A stretch of 64,000 nt of DNA from Clytia hemisphaerica. Lineage: Eukaryota > Cnidaria > Hydrozoa > Leptothecata > Clytiidae. Both the position numbers and the translations under genes were made by a program. The notes under the pieces are model-generated. The model saw only the letters and a list, made by a program, of their open reading frames with translations, did no database searches and had not been told where the DNA came from. This document shows positions 1-64,000 of the stretch, in pieces. Every line of letters begins with the position of its first letter. Positions within the stretch are counted from its first letter, which is position 1. The DNA lies in assembly GCA_902728285.1 (NCBI GenBank), contig CACVBU010000575.1, positions 321,298 through 385,297 on the forward strand, given 5' to 3'.

Positions 1-3000
1 GATCCAATCACGTGAGTAGTGAATATCGGACGCGTTAGTACGCACCAACTCGTGTAAACCGTATGAAATTTGTTTTGAGCAACTCAACAGAACCTAAATA
101 ATAACATAATCACTAGATCAACCAACTAATATCAATCATGTTTTAGTTCACCAGAAGAGCTCAATACAGGGGTTGCAAAATTATATCAATGCAGTCAAAA
201 CATGTGATTGCTCGAAAAAGTTCACGTGATTTTATTCCCATGTTACTTGCTTTACATCTTACAGCTGATAACTTTACTAGTGTCAATAAATTCGAACATA
301 AAAAATTTTGAGTAAAAGTGTGATTTGCAAACTGTGTATTCTTAAAATTGTAAAATCACAGTGAAATCGAAAAATCTGAGAACGAAATGTTCAAAGATAT
401 CCTATGTAGAACACTAGAAAAGCTATACTCAGTACCACCTGGCTGGAGCAAAATAATACACAATCTTTGCAGAGTAGACGGTTCGGTACCATTTGATCAA
501 TCGATTCATCATACCATTCTATCGACTCCTGGTTTCATGCCTTGTCAGTTGTTTGTTCCAAATGGACAAATTGCCGGTACTGAATTGTGGTCTATGCTGT
601 GGTATTTACTCAGTAAAGATGGTACCTACATTATTTTGCTTCAACTGCCCTAGCTTGAGAAAGACAGAGCTCTATCTAATAGATAATCTTTAAGATATTT
701 GTGGTTTAAAAGCAACGAGAATTACCTTTGGGTGCATCATGAGTAGAATTCGTAATGTGATGAGAATTTGAGCTGAGATGTCTTCACGACGAATCAAGCG
801 GATGGCCAATCGTAATAAACCAACAACCGCACGCTCTACCAAGAAACTGAAAAGAAGACAGACAAGTAGTGAATCAGAATTTTTTGGAAGCCAGTAATCG
901 CTTTAATGTACGAGATTTCTAGAAAATGCATCGAAGTAAAACATGCTAGCTTAAATCGAACCTACGGCAATGAATTTTAAAATATTATTGGGTCTATTTA
1001 CAGATATCAAGAGAATCAAGAAAACCTTGACCATTGACGGAGATGGGTTTGATAAAGAAGAAAAATCGATTCACCTTTCTCGAGTGTCGATTGAGAAGAG
1101 CACTTACCTTACTTTCGGGGCACTGATAATTATGTTGGATAAGTGTTCGCGTAATGGTTGCCATAACAACGAGATGCGATCTCTATAACACACAAGCAAA
1201 ATAAAAGTACAGTACAGTGATCAGGAAAAGTTTGCATTTTCAAAATGAAAAAAAACAAGGCTCACGTTGTGTATTTTGAAAAATTAAATATTAAGAATTG
1301 CAAGCCAATCTTATTTACTGGCCTGAGGGTAAGTTGGAGGGAATGAATAAGATATCAAAGATTTCTGAGAGAAATAAAAGCGAACCAACCTATTTTGAAG
1401 TGCAATCTCGATGAGAAATTCTAAAAAAAATACGGATGCTTCCGCATCATAGGGTACGTCCGTAGATTCGTAAGAATGTTCCGGTTTGGATGAGATGATG
1501 AGTGCTTTGACCAGCTCTTGCAGAGATTCACCACGTAAGAATTTCGATTCAGTGATAATGCTCTCTGGGCGACATTCCTAATAAACAAATATTGCAAAAA
1601 AAATGTAAAATTAAAGGATTTTCTCCAGCTTTCGAAATCATCCTCAGGAATTTGACTTGCTTATGAATATCAGTTTAATATTTCCATGAGATATCGAAAA
1701 ATCCAAAGTGCAATTGGAGAGATGTTGGAGAAATGGATCATTACAAAAATTGGCCTTTAAAAGTTATTTGGCGTTATGACAAAAAGAAGTGTCAAACTTC
1801 CAGCTTGTAAGGTCAGCTTCGGGTCAGATTCTGTTAGATTAGCACAATTTTTTACAAGGACTAAAGGCACCTCATCCAGTATTTTTTTATGTAACATCAT
1901 CATTAGTAGTAGCACGCCAATAGCATACAAACCTTTATACAGTTGATAGCATTTTCTTGAGCTTTTCGATCTTCAGCTGTGAGCGTGGATCTTGATGACG
2001 TATCACTGGTTGTCCAGTAAGATAATATACCACTCAACATACCGCTATTGTCTTGTCTAAAGGTAAAAACAAAAAGTATATAAAATGAATAAATTTGTTT
2101 CTTCAGATTTGACTTCGTCTTCGTTTCGTAAATAATAAGTGACCGTAGTGCAGTGGTAGAGCATCCGGCTGCGGAGCGAAAGGTTGTGGGTTCAACCCCC
2201 AGCCGGGTCATGCCTTACTTGCTATAATAAGTGGGCTAAGTTTCGGTGGAATCATTAACTCCCTGGGACAATTTATGCCAAAAAGAAATAGCCGGAGGCT
2301 GGAGGCGTATCATCGTCCTTTGGCAATCAAGAGTAAGTGGAACATTAAGATTTGTACTCCAAATGAAGGATTGAGTCTAGTGATTTATTTGTTTTCGCTT
2401 GGTACATTTTTCAATATCTAGCGGTAAATGTTACTCTCAATCCAGTGTTTCTGGGCTAGTTATATACGAAACAAGTGGCTTCTGAGTGATAGCTTAAGTA
2501 CTGGAACCTCTTGCGGTGAAACTATGTGCACTTACTTCGTAACAGGTTTTGGCTCCTCCTTAATGATACTGACCTTCCCGTCAACAAAGTCTTCTACCTG
2601 AAACACAATAGATGCATAGTTTGTTATTATCAGCGCACTTTTGATGGGCAGCATTCAATTATTGATAAGAACTCGGAAATATATCACTCAGTCAAAATTT
2701 TAGGGGTTCCCGGTTCGAGTTCACGCTTGGTTCAAGGTTATTAACTGAACATGGTGGTTTGGCAGTGTTCACTTAAAAACCTGCTTGGCGTGGAACTCGT
2801 AAAAACGTGTTTTTAAACAATTAGGGTTTCAACATAAAAAATCGACTTTATCTTTAAAGTGAAATATGCAAATCCTGATAAATCATATAAGACTAACCTC
2901 TGTAAGCGATGTTGGAAGCATTTTCCCTTTCAACAATTGTAACAAACAAATCAAAAGGTTGTGCCAGCCCTCGTGTAGAATATCTCCGTACTTGTGGGCT

Positions 3001-6000
3001 AGAGCGAACGCCGTCCGCGCACTCAACTGCGCTTTCAGGTTGCCGCCAAAGAGAACAGGCAAATTGTCGCTAGCCTGGAAGAGAAAAAAACAAAAATCTT
3101 TTAATCTTATCACATATCAAAGAATCAAAAATGCTCTTCAAAAACTTTGCAAAGGCATGAACACAGAAAGTACGTTGGGAACAATTTCATGTGTACCCAT
3201 GGCTGGAAATTGCTAACAGAAGCGAGTAAGACCTAATCTGTATACAGACCGACCGCTACGATGGAGTGCGGGTGAGACAGGGGAGACGACGAGAGAAGTG
3301 TTGCTATCTATAAATCATACTAGAGATTTCCGTCCGAGAATTTTTTTTATCAAACAGACAATGCGCACAGAGTGTATTACGAAACGATAAACGTGAGATA
3401 CATTCTGGTACAGAATAAGACCATAGTCTCTAAAAACTTTTATATATCCCGGGGGGGGGGGGCAGTCAGGCAAATTGACCGACGGGTATGTGCGGCGGTT
3501 AAGGGTATGTTTTTCAAAATATCAGAAATACACTGTAAGGGTGGACTTTTGATAAATGCACTGTAAGGGTGGAAATTTCAGCAAATCTGGGAAAAATTGC
3601 AAATTTTTGCTCGAAAATGTTGATTTTTTTTTGCTCTAATAGAGTTTAAAATTTGAAAAAATGCACTGTAAGGGTATGAATTTCACCGATTTTTTTCTGC
3701 ACTGTAAGGGTGCGATTCTAAAAGCCAATGTTTTCGTCGCACATACCGTCAGTTGGTAAACCCACTGCCCCCCGGGTTATATATACCTCTCCAGTAACAA
3801 GAAGGCTTGTGAATTTGCACAACGACTGCAGTAGGTTATCGAAAACTTCTGATAAATTGTAAAATGCTGAAATGGTTGCACATTTTCTGAGCAATAGAAA
3901 ATGAAGGGTATTGGTGGAGATTTATCAAGTTATATAATATTGTAAAATTGGAATTAGCTTAAGAGTCGTTCCCAGCATTTTTTCTTTCGGTACCGTAAGG
4001 AAAGTTAGTCCTATTCAGCGACAGCCATTTCATTCATTTGAAAGCAGGTGACACTCTTCCTTAGAAAACAAAACGTCGCATCGTGCAACCTTAAAAACAT
4101 CACACTAATTTGCAGCTGGAGATCTCTGAGGTGATTAGGGACCAAAAGGTGCCGCGGCCCATTCAACCGAGAGACTTTCTTCATTTTTATGCAATTGTTC
4201 GACAAAAAAAATCTTACCTGAATCCTAATATTGTTTTCTGTATGTTCGTTTTGTCAACGCTATTCTCGTAAATGTACGACAGCGCGGCCACAGTGGGTCC
4301 CCAAAGTACTAAGAAGAGTTCTTCATCGTATATAGAGCTTGTGACTGGGATATAAATACCGTCCGGACCTTCAGCGCGACGCAAAAGTAGTTTCCACTCG
4401 TAAGCTTCTTTGACTTTTCCACTTCGTTCCGACGGCATGACGATTTCATTGTTTCTGAAAGAAAAGAGAGAGCATTTAGAATTATTCCAATATTACAAGT
4501 TCCGAACTTAATCGAGCTCCCAAGAACTACTAAAAAATACGTAACTATTTTGTTTGCGTATGTTCGAAGAGTTCGAATATCATTATTAGTACTAAGACCA
4601 TGTTCACACGTAACAGTTCCGTGATTCTATCTAGCTAAGGTAAAATTAGGATCCCAAGAGTTGTTTTAGTCAAGTTAATTGACAGAAATTACTTTATTCT
4701 AAGCCACTAAAAAAAGACATGTTTTCCATACTTGATATTCTCGTAGATGGCTTGCAAAAGTTCAGCTGGGAAATCTCCACTTCCGTTAGTTTTCCGTAGA
4801 TTTCTCTTGAACTCCTACCAAGGAAAAATTAAACGTACATCATAAGTAAATTGTAAATGGGAATCGGTCAAATTTTTTTCTGACTGACTCAAGTTTACTG
4901 TCAAGATTTTCAGCGTGTTATGTTTTTTGGAATCTAAGATATTGGGTCATTTTACAGGGATTAAAATAGGAGAATTCATAATATGCACCACTGGAGAGTC
5001 TTCTGGGAATTTTTAAAATTTTCCACCCAATACGTCACTAAAACAATAGAAAAAGTGACGTATTGGGTGGAACAAAAACAGATAAGTTGCATAATTTCGT
5101 GAAGTCATTGCAGTGGTGCATATCATGAATTACTGTACAAAAAAAAAAATAATTGTCTCTAAAAATAAGAATTGACTGAATGAGATCTTGACTGAATGAG
5201 ATCAATTTGAGGTTAAGAATGTCTAAGGCAATTATTGGTCTCTTAAGCTCTCCTCCCGTTAGCGAGCAGCTCACCAAAAACTTGGATAGTTCATCCCGTT
5301 TCTTAGTGAGTTCCACTTTGATGATTTTCGAAAAAAGAAGCCTTTCAAGTGCTTTGACGCGAATATGATTTTTTTGCTACTGCAGGAGCTTCGAAAGTTT
5401 AAAGTGACGTCAAAAATCGAATGTTTGGAGGCCGAAAATCTTGGCTCGAAACATTTGAAAAAGTCGCAAAGTGGAATAGACGTTACTGCATAAAGGAAAA
5501 GCCGTGACGTCTAGTATAGGCTACCCTCCCGTCAATTTCCGAAAGTTCACACAAAGTCGGCCGTTTAGAGCCAATGCAATACTTTCTTTCATTCGCAAGC
5601 AAAAATTTAAAACCACTAACATTTCGCTTCTTGCATCAAACGGGGGAGTGTTAATATTGCCCAAAAAGATACTGCGCCATTGACATATAAAAAGGGCCAA
5701 TCAAAAAATTAGTGTCTGAGAAAGCTCAGAGTTTTCTAGCTCTAGCTCTCTAGCTAGCCTTCAATTTGAGATTGCCCCATTTTGCAGTGAGGGGGGTCTT
5801 ATCTCAAAATTTATGCTCAGACAAACAGAAAAAATTCTAAGTTTACTCAGAGATTGGACCTTTTGATTTGTCAAGGGCGACTGGTTTCTATCAAAAAGAG
5901 TAGCTCTGTACCTGTGGTTGCATAGGTTTAAATTAAAGAGTCTCTACTGTACTGGTTTCTATATAACAGAAAGTAATACTGTACCTCCGGTTGCATAGGT

Positions 6001-9000
6001 TTTTGTTGTTTGATGTTCTTGTTATGCTGGTCTACGTTTAACATAATGATAGCGTACGCTAACGTAAATACGGCGTCCTGGTTCTCGTAAGGCGATTGAT
6101 TATTTTCCTAAAGTAGAAAAATCGAATCCAACTTGTTAACGTGAACTTCCTTTAATCGGAAGACTTAGTCAGTTGACAAAGTTTTTAGGCAAATGACGAA
6201 AAAGCTTTCCCCTAAAAAACATTTGATAAGAAATTTGGATGAAATAAATTTAAATGATAAATCTACATAAGGGAAACAAAAAGAAAAGTTTTGACAATTT
6301 CACCATAGGAATTTCTGAAAGTTTCAATTGATTGACGATTTTGGGCTCTCATATTTGAACCCTAGCTTCCTATGCAATCGTTACTATAAATAACATGACC
6401 ACTTACGAAATAACGTAGCGCGAACTCTTCAAGGATAAGAGAGATGACAGGAGCTTCACCAGGTAAGCGGAAAGCTTCCAAGAAACAACGAAGTGCTTCA
6501 TCGACCCGGACATCTTTCAACTCGAATGACCTAAGATGAAATAAAAAACGGTAAACGCACGGTACCGAGTACAGCATGGGATATATTTTTCGAGTTCAGA
6601 TTTTTCGTCATATTAGAAAACTTTAGAGGGCTGGATTATAGAGCAGAAAAAGATCCCGAAGGTAATTAAAAAACAACAACTTACTTAACGAATGCTTCTA
6701 AGACTTTCGGATTCCGTTTATCCCCGATATAATCCCCGATAACTTTCTTGTCAACGTTCGGGTTTTCCTTCATGAAATGAACCAATTCTTCCGGGAGGAA
6801 CGGTGTAGACATTAATCCATTTTCTTGTAAGTATTCGATCCCTTTCTTTGCTTTCTTGTTGAACTCCTCAATACCGATAAGTAAAGCCTTATAAGGAGAC
6901 AAGTGAAAAGCAAAGTCAGAGTAGAATCTCTAACCTTTCTCAGGCAAGAGAAAGTGAAGCCACTTATTTCCCATCCAGATCGCGCCGTAATCATGACGAC
7001 GGATTGTATCTAGTGGTTCCTTTGTTTTTGGGGACTGCATTTTTTGAAATCTAGCGTTAGATTTTAGTTTCAGTCCGGCGTTTTTGGAAGAACCACGCGC
7101 GGGCGTTCTGGATGAGAAATTAAGTGGCTTCATTTCCCATCCAGGAGTCTGAGTCTAGCCCTTCGGGCTTGGAAGTCAAGGGTGATTAATCTGTTGATGA
7201 GAGAACAAAGTACTATTTACATTGGTCAAATATGACGTAACTTTTGTGAAATTCTCGAAAACACAATGTCGCACGAACCTTCTTTTTCTTTTTCTTTGCA
7301 GCGGCTTCAGCGGCTGAGGGTGCTGGTACTTGTTTACTTGTGAAACACTTGCTAGCCTGTGCTCCATCCATTTTTTCTTCGTCAATACCATACAGACCCA
7401 GGCTAAGCAGCTTACGACCGATGTCGTAACCAGAAGTTGCTGGAGTTACAATGTCCTCGTGTGTGTCGTCTGTCCCTGATTCGTCGGCTGTTTAAAGTGG
7501 GAAAATGAATTGGATACTAGAACTTGGAATTACTTTTGAAGTACTTTATACACAGAAAATTTCGATAAAGAAGAAATTCCGCAAATGTAAGTTTTGCGTA
7601 TTCTAGTTTAATAAAAGAAATTTCACGAATAAAACTTTTAAAATAAGAAGTAAAATCGAAGCCAGTCATATCATCCATCCAGATTTCTTTCTTTCTCAAA
7701 CAAAGTAAGATATCGCTCAACTTAAAATTGACACAAGAGGTTTTAAACACCAAATGTTTTATTCATGATATGCACCATTGCAATGTCTTCCATTCCACCC
7801 AATAGCTGATTGGTTGAAAGTGACGTATTGACTGATTTTACGTCACTTACAACCAATGAGCGATTGGTTCCGTGATGTAATGTCAGAAGACATTGCAGTG
7901 GTGCATATCATGAATACAGTAGAGTCTCTTGAACTCGAACCTCTATAACAATGCCTTATAAAACCTACCCCATAACTCGATTCGTGTTCGAGTTAAAGAG
8001 ACTTAGCTGTATTAGCAATAAAACTGCACTCGTTTTGTCTCATACAGTTAGCACAAAAGCCTGTTCCCCTGATAGAATCAACCATTCTCTCTTCTCTCTC
8101 TCATTTGTCACATTCAAGTGGCTCAAGATTGATGATAATAAAGTCAACACCGAAAAATATAAAAGGGCGAATCTCCTTACCTGTGACTTCAGAGGAGTTA
8201 CTGAGCGTTCTTTCTTGACGTGTTTTTGAATCATTGGGCGAGATACAGTGAGATTCTATTTCATTGATAATGCTCAAGAGAGCGTCCAATGCTAACAAGT
8301 TGACTGACGATAAATTACCAGGACGGAAAGCATTCTATAAGAGAATTTTAAGGAACTGTTTAAGTTTTTTTTGAACCATTGACAGTGACTTAGTTGTTAT
8401 GTCTACCACAATGACACTTTGCTACGAGAGCATTTGGAACGAATACGCCATTTCACAGTCGCAAAGTGTAATGGGTAATCAGGACCGCTGCGCGCTAATA
8501 ACGACTTACTATTGGTCTAATGTTTTAAAGAATTTTGAAGATTTTTGCTTGTCTAACCAACGGGAAACCGTTATCGGGCACAATCAATCCTGATTACCCA
8601 TGATCCATTTCGACTGTGAAATGGAATGAGTGAAAAAGGGGAAGTCATCAATATCAATATGGGGAGTAAGGACAGAATTTCGTTTCAATAGGATACCCAT
8701 CCAATCAAGTAAATATAGGTCTTACCTTAGACAGAATTTTGCACATATCCTCAAGGACGTTTGTGGCGTGTAAATCACAATCGAAATTCAAATAGATTTC
8801 TTGCACCAAACATGGTATGTGAAAAAGCTAAAATATAGAGAATGATATTTGTTCTTTAGAAAGAAGAATATTCGGCTTGATAAGTTTATAAGAACATAAA
8901 GGTAATGCATCATATTACCTATAGGACAGTAGACACAGTATTACTGAGGCTTGACTTTTGACACATTTTTAATAAAAAAACTATAATGCCAGCACGTGAA

Positions 9001-12000
9001 TATCACAACGACCCCAATTTAGTGGCAAACAACTAAACTAGAACTAAAGTGAGAATCGAGTCCATGACTATCTATCTAATTTTCTTTCAACGATTCAAAA
9101 CAAAAAACTCTAGATAATATGTTTTAATAAAAGGCTATTTCCAGCCAGACTAGAGGAATATAATTGCAAAATTTTCTTCTTTTCTTTCAGGCGTACCTGG
9201 TTCATGTATTCCAGCGCCATCTCTCTCTTCTCGTAAGGAACGTTCAAATTATCCAAAGCCAAGATGTCCGACAACTTGATAATGTATCGCTGAAATCACA
9301 AGTAGAAATAAAAGATTTTTACTGAAGTTCAGTTGGTTCTCTCTAACTCGATCTAAAAGGGACCAATTACTTTCTTCGAACTACATAAAGATTCGAACTA
9401 GGGAGATTGTTTTTATATGACCTTCCAGTTGAGCGGATCAACAATTTAGTTCGAATAACAGAGAGATTCGAATAATAGAGGTTTGAATTAAAGAAAGTTT
9501 GCCGTACTTGAGCTTGATAGTCTCCTGCTAAAGGCTTATTATCAATCATAGAAAAATTAAACTCAGCCCATTCAAATGAAGAGAAGGAAACTGGCTAGGT
9601 CTTTCTCCGTCCCGATATAAGATGCAAGGTTTGAAATGTAGTTTATTCGATGGAGATAAACAAAATATTTCATTGAATAGGCCGAATAGGGCAACTTTGA
9701 AAGCTTTAGAAAAATAGAAATTCGAGAGGGGTTTAATAATTTCCTGGAATTCTAGAAGATAGCTTATACCAGATATGAATATTAGTTAGAATGACAAACA
9801 AATGAATATATGTTATATGGGACGTACAATGTTTTTCAAAAACTTCATCTTACCTCCAGTTGAAATTTCAAGCACCCACGCAGTGCTTCAAACAATAAGA
9901 AACATACTCGCATAGAGAGGGAAAACAAGATGTGGATATCACATTGTAATAGCTGAAATGAAAACGAAATAAAGTATATGAAACAATCGCTGAAACTTTA
10001 CACGATGCTTTAAAAGGAAAATGTTTTGGAATTGGTCTTTCTAAGGGCCGGATTTTAATTAATCCCGTCACTTTGCATTAACGTTAGATTGAATTAAGAC
10101 AACTGTTGAACAAATATTGGATGGAATCGAGAAATCTTGGTAAACCCTTTTTCTGGGGCTCGACTGTTCTTTATTTTTTAGCACGTTTAGCCCGTTCTTA
10201 TTTTTAGGTCAAAGTTGAGTGTTTGAGATTTTATACCCAATTTTTACAATTTTTACTTAAAAAATTGCAGACTCCATCCATTTTTTCCTAGACTTTCAGC
10301 CTCATGGTTCTTACTTTCATTACGAATTTCTGTCACATACATACTTCACTGTCCTTTAAGATTTTGAATAAACTTAGTAGCAACATTTCACGGAAAAATT
10401 TCAAGGGTCCTATAATAACTTACAGCAAAGATATTTCTGCATAGATCATCTTTTATGAGAGTCATCAATGATGCGAAATGACCAAGATGAGATGCGCCCG
10501 ATTCCAATGCTACTGTCAACAGTGAGAGACCAATGTGCACCATTGCGTTGGTGTTGTGTCTAGAAAATTGAAAAGAGAGGTGTGAGAGTTCGTAAAACAA
10601 CATTGTAAAAGATTATGGTTTGCTCAAAAGCGCTTATACAAAGCTCAGCAGTGTTTTAAGCACTCAGTCTATGCTCGCTTACCCGAGCCGCACTAATGAG
10701 TCCTGTAAAGAACGAAACACATACCAGCAGATAAAAAGGTTATTGTAGAAAAACCCTGCCATAATCATGTTTATAGGACCTACGCTTCGCTTGCTTACAG
10801 CACTGACACTAAATTCAGTGACTCTAAAGGATTTGATAATCAGAAAATTTCAAAATTCAAGAGAGTGAGTATAAAAATGATTAAGAATAACTCCCTGCAC
10901 TCTCTAGATTCTTGAACTTATTTCTTACCTGTCATGAGGATTGATGAGCGTTGAAAGGAACCTCAAAAGTTCACGAACGCACGGTAAACCATACGGTACA
11001 ATGTTCGCTTGACCTACAAAAAAAGGGAAAGATTAGTCTAGCAAGAATGGGTGGAAATCTGTCAATTAATGCACTTAGTGATTTGAAATACCACACAATC
11101 ATTTTGACGAGACAGATCTCCATAAAATCACTAGCATTTGGTAGTCTCGATATTGTGTAAAGAATTCATCTTTAAATTTCACTTTTGGCTTTTAGTAGTA
11201 AGTTTTATGAACGCAGTTGGAGGCGACACGAAAGCTCCTCTTTCGATAGCTATCTACCTGAAGGTAGTTGAGGGCACCACTCTCTCTCCCTCTAAAAATA
11301 GACGTTTAGGCATAGTCGATCCTTAACTCCCTGGACTCTAAGCATGTGACAGGGCGGCGAGCCGTCAATATTAGAACTCAATGAAAAATAAGTTAAGAAC
11401 ATTTTTAAAGGCTTTGCGGACTCTAAAGAAACTGATTTCTTGGGGAAGTGGACAAAAATACTCAAAAAATGGTGAAGATAAGAACATAACAACAAAACAG
11501 GAACATTTTACGGCTTTTAAAACCCGAAAAATTAAACATATCTGAAAACAAAGGCTTCAAGATTTTTGGATATTGTTATTAAAAAAAACGTGGTACCCTC
11601 TTTAGACTCTTCTTGTGGCGTGAACCGAACACCCTGTGGATTGACGTATTCGCTATTCACGTCTTCTGATGGGTCATTTGGTGTGGCTACTTTCTTCACT
11701 GAAGCTGGCTTTGTCTGTTGGTCGAAAGAAAAGTGCAAGTGAGAGTCATTTTAGTCGAATCTCTTTTTTTGTTGTTGGAATTAACTTTTAGGTCCGCTGC
11801 TCAAAAAATAAACATAAGAAAAATTGATCCAGTAGTCACCTCTCCTAATGAAGAAAGAGTCGTTTTAAATAAGTAAATTCTTTGAACATCAGAAATAAGT
11901 CTTGTGAAATGTTTTGTCATCTAACTCTTGAAAAAAAAGAAACCTAAAATGTATACTTTTAAACTGAACTTCCATCAGAGTGTAGTAGTAAATAGCAAAT

Positions 12001-15000
12001 TCAATAAGCGCAGCAAGAAGAAATACTGAGTAGAAAAACAAAAAATCTAATCAAACAAACGCTTACATTTTCACTGACATCCAAAGAATCTAGACTTCTT
12101 GCATCATCTTCTTCTGGATAGTGTATAGACACAACACCATGGTCTTTCAAATCACCCAGTGCAGCATCTGAATTCTTTGCAACAACGCCACCATCTGTTT
12201 TATTCTCTTGGTCTGATTCCCCACCTTTAGAAGACAATAAATTCAGTGTGGTATAAGCATCGTTGGTCGAAGCAAAGTTTTTTGACTCGGATAGAAATCG
12301 ACTTTAAACAACAAATTAGGCAAGATTTTTCAAATTTCGCAGAATTTTGTTGTATTAGGAGAGGGAAACGCTCCTTCTTGTACCTCGCTGATACGGAAAT
12401 CTGTCTGAGAGGGAAGAACTTTTGTACACTGAAGATTTGTGATATAGGTCAAAAAGTGATTATTCAGCTCTCTCATATGTTCTGATTCACAGATAGGGTT
12501 CTATTTGTACTACATACAGTATGAAGTGTATGAAATCTTGACACATGGTTCTTGCTCTTATTTTAAGAAGCCCTAAAAGTGGTAAGATCGAAAAATAAAG
12601 CCACAGCTTAATACCTTGTGTATTTTCAGGAATATTTAAAGAATCTGTTGTGCTAGCTCCATCACTTGTTGAGTTTTCAACTCCGATGGCATCCATACTT
12701 TCATCAATACTCTTCATAATATCAGGATTGATTTGATCCAATGTTTTGCCATCACTATCTGACATTGAGGTTGAATCTACAGAATCTTCGACACTGATAC
12801 TCCGGCTTGTGCTCAATGTTGGTGCTTCTGTGTTTTTAGCATCTTGTTTTGATTTTGATGTGACTTCACTTTCAGGGGCCCCATCTAAAGCAAAAATTAA
12901 TTCGACAGGAATATGAGGAAAGTTTACCAACCAAATGTAATTCATTCCTCTCAAATGTTCTCTGGCAAATATTGAACGTTGTGAATTGTATGACACAGGT
13001 GACTCTCTCTAGTTCGATCTTCAAGGGACCAAAACTTTGTTTCGAAAAAGATTTGCGACTTACAGAGAAATATTTAAACCACTTTCAAGCTGAAGGGACC
13101 AATAATTAAGTTCGAATTACAGAAAGATTCAAGTAATAGGGATTCGAATTAGAAAGAGTATTGTATTTCCAAACTTATCGTTACAGTCACTTGAAAATGT
13201 TAAAGTACTTCCCTAAGAAAGTATGCAAATTTTACCAACTTTAACAGACTAGCCAGACAGAAAGACACAAACATACCAGTACTGTCTTTCTTTTTTCGTT
13301 CAGCAACAGGAGACTCTGATGTCTTTTTCACTTTTGAATTGGTTCTTTGTTTCTGTTTTCGATTTCCTTTTCGAGACAAATGGCCTGTCCTTAACATCTA
13401 AGTAAAAAGAATAATCCAAATTCAAAATGTGTTGAGCTAGAGGGAATAACAATGTTATCCAACACAATATACAAGGTAACTTTAATTTAAATTCAGTTTG
13501 TCCTAAAATTGGCCTTCCTCTTGGGCTAGCAAGTATGTAGACTAAAACAGGCCTATTTAGAAAGATTTTTGGAGCTTGTTATATGAAAAGTTATTGATTA
13601 TGACCCACATCCACCTTTCCAAAAATTCAATGTTTCCTGACTGAATACAAAAACTAGCAAACCATACAACGATACAAACCTTTCGAATATGGGGTTCTGA
13701 CATTGTGCCTTTTAAATCTTCTTTGAATTGTGGCAGCCTATGAAAAATAATCAAAATAATTCATTTTAATTAGATAATTTTTATTATTTTTATTCAATTA
13801 TAGAATTAATGATAAATGGCTGAACAGTTTTGAATCTTAAATGGAAAAATTGACAGGCTTTCAGTGGAAAGTCTCAAAATCAATGCTGTGAATCTTTTAG
13901 TTTAGAATGTTGAAATTTATACAAAATATTTATGTACTATAATAACATCTGTCGTGTCAGCATATGAAAAGAAACTTGAAATTTTATATATTTCGAAGAC
14001 TGCAAGAGAAACACTATTTAACACTGAAGATTGTTGTCCTAAAATTTTAGTATGAAAAACTAATGTCCCATTTTCTTTTAATTAAAATGTTTTTACCTCA
14101 AGAACAGAAGCTGAACCATATCAATCAATGTCTGTTCAGCAGTTCTTCTCAGAAGCTCTAAATGAGTAATTAAAAAGAACGTTTTTTGTTTAAGTTGTTA
14201 TTAAAGCCAGCTTTATGGTATAAAGTGAGGTCTGAAGCTTGCAAAAACATAACAATTTTTAAAAACGAACCATCAAAACAGCCTGCATTTTCTTATTCAT
14301 TTTTATAGTACATTTTTTGCCAAAAACTTCATGGAAAAGGGGGGGGGGCAATTTGTTCATGCTTGCATGACTCTAATGTCTTAAGTTTTTATTGACAGAC
14401 TTGTAAATACAGACGTGATGAAATGTGATGGCATTGAGACTGTGGTAAACTCAAACCCTATTCTTATGTGGTGTTAAAAGCTGCCAAATGGTTAATCCTT
14501 TTCAACCTTTATAAGATAATAGTAAATATTGACTTCCCATGATTGGACCCAAGATCAGTACTAGGCCAACAGATTCTTGGCTGATCAAAAGGCTAAAGTT
14601 CACATGAATGTTGAAACTTGATAAACAACAGACTCTCGACTAAAATTATCTTTAATAACTTACCACTCAACCTCATTTCAAAACAAATACGAAAACACGA
14701 TTGCATTATTTCACAGACAGCTTCATTGGTCATGTGTACTCCGACAGGACTCAGCAACAGTGTCCTTAAAACCTATAAGAAGATCAAGTGTGTGAGTATT
14801 ACAAACAACCGACTAAGTTGAGCCAAAACCAGTTCGGCCTGGTCACTTTTTGTTAAAACTAAAATTGGATGAGCAGGCGAGTGTCATCTAAGTGGGGTTT
14901 TGAGCCCAAAAAATTGAGTTTGTATTGCATAGTCCAGAGTTCTCTATGTTCACTGAAGCTTTGCTTAAAGTGGTAGAATACATACTTGTAATATTTTCAT

Positions 15001-18000
15001 GAGAACAACTTCATCACTACTTGGGTCAGTACCAACAAAACGTGCGTGAGTCACCGCATCTGCTAGGTTATCAATTCCTGAGCTTGCACTTTCACATGAT
15101 GGGTCTACAATTAAAAAGAAAATAAATAAATTGAGTTGCTAGATGTAATGGCTAGGTATTTTTAAAGTTATGATGTTGGTATTTTCTCGAAAGTTTTTAA
15201 TACTATAAGAAACAATAAGACTTCTACATCTAGAATAAGCAAGAGTTACACTTCAGTGTATTGCAAGAAGCTAGAGAGAAGCTAACCCTCCAATATCATC
15301 GGACCGGGCCCTATCCCGGGATAGTTTCCTACCCCTAGATAGGGAAATCACAGCGCGTACCAGACATTGTACTCTGTGCTCGCGAAACATCAGAGCCGTG
15401 CTGTATCAATGATGATAATCGAATAGTACGGGAGAACATTGCGTTCTCGCAGGTACTGAACATATGAGTACCATCACCACGCCACATTCAATGTCCAGCA
15501 TATCTCCCCATACTCTTGTATCAGAGTGATGGTACCCTATTCCCCTCAAATGGTATGGGTTAACCCGGGCCAAGGTACATTTACTTGCCAAGTGAATTGC
15601 AGCACCGAGTGGGAATCAAACCCTGACCACCAGCACTGAAGTCAAAAACGATGACCACTACACTACTGCACCTTCAGTGTATTGATGGATAAAAAAAGCA
15701 CTAATTAAAATATAATAGGAAAACATATATATTACCCAGCAAACCATATGAGAGGAACTTGTTGACTGCAGAAAGAGCAACTCCTGTCATTGGACCAGTT
15801 GTTTCTTCGGATCGTATGACCTCCAAGAAAGGTCCAAGAAATACATTGACATCAAGATCATTGATATCTGAAATGGAGAAAAAAAGAAAAGCTATATAAA
15901 TTCTGAGAAGAATCTGTTCCTTATGTATTGACCAAGAAAAAATAGATAAAAAATAATAAAATAAAAAGATGAGAAATTCAATCATAATTTGATTTTTAAG
16001 TGGTACTGGTACACAGAAGAAAGTTTAAGAAATTCTGTACTGGAATCTGCAATTACTTTTCACTTTTTATATTTTCAAACAGTTTCAAAGCAAAAAGCAA
16101 AATTTCTCCCGCTATTCAAAATAAAATCCCTTTCCAAGTTTTCTACACTTAGTCAAATTTGTGAAATTTTGCAAAAACTTATTTTACAGCTGAATCAGGA
16201 GGCTTCAAATAACCTGTGTAATAGAAATGAAATTTATAGCACCAAGAAAAAAAAAAATTCTTTAATTTTATTCTTGTTGAAGTATGGTAAGCAAAACAAC
16301 AATTGGACCAAAGCAAAATATTTGAAATTACCACTTTCCAAGAGAAATTATTGATTGATCTTTAGTTCTTTCTTTTAGTCCTTGTGTATAATTAATGTCA
16401 GTGATCTGTCCCCCAGTGTCCCCCAGTATTTTGTAAGCTGTTTTACTTTATTTTAATAGAACAAAACTAACCTTCAATAACAAAAATATTACCTGATGTA
16501 TTTTGAAGAGTATCTTTAAGTTGGTTGAAGCTTTGCAACAAAGGTTCATCTTCCTCCTATTTAGATGAAAGAAAATTCCAATCAAGCTCAAATATTCAAA
16601 AGATAAAGATATTGGCATCATAAAATGGCAGGTTGAGATAAGGATAAACCTGTTTTTGGAATACTTGGAAATGCTTTTAATTGTCTTCCATCATATCCAC
16701 GTGAACAATCTAATGGCAGCTTGTCTATTGTTGATTTGATGTTTTATTGAGTTAAACGTACCCAGAATAACAGAAGGTTCAACTTTATTTTGAAGGTTAG
16801 CAAAGAACTTATTTAAGATTGATTCTTTTGGGAGGAGATTCTTGAAGAAAATTGGCCAATGACTTGATAGGAAATTATATTGGATAGTCTGCAAAGCAGT
16901 TGATATTCCTGGGGCGAACCCGAAAAAAATTTTTGTTTCCGGTCCACCGGCCGGGTGAAAATTTATTTCGTTGTCACTCGGCCGCATTTTTTTTCGTACA
17001 TCATCGTTAGGGTTAGGGTTAAATTGTTTGTTCGGAAAACTTTCGTGTATCAGTTTTTGAGGCGTGTGATTTATCGCACGTTGATATTTTATATTCTACT
17101 GTAAAATGCACGCCTAGAAATCACTTGGAATGAAGGTTTTATCCTGATCATTGTTATAGAAATGAAATTTTATTCATCTCAAACTAGACCCTGCATTGTT
17201 TTTGTTAATTCTTGCTTGCAACCCAACTTTTAAGAATGTTTTTTTTTATATACAACTTGGTTTTTATAAAAGAATCATGCTGATTTGTGAGTAAAATAAA
17301 TAGAAACATTCACAAAGTGGGGACTTTTCAGTAAGTAAACAGCTTTGTTTTTATAAAAGGAATCATGCTGACTTGTGAGTAAAATAAAAAGAAACATTCA
17401 TAAAGTGAGGATTTAAAAAATTGGGGAAATGTTTCTCTCACTCTACTTTTTTCTCAAAAAAGTTCACTTCGTAATCACAGTTTGGAGCCTTTAGCAATTG
17501 AAGATAAATATTCAAAATGAAAGAGAGTGTCCACAGGTGTCCAGTTCTTAGAGATATTGTAACATAATTGAAAATATAAACGATGAAAATCAAGTATTTG
17601 AATAATCGCACGCCTAGACCACTATAAATCAAAATCTAGGCGTGCGATGATCACACGTGAATTTTTCTTATGCCGAAGCCTGTAGCGGTGTCAAGTTACT
17701 TCAGATTTAAGGTAAAGAAGACCATCATTTTAACTTCTACGAGTGCTTTAAAAAATCGAGTTTTGGGATCGAAATTTAGCAAAAAAAAATTTTTTGCGGC
17801 CGGTCGGGTGAGTGTTTTTTTCGTCACCCGGTGGACCGGAAACAAAAATATTTTTAGGGTTCGCCTGGGATATGTGCTTTGATAAAGGAAATACGAGGAT
17901 CTTTTATGTGTAGAAGACCATTATCTTTCTGGTCTTCATCTAGTAAATAAAGCTTTAATACCTTGTTTTTTCAGAGTGGATGATATTTTAAAAGTAAGCT

Positions 18001-20840
18001 CAAGTCTTAGTTCCAAAATGCTCTCTTCTTATAAACATTGTAATAATGTAAGCCTAAATTGATGTCATAAAATAACATTCATTTCAAACAAAAAATCTTG
18101 AGCTAATGTGGTGTCTCCTAGTTATTCAAAACTCCAACAATGACACATTACCCTTGGGAAGAAATGTTCGCGCAATTTAATTTTGTGGTTAGTAGTTCAA
18201 AATTCAGAAGTTTCGTGGAATTTAAAGAGAAATCCCAAAAAAATCTTTTTTTTCATCTTTAAAATAAAAAAAGTCCCATAAGGGTCCCAAAATGTTCATT
18301 TTTTTCCCTTGATTTTTACAAAAAAATTCTTAATGGACAAAGCACTTCCTTCAAAGGCCTTCATATTGCTTCCCAGAGGTCCCCTTGATCAGGTATATGC
18401 CTAACTGATAAAGATCAAAATTGAAGTTCATAGAAATTGGTCTACAATCAGCAGATCAGGTGTATAATGTATTTGAAGAATTTACATAATATTTTTGTAA
18501 TAACTCCTGGCAGCTTAAACTTAGACTCAAACTTTAGATAATATAAACTTTACAACAACACAAATGAGCCAACATTTCAACAGAGACATAGTCAAATGAA
18601 TTTATCACTGTTAGTATGCCCTTTTAAATTTGCATGTATTTCCTCAAAATGGCCAACACTGATTGGAGAATTGGAGATTGCCGGCTGAGACTACCAACTG
18701 CCCCAATATAATGAACAAATTACAGGACCCTCCCAGCGCTCCGGAAACTTCCAGAGTTTTCCGTAGCAGCTAAAAAAACATTATTTTTCCAAAAATATCG
18801 CAAGCCTAGGTTTGTGCTTCGTAAACCTAGGTTTATGCCCCGTAGTATCATGTCTGTGAAATGTCTGTTTGGAATATGTGGTTTCCAGTTATTGAATTCG
18901 CTTCTCAGTTGCTATTAGTCAGAAATATGCGAACAATAGATTCAGGGAACAGACAGTATAGACCTAACTCTTCATACAAAAATTACTGGAAACGCATGTT
19001 TGGACTTTGTACCCTATGCTGCAAGCAAGCACTTAAGCCAAAGTCCCGCAAAAGCGGGACAAAACAGGGGGGGGCACGCAGTTACTACAAGACATGATGT
19101 GTAGTAAGTGCTTTTTCAACACTTTTTTTCAGGACCACCACCCTTTGCAGTTACTACACCTTGGTAGTAACTGTTTTCAGAAAAGATTTCCAGATACCAC
19201 CCCTGTTTTTGAGTGATATCATCAAAAACATGCTCGAAATTACCCTAAATTGCGATTATTTTTCAACCTAAAGCCATTTTTGTGCTAGATTTTCTTTTAA
19301 TTTACTTGGTTAACAGCTGTTGAGAACATTTTAATGATAATTAGGGAAAGCATAATTTCAAAGTTGGGTCTGAGAAAAATTTCAAATTTTTTTCGTCCAT
19401 TTATAACAAAAATATTTTTTTTAACAAAGAATTTTTTCACAAAAAAATTCATTTTTGGTGAAAAATTTTGAAAGTTCTTTAAAAAGAATTAAAATATAAG
19501 CACTTACTACACCAAAAGTGCTAGCGTTAGTGTTTGGCACCACCCCCAAGCAGCAGTTACTACACTGTGTAGTAACTGTTTTCATAACTTCTGAATACAG
19601 TACCACCACGGTAGTAAGTGTCATACTGTCTTGTAGTAACTGCGTGCCCCCCCCTGGACAAAAATCATGTTTTTTGAAGTTTGCAAAAAAACGCCACATA
19701 GAAGATCTTTCAAATTCAGTATGTGAATAGAGCAGTAGAAAATACAACTTTTCTATTTTTCATCTTTTTTGCAAAAGTTCTAGGAATGAAAATAAAGGGA
19801 TAATGATAATTGAATACTATCCATTGATGATCCGCGGCACTATCGCAGGCATCGAAATAAGGGATAGAAAGTGCATCACAATTTTTTAATAAGCATGATT
19901 TTGCATCCTAAAATGGATCAATTTTCAATTTTTAGCTTGTAAGTAATCCCAAAACGCATCGCAAATTGCGAAATGCGATACGCTAATTCGATCCGTGTAT
20001 CGTAAAGCTAGAATCGCTTTGCCTACTCTTCGCTTGAGAAAATGATTGACAGATTGAAGTTTTTCACCTGCGCGGGAGCTAGCGGGCGTTCTCGACTCAA
20101 TCCTCGGACTGCGCTAAAAATGGTAGACTGAGCTGTGATAGATCATTTCAATGGAAGTTGTTGGAATGTTTACAAGGCTCTTGACAGAAAATCGTTTGTT
20201 TATTGTCAATGATGACAGTGCAGTTATTAATTTTGTTAGTTTTAAAGCATAAACCTAGGTTTACAGAGTTGCAGTGGAGTGCAAACCCAGGTTTACGAAG
20301 CGTAAACCCAAGTTTACGAAGCGTCTGGGAAGCATAAACCTAGGTTTTATTAAAGCATAAACCTAGGTTTTATTAAAGCATAAACCTAGGTTAACGGGTT
20401 CCGGAGTTCCGTTGCCGCAGACCAATAAAAAAAACAGCACTTTTTGCTCAGGATGTTTCCGGAGCGCCGGGAGCAGGAAGGTATACAGTATTTACAAACT
20501 TTAAAAGCCGAACAATTTGCTATCGATCAATTGCAATTCAAGTTTAATAACGGTAAATTTCTTTGATCTTTGACTATTTTCTTTTGCTCCATACAACATT
20601 CATTATTTTTATAAAAAATCGAGATCGAAATCATACAGTGGCCAGACAAAAACGCAGGACAAAAACACCAGACAGTCCGATGCGATGTGTCAGCAGGTGT
20701 GTGTTTCCAGAGAAAGCCAGAGCAGATTAATTTCTCACCTGATTAAAATGTCCGCTAGTCCATCTAGTATTCCTCCTAAGTGCAGCAACAATGTGATTTA
20801 GTTCACCTTGAACTATGTAGATTCCATTCTTTGGTGACAT
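1..20840 (-). CDS. GBF1: GBF1 ortholog, Golgi brefeldin A-resistance Arf-GEF (C-terminus off the window)
   Basis: Large Sec7 guanine-nucleotide exchange factor that activates Arf1 at the cis-Golgi/ERGIC and so recruits COPI. I traced 31 GT-AG exons whose phases join without a break (1300 codons). Coordinates from 5' to 3' are: 20840-20739, 16556-16493, 15867-15736, 15104-14986, 14772-14664, 14157-14097, 13737-13680, 13397-13277, 12884-12615, 12224-12067, 11714-11597, 11013-10929, 10559-10424, 9952-9854, 9289-9197, 8827-8726, 8334-8181, 7487-7279, 6887-6685, 6530-6407, 6107-5985, 4814-4732, 4454-4218, 3886-3787, 3074-2898, 2597-2536, 2056-1933, 1577-1390, 1182-1108, 846-726, 93-1. The N-terminal DCB part is residues 1-210, with NIYIVQGE-like and [14 protein letters not shown] blocks. 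The HUS box NFDCD is near residue 589. The Sec7 domain is about 731-917, followed by HDS helices. Residues about 216-430 are a low-complexity Ser/Asp/Glu-rich linker. The start ATG at 20840 gives the usual GBF1 N-terminus. Identity is by remembered similarity to human GBF1; no database search was run. Confidence 0.96.
2140..2212 (+). repeat. tRNA-like SINE head in a GBF1 intron
   Basis: A tRNA-like stretch with an A box (TAGTGCAGTGG) and a B box (GGTTCAACCCC), lying in the GBF1 intron 2057-2535. The putative acceptor stem pairs for five bases (TGACC with GGTCA) and then mismatches, so it is more likely a SINE head than a working tRNA. A related copy lies in a RAD21 intron (53730-53801, minus). 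The downstream sequence to about 2320 may be SINE body. Confidence 0.6.
3448..3776. mobile_element. CCCGGG-ended MITE, copy 1, inserted at a GBF1 splice donor
   Basis: A 329-bp element with inverted ends starting CCCGGGGG and related subterminal blocks (GACGGTATGTGCG on one side, GACGGGTATGTGCGGCG on the other). It is flanked by an exact 8-bp duplication, TTATATAT (3440-3447 and 3777-3784). The body repeats CACTGTAAGGGT four times. The right duplication overlaps positions +3 to +10 of the intron after GBF1 exon 24. The 8-bp duplication suggests a hAT-type transposase. Confidence 0.85.
4218..6887 (-). other. GBF1: GBF1 exons 19-23, Sec7 catalytic domain
   Basis: These five exons (6887-6685, 6530-6407, 6107-5985, 4814-4732, 4454-4218) encode the Sec7 exchange domain. 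The catalytic glutamic finger is visible in FRLPGEAPV, with the Glu near residue 823. The second conserved Arf-binding helix reads [14 protein letters not shown]; human GBF1 has NTDQHN there, so one Thr is replaced by Val. The block right after the domain contains [13 protein letters not shown], typical of GBF1 rather than the BIG or cytohesin families. The preceding exon (7487-7279) ends in a run of lysines just before the domain, matching the basic KNKKK stretch of vertebrate GBF1. Confidence 0.93.
4975..5129. mobile_element. Short palindromic MITE (TTCATRATATGCACCA family), copy A
   Basis: About 155 bp inside a GBF1 intron. The two ends are inverted copies of TTCATRATATGCACCACTG. The centre has CCACCCAATACGTCACT facing GTGACGTATTGGGTGG, another inverted pair. 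A second copy is at 7762-7914. Confidence 0.75.
6912..7175. mobile_element. AGCCCGAAGGGCTA MITE, copy 1, in GBF1 intron 18
   Basis: A degenerate foldback element. Its left part (AACCTTTCTCAGGCAAG, then AAGCCACTTATTTCCCATCC) faces an inverted TTCTGGATGAGAAATTAAGT block, and it ends in CTAGCCCTTCGGGCTTGG. It starts only about 25 bp upstream of the acceptor of exon 19. Related copies are at 60055-60339 and 62782-63105, and a fragment at 25848-25965. The left boundary is approximate. Confidence 0.7.
7762..7914. mobile_element. Short palindromic MITE (TTCATGATATGCACCA family), copy B
   Basis: 153 bp with near-perfect inverted ends of about 28 bp (TTCATGATATGCACCA, then TTGCAATGTCTTC), flanked by TA on both sides. 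The right TA (7915-7916) is shared with the next element, so the two MITEs abut through a single TA. It lies in the GBF1 intron between exons 17 and 18. Confidence 0.82.
7917..8009. mobile_element. pogo-like MITE
   Basis: 93 bp bounded by TA dinucleotides. The ends are inverted: CAGTAGAGTCTCTTGAACTC at the left, and CAGCTAAGTCTCTTTAACTC when the right end is read on the other strand. CAG ends and a TA target are typical of pogo/Tigger-type elements. Confidence 0.8.
9327..9505. mobile_element. Degenerate pogo-like repeat, copy 1
   Basis: Begins CAGTTGGTTCTCTCTAACTC and carries repeated TTCGAA-centred blocks and an AAGGGACCAA motif. A related copy at 13000-13170 shares AGTTCGAATTACAG-type and AGATTCAAGTAATAG-type blocks. 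Boundaries are approximate. Confidence 0.5.
11212..11385 (+). repeat. SINE body fragment
   Basis: GCAGTTGGAGGCGACACGAA followed by GCTCCTCTTTCGATAGCTAT closely matches the SINE body at 53573-53640 in RAD21 (GGAGGCAACCCGAAGGCTCC, then TCAATAGCTATCTA). No tRNA head is visible beside it, so it is a truncated copy inside a GBF1 intron. Confidence 0.6.
13000..13170. mobile_element. Degenerate pogo-like repeat, copy 2
   Basis: Starts with CTCTCTCTAGTTCGATC and contains AAGGGACCAA twice plus TTCGAATTA blocks, like the copy at 9327-9505. It lies in the GBF1 intron between exons 8 and 9. The ends are not resolved. Confidence 0.45.
15264..15671 (-). mobile_element. Complete tRNA-derived SINE with 13-bp target duplication
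   Basis: 408 bp on the minus strand, flanked by the exact 13-bp duplication CTTCAGTGTATTG (15251-15263 and 15672-15684). The 5' head carries pol III boxes (A box TAGTGTAGTGG, B box GGTTTGATTCC), followed by a roughly 330-bp non-tRNA body. It sits in the GBF1 intron between exons 3 and 4, in the same transcriptional sense as the gene. Confidence 0.88.
16913..17865. mobile_element. 953-bp TIR element in GBF1 intron 1
   Basis: Ends are inverted repeats starting GGCGAACCC, then an A/T tract, then GTTTCCGGTCCACCGG. They are flanked by TGG on both sides, possibly a longer CCTGG. The interior has a tandem duplication of about 94 bp (near 17254 and 17348), a perfect hairpin at 17604-17648, and two and a half TTAGGG units at about 17008. 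No coding capacity was recognised. Confidence 0.8.
17604..17648. repeat. Perfect 14-bp hairpin stem
   Basis: ATCGCACGCCTAGA (17604-17617) is followed after 17 bases by its exact reverse complement TCTAGGCGTGCGAT (17635-17648). Related GCACGCCTAGA and GGCGTGTGAT pieces occur at 17060-17120, suggesting an internal inverted-repeat layer of the surrounding element. Confidence 0.8.
18723..20475. mobile_element. 1.75-kb TIR element with subterminal palindromes, GBF1 intron 1
   Basis: The left end reads CAGGACCCTCCCAGCGCTCC; the right end is an inverted match (GTTTCCGGAGCGCCGGGAG). Both ends carry copies of the 14-base palindrome TAAACCTAGGTTTA: at 18822 on the left, and at 20250 with close variants at 20334, 20358 and 20381 on the right. 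A 592-bp element is nested at 19065-19656. A third copy of the terminus lies at 48261-48324. No transposase gene was seen, so it is probably non-autonomous. Confidence 0.72.
19065..19656. mobile_element. 592-bp hAT-like MITE nested in the 18723-20475 element
   Basis: Terminal inverted repeats of 30 bp are exact: CAG followed by eight G, then CACGCAGTTACTACAAGAC. Flanks are GACAAAA on both sides (7 bp, or 8 bp GGACAAAA if the last base is assigned to the flank). The interior repeats GTAGTAACTG and GTAGTAAGTG in both orientations. CAGGGG-type ends with a duplication of about 8 bp fit hAT elements. Confidence 0.85.
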
Positions 20841-21309
20841 TTTGCAAGTTTTTTTTGTCAGAAAAAATTTCAAATGTTTTTTCTTTGACTTCAAAAGGCT
20901 AATGCCTTTGATACTTGTCCTTGCAAATACTTCAGAATCTTAGGAGAGCATCTTCAATTATTGCTAAAAATAAAACACATTCTAATAATTATATTCCAGT
21001 TATCAGATATTGAATTTTATGGAAACAGCATGATGATCTTCTTGTCGACTGAAATTTTGCCTACGAAAAGTCGAAACGTCATTTTGATATTATTATTGAA
21101 GCGCCAAACCTTTCAAAACAAACTTTGAAGTGTTTTGATCTAAGTTACAGTTAAGTGATTTAGCCACACTCAAAGCAAAATTACTTTACAATTGAAACGA
21201 TTTAAAGTTATAATATTACAAAATTTAGGTCACTTTTGTCAAGTATTTTTCAAAAATAAAGTTAGATTTGTTTTGTAGATTTTAGCGCATCAATTAATTA
21301 AGGGTTTGT
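20841..21309. other. Upstream flank of GBF1, no clear feature
   Basis: AT-rich sequence between the GBF1 start codon and the satellite array. It should hold the GBF1 promoter and 5' UTR if there is no upstream non-coding exon, but I see no TATA box or CpG cluster I would call. Confidence 0.4.
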
Positions 21310-23403
21310 CCAATATATGCATGCGTAGTGTATGTGTACCATATGTGCCGTCGTTCCATGTTCCAATGTTCCAATGTATATGCATGTGTAGTGTATATGT
21401 AGTATGTGTACCATATGTACCGTCGTTCCATGTTCCAATGTTCCATTGTATATGCATGCGTAGTGTATGTAGTATGTGTACCATATGTGCCGTCGTTCCA
21501 TGTTCCAATGTTCCAATATATGCATGCGTAGTGTATGTGTACCATATGTGCCGTCGTTCCATGTTCCAATGTTCCAATGTATATGCATGTGTAGTGTATA
21601 TGTAGTATGTGTACCATATGTACCGTCGTTCCATGTTCCAATGTTCCAATATATGCATGCGTAGTGTATATGTAGTATGTGTACCATATGTGCCATCGTT
21701 CCATGTTCCAATGTTGCAATATATGCATGCGTAGTGTATATGTAGTATGTGTACCATATGTGCCGTCGTTCCATGTTCCAATGTTCCAATATATGCATGC
21801 GTAGTGTATGTAGTATATGTACCATATGTACCGTTGTTCCATGTTCCAATGTTCCAATGTGTATATGCATGCGTAGTGTATGTAGTATGTGTACCATATG
21901 TACCGTCGTTCCATGTTCCAATGTTCCAATATATGCATGCGTAGTGTATGTAGTATATGTACCATATGTACCGTTGTTCCATGTTCCAATGTTCCAATGT
22001 GTATATGCATGCGTAGTGTATGTAGTATGTGTACCATATGTACCGTCGTTCCATGTTCCAATGTTCCAATATATGCATGCGTAGTGTATATGTAGTATGT
22101 GTACCATATGTACCGTCGTTCCATGTTCCAATGTTCCAATATATGCATGCGTAGTGTATATGTAGTATGTGTACCATATGTGCCATCGTTCCATGTTCCA
22201 ATGTTGCAATATATGCATGCGTAGTGTATATGTAGTATGTGTACCATATGTGCCGTCGTTCCATGTTCCAATGTTCCAATATATGCATGCGTAGTGTATG
22301 TAGTATATGTACCATATGTACCGTTGTTCCATGTGTTCCAATGTTCCAATGTGTATATGCATGCGTAGTGTATGTAGTATGTGTACCATATGTACCGTCG
22401 TTCCATGTTCCAATGTTCCAATATATGCATGTGTAGTGTATGTAGTATATGTACCATATGTACCGTTGTTCCATGTTCCAATGTTCCAATGTGTATATGC
22501 ATGCGTAGTGTATGTAGTATGTGTACCATATGTACCGTCGTTCCATGTTCCAATGTTCCAATATATGCATGCGTAGTGTATATGTAGTATGTGTACCATA
22601 TGTACCGTCGTTCCATGTTCCAATGTTCCAATATATGCATGCGTAGTGTATATGTAGTATGTGTACCATATGTGCCGTCGTTCCATGTTCCAATGTTCCA
22701 ATATATGCATGCGTAGTGTATATGTAGTATGTGTACCATATGTGCCGTCGTTCCATGTTCCAATGTTCCAATATATGCATGCGTAGTGTATGTAGTATGT
22801 GTACCATATGTGCCGTTGTTCCATGTTCCAATGTTCCAATGTGTATATGCATGCTACCATATGTACCGTCGTTCCATGTTCCAATGTTCCAATATATGCA
22901 TGCGTAGTGTATATGTAGTATGTGTACCATATGTACCGTTGTTCCATGTTCCAATGTTCCAATGTGTATATGCATGCGTAGTGTATGTAGTATGTGTACC
23001 ATATGTACCGTTGTTCCATGTTCCAATGTTCCAATGTGTATATGCATGCGTAGTGTATGTAGTATATGTACCATATGTACCGTTGTTCCATGTTCCAATG
23101 TTCCAATATATGCATGCGTAGTGTATGTAGTATGTATACCATATGTACCGTTGTTCCATGTTCCAATGTTCCAATGTGTATATGCATGCGTAGTGTATGT
23201 AGTATGTGTACCATATGTACCGTCGTTCCATGTTCCAATGTTCCAATATATGCATGCGTAGTGTATATGTAGTATGTGTACCATATGTGCCGTCGTTCCA
23301 TGTTCCAATGTTCCAATATATGCATGCGTAGTGTATATGTAGTATGTGTACCATATGTACCGTCATTCCATGTTCCAATGTTCCAATGTATATATGCATG
23401 CGA
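21310..23403. repeat. Tandem satellite array 1 (64-72 bp unit, about 31 copies)
   Basis: Each unit contains ATATGCATGCGTAGTG, GTACCATATGT, CCGTCGTTCCATG and TTCCAATG blocks. Unit length varies by loss or gain of TATA-type insertions. A variant with TGCCATCGTT plus TTGCAAT occurs at 21691 and again at 22181, showing a higher-order repeat of 490 bp. On the minus strand no frame holds a stop, which creates three overlapping spurious reading frames of up to 675 codons. The same unit forms array 2 at 41300-42838 in the opposite orientation. Confidence 0.97.
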
Positions 23404-23601
23404 AGTATAGAAAGCTTAAAATTTTGCGATGTGAGAAATAGTTACTTTTTTCAGCTATTTTTCTTAATAGTTGCTTTAATTTGGTAAGAAAGCAAGCAGC
23501 TTTACATTTTGATTATTATTTTTTAATCAATGACAGGGAGTACATCGAGCGCAGTAGAAAGATTTTTCGTAAATTCTTTTTTTATGCAAATTGAATGAGA
23601 G

Positions 23602-24449
23602 CAAGGACACTTGTATAGCGTAGCTGGACTGAGTACAACGGCTATTTCTCTTTCTCTTTTTAACACATGTCTGTCGTAGCGAATCCGCGAACCCCGGTCA
23701 GCGGTTGAGAATATTTTTTTCAAATTAATTGAAATAATTAGTTGTTGCAAAGTTTATTAGTTTTCATAAAGGACTTTTTTGCAAGATTTTATATTTGACT
23801 TTATCCTGAATGGAGATTTTTAGAATAAAATATAAGTTTGATCAATTTATAAGCCAAAAACCTTGAAAAAAGGGTCCTTCGAAAAAGTTAAATTGTAAAT
23901 TACGTAAGTTATTTCAAGGTGTAACAAATATTTTTAAACAACTCTTAGAAGGTTGAAGTTGAAAATGACGAACAAAAATGAGTAGTAAAAAATAGCCTAA
24001 ACTCGCCTAAACTTTCACCAAAGTACCCAAATCTTATAATGGCTATAGCAAGATGTCGAACAAGGAACGGAATACATCATACTACAGCTGCTAAAAGAAA
24101 AATCTAAACATCATTCATGAGAAAGAAAATTTTCTCTTTTTTAATGATTTGATTGTATAAAGGCGTGATAAAACTCATTATAAAGTAATTGTTCGATTGT
24201 TGTTTTCTTGTTATTGCAATCATGTCAAAGGAATTTCATAAAATATCTTTCCGTGCAAAATCCATCTTTCTGACGATGGTTTTTCATTGTGAAGTACTTT
24301 TATTAAAAAGTATTTCTGATTGGTTGAAAAAACATGAGGAACGACCTCTTATTGGTCAAAGAAAGACAATATCTATTATTACGACGACACACATGGTTCA
24401 AAGAAAATAAATTTGTGCTCAGTCCAGCTACGCTATTCAAGTGTCCTTG
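23602..24449. mobile_element. 848-bp TIR element
   Basis: Inverted ends CAAGGACACTTG, extending about 38 bp through ATAGCGTAGCTGGACTGAG, are flanked by ATGAGAG on both sides (23595-23601, 24450-24456). The interior shows no recognisable protein. A 7- to 8-bp duplication suggests a hAT-like origin. Confidence 0.8.
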
Positions 24450-24456
24450 ATGAGAG

Positions 24457-27453
24457 AACTGAAATTTTTAGCTTAGTAAATGATACAATGTCACTTATTA
24501 TTGTACAAAAATGTTCGTATTATCGGCGTGTAACGCAACTTTTGGTACAATAACATTTAGATCCATTCCTAGCACCGGAAATCTCCATTCTTATCTGGGC
24601 ATAGACTTTATTCTTTAGTAACTACTAGCCGGTTCCTGTCGTCGCAAACGCCGGTTTAGCTTATGCATTAAAAGTCATAAAGATGGTAGTGTTGAATTAG
24701 TTTTCATCAACGGCGGGTTGCATCGTTAGATTTCTCGTAAATACCTTTTGTTTTTCAAATGGGATGAGAGATAGGAGAAATCTTCACCATAAAAATGAGC
24801 TTAGTAAATAAGAAACAATCAATTCTAGAGTTTTTTCAGGAAGTTTCAAGGTGATTTATTGACACTTAACCGGCGTTAGCTTTAACTAACCTTTTGTTTT
24901 CTAACGGCTTTAAATGCGCAAGCAAAATCTCGGTGTTTGAAACGACCTCAATTGAATACTAGTCAAACTTCTGTCTCTAATCAAGAATTTATTATAGACA
25001 CTGGATAACCAACGAGCTATATTTTCATTGATTTCTCATGTTCTAGCCTAGTCCGCAGTAATGACATTATTGTTTACTCTCCTTCCTTCATTAAACGATT
25101 TTTCGTAACATTTTAATCGTCTTTTTTTAACTTAACACAGTCATTTCAATTCCCAAATGAAAATTTTCAAAATTTAACCTTAATAAAACCACCGATCCAC
25201 CACGAGCCTCCAAAATATTTTCATACCACGGTGAAGCCAAGACACTCAAGTCTCATATATGTCGATTTTAGCTCTTCTCGGAAAGATGTTGTAATGCTCT
25301 AATCTCTGTTCCTGAAAATGGGAACTTAGCCGAATACATTTTAAAAGATCAAATTGAGAGCGGGAATTATATCATCAGTGTATAAGAATGGAAAAAAAAA
25401 AAATATAAAAGATATCGCTCTTTTTACGGAGTTGAGGTCGATATAACGCGCCTAATAATAAATACCCAACTACAACCAGGTCAGCGTGTTTCAAACACAC
25501 TGTTGGCGACCGCTTCAAAAAAAGGATAGAACTTTCTAGTGTAGTATGTGTCACAGAAAAATTTCTTCACTTTATGCACTTTTTCCAACCTCATGACAGT
25601 TTTGCTTTAGATATGATTGCAAAATCGATTCTCACGCCATCAAAATCAACCTAACGTCAGCTGGAGAAACAATTTTTAGTCATTTCCGGTCTGCTGGCAA
25701 GGTGCTGAGCATTCATTACATTGAAGCGAAAAAACTTGATCGACGCTAGCAAGGTCTGTAGATAGGCAATTATACGCTTTCTCCAGTAAAAAATAAAATG
25801 AAGCAATAATTTGACTTTTCGTGCTGATCGATAGGATCCAATTAAGTAGAAGCCGAAGGCTAGAACCGTTTGGTAGGATTTGAAGCCAACAAATCTTGCA
25901 AATCGGCCCGCCTGGTTTTTACACAAATGCCAGATTTGAAAATAAATTTACTGCCAAAATTCCTACCAAGGAAGTCACTGACAACAATTCGAATTAAATG
26001 TTAAATTCCTTGGAACCCTTGAAACACCCTTGAAAAGTCAATATTATTTTGGGGACCCTTGAAATGCCAAATTTTGTGGCCATTTTCAACCATTTTAACT
26101 TTCAGATATACAGAATTTTTCCCATTGCGTAGGATACAAACATCGCAGTGACTTAAAAAAAAACATACTATTGGAACCCCTTAGACTCAAGGGGACATTC
26201 CACGCTCATCCTTAGGGGTTTATCTTTTAACCCGTGTTGGAATTATATGAGATTGGCAGGTCTGGGTGATAGAATGGGTAGCTGTAAAGTTAACCATTAT
26301 CAGCCAATTTAAGGAAAGAAGTGCTTGCTGCCATGGAAGTATTTTCCCAGGAATGACAAAAGAGCAAAAAATCCCTTTTTGTATTTTTAACAATAAAAAA
26401 ATTAAAAAGGGGGCGACTCAAAGTTGGGGGGTTACTTTAGAATTCTAAATTTTTTGGGGGTACCTGAACCCTGGAGTACCCTATGAGACCCCCTGGGAAA
26501 CCTTTGACCGGAGTCCAAATCAAAAAGTTTGATTTGAACATACTCGATTTGAACGAATGGATTTAAAAAGAATGTTCTATGATTCTAATTTAATTGAAAT
26601 TTAACGAGGTCAATGCTTTACTGTAAGCTGTAGGTGGATTTTTTTACCAGGGCTTGAAATTAGGCCATTTTTGGGGCGGATATGACTGGGTTACTGACAC
26701 AGGGGTGTTCGTAGCGCCATATGTAGCAATCATTAGGCGAAACTTTCGACTTTGGGTCGTCTTGTTTATGTTTGTTAAAGGTCAAGTCTGAAAATTAAGA
26801 ATACATTAAGAATATTTCATCCTCAATTTCGACAATTTCTTAAGAATACTTTACCCTCAGCCAAAGTTCTTATAAAAAAAAGCACTCGTGGGAATGTCAA
26901 AAGTGATAGAATCTGAATAAAAAGACATTAAATTTCTAATATGTATATTGATAGATAATAGCTTTCTTGTGATAAATTAAAAAACCTTGCTATAATAAGC
27001 ACAACACCCCCAAAATCTTAGGAGTCGTTGCTCGTATCTATCTATAAAATTGGGTTACATATTTTACGATTGAGCTACAACCTTTTCCCGTTTAGACCTG
27101 AATATTTTACATACACTTTCAAAGAAAATCGATGTAAGCCTTAATATACCCAAAACGTTGGGACAAAAATGCATCTTTATTATTCAGCGTTCCATTGGTC
27201 AAAGTCGCATTATAAAAAGGACTATTCGCTAAAGTAATTCAAAATCTTTCTGTTCTTTTAAAAAGTTCTTATTTGATTTTTTTTCTTCCAATGATGGTAT
27301 ATCAAAGGAAAGCCACCTTCAATAGATTTTCAAAAAATTTGAACTACCGTTTAGGTACCGTTTTTTTTTCTCCACCCATATTTATTAAAATGTATTCAAA
27401 TATAATTTGCAATGGGAACAAGAATGTCTGTAAATTTTGATAGTCAAATATAA
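24457..27453. other. Gene-free stretch
   Basis: No exon or protein similarity recognised on either strand. A fragment of the AGCCCGAAGGGCTA MITE is at 25848-25965. The rest is AT-rich single-copy-looking sequence. Confidence 0.5.
25848..25965. mobile_element. Fragment of AGCCCGAAGGGCTA MITE
   Basis: AGCCGAAGGCTAGA, then TTGGTAGGATTTGAAGCCAA and GCCCGCCTGGTTTTTACACA, match in inverted order the middle and right part of the copy at 60055-60339 (AAAAACCAGGCGAGCC, then GGTAGGATTTGTTGGCTTCA). Confidence 0.65.
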
Positions 27454-27455
27454 TA

Positions 27456-27865
27456 CTTTAGGCGTACAAACTTTCGCGAGGACGAAAAATCGCGAAATTC
27501 ACGGTATTTACTTTCGCGAATTTAACGGAAAAATATTTTTCGTGAGCATAAACTTTCGTGAATAAAGACGTAAAATTGAGAATTTTCACATGAAAAAATG
27601 GCCTAGAGGGACAAATACTTGTTGGGTTGGCTTGAAACATTTGTTCTTTGACTTTTTTCAGCAGGCTAAAAAGTGCCATAAAAGTTACATTTTATTCCAA
27701 GTTTGAAGTTTTACAGATTTTCTATTTTGTCAAGAATCTTTCGCGAGCATAAACTTTCGCGAATGGCCCGTTCCTAGAATTTTTTAAGACATTTACTTTC
27801 GCGAAAAGGGCCAAAATTCGCGAAAATCGCAAAGTTTCTGCTCGCGAAAGTTTGTACGCCTAAAG
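27456..27865. mobile_element. 410-bp Tc1/mariner-like MITE rich in TTTCGCGA
   Basis: Perfect terminal inverted repeats of 25 bp (CTTTAGGCGTACAAAC, then TTTCGCGAG) are flanked by TA on both sides. The interior repeats AAACTTTCGCGA and ATTCGCGAAA in both orientations, so the whole element can fold back. Confidence 0.9.
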
Positions 27866-28508
27866 TAGTCGAAATCTTTCTGCTTGTTTTAGTGAATCAA
27901 AAGCGCTACTCTTCTGTGCTTAATTGTAGGGGGGGGGGGGGTCACTTTGCAAATTGGAAAAAAATTACCCCATAGCTTTTTATAATGACCCACCCCCCAT
28001 TTTATGAAACTTTCCTTCATTTTCCTAAGGTTTTTTGGGAAAATCACTTAATAATGACCCCCATTCTGTGATTTTTCTTCCGGAGTACCCCCCCTGCTTA
28101 TTCCACCCACCTACAATTGAAAACAGAAGAGTAAATTTGAATGTATCTTTGGTCGAAAATTTCACGATTTTTAGTGGTTAAGAAGGTGGTCAAATTTCAA
28201 GGCAGTTTTTTGTTAAAGTTTCAAGGAACACGAGGCTGAAATTTGGCCAAAACCTAAGACTTGTCGATTTCTTGAAATAACCACATAGCCATTTCTGTCT
28301 CAGCTGCAAATTATTTTGAGATACACTTTAATACACGGGTTTCGAATTAGCACTGTTATGATTCTGTGTAATTTGCACGAAAAAAAAAGTAAATAAACTT
28401 CTGATTAGATATGATAAAAAATTATAAATATCTTACAATACAGCACTGGGTTGGGTAGATCAAATTATCATATTAAAGCTACTGGATAATGTCACTGTTG
28501 TTACTTAC

Positions 28509-29759
28509 ACAATTGAAAAGTCCTGAAGCGGCATTTCTTACAATTTCCGTCAGATAAAAATCAGCTTTATCTCCGTTCTCTAAATGTTTTGCATTGAAGA
28601 CTCGAAACATATTTTCTTTTGATTCTCCAACATAAGTCTATACTTCCTGTGTTTAACCCATTTCTCCACCATCTCCATTTTCAGATCTTTCATTTCCAAA
28701 TCATCCATTTCCTTTCTAGCAGAAACGTTCTTTGAAAGACTTGCGTACTCGTCAAAAAGAAGTTTACAAATGTATTTTTCATCTATATCAACCAGGTTCG
28801 TACCCATCTCACGAATTAACACAAAAAGAATGGTTTTTCTAATAGAATCGATTGGAATTCAAGGATTGAATCAGGAATCGAACTTTCTGAATGAATAGCA
28901 GCACTGTATGATGTATGATGTAAGAGGTGTTTTTTGGTTGTTGAGACTATTTGGAATCCTTTTTCTTCGCTTGCTGATGGTAGATTTCGGTCGATCATTT
29001 TGGCACCCTTTGCAAAAGCAAGATGTACCGCATTTAGTTCCTCTCTTTACACAGGAGCATTTCTTCAGCTTACTAGTATCAATTTCCAAGCAATGACTAG
29101 AACCTTCCTGTTTACTGTTTCTGCCACACCTACAACTTGTAGGCTCATTTGAGTTGCTTACCAAACAAGTAAATTCTTTTTCCTTCGGACCACACCATAC
29201 ATAGCACACATGTGGTATTGCTACACCTTGCCTCGGGGTAATGGGTAAGAACGGCATTCCAAAAAACATGCTGGTATCAACACGATCATGATGCCTAAAG
29301 AATTGGCCAATGCTTCTGGAAAATTGCATTCTTCGGTTTCTGAATCTATCTCATAATCATCACAATTAAAATTTACTTCTTCTGATATCGCTGTCAAAAG
29401 TTTGGATACAATATCATTGATTCCGGTTTCTTTTGTTATCCCGATACTCCGGAGAAACGATAAATAGCTTTCTGGCATTTCAAAGTAATGAAGAAGATCC
29501 AGGAGTTGATATCCAATCGCCTCGACGAAAGTTCCGGATTTCTTAGACTCCGAAAGATTAAGCGATTTTAAAATTGACCCAAGTGGGAAGGAGTCATCGA
29601 TTGAATGCTTCTTCAAAAAATCTCTCGGATGCCAAATATCTGCAGGGATTGAAGCATACCCTTTTGTTCCGAACATTCGATATAGTAAGTCGGAATCCAT
29701 TTTGGACTTGATTTGTTTGAATTGATTTGCAATGTTGATGATGCGTCTAGTTCTTGCAG
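28509..29759 (-). pseudogene. Frame-broken last exon: OTU-like region, CXC zinc-binding tail, C-terminal helix
   Basis: Continues the transposase gene from an acceptor at 29760-29761, in phase with exon 3. The first frame (29759 to about 29267) resembles a degenerate OTU-like fold, with EAIGYQLLDLL and ALANSLGIMIVL. At a run of six A (29261-29266; T on the coding strand) the reading must shift by one base to continue as MPFLPITPRQGV. It then runs into a cysteine-rich block (CRCGRN, KKCSCVKRGTKCGTSCFCKG), a CXC/tesmin-like zinc motif. Two or three further one-base shifts are needed (near 28930-28990, 28820 and 28620) to reach a stretch ending before a good GTAAGT donor at 28508. The shifts mean decay, or base-calling errors in homopolymers. 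Confidence 0.65.
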
Positions 29760-29932
29760 CTAGAATAGAGTTAAGCACAAACATTTGTTATGAATCCGAG
29801 AAAAAACTAATCCTCATCTCATCGTAAGCTCCTTTACCAAGCCATGGGCGCAAGACAGAAATCTCTGCAACAAGGGGGTCCAAATTTATAATGTAGAAAG
29901 GAAAAGGGTATAGTATTGTGTTTCACACTTAC

Positions 29933-32632
29933 GTAAGGCTTGAGTTAGATTGTAGGCATCGTGGTCTGCATGTTCAGATATGGCTAGATTATCATCCATT
30001 AAGGATTCAATTTCGAAGGGTTTGTCAAAGTCCACATTGTTATTTAAAGGCATATCGGATATTCCTATCGGCTGATGATCTTTACCGGCGAATTTCCAAA
30101 TTGGCTGAACGTGTTTTATTTTGACGGCTTTTCCATTTCTGTCGACGGTTTTTTTCTTCTCGTTATGGTAGTAGAAAATAGAGTTGAACAATGCATTTGC
30201 AGTATCAATACCGAGTCTATTCCTTGGCAAAATTATTCTCATTTGTCTGTGTAAGTTCTCGTTTTTGTTTGTTCCATGACCTGAAATATAAAATATATTT
30301 GAAATATTATTGTATTAAAAAAGCCAGATTGACATTGTTTTTTTAGTTCTGAATCGCTGCTTCAAAGACGCTGAGTTTACATAAAGATTGCAGTTATTCA
30401 ACCAATGACCAAAACAAAAGATAGCGCGCGACGTAACTTAATACACCCCTGTCTCTAGGCTACACACATCCCCTCTGATAAGTTTTGATATATCAAAACT
30501 AATTTGGGGATGCATGCAGCCTACCCCGTCTCAGTCCCACAGTGGAACTTTTTCTTAAAGGTGAGAATGAATATTTATCAATCCAATAATCCTCTCTTAG
30601 ACACCTCTAAAACTAGACTTAGATTGAATGAGTTATGCACCAATGATATCTTAATGAGTCTCTGCAAAATAATTGAAGCGTTGCAAGCTCATGGTTCTTC
30701 AGTACTCATTTAATCCTTAAGCCAACTTTAAGAACGAAGCGTATGCTACCTTAAGCCTACTGTAAGAACAAAACTTATGCTACCTTTTGTTTTTTTTGTA
30801 AATAAATATCAACATCTAGTATTTTAAATTCAATCTACGAGGGTTTGAAATTGATAGCTTGAATAGAGCGCTCTACGTCGAAATTACCTACTGATTCGTA
30901 GAAACTAGAATGAGATTGCTCCAATATAACTGGAAATAAACCCATATATAGAAGACATTTAAGCAAATATAGTCAATCTAAAAGCATGTATTAAAAAAGA
31001 AAAACTTACCAACAGGAATTCCTGATAAACAGCCCAGCAACACATGTACTTTTAAATTTTCCCACTTCATAAAAAAGCTTTCCTGCAAGATCTTCCATCC
31101 TTTATAGCTAACGGTGTTCCAATTTTTGATGAATCTTTCCATGTTTTCAATTATTTGGGTTGGGTTTGGTGTGGGCATAGTCCTTTCTTCACCAGTATCA
31201 TTCTTATCTCTGAAAACAAGTGTCAATTGGTTGCAAAGGTCCTTGCAAAATGGATGTCGTTTGCTAATGGTTTTTGTTAATCTTTGGACAGCATGGAATA
31301 GATCAAGTTTCACCTAAAAAGATAATGAATGAATTTGATTTAAATGAGCTTTTTAAAATTTTTTCGGTTACCAGAAAAAGCTCAATTAAAAAACTAAATA
31401 TGCTTGAAAACTTTGGACAATTTACAAACACTTTATACTGTTGCTTCTTTAGCCCTTGCAGGACACATGAAATTTTATGGGCCCTAGTGAGAATCATGCT
31501 ATAACCCTTCAGCTTATAAAGCTTATCGAGGGTGGTAAGATTTCTTACCATCCGTAGCTAATAGGTTCTGACAAAAACTTTCCTCAGTAAGATGTTTACT
31601 TGTCAAGATTGAAGTCAATAGAAAAATGGTAAGGTAAATACTGTAAGTAATGAACAAAGTACTAACTATTGCTGAAGGAAAATATTCAGCCAGTTTGGAT
31701 TTCCACATACAGCAGTTATCTAAGTATATGTACTTAATGTTTTGACATCGAGCTGCCAAGTTACCAAATATATCTGACACTTGCTCAAAAGCAGTCCCTT
31801 TGCACAGCTTATATCCAAGAACTTGTCCGTTTTCATTGAGAAAGAGAAATATAGAGTCGACCAATTTGATCCAACGTTTGTTTTCATCGAGAAACCCAAT
31901 ATTGGTTGCAACTTTAAACGTATGGTCACAGCTTAAAAATTCACAATCGATTTCATTCATTTTTCTATCATAGATGTCTTTGTATGTGTTGTACTGATGC
32001 AGAAAACATCCACGTAAAAATTGTTCAGATGGCGGCGACTTTATCACTTCCTCTGCTGCCTTGTCACTACAATCTGATATAAGGACACTTTTGCGATAAT
32101 ATTTATCAAATACACCTTCTGTGTATATTTTTTGTGTTGCAGAAAATGAATTTCCATGGTCAACCAGACGATTAACCAGATCAAACGCCTCTACTGTAAG
32201 ACCACTATCATGGCTCAAATAAAACGGTACTTCAGTCACTGGATTTAACTGGCGAAGAATGCCAGCATGGTAAGATGTGACAGAATGGCTATTATTACAC
32301 CTGTATCGCCTGCCTACTAATCCCATGTACCAATTTATATCCCATATTGTTCTTGGCATCATAGAATTGGAGCTACAATTTTCCCAGCCTTCAAGTGGAT
32401 TATCTGGACGGCGTAATGGTACATTCTGATTTCCATCTTGGTGACAGAGAGGGCAAAGCAAAGTTCTACATGGCTGCTCAATTGGATCCCAAAAAAGCAA
32501 CACAGGTAAAACAACTTCATTGATTGTTCTTTCATCAACAAGATCCAAACAGTTATATTTAGCAAGATGATGACATTTACCAGCATTTATAACTTGATTG
32601 ACAATTTCCATACATTTTTCATTCAATTTCAT
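29933..32632 (-). CDS. DDE-type transposase of a large DNA transposon, exons 1-3
   Basis: Three exons in phase (32632-31667, 31313-31010, 30280-29933), 539 codons. An acceptor just upstream (about 32651) implies a 5' untranslated exon. The N-terminal part has LLCPLC (Cys60, Cys63) and a later RYRC and H, like the zinc-ribbon region (DUF6729-type) that precedes transposases in many invertebrate proteins. Likely catalytic residues are Asp236 in LSCDHTFKV, Asp305 in YIYLDNCC and Glu431 in GTNKNENLHR. KLDLFHAVQR follows the second Asp, as in this family. The superfamily name is uncertain; the pattern is one I recall from cnidarian and fish genomes as uncharacterised proteins. The gene lies downstream of, and in the same orientation as, the P-loop ATPase gene. 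Confidence 0.75.
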
Positions 32633-33317
32633 TTTTTTATTTCTTTATCTAAAGAGATTAAAAATCATTATTAGCTAAAATACCTATGTAATTTGTTCAC
32701 TCAGATACAGGAAAAAAAGAAATGTACAAAAGAGATTTCATACTTTTTGACATGTTGAATTTATCGCAAATGGTAGTAGAAAGCACCTTAACTTAAAAAA
32801 AATTTTTTTGAATCAATTGTAAATCATTTTGCTATTTTTTGCAAGGCTTGTAGAAAAGAATTTTATACTAAATTGGAAAGTTAGTATAGGAAAAAATTGA
32901 ACAAAAAGAAAAAATTTTCCCGTAAAATATAAAACCAAAGATTTGATAAGAGTAAGATTTCTTGGTACCTTTTAAAGGTCGGTTTTCACTGCAGTAAAAG
33001 AGTAAGCTGGTATAATAACCAAAATAGAACTAAATCTTGAACCACAGTGAGAAAACCAGCCTCCAGAAATATTTACAGGTTAAAAGGTTTAAAAAATAAA
33101 CAAAAGGATAAATTTACTAAAAAAGAATGGGCTGTTACATTACATATTTATCCGGAGGTGGGGATGGAAGAAATTTTTCAAGAAAAAACCTGAAAGTGAT
33201 TGTGGACAAACCAACATAAGTCTTAGATGCCCAGAAATGCAGAAATTTTTGTCTACTCCTGCTATAAAATGAAATGGCCTAATTCATTTTCCTAGAATAT
33301 AAACAATAGAATTCCTA

Positions 33318-33612
33318 TTTTTCTTGTGGTATGAAAAAAATATGTTTGAAATGTTAGTCTTATTTACAGGTTAAAAATTTAAACAAAAGAAATGTTTCGT
33401 TTTTCTCATGGATTAAAATATATTTGATGTTAGTCTTATTTACAGGTTAAAAATTTAAATAAAAGAAATGTTTCATTTTCATGTGGTATGAAAAAAATAT
33501 GTTTAAAATGTTAGTCTTATTTACAGGTTAAAAATTTAAACAAAAGAAATGTTTCGTTTTTCTCGTGGATTAAAAATATATTTGATGTTAGTCTTATTTA
33601 CAGGTTAAAAAA
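33318..33612. repeat. Tandem repeat between the two transposon genes
   Basis: Four copies of a unit of about 78 bp containing GTTAGTCTTATTTACAGG, TTAAAAATTTAAA and AAAGAAATGTTTC. Units 1 and 3 resemble each other, as do 2 and 4, so a dimeric unit of about 157 bp was probably duplicated. A diverged piece lies near 33070. Confidence 0.85.
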
Positions 33613-33699
33613 TACAACAAAATAAATCCTAAAAGTCTTCTTTTCCTTTTGAAACAATGGTTTTTCTTGTTTGCAATCCAAACTTTCTCTGTACATCCA

Positions 33700-36600
33700 T
33701 CATCTGCGATTGCCATTTTGTGGTTTGAATTTGGCGGACAAGGTATCAGTTAGACTCTCTAACTCTAAAAATAAAATAAGACAAGAGCACTTAACTAACC
33801 TGTAATAAAAGAAGACTGGTGCTTAAAGAAAAAAAATAAACCATCTGTTCTGCAATGATCATTAGAATCAGTTAATGCAATATGTCAAAAATCATGCTTA
33901 AATAAAATACATAATACCTCTCCCCAAATACCTATGGGGGTAGGGAATGGTGAAGATTTTGAAATATAAAAACATATTTAGGAGTTGGGTTTATGAGAAA
34001 TTTTAGGTGGGGACGACATTTTAACAGATCGGGTTGTCAAGAAAGTCAAAAGGTATAATCCAGATTAAAGGTTCATTTTTTCTACCATCTCTCTTCAGTT
34101 TGTCATGAAAACTTTGAACCAAGAGCTTTAAGATATAAAAAGATTTAGGTAGGGGTTGTCAAATAAGGTAAGTGTTGGGCTGATAATAGATTTCATTTGG
34201 GGGACCACTTTTGAAGGGGTGTTGCCCACTATGATAAACTGCACATGTTAAAATCTTACCACTTGCAAATTTTCTCTTTCTAACAATCCTTTTCCCGTTA
34301 GGGTCGTTTTGTGTAGAAGCCTTACTGATTCTTTCCACAATCTCATCTTTTCTTATCTCTATCTCATCTTCGATATCAGATTTATCTGTCACATCTTGAA
34401 AATCTAAAAATGCATTATGCAGAAAAATAGGTCATTGTAATTTTATGATAATAATTGTACATTTTTGGAAATAGGTTCATGAAAGAGAGGCTCTAAAATA
34501 AACAAACAAAATACTCTTAATGATAAAAATAATACTTACCAACATCTTCATCATCAAAACCACCACATCTGGCACGAGATCCACTACAACAACCTGCTCC
34601 ATCAGAATTGTCAAAATCGTCTGCTGATATTACTGAGAAAAAAAAATAGTACATACATACAGACTGACATTCTCAGAATCTAGCTCAACTGAAGGTGAGA
34701 ATAATTCTTATTTTTCGTCTTTCTTATTTTTAAAATAAAGAAAAATCTGAATGAGGGAAAAGTAGCTACATCTGCCTCTACATTGTAATTGACTTAAGGG
34801 TTTGTTAAGGCATCATAAAGCCATTACTTAAACAAAGTTCACCAGTTTTACAAAGTTTTACTTTTACTTTTCAAGTCAAAAAAACTTAAAATTGCAAGGT
34901 ACTTGATAACTGTTACCTCTTTGCCCACTGAAAAAGTATGTAAATAGGATCGTCTCACTAGGGGGTTATTTATAGCAGGTTTGATTATTTAGGGGGGGTT
35001 CCAGACCCTAGGAAACTATGCACTTTAAAGTGGAAGTACAGAAATTGCAATTCTTGCCCAATCTTTAATCATATATCTAAACAAATACATCACACAACAA
35101 ATATTAATGTGATTGGGTTCACCTATTCTCCAGCAAGAATTATTTTTAAAAATCTTGGTAAATAAAAATTTATTTGGCGGGAGTTGGCGGGAGTTAACTT
35201 TTGCAAATGACAAATTTGACAACATTTCAAGAGATTAACTTTCGCAAATGGCAACCTTTGGCATTTTTAGCTTAGCTTAATATTTGAGAATTGGGCAAGA
35301 AATAACAAACTCAATAAAGTTTCTTCCTTTAAAGTAGGATGGATCAGAGAAGTATTTTGACAGACATGAAAATTTTCAAATACCTTTAGTATATTGTTGT
35401 TTGTTTGTGTTTGTTTGCGTTTCAACTTTTGAATTAATGTCCACTTTCGGGTCAGCAATAATTGATTTTTTTGTTGTTGCTTGTGTTTCTGACTTGGACT
35501 GGTTTTTTTTATTTCGAGCATATTTTTCTTTACTGATTGCTTTCTCTCTGGATTTTCCATTTTTGCGGGCTTGAGCTTTTGCCTCTAACAGCTCTTTGAC
35601 TATGAAGAATTTTAGAGAAGAGGTAGAAGTCATTCAAAATTATTGATGCAAATTATAATAATTAAGCTGACAAGAGTAAGAGTTTAAAATATGGGACAGA
35701 CTGCAGGCTACATCATTTGAAAATTTCAGACGTGTGGTCAATCACACTCTTAAAACCTTAATTTTAGTAATTTAGGCTGTGATAAGGAGTGCTATGCACA
35801 ACTTTCAGTTGTGAAACTTACTTTACGGGGTGTGATTGATCACACTCCTCAGTCCAAAACTGGTGTCTTACCTTAGAGCAGAGTAAATTGATAAATGAAA
35901 TTCCTAGTAAATTCAAAGATTCTAAATCAAGAACATACAAATATCTCAAGATGATAGATAACTAACATTACCTCCAATTAAGTCCTCCTTTGCTTCATCT
36001 GGGAATGATTGAATAGGAACAGGATGTGTTCTTTGTTTTTTGTCAGGAAAGTGAAGTGGGTTAGTTTCATTATTCAAATGGCGTCCTTTTAAGTTTGAAT
36101 CCATGTATTCCCTTGTAAATGGAGAATCTGCTATGTTTACTCGAATACATATGCAATCGTTTGTGAATTTAATCAGGTATTCAATCTAAATAAAGATAGA
36201 TGACTGTGAATTTGCCCTTCAGAGTTCTAGAACTTTTACCTTTCTCTGGCTTAATCCTGAAAAATGAAACTTAATCCCAAAAGCTAAATTTCCCCAATCT
36301 AAAACAGACCCAGCTGACAATTAAAGGACCAATTTACCTCGTCAGCTTTATTCTTAACCAATTGATCAACATATGAGTGAATTTTGTTAAAAAACTCGTC
36401 ATCAACTTCATAATCATTTTCTGCATTGCTTTGTTGTCCACATTGACTCTTTTTCGATCCTTTTGTTTGGAAAACCTAATGAAAGTCAAACAAAGTATTC
36501 TTTTATTAAGGTCAAACCTAAAAGTTAGGCTTCAGGGAAATAGTAAATTGTTTAAAACAATTGAAGAATTGATTAAAAAAATTGAAGTTTTGGTTTTCCC

Positions 36601-39600
36601 AGCCAAAGTTCACCATTCTTAATAGGGCTAAAATACAAGTAGATGTACTGTCCAGCAGACTCACAACCTGTAGGAAATCACCTTGTTCAAAATGTCTCTT
36701 TGTTGTGAAAAATAATCTACGATGTCTTTTCCGATTTGTAATGTTGAAGAGTTGATTTGAAGGGGGATATCATCCTTTGATAGCACCATGTTTTCTTCTT
36801 GTTCTTCAACTAGAAACTTATTCAATGTTGAAATAAGAATGTGAAGGGAGAGAGTAATCCTAAAAAGGTAAGAGAATATAAAAATAAAAATTACTCTAGC
36901 ATGGCGTCCTCCAGCTTTTTGGTCTCCCCCTAAAATGAGCTAAAATCCCCCATCTGGCCTTTTCCCCCCACCTGTCTTTAAAATTCGTGCTCACCCCAAT
37001 TGGGAAACCCCCTAGCCGTATTGTATAAGGGTTGCGAAGTGATGATCCAGACTCGGCTCAATTCGCAAGCTACTATAGCAAAAAAAAGACTCTCAAAATC
37101 CCTAGAAAGACAGGCTCATAAGCCTGAATGCCCAAACACACCAGGAAGGTCTGTATTTATCCTATTACTCCCCCCACTAGGTAGAGGACTGAATATAATA
37201 CAAACATTGACTAAGCTAAACGATTTGTAATGATTTTTGTATATTATCGATTAAGCCATGATAGACTTCAGTTTCCACACATGTATGAGTGAGGTCTCAA
37301 AGTAGTTTTCAGCTAATTCAAATTATCAGACAATTTCCAACTTTTGTTTTAGAGGAAAGGTAAGGTTGATGCCATAAATCCAAGATTCTGAGTAAAGTTT
37401 ATGATGGGGGTAAAAATTTACTGAAGTTTTAATACCTAACAAGATTACGTTTTTCCTTGCTTGAATTTGTATCATTAAGCTCATTTGAATTCCAGACCGA
37501 ATTGCATTGATCAACCATTTCATCTGATATCTCATTGTACAATACTTTTGCTGCCGGATCAAAAGAGTAGTTGTGTTCTTCCTCTTTGTGATATTCGAAC
37601 ACTTGCTCGTAGATTGCTATTGGAAATATTGTGCAATAAAATCAGGATTGAAGTTTGTACAGCCCCAAGATGTGACCCCTGCTCTAAGATGTGACTTGAT
37701 TGCCCCAAGATGTGTGACTTGAGAAGTTTAAAAATGTCCCATGTTGATAAAATAAACAAGTAAATAGCGATCCTAGAAAAATATCTTTTTTTCAACTTCT
37801 TATTTACTGGAAGTCAATTGGAACTAGTATTATGCTAAAAGAACAACGACTTACTGTGAAAATTTTGGATAGGATAATCGTCCAACTTTCTATCATAGCT
37901 ATCCAACTCACTTGCTTTTAAAAGCTTTGGTTGAATACTACAAACCAATAACCGATCCGCAAATCCATCACGCAGCTTTGCTAGTGGGCGATATGCATTG
38001 ATAAACGGTTCTGGCTGAGCAAATCCATCAATGCAAAAGGTGTTGTGTCTCAACTCCTCTCTTTTTTCTTTGCCATCTTCGGCTCTTCCGCCAGAGGATG
38101 TCATTGACCAGAGGCTATTCCCATCATAGAGAGTGTTTAATCTGTTTCGCTCACCATACCCTTCTTGTTGCTTTCTCATTAGCGAATCGAAGAAATTTTG
38201 AAGCTCAGAGGAAGCAAGTAATCCTCTGCCTTTGTGAGATTTGAGGGACTCAAATAATCCCTTTTTGGTGTAGTCCTAGAAACAATTGACAAAAAAATAA
38301 AATGTAAGGGACTTTTGTAAGATTTGGAATTCCATATTGTGACCTTATTTCTTCCTCCCTTAAATTTTCTTTTCCTTTCTAAAGAACCTATTACTTTTTT
38401 TTGCTTTAGAGAATGCGATTTATCTTCCACAGGGCTGCAAATAAATATTTTTAGTCACTCAGACACCATGTCCGACTGAAATCAAATCATGTCGGTCAAA
38501 CTCAAATTACTGTTGGTCATTGAGGCCCGGAATCTTAGAGTTAGAAAACTATAATGTATATAGTTTTTTTTATAAGGAACTCGAGGCTGAAAATGGTCCA
38601 AAAAATACTCCAGGCTCAGAGCAAAGTTAAGGTTCCTTATAAAAAAAAATGTGTAAGTAAAGAACATCCAGTGTGGTAAAAAGTAATACACTCATGCTAG
38701 TCAAAATTTAAGCATCAAAATGTAGTTTTATGTGCCGGGTGCGCCACAAAAAAGTTTCTCTCTTTAAAACTAATTTTCTCGAAATCTAAAAATTTTAAAA
38801 GAACCATTCCTACTCCATTGGAACGAAGAAGGATAGACTTAAATTTTGATGGGTCATTTAATGAATTCGGTACATTAGATCGAAAGTTATGCTCAAGTGA
38901 ATAAAAAAGTTACTTTCTGAAAGTGCTTAAAAACGTTAAAAATTGACCTATCAAATTAAACAGAAGCATAATTACACGATGCACTAGTTTTTTTGCTTCA
39001 GCCATCAAAAATGATAATTAGCTGTCTAAATGACCTTTTGTTGTAAAAAGGAAGGTTGCATTACATTAAAAGGAAGAAAATTCGTCGAAAAAGCCAAAAA
39101 ATCTGGTAAAATTCATAAAAATACATCAAATATGGGTTTCGAGGTACACCCAGCCTTACATAGACTTTATCCAGTCTAGAACCAAAAATCTATGAAAAAT
39201 TTGGGTAAAAACTAAATTAAAATGATTTTGATGAAGATTTTAAAAACCCTTTCGAACCATCAGTTTCAAAATTTATGTGTTTAATTACTGAAAAATGCTC
39301 TTGATCGTGTAAAGGCTATTTATTTTAAAATAAAAATTTGATAGGTCGATTTGTAACGTTTTCGGGCACTTTCTGAAAGTAACTTTTTTATTCAATTGAG
39401 CATAACTTTTGATCTAAAGAACCGAATTAGATAAATGACCCCTTAAAAATTTAAGTTTATATTTCTTCTTTCCAATGGAATAGGCATGGTTCTTTTAAAA
39501 ATTTTATATTTCAAGCAAATCAGTTTCAAAGAGGGAAACTTTTTTGTGGCTAAGGCGGTCATCGAAAAAATGCTCTGTTCGCGTCGCAACGGGTGTTAAA

Positions 39601-40830
39601 AATGCATGCGGGCGGACGGGCGGTCAAAAACATTCCCGGGTTTTTTTAATCACGGCAGTAACTCAGGGGCGGGTGGTAACGCGAACAAAACAATTGGTCG
39701 TCGGAGCAATTGAGAAAAAAGCTATACTTTAAAAGAACAAATTGCTTTTCCTAGATTTTTTTCCGCATCTCCGCACTGGAAAATTAGCGGAAAATTTGAT
39801 GCGGGCGGGTGATGCAAATAGAACAATTTTTCAATGACCGCCTAACTCGAAAACTCGTGAACGAAAAATAAATTCCGAGTTAGCTAACTTGAAAAAAGGT
39901 TTTGTGAAAAAGAAATTAGAGTTGGCTAACTCAATAAGGTTTTTTCTAAAAATGAAATTCGAGTTGATTGATCCTAACTGGAAAATCCTTTTTTGAAAAT
40001 GAAAAATCGAGTTAGAGTTGATAGACGTCATAATTTGCACTTTTATGACGTCATAATTTAGCAAACTCAAAAATTGCTAACTCAAAGATTCCAGGCCTCT
40101 TGGTCATTCCGCCTATATTTTTTCTAAAATCACAATAACTTTTCAGCTAGCGGAACATTTTCTCTATTTTTTACCTTCAATAAGAAGCTAGCTTTTTTTT
40201 AATTGTGAGTGATAAAAGCAACCTTTAATTGTCCATTACAATAACGGAGAAAGTCAATAATAGTGATCTTAGAAATAAGCACGCTTCTCATAGGTATTTT
40301 TGTGGACTTTCAGGTCAATCGAAACACAGAAACATGACCTTTCACATGATCTGTTCCAGACCAGGGTTTTTATACAGACTATTATCTTAGTTAAGTTGAA
40401 ATATAATGAAAGAACCAAGTCAAAGAATGACACATACCTGAACAGTCAAACTTTTGAGAAGATCATTTTCTTGTTCAAGCAATGGGTCTTCTACAGCCAG
40501 TGTGAAGGCATTGCTCTTGCCGGAACCAGGTTCAGACAAAATGATGACAAACAAGCCTGAAGACTCAGTGTACGCCTTTCTTGGATGCTTCACATTCAAA
40601 TTATTTGAACCTTCCCTGACAATTACTTTGGTTGTTGGCCCGAGAATTGAATTTAAGGCTGGGAGGCAAGACAAAAGAACAAATTCTGGCCGGGTATTTC
40701 TTGACCAAGCCATTGCTTCCAACCACTCCTTGATATTGTTTGGAATTGATTCCATTGGAAAATGTACTGCACGTGCCTCAGTGATCACTGTTTTTAAAGT
40801 GTTTGTGTCCAAGTTTCCGTACAGCATCAT
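33700..40830 (-). CDS. P-loop ATPase resembling DUF3987 (primase/helicase-like), multi-exon
   Basis: Exons: 40830-40438, [one or more unlocated], 38434-38344, 38275-37855, 37616-37436, 36859-36682, 36475-36338, 36185-35972, 35599-35384, 34632-34540, 34403-34260, 33764-33700 (stop TGA). All located junctions keep phase except between the first two, where an exon of length 3n+2 must be missing from 38435-40437. Exon 1 has IKEWLEAMAWSRNTRPEF and a Walker A loop SEPGSGKS (residues 99-106; the usual first Gly is Ser). The third located exon has RGLLASSELQNFF (Walker B-like) and DGFADRLLVCS, both in DUF3987 order. The C-terminal third (exons from 36185 on) is acidic and lysine-rich. DUF3987 is mostly known from bacteria, phages and plasmids. 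Here it sits upstream of a DDE transposase, suggesting a two-gene mobile element. No function is proven. Confidence 0.72.
38564..38649. mobile_element. Short AT-rich palindromic MITE
   Basis: 86 bp with inverted ends of eight to nine T followed by ATAAGGAAC, and an inner TCGAGGCTGA/CAGGCTCAGA inverted pair. It lies in the large intron of the DUF3987-like gene. Confidence 0.6.
38743..39550. mobile_element. Foldback element with 220-bp inverted arms
   Basis: The left arm (38743 to about 38962) and right arm (about 39330-39550) are inverted copies at roughly 85% by eye. Landmarks are CCACAAAAAAGTTTC, AAAAGTTATGCTCAA, AAAAAAGTTACTTTC and GACCTATCAAATT. The loop of about 370 bp has no recognisable gene. 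It is placed in the intron where one exon of the DUF3987-like gene could not be found. Confidence 0.85.
39554..39842. mobile_element. PIF/Harbinger-like MITE
   Basis: 289 bp with inverted ends GGCGGTCATCGAAAAA (left) and GGCGGTCATTGAAAAA (right, complement), flanked by TAA on both sides (39551-39553, 39843-39845). Three-base TWA targets are typical of PIF/Harbinger. The interior has several CGGGCGG blocks. Confidence 0.78.
39843..40090. repeat. Degenerate tandem repeat (GAGTTAGCTAACT type)
   Basis: Four or five imperfect copies of a unit of about 55 bp built on CGAGTTAGCTAACTTG followed by AAAA and TTTTTGAAAA, bounded by GCTAACTC motifs. Confidence 0.55.
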
Positions 40831-41299
40831 GAATTTTTTTTGTCTATGACAGAGTTAATAACAAAAATTATTCTGACAGTCAAATAAATCACAAATCAAA
40901 ACAGCATGTTTAAGAAATGATATTATTTATATTTATGAAAAGGAAGAAGCACATCATATTTAACTGTAAAGTTCATCATGTTATTTCTTTCAAGATCCCC
41001 ATTAAATGTTGATCTTCATGTTGATTTTGACTTTTAATTTTCTTTCACTATGCTATGGATTCATTCGATCCCCACAACAGCCCAACGAATTTTAAATTTT
41101 CAACCCACGAGGTCGGATATCCACGAGGTCGAATTGAAAAAAAAATTTCGCGCGCTTCGCGCATGCGTATGCAAATAAATTATGAAATCGGGGGAAAATC
41201 GGGAGAAAATCGGGAAATCGGACCGAGAAACAAACCGCGCGGGCGGGCGGAAATAATTGCACCCGAAAGGGAGATTCTCCCGCCCGTGCGTTATTCAAA

Positions 41300-42838
41300 T
41301 ACACATACTACATATACACTACACATGCATATACATTGGAACATTGGAACATGGAACGACGGCACATATGGTACACATACTACATATACACTACACATGC
41401 ATATACATATACATTGGAACATTGGAACATGGAACGACGGCACATATGGTACACATACTACATATACACTACACATGCATATACATTGGAACATTGGAAC
41501 ATGGAACGACGGCACATATGGTACACATACTACATATACACTACACATGCATATACATTGGAACATTGGAACATGGAACGACGGCACATATGGTACACAT
41601 ACTACATAACACTACTACATACACACACATATACACACATGCATATACATTGGAACATTGGAACATGGAACGACGGTCACATATGGTACACATACTACAT
41701 ATACACTACACATGCATATACATTGGAACATTGGAACATGGAACGACGGCACATATGGGACACATACTACATATACACTACACATGAATATACATTGGAA
41801 CATTGGAACATGGAACGACGGCACATATGGTACACATACTACATATACACTACACATGAATATACATTGGAACATTGGAACATGGAACGACGGCACATAT
41901 GGTACACATACTACATATACACTACACATGCATATACATTGGAACATTGGAACATGGAACGACGGCACATATGGTACACATACTACATATACACTACACA
42001 TGCATATACATTGGAACATTGGAACATGGAACGACGGCACATATGGTACACATACTACATATACACTACACATGCATATACATTGGAACATTGGAACATG
42101 GAACGACGGCACATATGGTACACATACTACATATACACTACACATGCATATACATTGGAACATTGGAACATGGAACGACGGCACATATGGTACACATACT
42201 ACATACACTACGCATGCATATATTGGAACATTGGAACATGGAACGACGGCACATATGGTACACATACTACATATACACTACACATGCATATACATTGGAA
42301 CATTGGAACATGGAACGACGGCACATATGGTACACATACTACATATACACTACACATGCATATACATTGGAACATGGAACGACGGCACACATGGTACACA
42401 GACTACATAACAACACATGGAACATTGGAACATGGAACATGGAACGACGGCACATATGGTACACATACTACATATACACTACACATGCATATACTACATT
42501 GGAACATTGGAACATGGAACGACGGCACATATGGTACACATACTACATATACACTACACATGCATATACATTGGAACATTGGAACATGGAACGACGGCAC
42601 ATATGGTACACATACTACATATACACTACACATGCATATACATTGGAACATTGGAACATGGAACGACGGCACATATGGCACACATACTACGTATACACTA
42701 CACATGCATATACATTGGAACATTGGAACATGGAACGACGGTACATATGGTACACATAATACATATACACTACACATGCATATACGTTGGAACATTGGAA
42801 CATGGAACAACGGCACATATGGTACACGTACTACATAA
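41300..42838. repeat. Tandem satellite array 2 (72-bp unit, about 21 copies)
   Basis: Same unit as array 1 but in reverse orientation: TTGGAACATTGGAACATGG, ACGACGGCACATATGG, ACACATACTACATATACAC, ACATGCATATACA. It is more uniform than array 1, mostly the 72-bp form, with rare shortened or scrambled units near 41600 and 42400. It lies about 470 bp upstream of the first located exon of the DUF3987-like gene. A TAGTA microsatellite and a stray TTGGAACATTGGAACA unit follow to 42912. Confidence 0.97.
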
Positions 42839-43609
42839 TAGATAGTATAGTATAGTATAGTACAGCATAGTATGGCATAGTATAGTAGTATTGGAACATT
42901 GGAACAAGTATTATAAATAGTATGGATTGAATTAGGAAAAACCAATTATACGCGACTTTCTATCCGTGTCCTGTGTGGCGGCCGCCTTAGAATTCCCGCC
43001 AAAATCTTTGATCCGCCTCTGCACTTGATGGCCATGGGTTTCCCGTATTTTCTAAAAGCGCGCCATTTTTAATATACCTTGAAAACAAAAAGTTGTAAAA
43101 GTAGTGACGAGCAAAATTTACATGTCTGGTCTGGATAAAATGTTTGGCTTGCCTATATTTTGCTTGAAAGAGAAATGTTAAGGCTGTCCCTTTACTTAGC
43201 TGGTATTTTGAATTGTATGTTAATGGTTAACTCTTTTTTTCATCTATTATGTATTAGAAAGTGCTAAAAAACAAAATGAGTTTTTTGATGATTATGCAGA
43301 TTTTTAAGTTTAGCTGCTGGTGTGAAAGATTTTATTCATGTTTTCCTAGGCATTGTACATTTTTCTTGATTTTTGAATATAGAATTTGAAGCCACTTTAA
43401 TATTCAGCTACTAGGGGACTTCTTTCAAAACTGAAAAACTAGCCCATTTGGCATTTGACATTTGAAAATAAAGATTTATTGCACGAAGTAGTGGGAGGAG
43501 GAGAGCGGTTTAAGCTACTGGCATCTTATATAGTCGACATTTAAAAGTTATGTTATAAATTCAGGGGGTAGGAGCTTAGTAAGTTTTTTGTAACAGAAGA
43601 ATATGCAGG
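42839..43609. other. Gene-free stretch with a short GC-rich block
   Basis: Contains a TAGTATAGTA microsatellite (42840-42892) and a GC-richer block at 42950-43030 with GCGGCCGC and several CpG. A similar CpG-rich patch at 41140-41295 lies on the other side of satellite array 2 and could be the promoter region of the DUF3987-like gene. Confidence 0.4.
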
Positions 43610-46600
43610 ACATATATTTTGAAAATCGTGCTCCGGAACCATGGAAGTAAGAACGAATACCGAATTATAACAAAACCTACCCGTATAACTGACACATCTT
43701 CAACATTAATCGATCTCGCCCTGACAAACAACAAGTCGAAAATCTCCCACGAAACCGTAATTCCCTTATCACTAAGTGATCATGATATGATTGGAGTTGT
43801 TCGGAAACGTAACCATCAAAGATATGAACCCAAAACCATCAAATGCCGAAACTTTTCGCGGTACAATCCTGATGCTATGAACAACGAACTTCGCCAAGTC
43901 GATTGGAATCTTGTATATCAACAGTCCGAACCAAATGCTGCTTGGAAATACTTCAAACAAATCGTGACTAACTCCTTCAATCGCCATGCCCCTGAAATAA
44001 CAAAACGCATCAAAGGTCGCCCATGTCCATGGCTCACCCAAGAAATCCGAGCACACCTGAACGATCGTGACAAAGCTGATCGAAAAGCAAGGCGAACGAA
44101 AGACGAAGGTGATCGAAATATCTATCGTCGTAAAAAGAACCGATGCACCAATCTCATCAAACAGGCGAAAAAAACAATTACCATAAAGAAATCCTCACCG
44201 AAAACCTCAAAAATAGTAAAAAGTTCTGGGGTCACATCAAAAAACTTTTACCATCTTCAAACGTAAAATCAAAACCAACTGACGTTCTCAAAGACGGTGA
44301 CGCAACCGCTACTAGCCCAAAAGACAAAGCCGATATGTTTTGTAATTATTACGCCAAAGTGGCACAGAATCTAAAGAAAAAAAATCAATGCCACTAAATA
44401 GACTTTGTCTGGAGACAAGCTAGACCCTTTCCCAACCGCACCGATAAGATTTTCAAGTTTTCAATGGTTGGAGAAGACCTGATATGTAAACTTCTTCAAG
44501 GACTCAAACGAAAGAAGGCTACCGGCATCGACCAACTTCCATCTAACCTGCTGAAAGATGCAGCTCCATCCATCTCCAAACCACTCGCACATATAATCAA
44601 TCTTTCGTTATCCACCTCAGCATTTCCGACCGAGTGGAAGGAAGCCAAAGTGACACCCTTATTCAAATCCGGAAAAATATCGTCTGTCGAAAATTATCGT
44701 CCAATCTCGATACTACCAGTCATTTCGAAAATAGCAGAGAAAATTGTCCAGATGCAGCTTACTGAATACCTGGAAGAGAATAATCTACTCACTGATTTCC
44801 AATTCGGTTATAGAAAGCACTCCTCCACGGAAATGGCTGCTAACCTCTTCATCGACGATATTCGAAAGCAAGTAGACAAAGGAAATGTTGCTGGCGCCCT
44901 GTTCCTCGATTTATCCAAGGCGTTCGACACAATCAGCCACGGTTCGCTACTGAAAAAACTACCGGCCTACGGGATCAGGACGACTGAGCTGAACTGGTTT
45001 CAAGACTACCTTTTCAATCGCCAACAATTTGTTTCGTATGATAAAGCCATGTCCCAACCGCAACCGGTCACCTGTGGCGTCCCCCAAGGAAGCATTCTTG
45101 GCCCACTTTTATTTCTTATATTTTTCAATGACTTTCCTGACTGTCTTGAGAATTGCAAAACGATCATGTTTGCAGACGACACAGTCATCTACACTGCGGC
45201 GAAAAGCTCCAAAGAAGTCAACGACATCCTAAACGCCGAACTCAACAACGTCCAACGCTTCATGACCGAGAACGAACTTATCGTTAACCTGAAAAAAGGA
45301 AAGACTGAGGGGATGTTGTTTTCCACCGCTAAGAAATTGCACGATTCTCCCAAACTGAATTTACTCTACGGTGAAACACCCATTAACAACGCTACCAGCT
45401 ACAAATATCTGGGAATTTTGATCGACCCAGAGCTTCGACTATCCGAACATTTTGAAAAAACAATTAAGATATCAACTTCACGTTTAAAGCTACTGACTTT
45501 AATTCGATCGAACGTAACTTCATTCGCAGCCTACCAAATATTTCGTGCTATGGTACAAACTATCATCCTTTACGGGTCATCCACCAACCTAAACCTCAAC
45601 AGATCTAGCATCGACCGCCTTGACAGTATCGATCGGAGGGCTAGAAGGATCATTAACAAACGGCAAATAGATCGCCATATTATCGAGCCGACATCGAATG
45701 TCATGAAGCGTCAAGCATGTTGCCTTGTGAAGAAATGTATGCTGGGTAAAGCAAGTGTGTTGCTGGCTAATCATTTCGAACAAAATAACCACGGTGTCAA
45801 TACACGAAACCAAAATGCTTTTATTCGTCTGCCCAAAATTCGTTTAGAAGTTGCCCGACGTGGATTCTTCTTTATGGGAGGAAGGTTGTACAATACGCTA
45901 CCAGTGGAATTGAGAACCGTAAATGACTTTAATATTTTTAAAAACAAAATAAAGTCTCATACTTTCAATTTTATTTAAGTATAGTGCCTCTGCTTAGCCT
46001 TTAACTTGCCACTACACTATCTCTTTTCTGGATAATAACATTTTGAATATGATAATTTCACTGTTTTTGGGTACTTTCTCCTTTTCAGAGTTTACACATT
46101 GCGTCACACTTTTCAGTATTAATATTCTCAGTCTCGACATACTGTATTAATAGACTTCACATACATGTATACTCTTAGTCTTGTTTACATTAATTTTAAG
46201 ATAACCTTTTGAAGTATCTATCGATCACAGCGTGGTTTTTCTGCGGGTATAACCTTTCATATTTAGTTTAATATATTCTCTATTAGTTCTATTTTATGTT
46301 TGCCTCAGTTATTTTTCATACTGTGTTATGCCTCGTGTTTTTCCTTACTATCATTTACTCATGCCTTTCCAACATTGGAAAGTACGTACACCTCTCAATC
46401 AAAACGAGATCTAACATCGTAATTTCTACTTTCATAGCGAATTTAACTCCTCATTCAAATAATTAATTTTCAAGTGCTTTTTCATAGCCAAATTCAATAC
46501 GTTCGTAAACTATGCCAGCATGCCTTTTATTTAACTTATAATTTATTTATTATTTTAGATTTATAACAGGACCAAAGGTAATATCAGATACTTGTAACTG

Positions 46601-46654
46601 TTTGCGTAATCCTGTATAAATATTCAATAAAAACTAAAAAAAAAAAAAAAAACT
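43610..46654 (+). mobile_element. 5'-truncated LINE (non-LTR retrotransposon, Jockey/CR1-like)
   Basis: Carries the end of an APE-type endonuclease, a reverse transcriptase, a 3' UTR of about 650 bp and a terminal run of about 18 A (46637-46654). The start of the endonuclease is missing, consistent with truncated reverse transcription. No convincing target-site duplication was found. The 3' flank (46664 on) resembles the terminus of the 18723-20475 element. Confidence 0.85.
43619..45978 (+). pseudogene. LINE endonuclease/reverse transcriptase ORF, broken
   Basis: Frame 1 (43619 to about 44170) encodes the endonuclease end, with PTRITDTSSTLIDLAL and SDHDMIG. The reading moves by one base at an A7 run near 44168. 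It then meets one in-frame TAA (44395-44397) before the reverse transcriptase (44464-45978, 504 codons). RT motifs are LFLDLSKAFDTISH, GVPQGSILGPLLFL and the catalytic FADD (residues 236-239 of that frame). The RT domain itself is uninterrupted. The element is probably inactive because of the truncation, shift and stop. Confidence 0.88.
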
Positions 46655-46830
46655 AAAACTAAACTCCGGAATCTTCCGGTGCTCCGTAGCTAGCGACTCC
46701 AGAAGTCACGCAACTATCGTTGACATCAAACCAAATGTTTCATTTTTCCGTGAACTTTGAACCCTTTGAACTTTTTTTCTATGTATGCTAAAGCGTTCCG
46801 GTTTTTACTAAAATAAAGCCCTTGATCTTA

Positions 46831-47365
46831 GGCCGATGAAATTTACATATGAGTTTACCGTCGACCGCCCGCATCTCTAAAAAGCACCCGCATGAAAATT
46901 TCATTATATTCAAAATTCCTAAAATTTTCATTATTTCTATATTTCTTTACAACTACAACCTCCATCGTTGTTAAAATCGTCTCTACGCAGGATTTCCTCT
47001 ACGCATGACCTTTTTCCCAGAGTAAACACGGGTAAACAAAGAAGATTTTTTACAGAAAATGTGACCGCCCTCAATCCTACAACTACAGCGGGCGTCACGC
47101 CCATCTATCTGCCTAACCGCCCTGGCGGCCATTTTAGTTTTTTGCCAAATCTAGCGCCACTGTAGCAATCGATCTTTATTTTTCGTTCTCAAAACATGCG
47201 TAGGGTTGAAGCGAAGCAAAATTTTTTATTTTGAGAGAGAATGGTTAGCAGAAATGGTGGATAAGGTGCTGTTGGGAAAATAATGAATAATGAATAATGA
47301 AATCATGCTGCATCTATTTTTGGGTAAGTTCACGACGGTAAACTCATATGTAAATTTCATCGGCC
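46831..47365. mobile_element. 535-bp PIF/Harbinger-like MITE
   Basis: Perfect inverted ends of about 33 bp (GGCCGATGAAATTTACATAT, then GAGTTTACCGTCG) flanked by TTA on both sides (46828-46830, 47366-47368). The TTA target and GG-start termini match PIF/Harbinger. No transposase is encoded. Confidence 0.9.
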
Positions 47366-48260
47366 TTAGCTTTCCAGCGGTATATAACACTGTGGACTCG
47401 GGCTAGACGGCAAATTGGTAAAGTGCCGAACGTTTTTGCAACATTTTTGAATTGTCTTCCGATGGGAGAAAAAGAATTTGCAACTATCGATGAACAAATG
47501 TTTCTGGAAATGGAGGAAATTGTTGTTAAAGGCTGAAACTTTGTATGTTTATCAGAAAAAGGGTGAGGAATTCAAAAATCAAATTCGCTAATTTTAGTTC
47601 TTTCATTTTCATGTAGTTTTTTTCACTTTTTTGCTTCTTTAGCATGGGAATGTCCCAAAAAAAAGTTTATATTTCTGCCGAAATGGATTTTCTTTTTATT
47701 TGGGGTTTCTCCTTTCAGAAAAACTTATTCTTTACTTATAACTTTTTGTTCCTCCATTTCCAGAGGCCCCTTGAAAATGGGTCCTACCACCTTTTTTGAC
47801 TCATTTCAACCTTTTCCAAGCTACTTTTCTTCAAAAATAAAATAAAACAACGCAATGTCTTCTTTTTTCAAAAAAAGATATATCTTTCGTTATTTTCATA
47901 AATATACTAAATATTTTACAAATATTTTTTTATAATAATATTCTAACACCATCAAAGAATTCTCCCTCCAAATTTCAGGTCTCTAGCTACACTAGAAAAA
48001 GAGATATGCAAAATTTAAGAAGCATGACTGGAAAATTTTTTTTTTTCTTTTTGACACATTTTTCGCATTTTTCCAAGATATTTTCCTAACCTTTTTTTTG
48101 ACATTTTTAGTCAAATTTTTGACACTAAAATTTGAATATCTTTACAACCACTTATCCTCTGGAGGTCTATGACCCCTCATTTTCTTCTTTTTCAAAGCTC
48201 TACAAGATAGGATAGGTTTTGAAAAAAATATCAAAATTTGAAAAATCTTTTGGAGTTGCT

Positions 48261-48324
48261 ACCGTAGCACAAAAAAACGACACTTTTTGCTCCGGACGTT
48301 TCCGGAGCGCCGGGAGGGTCCTGA
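48261..48324. mobile_element. Terminus of the CTCCGGA TIR family
   Basis: ACCGTAGCAC, then ACACTTTTTGCTCCGG and GTTTCCGGAGCGCCGGGAGG match the right end of the 18723-20475 element and, inverted, its left end. A possible opposite end is the CTCCGGAATCTTCCGGTGC stretch at 46664-46690, which would enclose the PIF/Harbinger-like MITE. Confidence 0.6.
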
Positions 48325-49051
48325 ATATGCTGCCATGTCAGACTGGAATGGAATTTTTTGGTTTATACTCAGCAGTGCAAAAAATCTGCTAGTTCTGGAA
48401 AAAATATTGAAAGTTAGACATCGGTAGTTCGCCTAAGTGAACAAGGGTTGGAATAAACATTTTTGTCTTTCCATCCACCATATTGAATTAAAATAATGTA
48501 AAATTATGGTGGTTAAATTTCATTAAAAAAGCTAAAAACTTAGCTATGCAAAAAGATACCGTCGACTGCTTTAACTTGGGACGATCGCAACATGGGACTG
48601 GTCGATATCTGGCCTGTATTTTCACTTACTGTTAAATCTCTTTGACAACAAATTTGTTTTGATAACTCCATCAAGTTTATCAATCATACTTTCTGTCATA
48701 ACATGTCACAATAACTTTCACTGATAGCGCGCCCTTTTTAACTTTTTTGTTTTCATGATGACCGGGCGCCAATTAGAGGATTTGAGAACGCCCGCCGCCT
48801 ATCGCACGATGGGTTAACAAATAACGAGTGTGTGATTTGTCGAGCGAGTGACGTCAAATGCTCCATCATTTTGCCACTAATTTGTTCTTCTTCATTTCAG
48901 ACACATCTGTTCCACTACGGAATTTCTTTCATATTTCGATTTAAAAGCCTACTTGGTGAGAAAGAGAATTCATGTATTTTTAATAAGCCGTTCATTAACT
49001 CAAATCAAATGACTTTGGAGATTCGGTGAAATAGGATTTTATGGTAGTATA

Positions 49052-49167
49052 TACCGTCAACTGCTCTAACTTGGGATTAACTGACAAAACATGGGACAGC
49101 AATTCGGCCACCATTTCACTGAACCTCCAAAGTCATTTGATATCTAAAAATAGAGCAGTTGACGGTA
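49052..49167. mobile_element. Small MITE with 17-bp perfect TIR
   Basis: TACCGTCAACTGCTCTA at 49052 and its exact reverse complement at 49151. A nested inverted pair (ATCAAATGACTTTGGAG) spans 49005-49142. A diverged end with the same sequence (TACCGTCGACTGCTTTAACT) lies at about 48558, so a second copy or larger element may extend from there. Confidence 0.7.
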
Positions 49168-49903
49168 AAACTTACATGCTTAATTAGGCTATTCCATTTT
49201 TAATCCTGGCTGGGGTATCAAAACTTTTCCAGGGCAAGGGGGTTTAAGCTTGGAACTTATAAGGGGTTTTTGTTCATTTTTTATGTTTTCCAAGGGAATC
49301 ATTGAAGGTTTCTAGGCCCTTCCAGAGGTCATTTAAGATTTCCAGGGGGTTCTTTCCTTTTAAGCTGCCATCAATAGTTCTAGCCCCGTTTTCACAAAAT
49401 TTTACTCTCCTGAGGGTTTTCTACCTCTTAAAATATTGATAGCTTGTCAGTCTAAGCTTAAACTTCTATATCATGATTAGAAACTAGGCTAGTCCTACCT
49501 CTTTTATCTTTCCTTTCACAACAATACAATGCTGACAAGTTGACACAACACATTGAGTGCAATCCCTGAGAGAAGTTTATAACAAAATCTACAACAAAAA
49601 GGAAAGTGATCTCTTCTACTGATTGCTTCCTATGCCAGCGTTCCTTTGCAGCTGTGTATTAAATTTCCACCAATGCGGTTGCTGCATTTCAAATGGCCTT
49701 TCTTTTTGGCACCCGGGGCTTCTCAGTGTCGTTGCATATTTGTTTCAATCCGTGATCCTAAAAGGCTTACGTTTTTCCTCATCTTCAATTTACTGAAGAA
49801 AGCAGGAATTTGATGCGAGAGTTAGATTGTCAACAAAAACTGCCGTAAAAATCATTGATTAAAAGAAGAACTTAAGATCTTAAATATTTTCATTTTGAAG
49901 AAT

Positions 49904-50389
49904 CATAGTGTCCTAGTAGGTTGGTTCCCCCCCTAGAAAATGGAAAAAAATCCCTCTCCCCCCCCCCCCCCCCTTTTAAATCCCCCCCCTGAGATTTGAA
50001 AAAAATCCCCCCCCCCCTAGAAATTTTTTTTTTCAATTTGCTCTTGATGCTTCTATTCACGTTATCTCTGTTATATATACAATGAAAAATTGAAAAAAAG
50101 TTTCCACAGAGTGAAATGAAAAGTTAAAAATGAACTGCTAGTGAAAGATAACTTCTAATCAATTTATTTACAAAGCGATAGGCCACACCAGAAAGATTTC
50201 CACAGTAGAAAAAAATAATGTCCCCAGATTTTTTCTCCCCCCCCCCCCCTAGACTTTTTGGGGCCATTTTTTCTCCCCCCCCTTTTGATTACCCCCCCTA
50301 GATTTTTGAAAACGATTTTGCCCCCCCCCTTTCCTATTTTCTGAAAAAAAAATTCCCCCCCCCTTTTAAAAGGGGGGGAGGACACTATG
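49904..50389. mobile_element. 486-bp element full of poly-C tracts
   Basis: Inverted ends CATAGTGTCCT, flanked by AGAAT on both sides (49899-49903, 50390-50394). At least nine runs of seven or more C alternate with A/T-rich blocks such as CCCTAGAAA and TTTTGAAAA. No coding potential. Confidence 0.72.
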
Positions 50390-50576
50390 AGAATTGGTGC
50401 AAAAAAGTGAAACATAGAAAAGTTTATTTTTCATTGCATTTTAATCGAAATGGGGGATTTGGGAAATTTTTTACGTTTTATTTTTTGCGCAAACCCCTGT
50501 AACTATGGGTGAGCACCTCGTTGCTAAGATGTTGGCTTGAAATCGAAAATGAAACCACTGAAAACAAAAAGTAAAA

Positions 50577-50908
50577 TCAGCCCGTACTTGAAATCCTGTA
50601 ATCTTGATATAATGAGTTTAAGTCTAAACTGCTTGTAAAGAAATTTGAAAAAAATAATTTACTGTCAGCCAAATAACGTTTACTCTTGCACCATGGCTGG
50701 TAATTTTCCACCTCGAATTTATTCGTAATGTAGCTTCCTAAATATTTCAAATCTTCAACACAAAGACTGGCAAGAGATAACTGATTCAACATCTTAAATG
50801 TTGTTGTATGAGTGGGACACAAACACTCTGTTGTATTTCCAGTAATGAGGTTGAATTGACGTGAAAAGTCAGTCAGGAGTTGACCGTTTGGATTTTGTAC
50901 ATGAACAG
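50577..50908 (-). pseudogene. Degenerate LINE fragment
   Basis: One open frame on the minus strand contains NPNGQLLTDFSRQFNLITGN (endonuclease-like) followed directly by VEDLKYLGSYI (reverse-transcriptase-like). The two parts are normally hundreds of residues apart, so the copy carries a large internal deletion. It ends about 100 bp before the RAD21 start exon. Assignment rests on short motifs only. Confidence 0.45.
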
Positions 50909-51034
50909 AGGAAATACCTTCAATTTTAGTTTACCAAGTTACCAAGTTTTTAATTATTGATAACATTAATAAGTTATGAAAAAATGAGTAATAAAGCAAT
51001 TTTTTATTTTTCAGAGAAGAAAAAAAGCTGAAAA

Positions 51035-54000
51035 ATGTTTTACGCAAATTTCGTATTGGCCAAAAAGGGTCCACTTGCCAGAGTATGGTTAGCAGCGCAT
51101 TGGGAGAAGAAGTTAAGCAAGACACATGTTTTTGAAACTGACTTACAAAGCTCTATTGAGAGCATTATATCACCAAAAGTGAAAATTGCCCTTAGGACTT
51201 CTGGACATTTACTACTTGGCGTTGTACGCATATATTCACGAAAAGCTAAATATTTATTAGCTGACTGTACAGAGGCATTGATTAAAATTAAGATGGCTTT
51301 TAGGCCTGATGTTGTTGATTTACCCATTGATAATCAAAAAGCTGCTGCCTCTGCAATTACACTTCCAGAATTTCAAGAGTGGGACGCAATGGTCAACAAT
51401 ATGGGGTAAGTAAAAATTTTGAGATATGTTTTTAATAATAAATTTTTATCAAGTGTGCGCTATTCAGCTGTCGAAAGTGCTCAATGGTATCAAGTATTAG
51501 TGAAATTCAATGAATTAAGTCATTACATCAATATTTATTCATATTGCTTTTCTTATATTTCAAATTAAGTCCGTTCTTATTTTCAAGAAATTTTTCCTCC
51601 TTTGTCTGTCTGTACATCCCAGGGAGGCTACAGTATATCATTTCAACAATTCCAGGCTTTTGAACAGTCAATCAACATTCCCTTTGCTTTTTGGAATTAA
51701 GTTTGTGTTTATGGAGTGCTTTATATAAATTTAGAACAGTGAAATCATGGTTTCAATTCAATCACACTCCCTGGGGATTTTATTATTCCTTGAACACCTC
51801 ATTATGCAGTGTGAAATGATTTAGAGTTTTATTTTAAATTTGATTCAAATATTTGTATCTCTCTTACTTTTCACTCAAGAGTTTCGCTAGAGTTTAAACA
51901 CATTTTTACCAAAGATGTCATATTCATATTTGCAAAATCTCAAATCAATCAGACGAACATTTCAAAAGTCATAAAGATTTTTCGCTTTTTGGGGCCTCTT
52001 TACCCAAGTTTCTCGAAGGGTTAATTTACATACATTTTGCTTTATTATGTTAAATTAACTTAAGTATTACAATTAGCTTGAATATATCAATGTTTCTTTA
52101 CCTTTTTAGCAAATTTGACATCACAGTGACGCTCCAAAACAATCAATGTCGAGTTGAAGAAATCACAATGAAAGAAGATTTATTCTCATCAAGGTTTGTC
52201 ACTTTACCCACTCTCTTTTGCACTGTAATTTGAAATTGTCGGCAAAAATATTATAGGTTATTTCACTTCATAAAGAGATAAACAGAATGCAAGATGATAA
52301 GATAAGAATCCATTGTTAGAGATTTCAGATTTTAGGGTTATCTCAACCTGAGAAAAGAATTAAACAAAAAGATTTGGAGGTTCTGGTTAGGACCATGAAG
52401 TAATCTACATGCAAAAGATCTCAAACCAAATCAGATATTATCCCTTTAAAATGAGTACCTGTGTAGGTCAAGCATTTCTTCAATTTTTGGATTATCAGGA
52501 CGTTGTTATTTGAGTGCTTAATTCATTGCAATTTTGAATTGACCAATTGTGATGAATCATCTTGTATTATTTTCACCGTAGGTATCTGTCAAATGATAAT
52601 TTCTTTGGTGATGTGCCCTTTGGAGAGACAAGTGATGGGGAAATTATGCGTGATGAAGTCACAATGGATCACACTCTGAACAATTTGACGGCAGATGTCT
52701 CAAAAACACACCTTGAAGAAGATGAAACAGGACTCAAAGATAAATCATCCTTGTCATTGAACCAAAGTAACCTAGGTAAATGGATAATCTAGTTAGTAGT
52801 AGATAAAGCAAAGGTTGTTAGATATACACTTTTCAATCTAGTAGCATCACAGAGGACTTGAATTCTACCAAGGTTGAATGGCTTTAAACTGTTATTGGTG
52901 CAAAGCGTGATAGTTATGTACAGAAATTATAATTAATATTGTCTTTAATATTTTCTTCAGAACTTGCATTAAATGATCCAATGATGGAGGATGTTGGATT
53001 CGGAGCAGGTGAAGGGTTGGATTTTCTTGAAGATTTTGGTGAGGTAAACGGTCTTGATGAAGATCTGGATAAAGTAGCTCCCATTGAAGATCTAGACGAA
53101 ACTTTGAAAGATAAAGAAAAGGAGAAAGAAAGAGAGGATCAGGAAGCTGCTGATCGATCAGTTGCTGAAGCTGTGGCTGAACTAACTGGTGAAAAGGAGA
53201 CAGTTGTTGACCCTGAACCTGTTTTAGATGAAGATGATGTGGATAATGAAGCAATTGTTCCTGATCAACCAACTGGTAAGTGATTGAATTATTTCAGTAG
53301 TAAACATTCAGTGTCTTATAAGTAGAACTAGGAAAATGAAAAAGGAACCTGTTCTTATAGTTATTTAACTATTGCAGGTGAAATGGAATATGAAATAGAT
53401 ATGAATAACTTTTGTGGTACTTTTTTCACAGTTGACATCCACCTTTTTAAGTGTTGTGTGACCAGTGTGATTTTGTTTGCCTAATAAGAGGAGAGGGTCA
53501 AAATATGAAATTTGCTACAGTATGTGCCCAATGAACATAATTCTCAGCTACCTCAACCATATCTGCAACCACAGTCGGAGGCAACCCGAAGGCTCCTCTT
53601 TCAATAGCTATCTAACCAAAGGTGCCACTCTTTCTCCCTGGATTGCTCCACTTACCCTTGACCATTCTCTTAATTGCTGAGCATCAAGCAGAGGGACAGA
53701 CATAAGTATCATTTTGAAAATTTTTGGTATGACCGGCTGAGGGCCGAACCCACAACCTTGAACACCATAGTAGGATGCTCTACCGCTGCACTACGGTCGC
53801 TATATCTATACATGAATCGATGTAAATTTTTTGAGATTTCAAGTTTGGACTAGGAGAATTCCATAAACATAATGTATTTTAGCTCTGTATCCTTTGTTGT
53901 AGACAGAGGCTTATTCTATCAATTTTTCCCTAGAAACCGCCACAACTGGTATGGAGACGACATTGTTCTACACTGAAGCCGTTGCATTGGAACCAGTGGA

Positions 54001-55148
54001 AGTGACTGTTGGTAAAGAGAAAAGAAAGAAGAGGAAAAGAAAGCTTGTTGTGGACAATGAGAAAATTATACAAAGAGATCAAATGAAGAAACAGATTGAG
54101 AGTTATGACGACTTGGTGAAGGCAGCTGTTGTGGCTCCACCCACACGATGGAGGTATTTGAACTTTTCTTCCATTCCATAATAAATTTCAAATTTCCAGC
54201 CTTCAACATGAAAAAACTAACATGCATGTCACACTTCCCAAAATATTTCTTTATCCATATGAATTTCAAGTCCCCACCTTATGCATGAGAAAACAAACGT
54301 GAATGCTACACTTCCCTAAAACATATTCAAATTCCCTATAGTATAGATATTATTAAGATTTTAAGAACTTGGGGTTGGTTGTGCATTCGTGCTTGTAGCT
54401 TTATTATTTTGTATCTTTCATCTTTCGTAGAATGTCTGCACTCGATGTAACAGCTAAAATGTTATTCGACCGACCCATCTCCTTCAAGAGCAAAAAAGCA
54501 AGACTAGAAGAGCTTTACAAAGCACATCAAACAACCAAAATTCCTGAAGATTTGATCATCCCTTCCTCTCAAGAAGACGAAGAAGTCCAACTCGAGGATC
54601 CTACAGAAATTTTACGCGAGGCTGACGAAAACGCTACTAATCTACCGGAACTTACAGTCGAGAATACAGATATCCAAGAGACCATCCTCCCAGAGGAACA
54701 AGAAGAAGAGAGATTCGAACCACCGATAGACGATATACCTCCTCCTATGGACATTGATATGGAAAACCCAGACCAAGAGAACGATATAACCGTCCCACCA
54801 CCCTTCCAACTTGACGTGACCGAGAAAACCATAAACGAAACGGTGAACGAGAGCAGCGCAAAGGAGACTGAAGACGAAGAGCCGGAAGCTGAGAAAACTG
54901 ATCAACAAGATAAACGGTGGACCAAACGTACACAACAGACTCTCAATTTATTAGAAAAAACATTGAAAAAGAAATCAGCTCCAGTAAATTTTAAAGACTT
55001 GACTAAGAAATATAATCGTAAACAAGCGACACATAGGTTTTACACATTATTAACTCTCAGTAAAGAGAAATGTATTACAGTTGAACAAGATGGTTTGTTT
55101 GCTGATATTTTGATCCACCCTGGGGAGAGATTCAATTCATATTCCTAA
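51035..55148 (+). CDS. RAD21: RAD21/SCC1, cohesin kleisin subunit
   Basis: Kleisin that bridges SMC3 and SMC1 in the cohesin ring and is cut by separase at anaphase. Six coding exons in phase: 51035-51405, 52110-52193, 52582-52775, 52961-53275, 53934-54153, 54431-55148 (stop TAA), 633 aa; human RAD21 is 631. The N-terminal SMC3-binding domain is almost vertebrate-like ([34 protein letters not shown]). A separase-type site EIMR lies at residues 172-175, matching human EIMR at 172. A second ExxR, EILR, is at about 454-457, near human site 450. The middle is acidic and disordered. The C-terminal winged helix for SMC1 is about 556-630 ([25 protein letters not shown]). An acceptor at 51013-51014 shows that the start codon lies in exon 2 or later, so a 5' untranslated exon lies upstream. 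Confidence 0.97.
53573..53801 (-). mobile_element. tRNA-derived SINE in a RAD21 intron
   Basis: The minus-strand head has A box TAGTGCAGCGG and B box GGTTCGGCCCT, and is very close to the tRNA-like head at 2140. The body ends with TATTGAAAGAGGAGCC and TCGGGTTGCCTCCGAC, shared with the fragment at 11212. It lies in the intron before RAD21 exon 53934. No firm target duplication was found. Confidence 0.7.
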
Positions 55149-57856
55149 AACTGTTTTAAAAACCATGCCGGATTATATTTTATGATGGCAGTTCTTTTAA
55201 CTTATTGGTGTACATATACCGAACGACCAACCCGGTTTAACCTGAAAATCCTACCGGCCTTATGCTTGACAATATACACCCGCGAGAAAACAACAATCGT
55301 ACTAATTTGCTGCAAAAAAACGATTTACAAGATATATTATGATGATATTTTATTGATTTTAACCATGTTCAAATTTTTTTTTCACAATTCATCAAACTCT
55401 AAATTTTTTCATCTCTATTTTCATATATACCACCATCTCTAACTCTAACGATTATAATATTTTATCAAAAAAGTTTTTAGAATCCTAATATTTTGAACAT
55501 TATTATATTTCTGTGATAAGAATAAGACACAGGCAGAAGGAATATTCCAAATCAATCAGGAAAGTAAGGGGCTTAAACTCCTTATTTTGACCTTGATTTC
55601 ATAGTTAGGCTTAGGCGTATTTTATGTTAATTATTTTGTTTTATAATTTTCGTTCTTAGAAATTTTCCCTTTTATATATTTTTTTTTCTGGTATGTTATG
55701 TAGCAGGCAAGTTTGTGAAAAGGTCTGCTAAATGCTTAGGAAAGTTTGCATTAAATCAAATGACATTACATTACAGCCTGAATGTCTCGCAGAATCTTTA
55801 ACTTCTAATTCACGAAGAAGGAATGTTTCGGCTTTTGGGAATGGCTTGGCTTCGCCGTAATTGATAAAAGTTTACTGCACAGTAAATATTATATGTCATT
55901 CAAGGATCCTCCGCGAATCAATTTTCATAATAAATTTAGGTTTTGTACTAGTTGAGCATTCTAGAGAGTAAGTATCCAGGCCTTTCATCAAGTCGTCTGC
56001 TTTTTTATTGTAGAGAATTTTTTAATGTTTAAATGCGTTTTAGCCTGTATCATTGATTTTTTGCTTTGTTTTCATTTTTGGTTACATTGTAAGTATTATT
56101 ATCATTAGCATCAGCGATATTTTAAATCTTTCGATATTATTATTATATGAAAATAAAAAGAAACTTGTATTTTGTATTTGCTCACTACTTACTTGTACAG
56201 GGATATTAAACATTTTAAAAGAAAATTGAGTTGAAAAAAAATAATACATTTTTTTTCTGCATAAATTTGACATAAAAACTTGGACTTCAGTACAATTTGA
56301 AGTATTTGCTACTGAAATTTTATGAAATTTATCATTATTTTTCTGATTTTTTGGAAAATTTCGGCCGTCATTTTTGAAAAAGATATTGGTAAAAAAACCT
56401 GAGTTGCTGTTTCATACCTTTTGAATTTGATAACTCTCTCACGAAGAGAATTCTTTCACAATTTTAAAAAGCATTACCATAGAGATAAGCGAAAAGTGAG
56501 ATTTTTTTGACGAAATGCGAAGTCTTTTTCGCTTTCGACTGTATTTTTCTTTAGATTTTGAGCTGTTGCGTTACATGGTCTCGGAAATCGTTTTATGGCC
56601 TGGCTGCCCATTTTAAGACTTGATTCTCGAAGATTTTTTGTGGGAAGAACTGATTCGCTAAAGGTATGTTTACATCCTTTCCTCGGTTTTCCTAAAGGCC
56701 TGCTTACACCTCAAATTCGAATGCCAACATTCGAAAATTATCGCTTTCGAATGTTTTCTTCTTGTTAAAAAACGTGTACATTCCATTTTGCGAGGATGTG
56801 CATGCGAGGTGGAGGTGGGCGGAGAAGAAGCAAATTCCTGAAAAGTTGCTTGATAAACTTTTTTCTTACACATGTGAATCAAAGCTACTGCATCTATTTT
56901 AATCTGTCTATTTTGGTATCAAAAGAGGTATAAATGATTTATTCTGATCTCGTTTATGTTTTTGTTGAATTTTGCTCCACACAAAAGAAACATGGCTGGC
57001 CCTGACTGTTCAGACCATGTGTTGGCTGTTGCTGCTCTGCTGCAGTTGTTCTGGTTGTTCCTTGTTTGATATATATATGTGAAGAAATAAGAATTTCTGT
57101 CCAACTATATTCACTCAGGAGATGTGGGTGGCAGAGCAGCATATGCATTTCGGCCTTATTAGGACTCGTCAGCACTGCATACTGTATATGTACTGTATAT
57201 GTACAGCACTGCATACTGTATACATGTATATATACAATAAGAAAGCTTAATTCCAGTTTTTTTAGGTTTTGCTCAGTTTCTGTATAAATCACGTGATTTA
57301 TGTTTACATTGTAGCATGCCCAAAAAGATTTTGATTCCCGCGGGTTTTCTTCAAAAAAAGAATTTTACAACAAGATTATAAAGCTGCGAGCAAAAACTTG
57401 TGAGAGAGTTAAAGAGTGTTGTGGGGAAAGAAAATCACAAACTGGCTGTAAATTATAAAGAATTATAATTTGTTCAAGTGTTAATAGCTTTTATGTGAGC
57501 AATCAAAAGTATCTATTGTGCTATTTATCAAAAGTTAATAAGAGCGAGTATTGAAACAAAAAGGATTTGGTTGTGACTTGTTTTGAAAAAAACGTGAAGA
57601 GATTTTTACAAATTATACATATGTGCACAGCAGTGCTGCAAATAACGGCCGGTGACCGGTAATTACCGGTCATTTCGTAGTTTCTACCGGCCAATCTGAA
57701 GCTCAATCTTTCATTTTGTCCGGTTAAAATTTAAAGACTAGAGGCTTAGATAAATACTTAATAACGTTTCCAATTAAAAGAGGAATAGATTTTGAATTAA
57801 TACAGGTGTTTAGCCAATCTAAAGGTCATTTCAGACTTTTCTAATGGGGTTCTGCC
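55149..57856. other. RAD21 3' flank, no gene seen
   Basis: Starts with the RAD21 3' UTR, whose poly(A) site I could not fix. The rest is AT-rich, with no protein similarity recognised on either strand. A short TACTGTATATG cluster lies at about 57180-57235. Confidence 0.5.
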
Positions 57857-58650
57857 GGGTTGGTGTAATTTAAGATGCACGATCTAACGATTTACGATTC
57901 ACGATGCGCGATCCATGCATAACATATGCTGATTATTCCTAATAATTATCATAAAACTTAAATTATATAACATAATTCTAAAACAATGGCATAATCTTTT
58001 CTCGCTTTTGTTTACCACGGTAAATTCATGCAACAAAAAAGAAATAAGTAAGCAATAGAACCACGAATAATTACGACCGTAAAATTATGAAAAAAACTAA
58101 CTTGCATAATAATGTTGATAATGGAAGCTACCTTGTGAACATCTTACTATAGACAGAGAGTGAAAGTAAACAATGCACAAGAAATATTTTTGCTCTCCTC
58201 AGTTTTAACAATCATAATCGAATATAGGAATTTCTTTCTTAAAGTGCAAATAAAATAATATATTGGCTAACAATATGTTTTGCGGACCATAATGTACGAA
58301 GCAAAAAACGGGTGCTCTATTATGAGAAAGAATTTTCTTTCGGTAAACAATTCCCCTATATTGAAATTGATTCAAGCTATGAAAAAGAGAGAGTACAGAA
58401 GGTGGATGCACGTGGCCTTCACTTTCTTTTGATCTATAACTGAATTTAAATTGAAAAGAGAATAATTTGTATAATCTAACATAAATGATGTTTTTAAAAA
58501 TAATTGAGTTTCAGCGAATGAAAGTTTGTAAATTGCCTAAATATTTTATCATGATTAGCATAATTACGCATAAATTAACATATTTTATGCACGGATCGCG
58601 AATCGTGCATCGTAAATCGTTAGATCGTGCATCTTAAATTACACCAACCC
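57857..58650. mobile_element. 794-bp MULE-like non-autonomous element
   Basis: Long terminal inverted repeats of about 65 bp (GGGTTGGTGTAATTTAAGAT, then GCACGATCTAACGATTTACG) with few mismatches, flanked by an exact 9-bp duplication GGTTCTGCC (57848-57856, 58651-58659). Nine-base duplications and long TIRs fit Mutator-like elements. The interior is AT-rich and non-coding. Confidence 0.9.
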
Positions 58651-59038
58651 GGTTCTGCCAGACCCCCTGCTCAGACCCCCTGCTCAAATTATTTTCGTTG
58701 CACTCAAAATATTACCGGCCAACTGAAATTTCCTTATTTGCAGCACTGACAGAGGCAGAACGGTGGTGGAAAGAAGTTGTTTGGATGGTATTTTACTTGT
58801 AAGGGTTTGTTGTTTTTTGTTACTCAATATTGCAACAAAAAAATTATTGTTAACATTCATGCATTTGTGGCAATTTGTTTTCTGGTTTGAGGTATAGTCA
58901 TGTTTAGTTTTTTGGTTAATGAATGAATACCAGTAAAAGTCTTTAAAATGAAAGTTCAGGGGAGTGCCAGTCGAAAATAATTTCAAAATAATCAATATTT
59001 CACCCTTTAGAAATTTTTGGAGAGATTTTAAGAAATCG

Positions 59039-59338
59039 CCCGGGGGGGGGGTACTACCCTTGTCGACCGACGGGGGTGCTCCGCTGAGGTTCGAAAAATG
59101 GACCCTACGTGGGACTCAAAATTTGCGAAAAAAGTGACCCTGAATGGGACTAAAATTCCAAAATTTTCTCAAATGTTCTATTTTTTCCCCAAATTTTCCA
59201 AAAATAGGCACCCTACGAGGGACTGATTTTTCTATTTTGGTGTTTTTGCGACCCTACCTGGGACTCGTGGAGGTTAAAAAAGGTACCCTAACCAGCGGAG
59301 CATCCCCGTAACCCATCTTGCCCTAGTACCCCCCCGGG
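59039..59338. mobile_element. CCCGGG-ended MITE, copy 3 (different body)
   Basis: 300 bp, ends CCCGGGGGGGGGGTACTA (left) and CCCGGGGGGGTACTAGGG (right, complement). The exact 8-bp duplication is AGAAATCG (59031-59038, 59339-59346). The body repeats GGGACT and ACCCTA-type motifs instead of CACTGTAAGGGT, so it shares only the termini and target size with copies 1 and 2. Confidence 0.88.
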
Positions 59339-59382
59339 AGAAATCGTTTTTGCCCCTTTTTGGACCCGAGGTCTAAGCTGTA

Positions 59383-59981
59383 CGTTTTTTTATAAGAACA
59401 TCCAGACTTTTTAAAGCATGCAAATGTTTTTAACTTTGAGTGATAAGCCTAAACCCCGGGGGGGGGCACTCGATCTGAAAATGACCATACGTTCGGCCCA
59501 AAATTTGGCTTCTAAAATCGGACCCTTACAGTGCACTTTTTCAAAATTTCTTGCCCGTAGCCCGTAAGGGCGAAAATTTTTGCAATTTTCCAAGAAAATG
59601 TGGAATTTTTCCTCCAAAATTGACCAATTTTGTGCCAATTTTACCAAAAAATTGGTCTTTTATCACAATTTCCTACCCTTACAGTGCAGTTCAGTGCAGT
59701 TTTGTAATTTCCTACCCTTACAGTGCACTAGCTGAACTATGAAAAACCTACCCTTAAGGGCCGAACGTCTGGTAGGTCATTTACCTTGAGTGCCCCCCCC
59801 CCCGGGGCCTAAACTGTTCTTAACATGTTTTCTTTTCACCATTTTATGAGTATATTTGTCCATTTTCCTAAGAAATTGAGTGTTCTAGGGTCTACAAAGG
59901 CTTGAAATGTTCTTAACTTGTTCTTAACAATTTCGCCATCGAAGCCTTATGTTCTTACATAGTTTGTTCTTATAAAAAACG
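59383..59981. mobile_element. Tc1/mariner-like MITE interrupted by a CCCGGG MITE
   Basis: Ends CGTTTTTTTATAAGAACA and its inverted CTTATAAAAAACG are flanked by TA (59381-59382, 59982-59983). It contains the insertion at 59455-59806. Its right part has GTTCTTACATAGTTTGTTC and CATCGAAGCCTTA, shared with the intact copy at 60351-60507. Confidence 0.75.
59455..59806. mobile_element. CCCGGG-ended MITE, copy 2, nested
   Basis: 352 bp bounded by CCCGGG at both ends and an exact 8-bp duplication GCCTAAAC (59447-59454, 59807-59814). The body carries CCCTTACAGTGCA repeats, the complement of the CACTGTAAGGGT repeats of copy 1 at 3448-3776. Confidence 0.9.
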
Positions 59982-60054
59982 TATAAAACCGTTCAATTTC
60001 GACTGCACGTCCCCGTCGATCGTCATTCTTTGTACCGGCCCCACAGTTCGGTCC

Positions 60055-60339
60055 ATTGAGTTTAAAGCCCGAAGGGCTAAAGTTCAATCTCTAACCTTTC
60101 TCAGACAAGAAAAAGTGAAGCCTTAAAAAATGCGCCGCATTTTTGACGACAGATTGAATCTAGCAATTCCTTTGTTTACGATTGATATTTTTTTCGAAAT
60201 TTAGCGGTAAATTTTAGTTTGTTCATTTGCGTAAAAACCAGGCGAGCCGCTCAAGGCCGCGCAACTTCGGTAGGATTTGTTGGCTTCAAATCCTACCAAA
60301 GAGATTGACTTCTAGCCCTTCGGGCTTATACTTCATTGG
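60055..60339. mobile_element. AGCCCGAAGGGCTA MITE, copy 2
   Basis: Ends ATTGAGTTTAAAGCCCGAAG and inverted GCCCTTCGGGCTTATACTTC, flanked by TTCGGTCC on both sides (60047-60054, 60340-60347). It is followed two bases later by another MITE. Confidence 0.8.
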
Positions 60340-60350
60340 TTCGGTCCATA

Positions 60351-60507
60351 CACGTTTATTTATAAGAACAAACTATATAAGAATATAAGGCTTCGATGGC
60401 CAAAATGTCAAAAAGAAATTAATAACATTTAACAGTTAAGAACGTTCTTAGTGTTTTGGCCATAGAAGCCAAAGTTCTTACATAGTTTGTTCTTATAAAA
60501 AAACGTG
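60351..60507. mobile_element. 157-bp Tc1/mariner-like MITE
   Basis: CACGTTTATTTATAAGAACA at the left and its inverted counterpart at the right, arms of about 55 bp including GGCTTCGATGGCCAAAA, flanked by TA on both sides. Same family as the interrupted element 59383-59981. Confidence 0.85.
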
Positions 60508-60509
60508 TA

Positions 60510-61698
60510 TCTACGGAGATCAAACTTGTTCCATCGCTCTCACAAGGGGATATCGGAGTGTAAAAGGGCTTTTATATCACAGCAGTAAGGCGGCACCTCT
60601 GTTAGGGTCAAGACCTGAAAAACCTTGTCGAGTTGTCGAGACTACCACGATACTACAATTTCAAGTCTGGACCTTTCTTGGAGTCAAACTCTCTCAAATA
60701 CCTGGTTCAAAAGTGAAAATTCATTCAATTATAAGTTTGAGAAGAGCTCTCTTCGTAGGCGTATAATAAGCGTTTTATAAGAACGCGAGGTCTAACCGCG
60801 ACGATGGAGCGCTACTTCCACTAAAAAATACCCACTCCTCAGTTCTTAGATTTTTCCATTTTTCTTCAAGTCAGCTGAATCAACAACCATCAAATTCTTT
60901 AAGAATTTTAACCAAACACTGAAATATTTCACATCTTTCTTTTAATAGTTTACACCGGCTTTTAATGTTTAGCTTGTAGTAATTATCATAAAGCAATATT
61001 TTTAAAAGTGATTTTCTATATTTTGAAATGTTGAGGCTTATTGTGTAAATGAAAGTTGTGGACTTGCATCTAAAGGTATGTTATTTCGGTATTTGAAGAA
61101 AAAATGACGTTATTTTGGTGTCAAATGTGCCATGCGGTGACAAATTAAGAATTTTCGCTGTCGGTTTCGACCATTATTTAAGAAGAATGCGTTAGTATTT
61201 TGGTGTTCGCGACCCACGTATGCACCCACCCCACTTATTGGTTGCCCTTGTAGAGGGCGCTACTTTGAGAGAAGACTAGAGGCCGGGCCCAGACGATGAT
61301 CGGACAATGATAAAGAAAACGGAAAACTCTGACGTTCCTCATGTAGTTATTTTTGTTGGATTTTTATTAATCTTGCTTATTTTCTGAAAACACACATAGT
61401 TCATTTCATTCAAATTAACTCGAAACTTAACGATCAAAGTCCAACCTACTGTCCATAAAAGGGAGTAGAAAAGACCCAAACAACGACGAGTCAAAAATCA
61501 AAATATTTACTTTCATGAATGACATCACTGTTTGGCAGGAACGTTATGAGATTTCTAATGACCTTATTTTACTGTGGCCAAATGATTTACAATGTTACTA
61601 AAGCCATAATCAAACGAAATGATTTCAAAACAAACCAAAACAAGTTATGTTATGAATTGTCATCGATAGAGTCAGCCTGGTTACAAACTTTCCAAATT
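60510..61698. other. No feature recognised
   Basis: AT-rich sequence with no exon, protein similarity or clear terminal repeat that I could support. A short TTTTATAAGAACG near 60770 may be a relic of the CACGTTTATTTATAAG family. Confidence 0.4.
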
Positions 61699-61960
61699 AC
61701 ACCCCTGTGTCACACACCCGCTGGGACCCCAGGGGGACCCCAGCCCCTGGAAAATTTGGCAAAAATTTCGTCCTGGTAGGAAAATACCATGGAATTTCAG
61801 CCCCACTGGGAAATTGACTTTGATTTTATCCCCATTCAAAATTCAACGATTAAAAATTGTACTCCAAAACCATCCCCACTGGATTTTTTAACCTTGGATC
61901 AATAGAATTTCTATCCCCACTGAGGGCAAAACTTCCACCGGGGCTGTGAGACAGGGGTGT
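61699..61960. mobile_element. 262-bp MITE with CCCCACTGG blocks
   Basis: Inverted ends ACACCCCTGTGTCACA (left) and ACACCCCTGTCTCACA (right, complement). The interior repeats CCCCACTGG-type motifs. No clear target duplication. Confidence 0.65.
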
Positions 61961-62781
61961 CAATTCTTGCCTTTTTTCTGGTTTGTGAAGAGCAACGGAA
62001 TTAAAGAAAGCAGGCGGCAAAGCGACCTTTTTTCCGATGTGTTCTGGGCGTATTACTCAGCCTCGGAGGGGGGGGGCTGTCCTTGAAGGCCGACGCGGAC
62101 GTGACACTGGACCTTGTCAGAGATGAATGTTTTGTAAATTTGGTCAGAAAGAAAAATCAAAAATCAAAAGATTTCCCCCATTTTCACCCTGAAAAGTGGC
62201 AAAAAAGACTTAAAGTAGACGAAAAATCGAAAAAAAGATCTTTTAAATCCTTAAAGATACACATAAAGATATTTTTACATTGGTGCCTCTAAAATGCCTT
62301 TCATATTTGATGTTGCATTTTATAATATCTATGACCACTGCAAATAGAGACTATTAAAATTGCTATGAGCGTAAGATAAACATTAACAACGTTCACTTCA
62401 TCGCTTTTCTACAATCAAAACATTCATCGAGAAATTTCCCTGATCTATCGCTCTCAAATGTTTGCTGATGAAAGAACGTGTTATGATTCATTTTATATTT
62501 CAATGATAGCGCGAAAGAAAATTTTTTTGAAGTGGCTATCGCTGATTGGTTTTAGTTTAGAAAAAATGATTTTCTATGGTTTGTGTTCCTAAAAGTAAAT
62601 AGATTTGTATTTTACCTGTTTTAAAGTTTAGAAGAGATGTTGATATCTTTTTTTTTAGTAATTTTGATTGAGATTGATTATTTGATTGGTACAATTTGTA
62701 CAATAACAAATACTTTTCGATTATAGTTAATTAGCTCAACGAGCTGTTCTTGTTACTTTAGGGTAAAAACATTGACTTCCA
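61961..62781. other. No gene recognised
   Basis: Includes a G9 tract near 62070 and AT-rich sequence. A short open frame starting at 62083 has no similarity I know and low-complexity lysine-rich content. Confidence 0.4.
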
Positions 62782-63105
62782 AGCCCGAAGGGCTAGACTC
62801 AAGACGGAAGGACTAGAGAAAAATCTCTAACTTTCCTCAGGCAAGAAAATGTTAAGCCACTTAATTTCCCATCCAGAACTCCCGCGCGTAGTTTTTACAC
62901 AAACGCCATATATTGAAAGTAAAGTCTATCGCTAGATTTCAAAAAAAAATGCAGTCCTCAAAAAACAAAGAAAACAAAGGAACCACTCGATACAATCCGT
63001 CGTCATGATTGCGGCGCCCTCCAGGCGCGTTCTGGATGGGAAATAAGTGGCTTCACTTTTTCTTGCTTGAGAAAGCTTAGAGATTCTACTCTAGCCCTTC
63101 GGTCT
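62782..63105. mobile_element. AGCCCGAAGGGCTA MITE, copy 3
   Basis: About 324 bp. The left arm (AGCCCGAAGGGCTAGA, then CTCAGGCAAGAAAATG and AAGCCACTTAATTTCCCATC) is the inverse of the right arm (TTCTGGATGGGAAATAAGTG, then TCTAGCCCTTCGGTCT). It is the clearest copy of the family for reading the arms. Confidence 0.8.
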
Positions 63106-63173
63106 GTAAACTCAATGGGTAAAAAGTAAATTTACAGTCAGAAAATTCTTGATCATTAAAAACACGTTTCTGA

Positions 63174-63271
63174 CCCAGCTGGCACACAACGTTGTTTCAA
63201 CGTTCATACAACGTTATTTGGATGCTGCGAATGTTAGGTGGACGTTGAAACAACGTTATGTGCCAGCTGGG
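63174..63271. mobile_element. 98-bp CCCAGCTGGCACA MITE
   Basis: CCCAGCTGGCACACAACGTT at the left and its inverse at the right, with AACGTT repeated throughout. Almost the whole element is palindromic. Confidence 0.85.
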
Positions 63272-64000
63272 AAAGGATTACTGTGAGAGGAGGATCTTAT
63301 TTGGATCTTCACTTATTTGACCTTTTGATGATTTTCTCTGACCAAAGTTTATTGACCATAAATCTAATTTTGTTCGCAAGAATCTTGATTCGATTAACTT
63401 AATTTTTATATATCTTTACATCGTACGGAGGAGGGTTTCTGATACCATATTTAGTATTGTGTATGATTCAGATTCTCCTCCCTGGTTGTCCACTTATCTG
63501 GGTGATATCGCATTTTGACGGTTATCATGAATTTCCCATAATTCTTTGATCACTTAAAATTGCGGTAGTTTGTCGAGTTTCTTTGAGTGGGAAAGTGTAG
63601 AAAAGCAGAAAGATTGATTGTTACAGATAGATATGGAAGAGCTGTCAAGATTCAACCAGTCAGAAAGTGACCCATCGAATCGATGAAGGTATATTGCTTT
63701 CTTTCTACACCCCTGTATCATAGCTCAGTTAACTTTTTCGGAGAATTTTTTCTTCACTTTACCTACACTGTCTGCACCCCAAAATTTCGGTAAATTTTGT
63801 TTTTCTTCTGACGCGAAAGAAAAGCTTTGGAAAGGAAAAAATGGACTTGTTACAACTTATTTACCCCCATAAGTAATTTTCCTGGTGCATTATTCATTCT
63901 CAAAGTTTTTCAGATGATCAATATACAAGTTTGAAATTTCATATTTTTACGTCACTGCACCCCAAAATGTAGGTTCACTTTTTCATTCATAACTTAATAC
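63272..64000. other. No feature recognised
   Basis: AT-rich sequence to the right edge. No exon with supported splice sites and no terminal repeats seen. Confidence 0.4.

Follow-up and report, generated by a model that had tools for sequence, protein, structure and literature searches.

A candidate two-gene DNA transposon of Clytia hemisphaerica that carries a DUF3987-type ATPase beside a DDE transposase

A region of about 21.7 kb in the genome of Clytia hemisphaerica is probably one two-gene DNA transposon of the cut-and-paste type, in which a DUF3987 ATPase gene and a gene for an IS256/ISL3/Mutator-related DDE transposase lie between composite inverted-repeat ends. The region belongs to a 64,000-nucleotide stretch of DNA (C401:321298-385297; hereafter the window), and all loci described here come from a single 417 Mb assembly of 951 contigs, in which the Wnt family has 39 matches, in keeping with an animal host. 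For animal cut-and-paste transposons, one transposase is usually thought to be enough. A dedicated ATPase would help to explain the movement of DNA transposons longer than 20 kb, and would give eukaryotic transposition an ATP-dependent step that can be tested.

Results

Boundaries and ends of the element

Comparison of the window with four other loci (C374, C926, C500 and C899) delimited a common block of ~21.7 kb at 21313-42965, a length that includes an 848-bp insertion described below. The block stops at window position 42965/42966 in C374, C500 and C899, and in C926 this terminus is found at the other arm. The outer 35 bases of this right terminus are identical in C374 and C500, carry 2 mismatches in C926 and are similar in C899. 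The DNA that flanks the window copy matches nothing in those four loci, and the same terminus sits in different flanks at other loci of the assembly. An earlier note on this DNA had placed a candidate element at 28509-40830; both of its genes do lie inside one element, but that element is wider, at approximately 21313-42965.

The ends combine a unique terminus, about 115-130 bp long, with arrays of 70-72 bp units in inverted orientation. The left arm (21313-23410, minus strand) was resolved by TRF into about 30 tandem copies of a ~70-bp unit, inverted relative to the array on the right. The right arm (41297-42837, plus strand) is built from tandem ~72-bp units and is followed by the right unique terminus (42838-42965, plus strand), which reads inward as GGATAGAAAGTCGCGTATAATTGG.... 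The outer unique left terminus is missing from the window copy; C374 retains one at 812632. When searched with up to 1 mismatch, the motif TTGGAACATTGGAACA occurs 51 times in the window, where 0 copies are expected: 30 minus-strand sites lie in the left array, 21 plus-strand sites lie at the right end (20 of the 21 in the array and one further site in the unique terminus) and 0 lie elsewhere. This array motif is probably a binding site for the transposase.

Several other features were mapped in or beside the element. The 848-bp insertion at 23602-24449, with ends CAAGGACACTTG...CAAGTGTCCTTG and flanked by ATGAGAG, is nested in the element and not a part of it; it is missing from C374 and C926, where the site is empty. 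The interval 24450-28500 has no frame longer than 96 aa, and a tandem repeat of ~81 bp lies between the two genes at 33319-33627. Just past the right end of the element, at 43583-45978 on the plus strand, lies a reverse-transcriptase-like frame of 526 aa in which FADDT was recognized by eye.

A pattern search of the assembly for the terminus found 11 sites, among them three pairs that face each other, in C374 (21.8 kb), C229 (9.3 kb) and C75 (4.75 kb). The C374 pair encloses both genes, with ATPase exon 1 falling in an N gap. The comparison of copies that the earlier note had proposed thus located the ends, and it recovered a target duplication in one of the three two-ended copies: C229 has a perfect 8-bp duplication, AAAATTTC, on both sides, and no matching 8-bp duplication was found at C75 or at C374, which has an internal N gap. 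Arrays are present at both ends of the shorter copies C229 and C75, and since paired termini and arrays flank these copies, the ends may suffice in cis. Among six terminus loci compared, five have the array (L033-L037). The sixth, L040 (C294), has only ~80 bp of the terminus, with the array of the 70-72 bp unit absent, and possibly belongs to a related family.

The ATPase gene

The upstream gene (33703-40830, minus strand) comprises 10 exons that encode ~680 aa, and its reading frame is open over all of them in the window. The exons have GT-AG borders and consistent phases, and both genes lie on the minus strand in the order first described. The Walker A P-loop SEPGSGKS is encoded by exon 1 and LLASSE by exon 2, both as first noticed, and the assignment to DUF3987 was confirmed with joined exons 1-5, which match the Pfam model (PF13148) at 1.5e-18 and score 67.6 bits where the cut-off is 27; taken singly, exons 1 and 2 match at 1.3e-3 and 1e-5, under the cut-off. 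A relative of this ATPase in C310 matches DUF3987 at 1.7e-15 and a phage DNA-helicase family at 3.3e-7. Searches of phage and plasmid records at E≤0.01 found no relative of the C310 protein, and a PADLOC comparison gave no relative at E≤0.1.

The possibility of a further exon between the first two was set aside, since the C310 relative is about equally compact in that interval. Within intron 1, similar inverted stretches at 38743-38957 and 39335-39550 (~87%), seen through C374, are probably another nested short element. The DUF3987 family is known mainly from bacteria and phages. It occurs beside primases in bacterial and archaeal mobile elements and is a predicted helicase because it replaces known helicases there, according to the available part of PMC5862659.

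The transposase gene

The downstream gene (28509-32632, minus strand) has 4 exons, at 32632-31667, 31313-31010, 30280-29933 and 29759-~28509, with the exon 1 donor at 31667 placed by reading the sequence. The same reading finds D236, D305, a D(2)H motif (DLFH) and E431 in this order. The three acidic residues had been singled out in the earlier note, and they are conserved in relatives: D236 is invariant in 4/4 aligned transposases (the window and three relatives), C310 retains both D305 and E431, C327 retains D305, and of the two C791 transposases both have D305 and one has E431. Within its last exon the window copy has a frame change, which is absent at that place in all three sisters compared (C374, C926 and C500); these sisters have breaks at other places.

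Joined exons 1-3 of the window transposase match DDE_Tnp_ISL3 (0.0012), ISL3 (0.0018), ISLre2 (0.002) and IS256 (0.0048). These four matches lie around D305, and each stays below its curated cut-off. For the C310 relative the values are 6.8e-7 with IS256 and 0.0017 with Transposase_mut, both under cut-offs, and none of the window-type transposases tested brings any transposase model to its cut-off. Judged from these weak matches and from the order of its motifs, the transposase looks related to the IS256/ISL3/Mutator-like DDE group, a likeness that we do not extend to membership. The Pfam KDZ model PF18758 gave no match at E≤1 with five exon pieces, and none with joined exons 1-3.

Two further parts had been proposed for this protein. 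The CXC part is retained in a reduced form, as a Cys-rich C-terminal tail that resembles MSL2-CXC weakly, at values short of the cut-off (0.048 for the window, 0.0039 for a relative), and has no match to the CxC-KDZ models. The OTU-like part was discarded, as neither a sister copy nor the C310 relative has a Pfam OTU match at E≤10. Structure prediction, also suggested in the earlier note, was carried out with AlphaFold2 and gave two poor models (mean pLDDT 44.9 and 59.0); Foldseek searches with these low-confidence models, which bear on an RNase H-like fold of the transposase core, returned no fold match at E≤0.001. Sequence searches of solved structures gave no credible match (best values 0.051 and 0.38, to unrelated names), and no relative of the transposase was found among viral contigs.

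Linkage of the two genes

Loci were counted as family copies if they had near-identical DNA, a terminus together with transposase remnants, or more than 80% protein identity, and seven qualify: the window (C401), C374, C926, C500, C899, C748 and C229. The ATPase gene adjoins the transposase gene, on the same strand and in the same order, in five of the seven (C401, C374, C500, C899 and C926); in C926, exons 5-10 of the ATPase are present and the rest falls in an N gap. The lack of linkage that would have spoken against a joint element is therefore not the usual state within the family, and this adjacency, together with the enclosure of both genes by termini in C374, supports the earlier proposal that they belong to one element. 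The ATPase was not detected in C748 and C229, nor in the 4.75-kb copy C75 with its two termini. C229 alone has the form that had been named as counter-evidence, namely transposase copies with ends that exclude the ATPase; its interior holds broken transposase remnants, and we read this 9.3-kb locus as a deleted copy.

Outside the family the association is looser. The transposase relatives in C327 and C300 are 66-70% identical, and no ATPase was found in the 9.3 kb read upstream of them or matched elsewhere on those contigs; genome search likewise detected no ATPase for the C788 relative. The partnership is therefore not obligate, given these more distant transposase relatives without an ATPase. 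At C791 a transposase has an ATPase relic 0.7 kb upstream, in the same order as in the window, and at C310 an ATPase and a transposase lie in tandem in the reverse order. A repetitive stretch near the C310 ATPase (L045:1-850; C310:5001-5853), seen as repetitive frames, and an 8-bp tandem array that precedes a C791 transposase on its upstream side (L042:6337 onward) indicate that arrays near window-type transposases may recur.

Divergence among copies

Between the window and C374, 0 substitutions were counted in 538 codons of the ATPase and 696 of the transposase, and 18 substitutions with 62 indel events in 15,385 alignment columns (pieces of fewer than 2,000 columns excluded). Because indel events so outnumber substitutions, some of the gene breaks may be assembly errors. 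Copies this similar suggest recent activity, and the question of what the ATPase does is for that reason open to experiment.

More diverged copies allowed dN/dS to be estimated by simple counts on alignable codons. For the ATPase, dN/dS is 0.23 against C500 (21 synonymous and 19 nonsynonymous substitutions in 641 codons; Fisher p 6e-6) and 0.40 against C899 (29 and 46 in 452 codons; Fisher p 3.3e-4). The transposase gave 0.50 against C500, which is not significant (5 synonymous, 10 nonsynonymous, 660 codons; p 0.20), and 0.17 against C899 (12 and 8 in 242 codons; p 1.4e-4). A synonymous excess is thus present in both comparisons of the ATPase and in one of the two comparisons of the transposase.

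DUF3987 genes beside KDZ and other transposases

Merging the results of three genome searches yielded 53 DUF3987-type loci, which were compared with 98 KDZ (Kyakuja-Dileera-Zisupton) loci and 62 loci of window-type transposases; rows at loci already listed were removed by hand, and the totals are lower bounds because the searches score only the best candidates. With uniform placement of loci assumed for the expected counts, 15/53 DUF3987 loci have a KDZ locus no more than 6 kb away, against 0.15 expected. All 15 pairs are head to head, with spacings of 1.6-4.3 kb, and they involve 15 of the 98 KDZ loci; independent pairing events are fewer than 15, since several pairs score equally and may derive from a single family. 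Window-type transposases lie within 12 kb of 6/53 DUF3987 loci, against 0.19 expected, all in tandem, with four of the six belonging to one family. Neither type of transposase is in reach of the other 32 DUF3987 loci. As a control, hAT domains were found near 2/53 DUF3987 loci within 6 kb and 3/53 within 12 kb, against 0.30 expected, and the comparison of 3/53 with 6/53 weakens linkage beyond the family as a strong independent proof.

Two side observations concern these loci. C500 has a second, different DUF3987 gene (C500:81413-82992, plus strand; L021:1413-2992), head to head with a frame on the minus strand (C500:80381-81228; L021:381-1228) that matches the KDZ-associated CxC5 at 1.7e-4, under the cut-off. 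Stop-free DUF3987 frames of 476-494 aa with near-equal scores occur at C250:1703879, C624:659748 and C700:902829, and a KDZ neighbour was detected only for the first.

Discussion

If the two genes and the composite ends function together, the transposase would bind the arrays at both ends of the element, and its D/D/E site would perform cleavage and strand transfer. The ATPase would be needed for transposition and may act as a DNA-translocating helicase or as an ATP-dependent assembly or target factor, taking the functional place of bacterial MuB, TnsC or IstB by analogy and not by homology. We regard the case for the ATPase as such an ATP-dependent partner of the transposase, whether helicase or target/assembly factor, as evenly balanced.

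The ATPase could instead be a passenger, captured by the ancestor of this one family and carried without a role in transposition. The relatives C327, C300 and C788 and the shorter copies C229 and C75, which bear the same ends, all without a detected ATPase, would fit such a history. We nonetheless consider it unlikely in view of the synonymous excess in the ATPase between copies, the ATPase relic near the C791 transposase, the ATPase beside the C310 transposase and the 15 uniformly head-to-head pairings of DUF3987 with KDZ loci; it keeps some weight because a captured gene may be selected for another benefit.

It is highly improbable that two unrelated mobile elements became nested by chance in one place and were afterwards copied together as a single block. 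Transposons do cluster, as the hAT domains near DUF3987 loci illustrate, but in C374 a single terminus pair encloses both genes, the same outer end recurs in copies with different flanks, and no site of the element's terminus, at up to 3 mismatches, lies between the two genes. Least probable of all, and barely credible to us, is that the region derives from an integrated virus or a virus-like replicon for which DUF3987 would serve as the replication helicase. The occurrence of DUF3987 beside primases in bacterial and archaeal mobile elements (PMC5862659, available part) would suit a replicon of this kind; against it, none of the seven gene-region frames scanned matches a family of capsids, polymerases or primases, the introns of both genes are of the spliceosome type, and the searches described above found neither a viral-contig relative of the transposase nor a phage or plasmid relative of the C310 ATPase. 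A single two-gene transposon accordingly remains our preferred reading of the region.

More tentatively, and with somewhat less than even confidence, we propose that eukaryotic DDE transposons recurrently have a DUF3987 ATPase as their second component, placed head to head where the transposase is of the KDZ kind and in tandem where it is IS256/ISL3/Mutator-like. If true, this would amount to ATPase-assisted DNA transposition in animals, with a logic comparable to that of Mu, Tn7 and IS21 but built on a replication-type helicase. In the available portion of PMC6431247, on giant transposons, KDZ/Zisupton is absent and an ATPase is named for other element types only; the word 'ATPase' is absent from the corresponding portion of PMC12730594, on KDZ, and 'DUF3987' from those of PMC9926710 and PMC12062965. 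The six papers found to join DUF3987 with transposition concern bacteria, phages and bacterial or archaeal mobile elements, to judge by their titles, and a literature search gave no paper combining DUF3987 with KDZ. Among the matches listed, no paper treats such an ATPase-transposase pairing, and an earlier mention is possible.

In Tn7, Mu and IS21, a DDE transposase works with a dedicated ATPase. These systems are bacterial and their ATPases belong to families other than DUF3987, which makes the comparison one of analogy only. The transposases of IS256, ISL3 and MULEs have D, D, C/D(2)H and E in order, and their target duplications are about 8-11 bp. The window element resembles them in its weak ISL3, ISLre2 and IS256 matches around D305, the stronger IS256 match of the C310 relative, a D(2)H motif recognized by eye and an 8-bp duplication in one of three two-ended copies; it differs in being 21.7 kb long, in having inverted repeats made of arrays, a CXC-like tail and an ATPase partner, and it reaches no curated cut-off. 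Ginger and Helentron are examples of OTU-bearing transposons, from which the element is set apart by the lack of a Pfam OTU match in the sister copy and C310 relative tested.

As described in the available portion of PMC12730594, Zisupton makes 8-bp duplications and KDZ transposons have TET/JBP partners. The 8-bp length of the one duplication found, at C229, and the adjacency of DUF3987 genes to KDZ loci in the same genome are points of likeness, whereas the window transposase has no Pfam KDZ match and the genes of the element are in tandem, unlike the head-to-head KDZ-DUF3987 pairs. Galileo, of the P superfamily, shares with the window element long inverted repeats with internal repeats, and has multiple transposase-binding sites in them; its transposase is a different one, and the opening of the abstracts mentions no ATPase partner (PMC3573991, PMC3688188). 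The primase-DUF3987 proteins of bacterial and archaeal mobile elements belong to the same ATPase family as the window protein and are predicted helicases, on the available text of PMC5862659; they are fused to a primase, whereas the window ATPase is encoded by a stand-alone, spliced gene beside a transposase.
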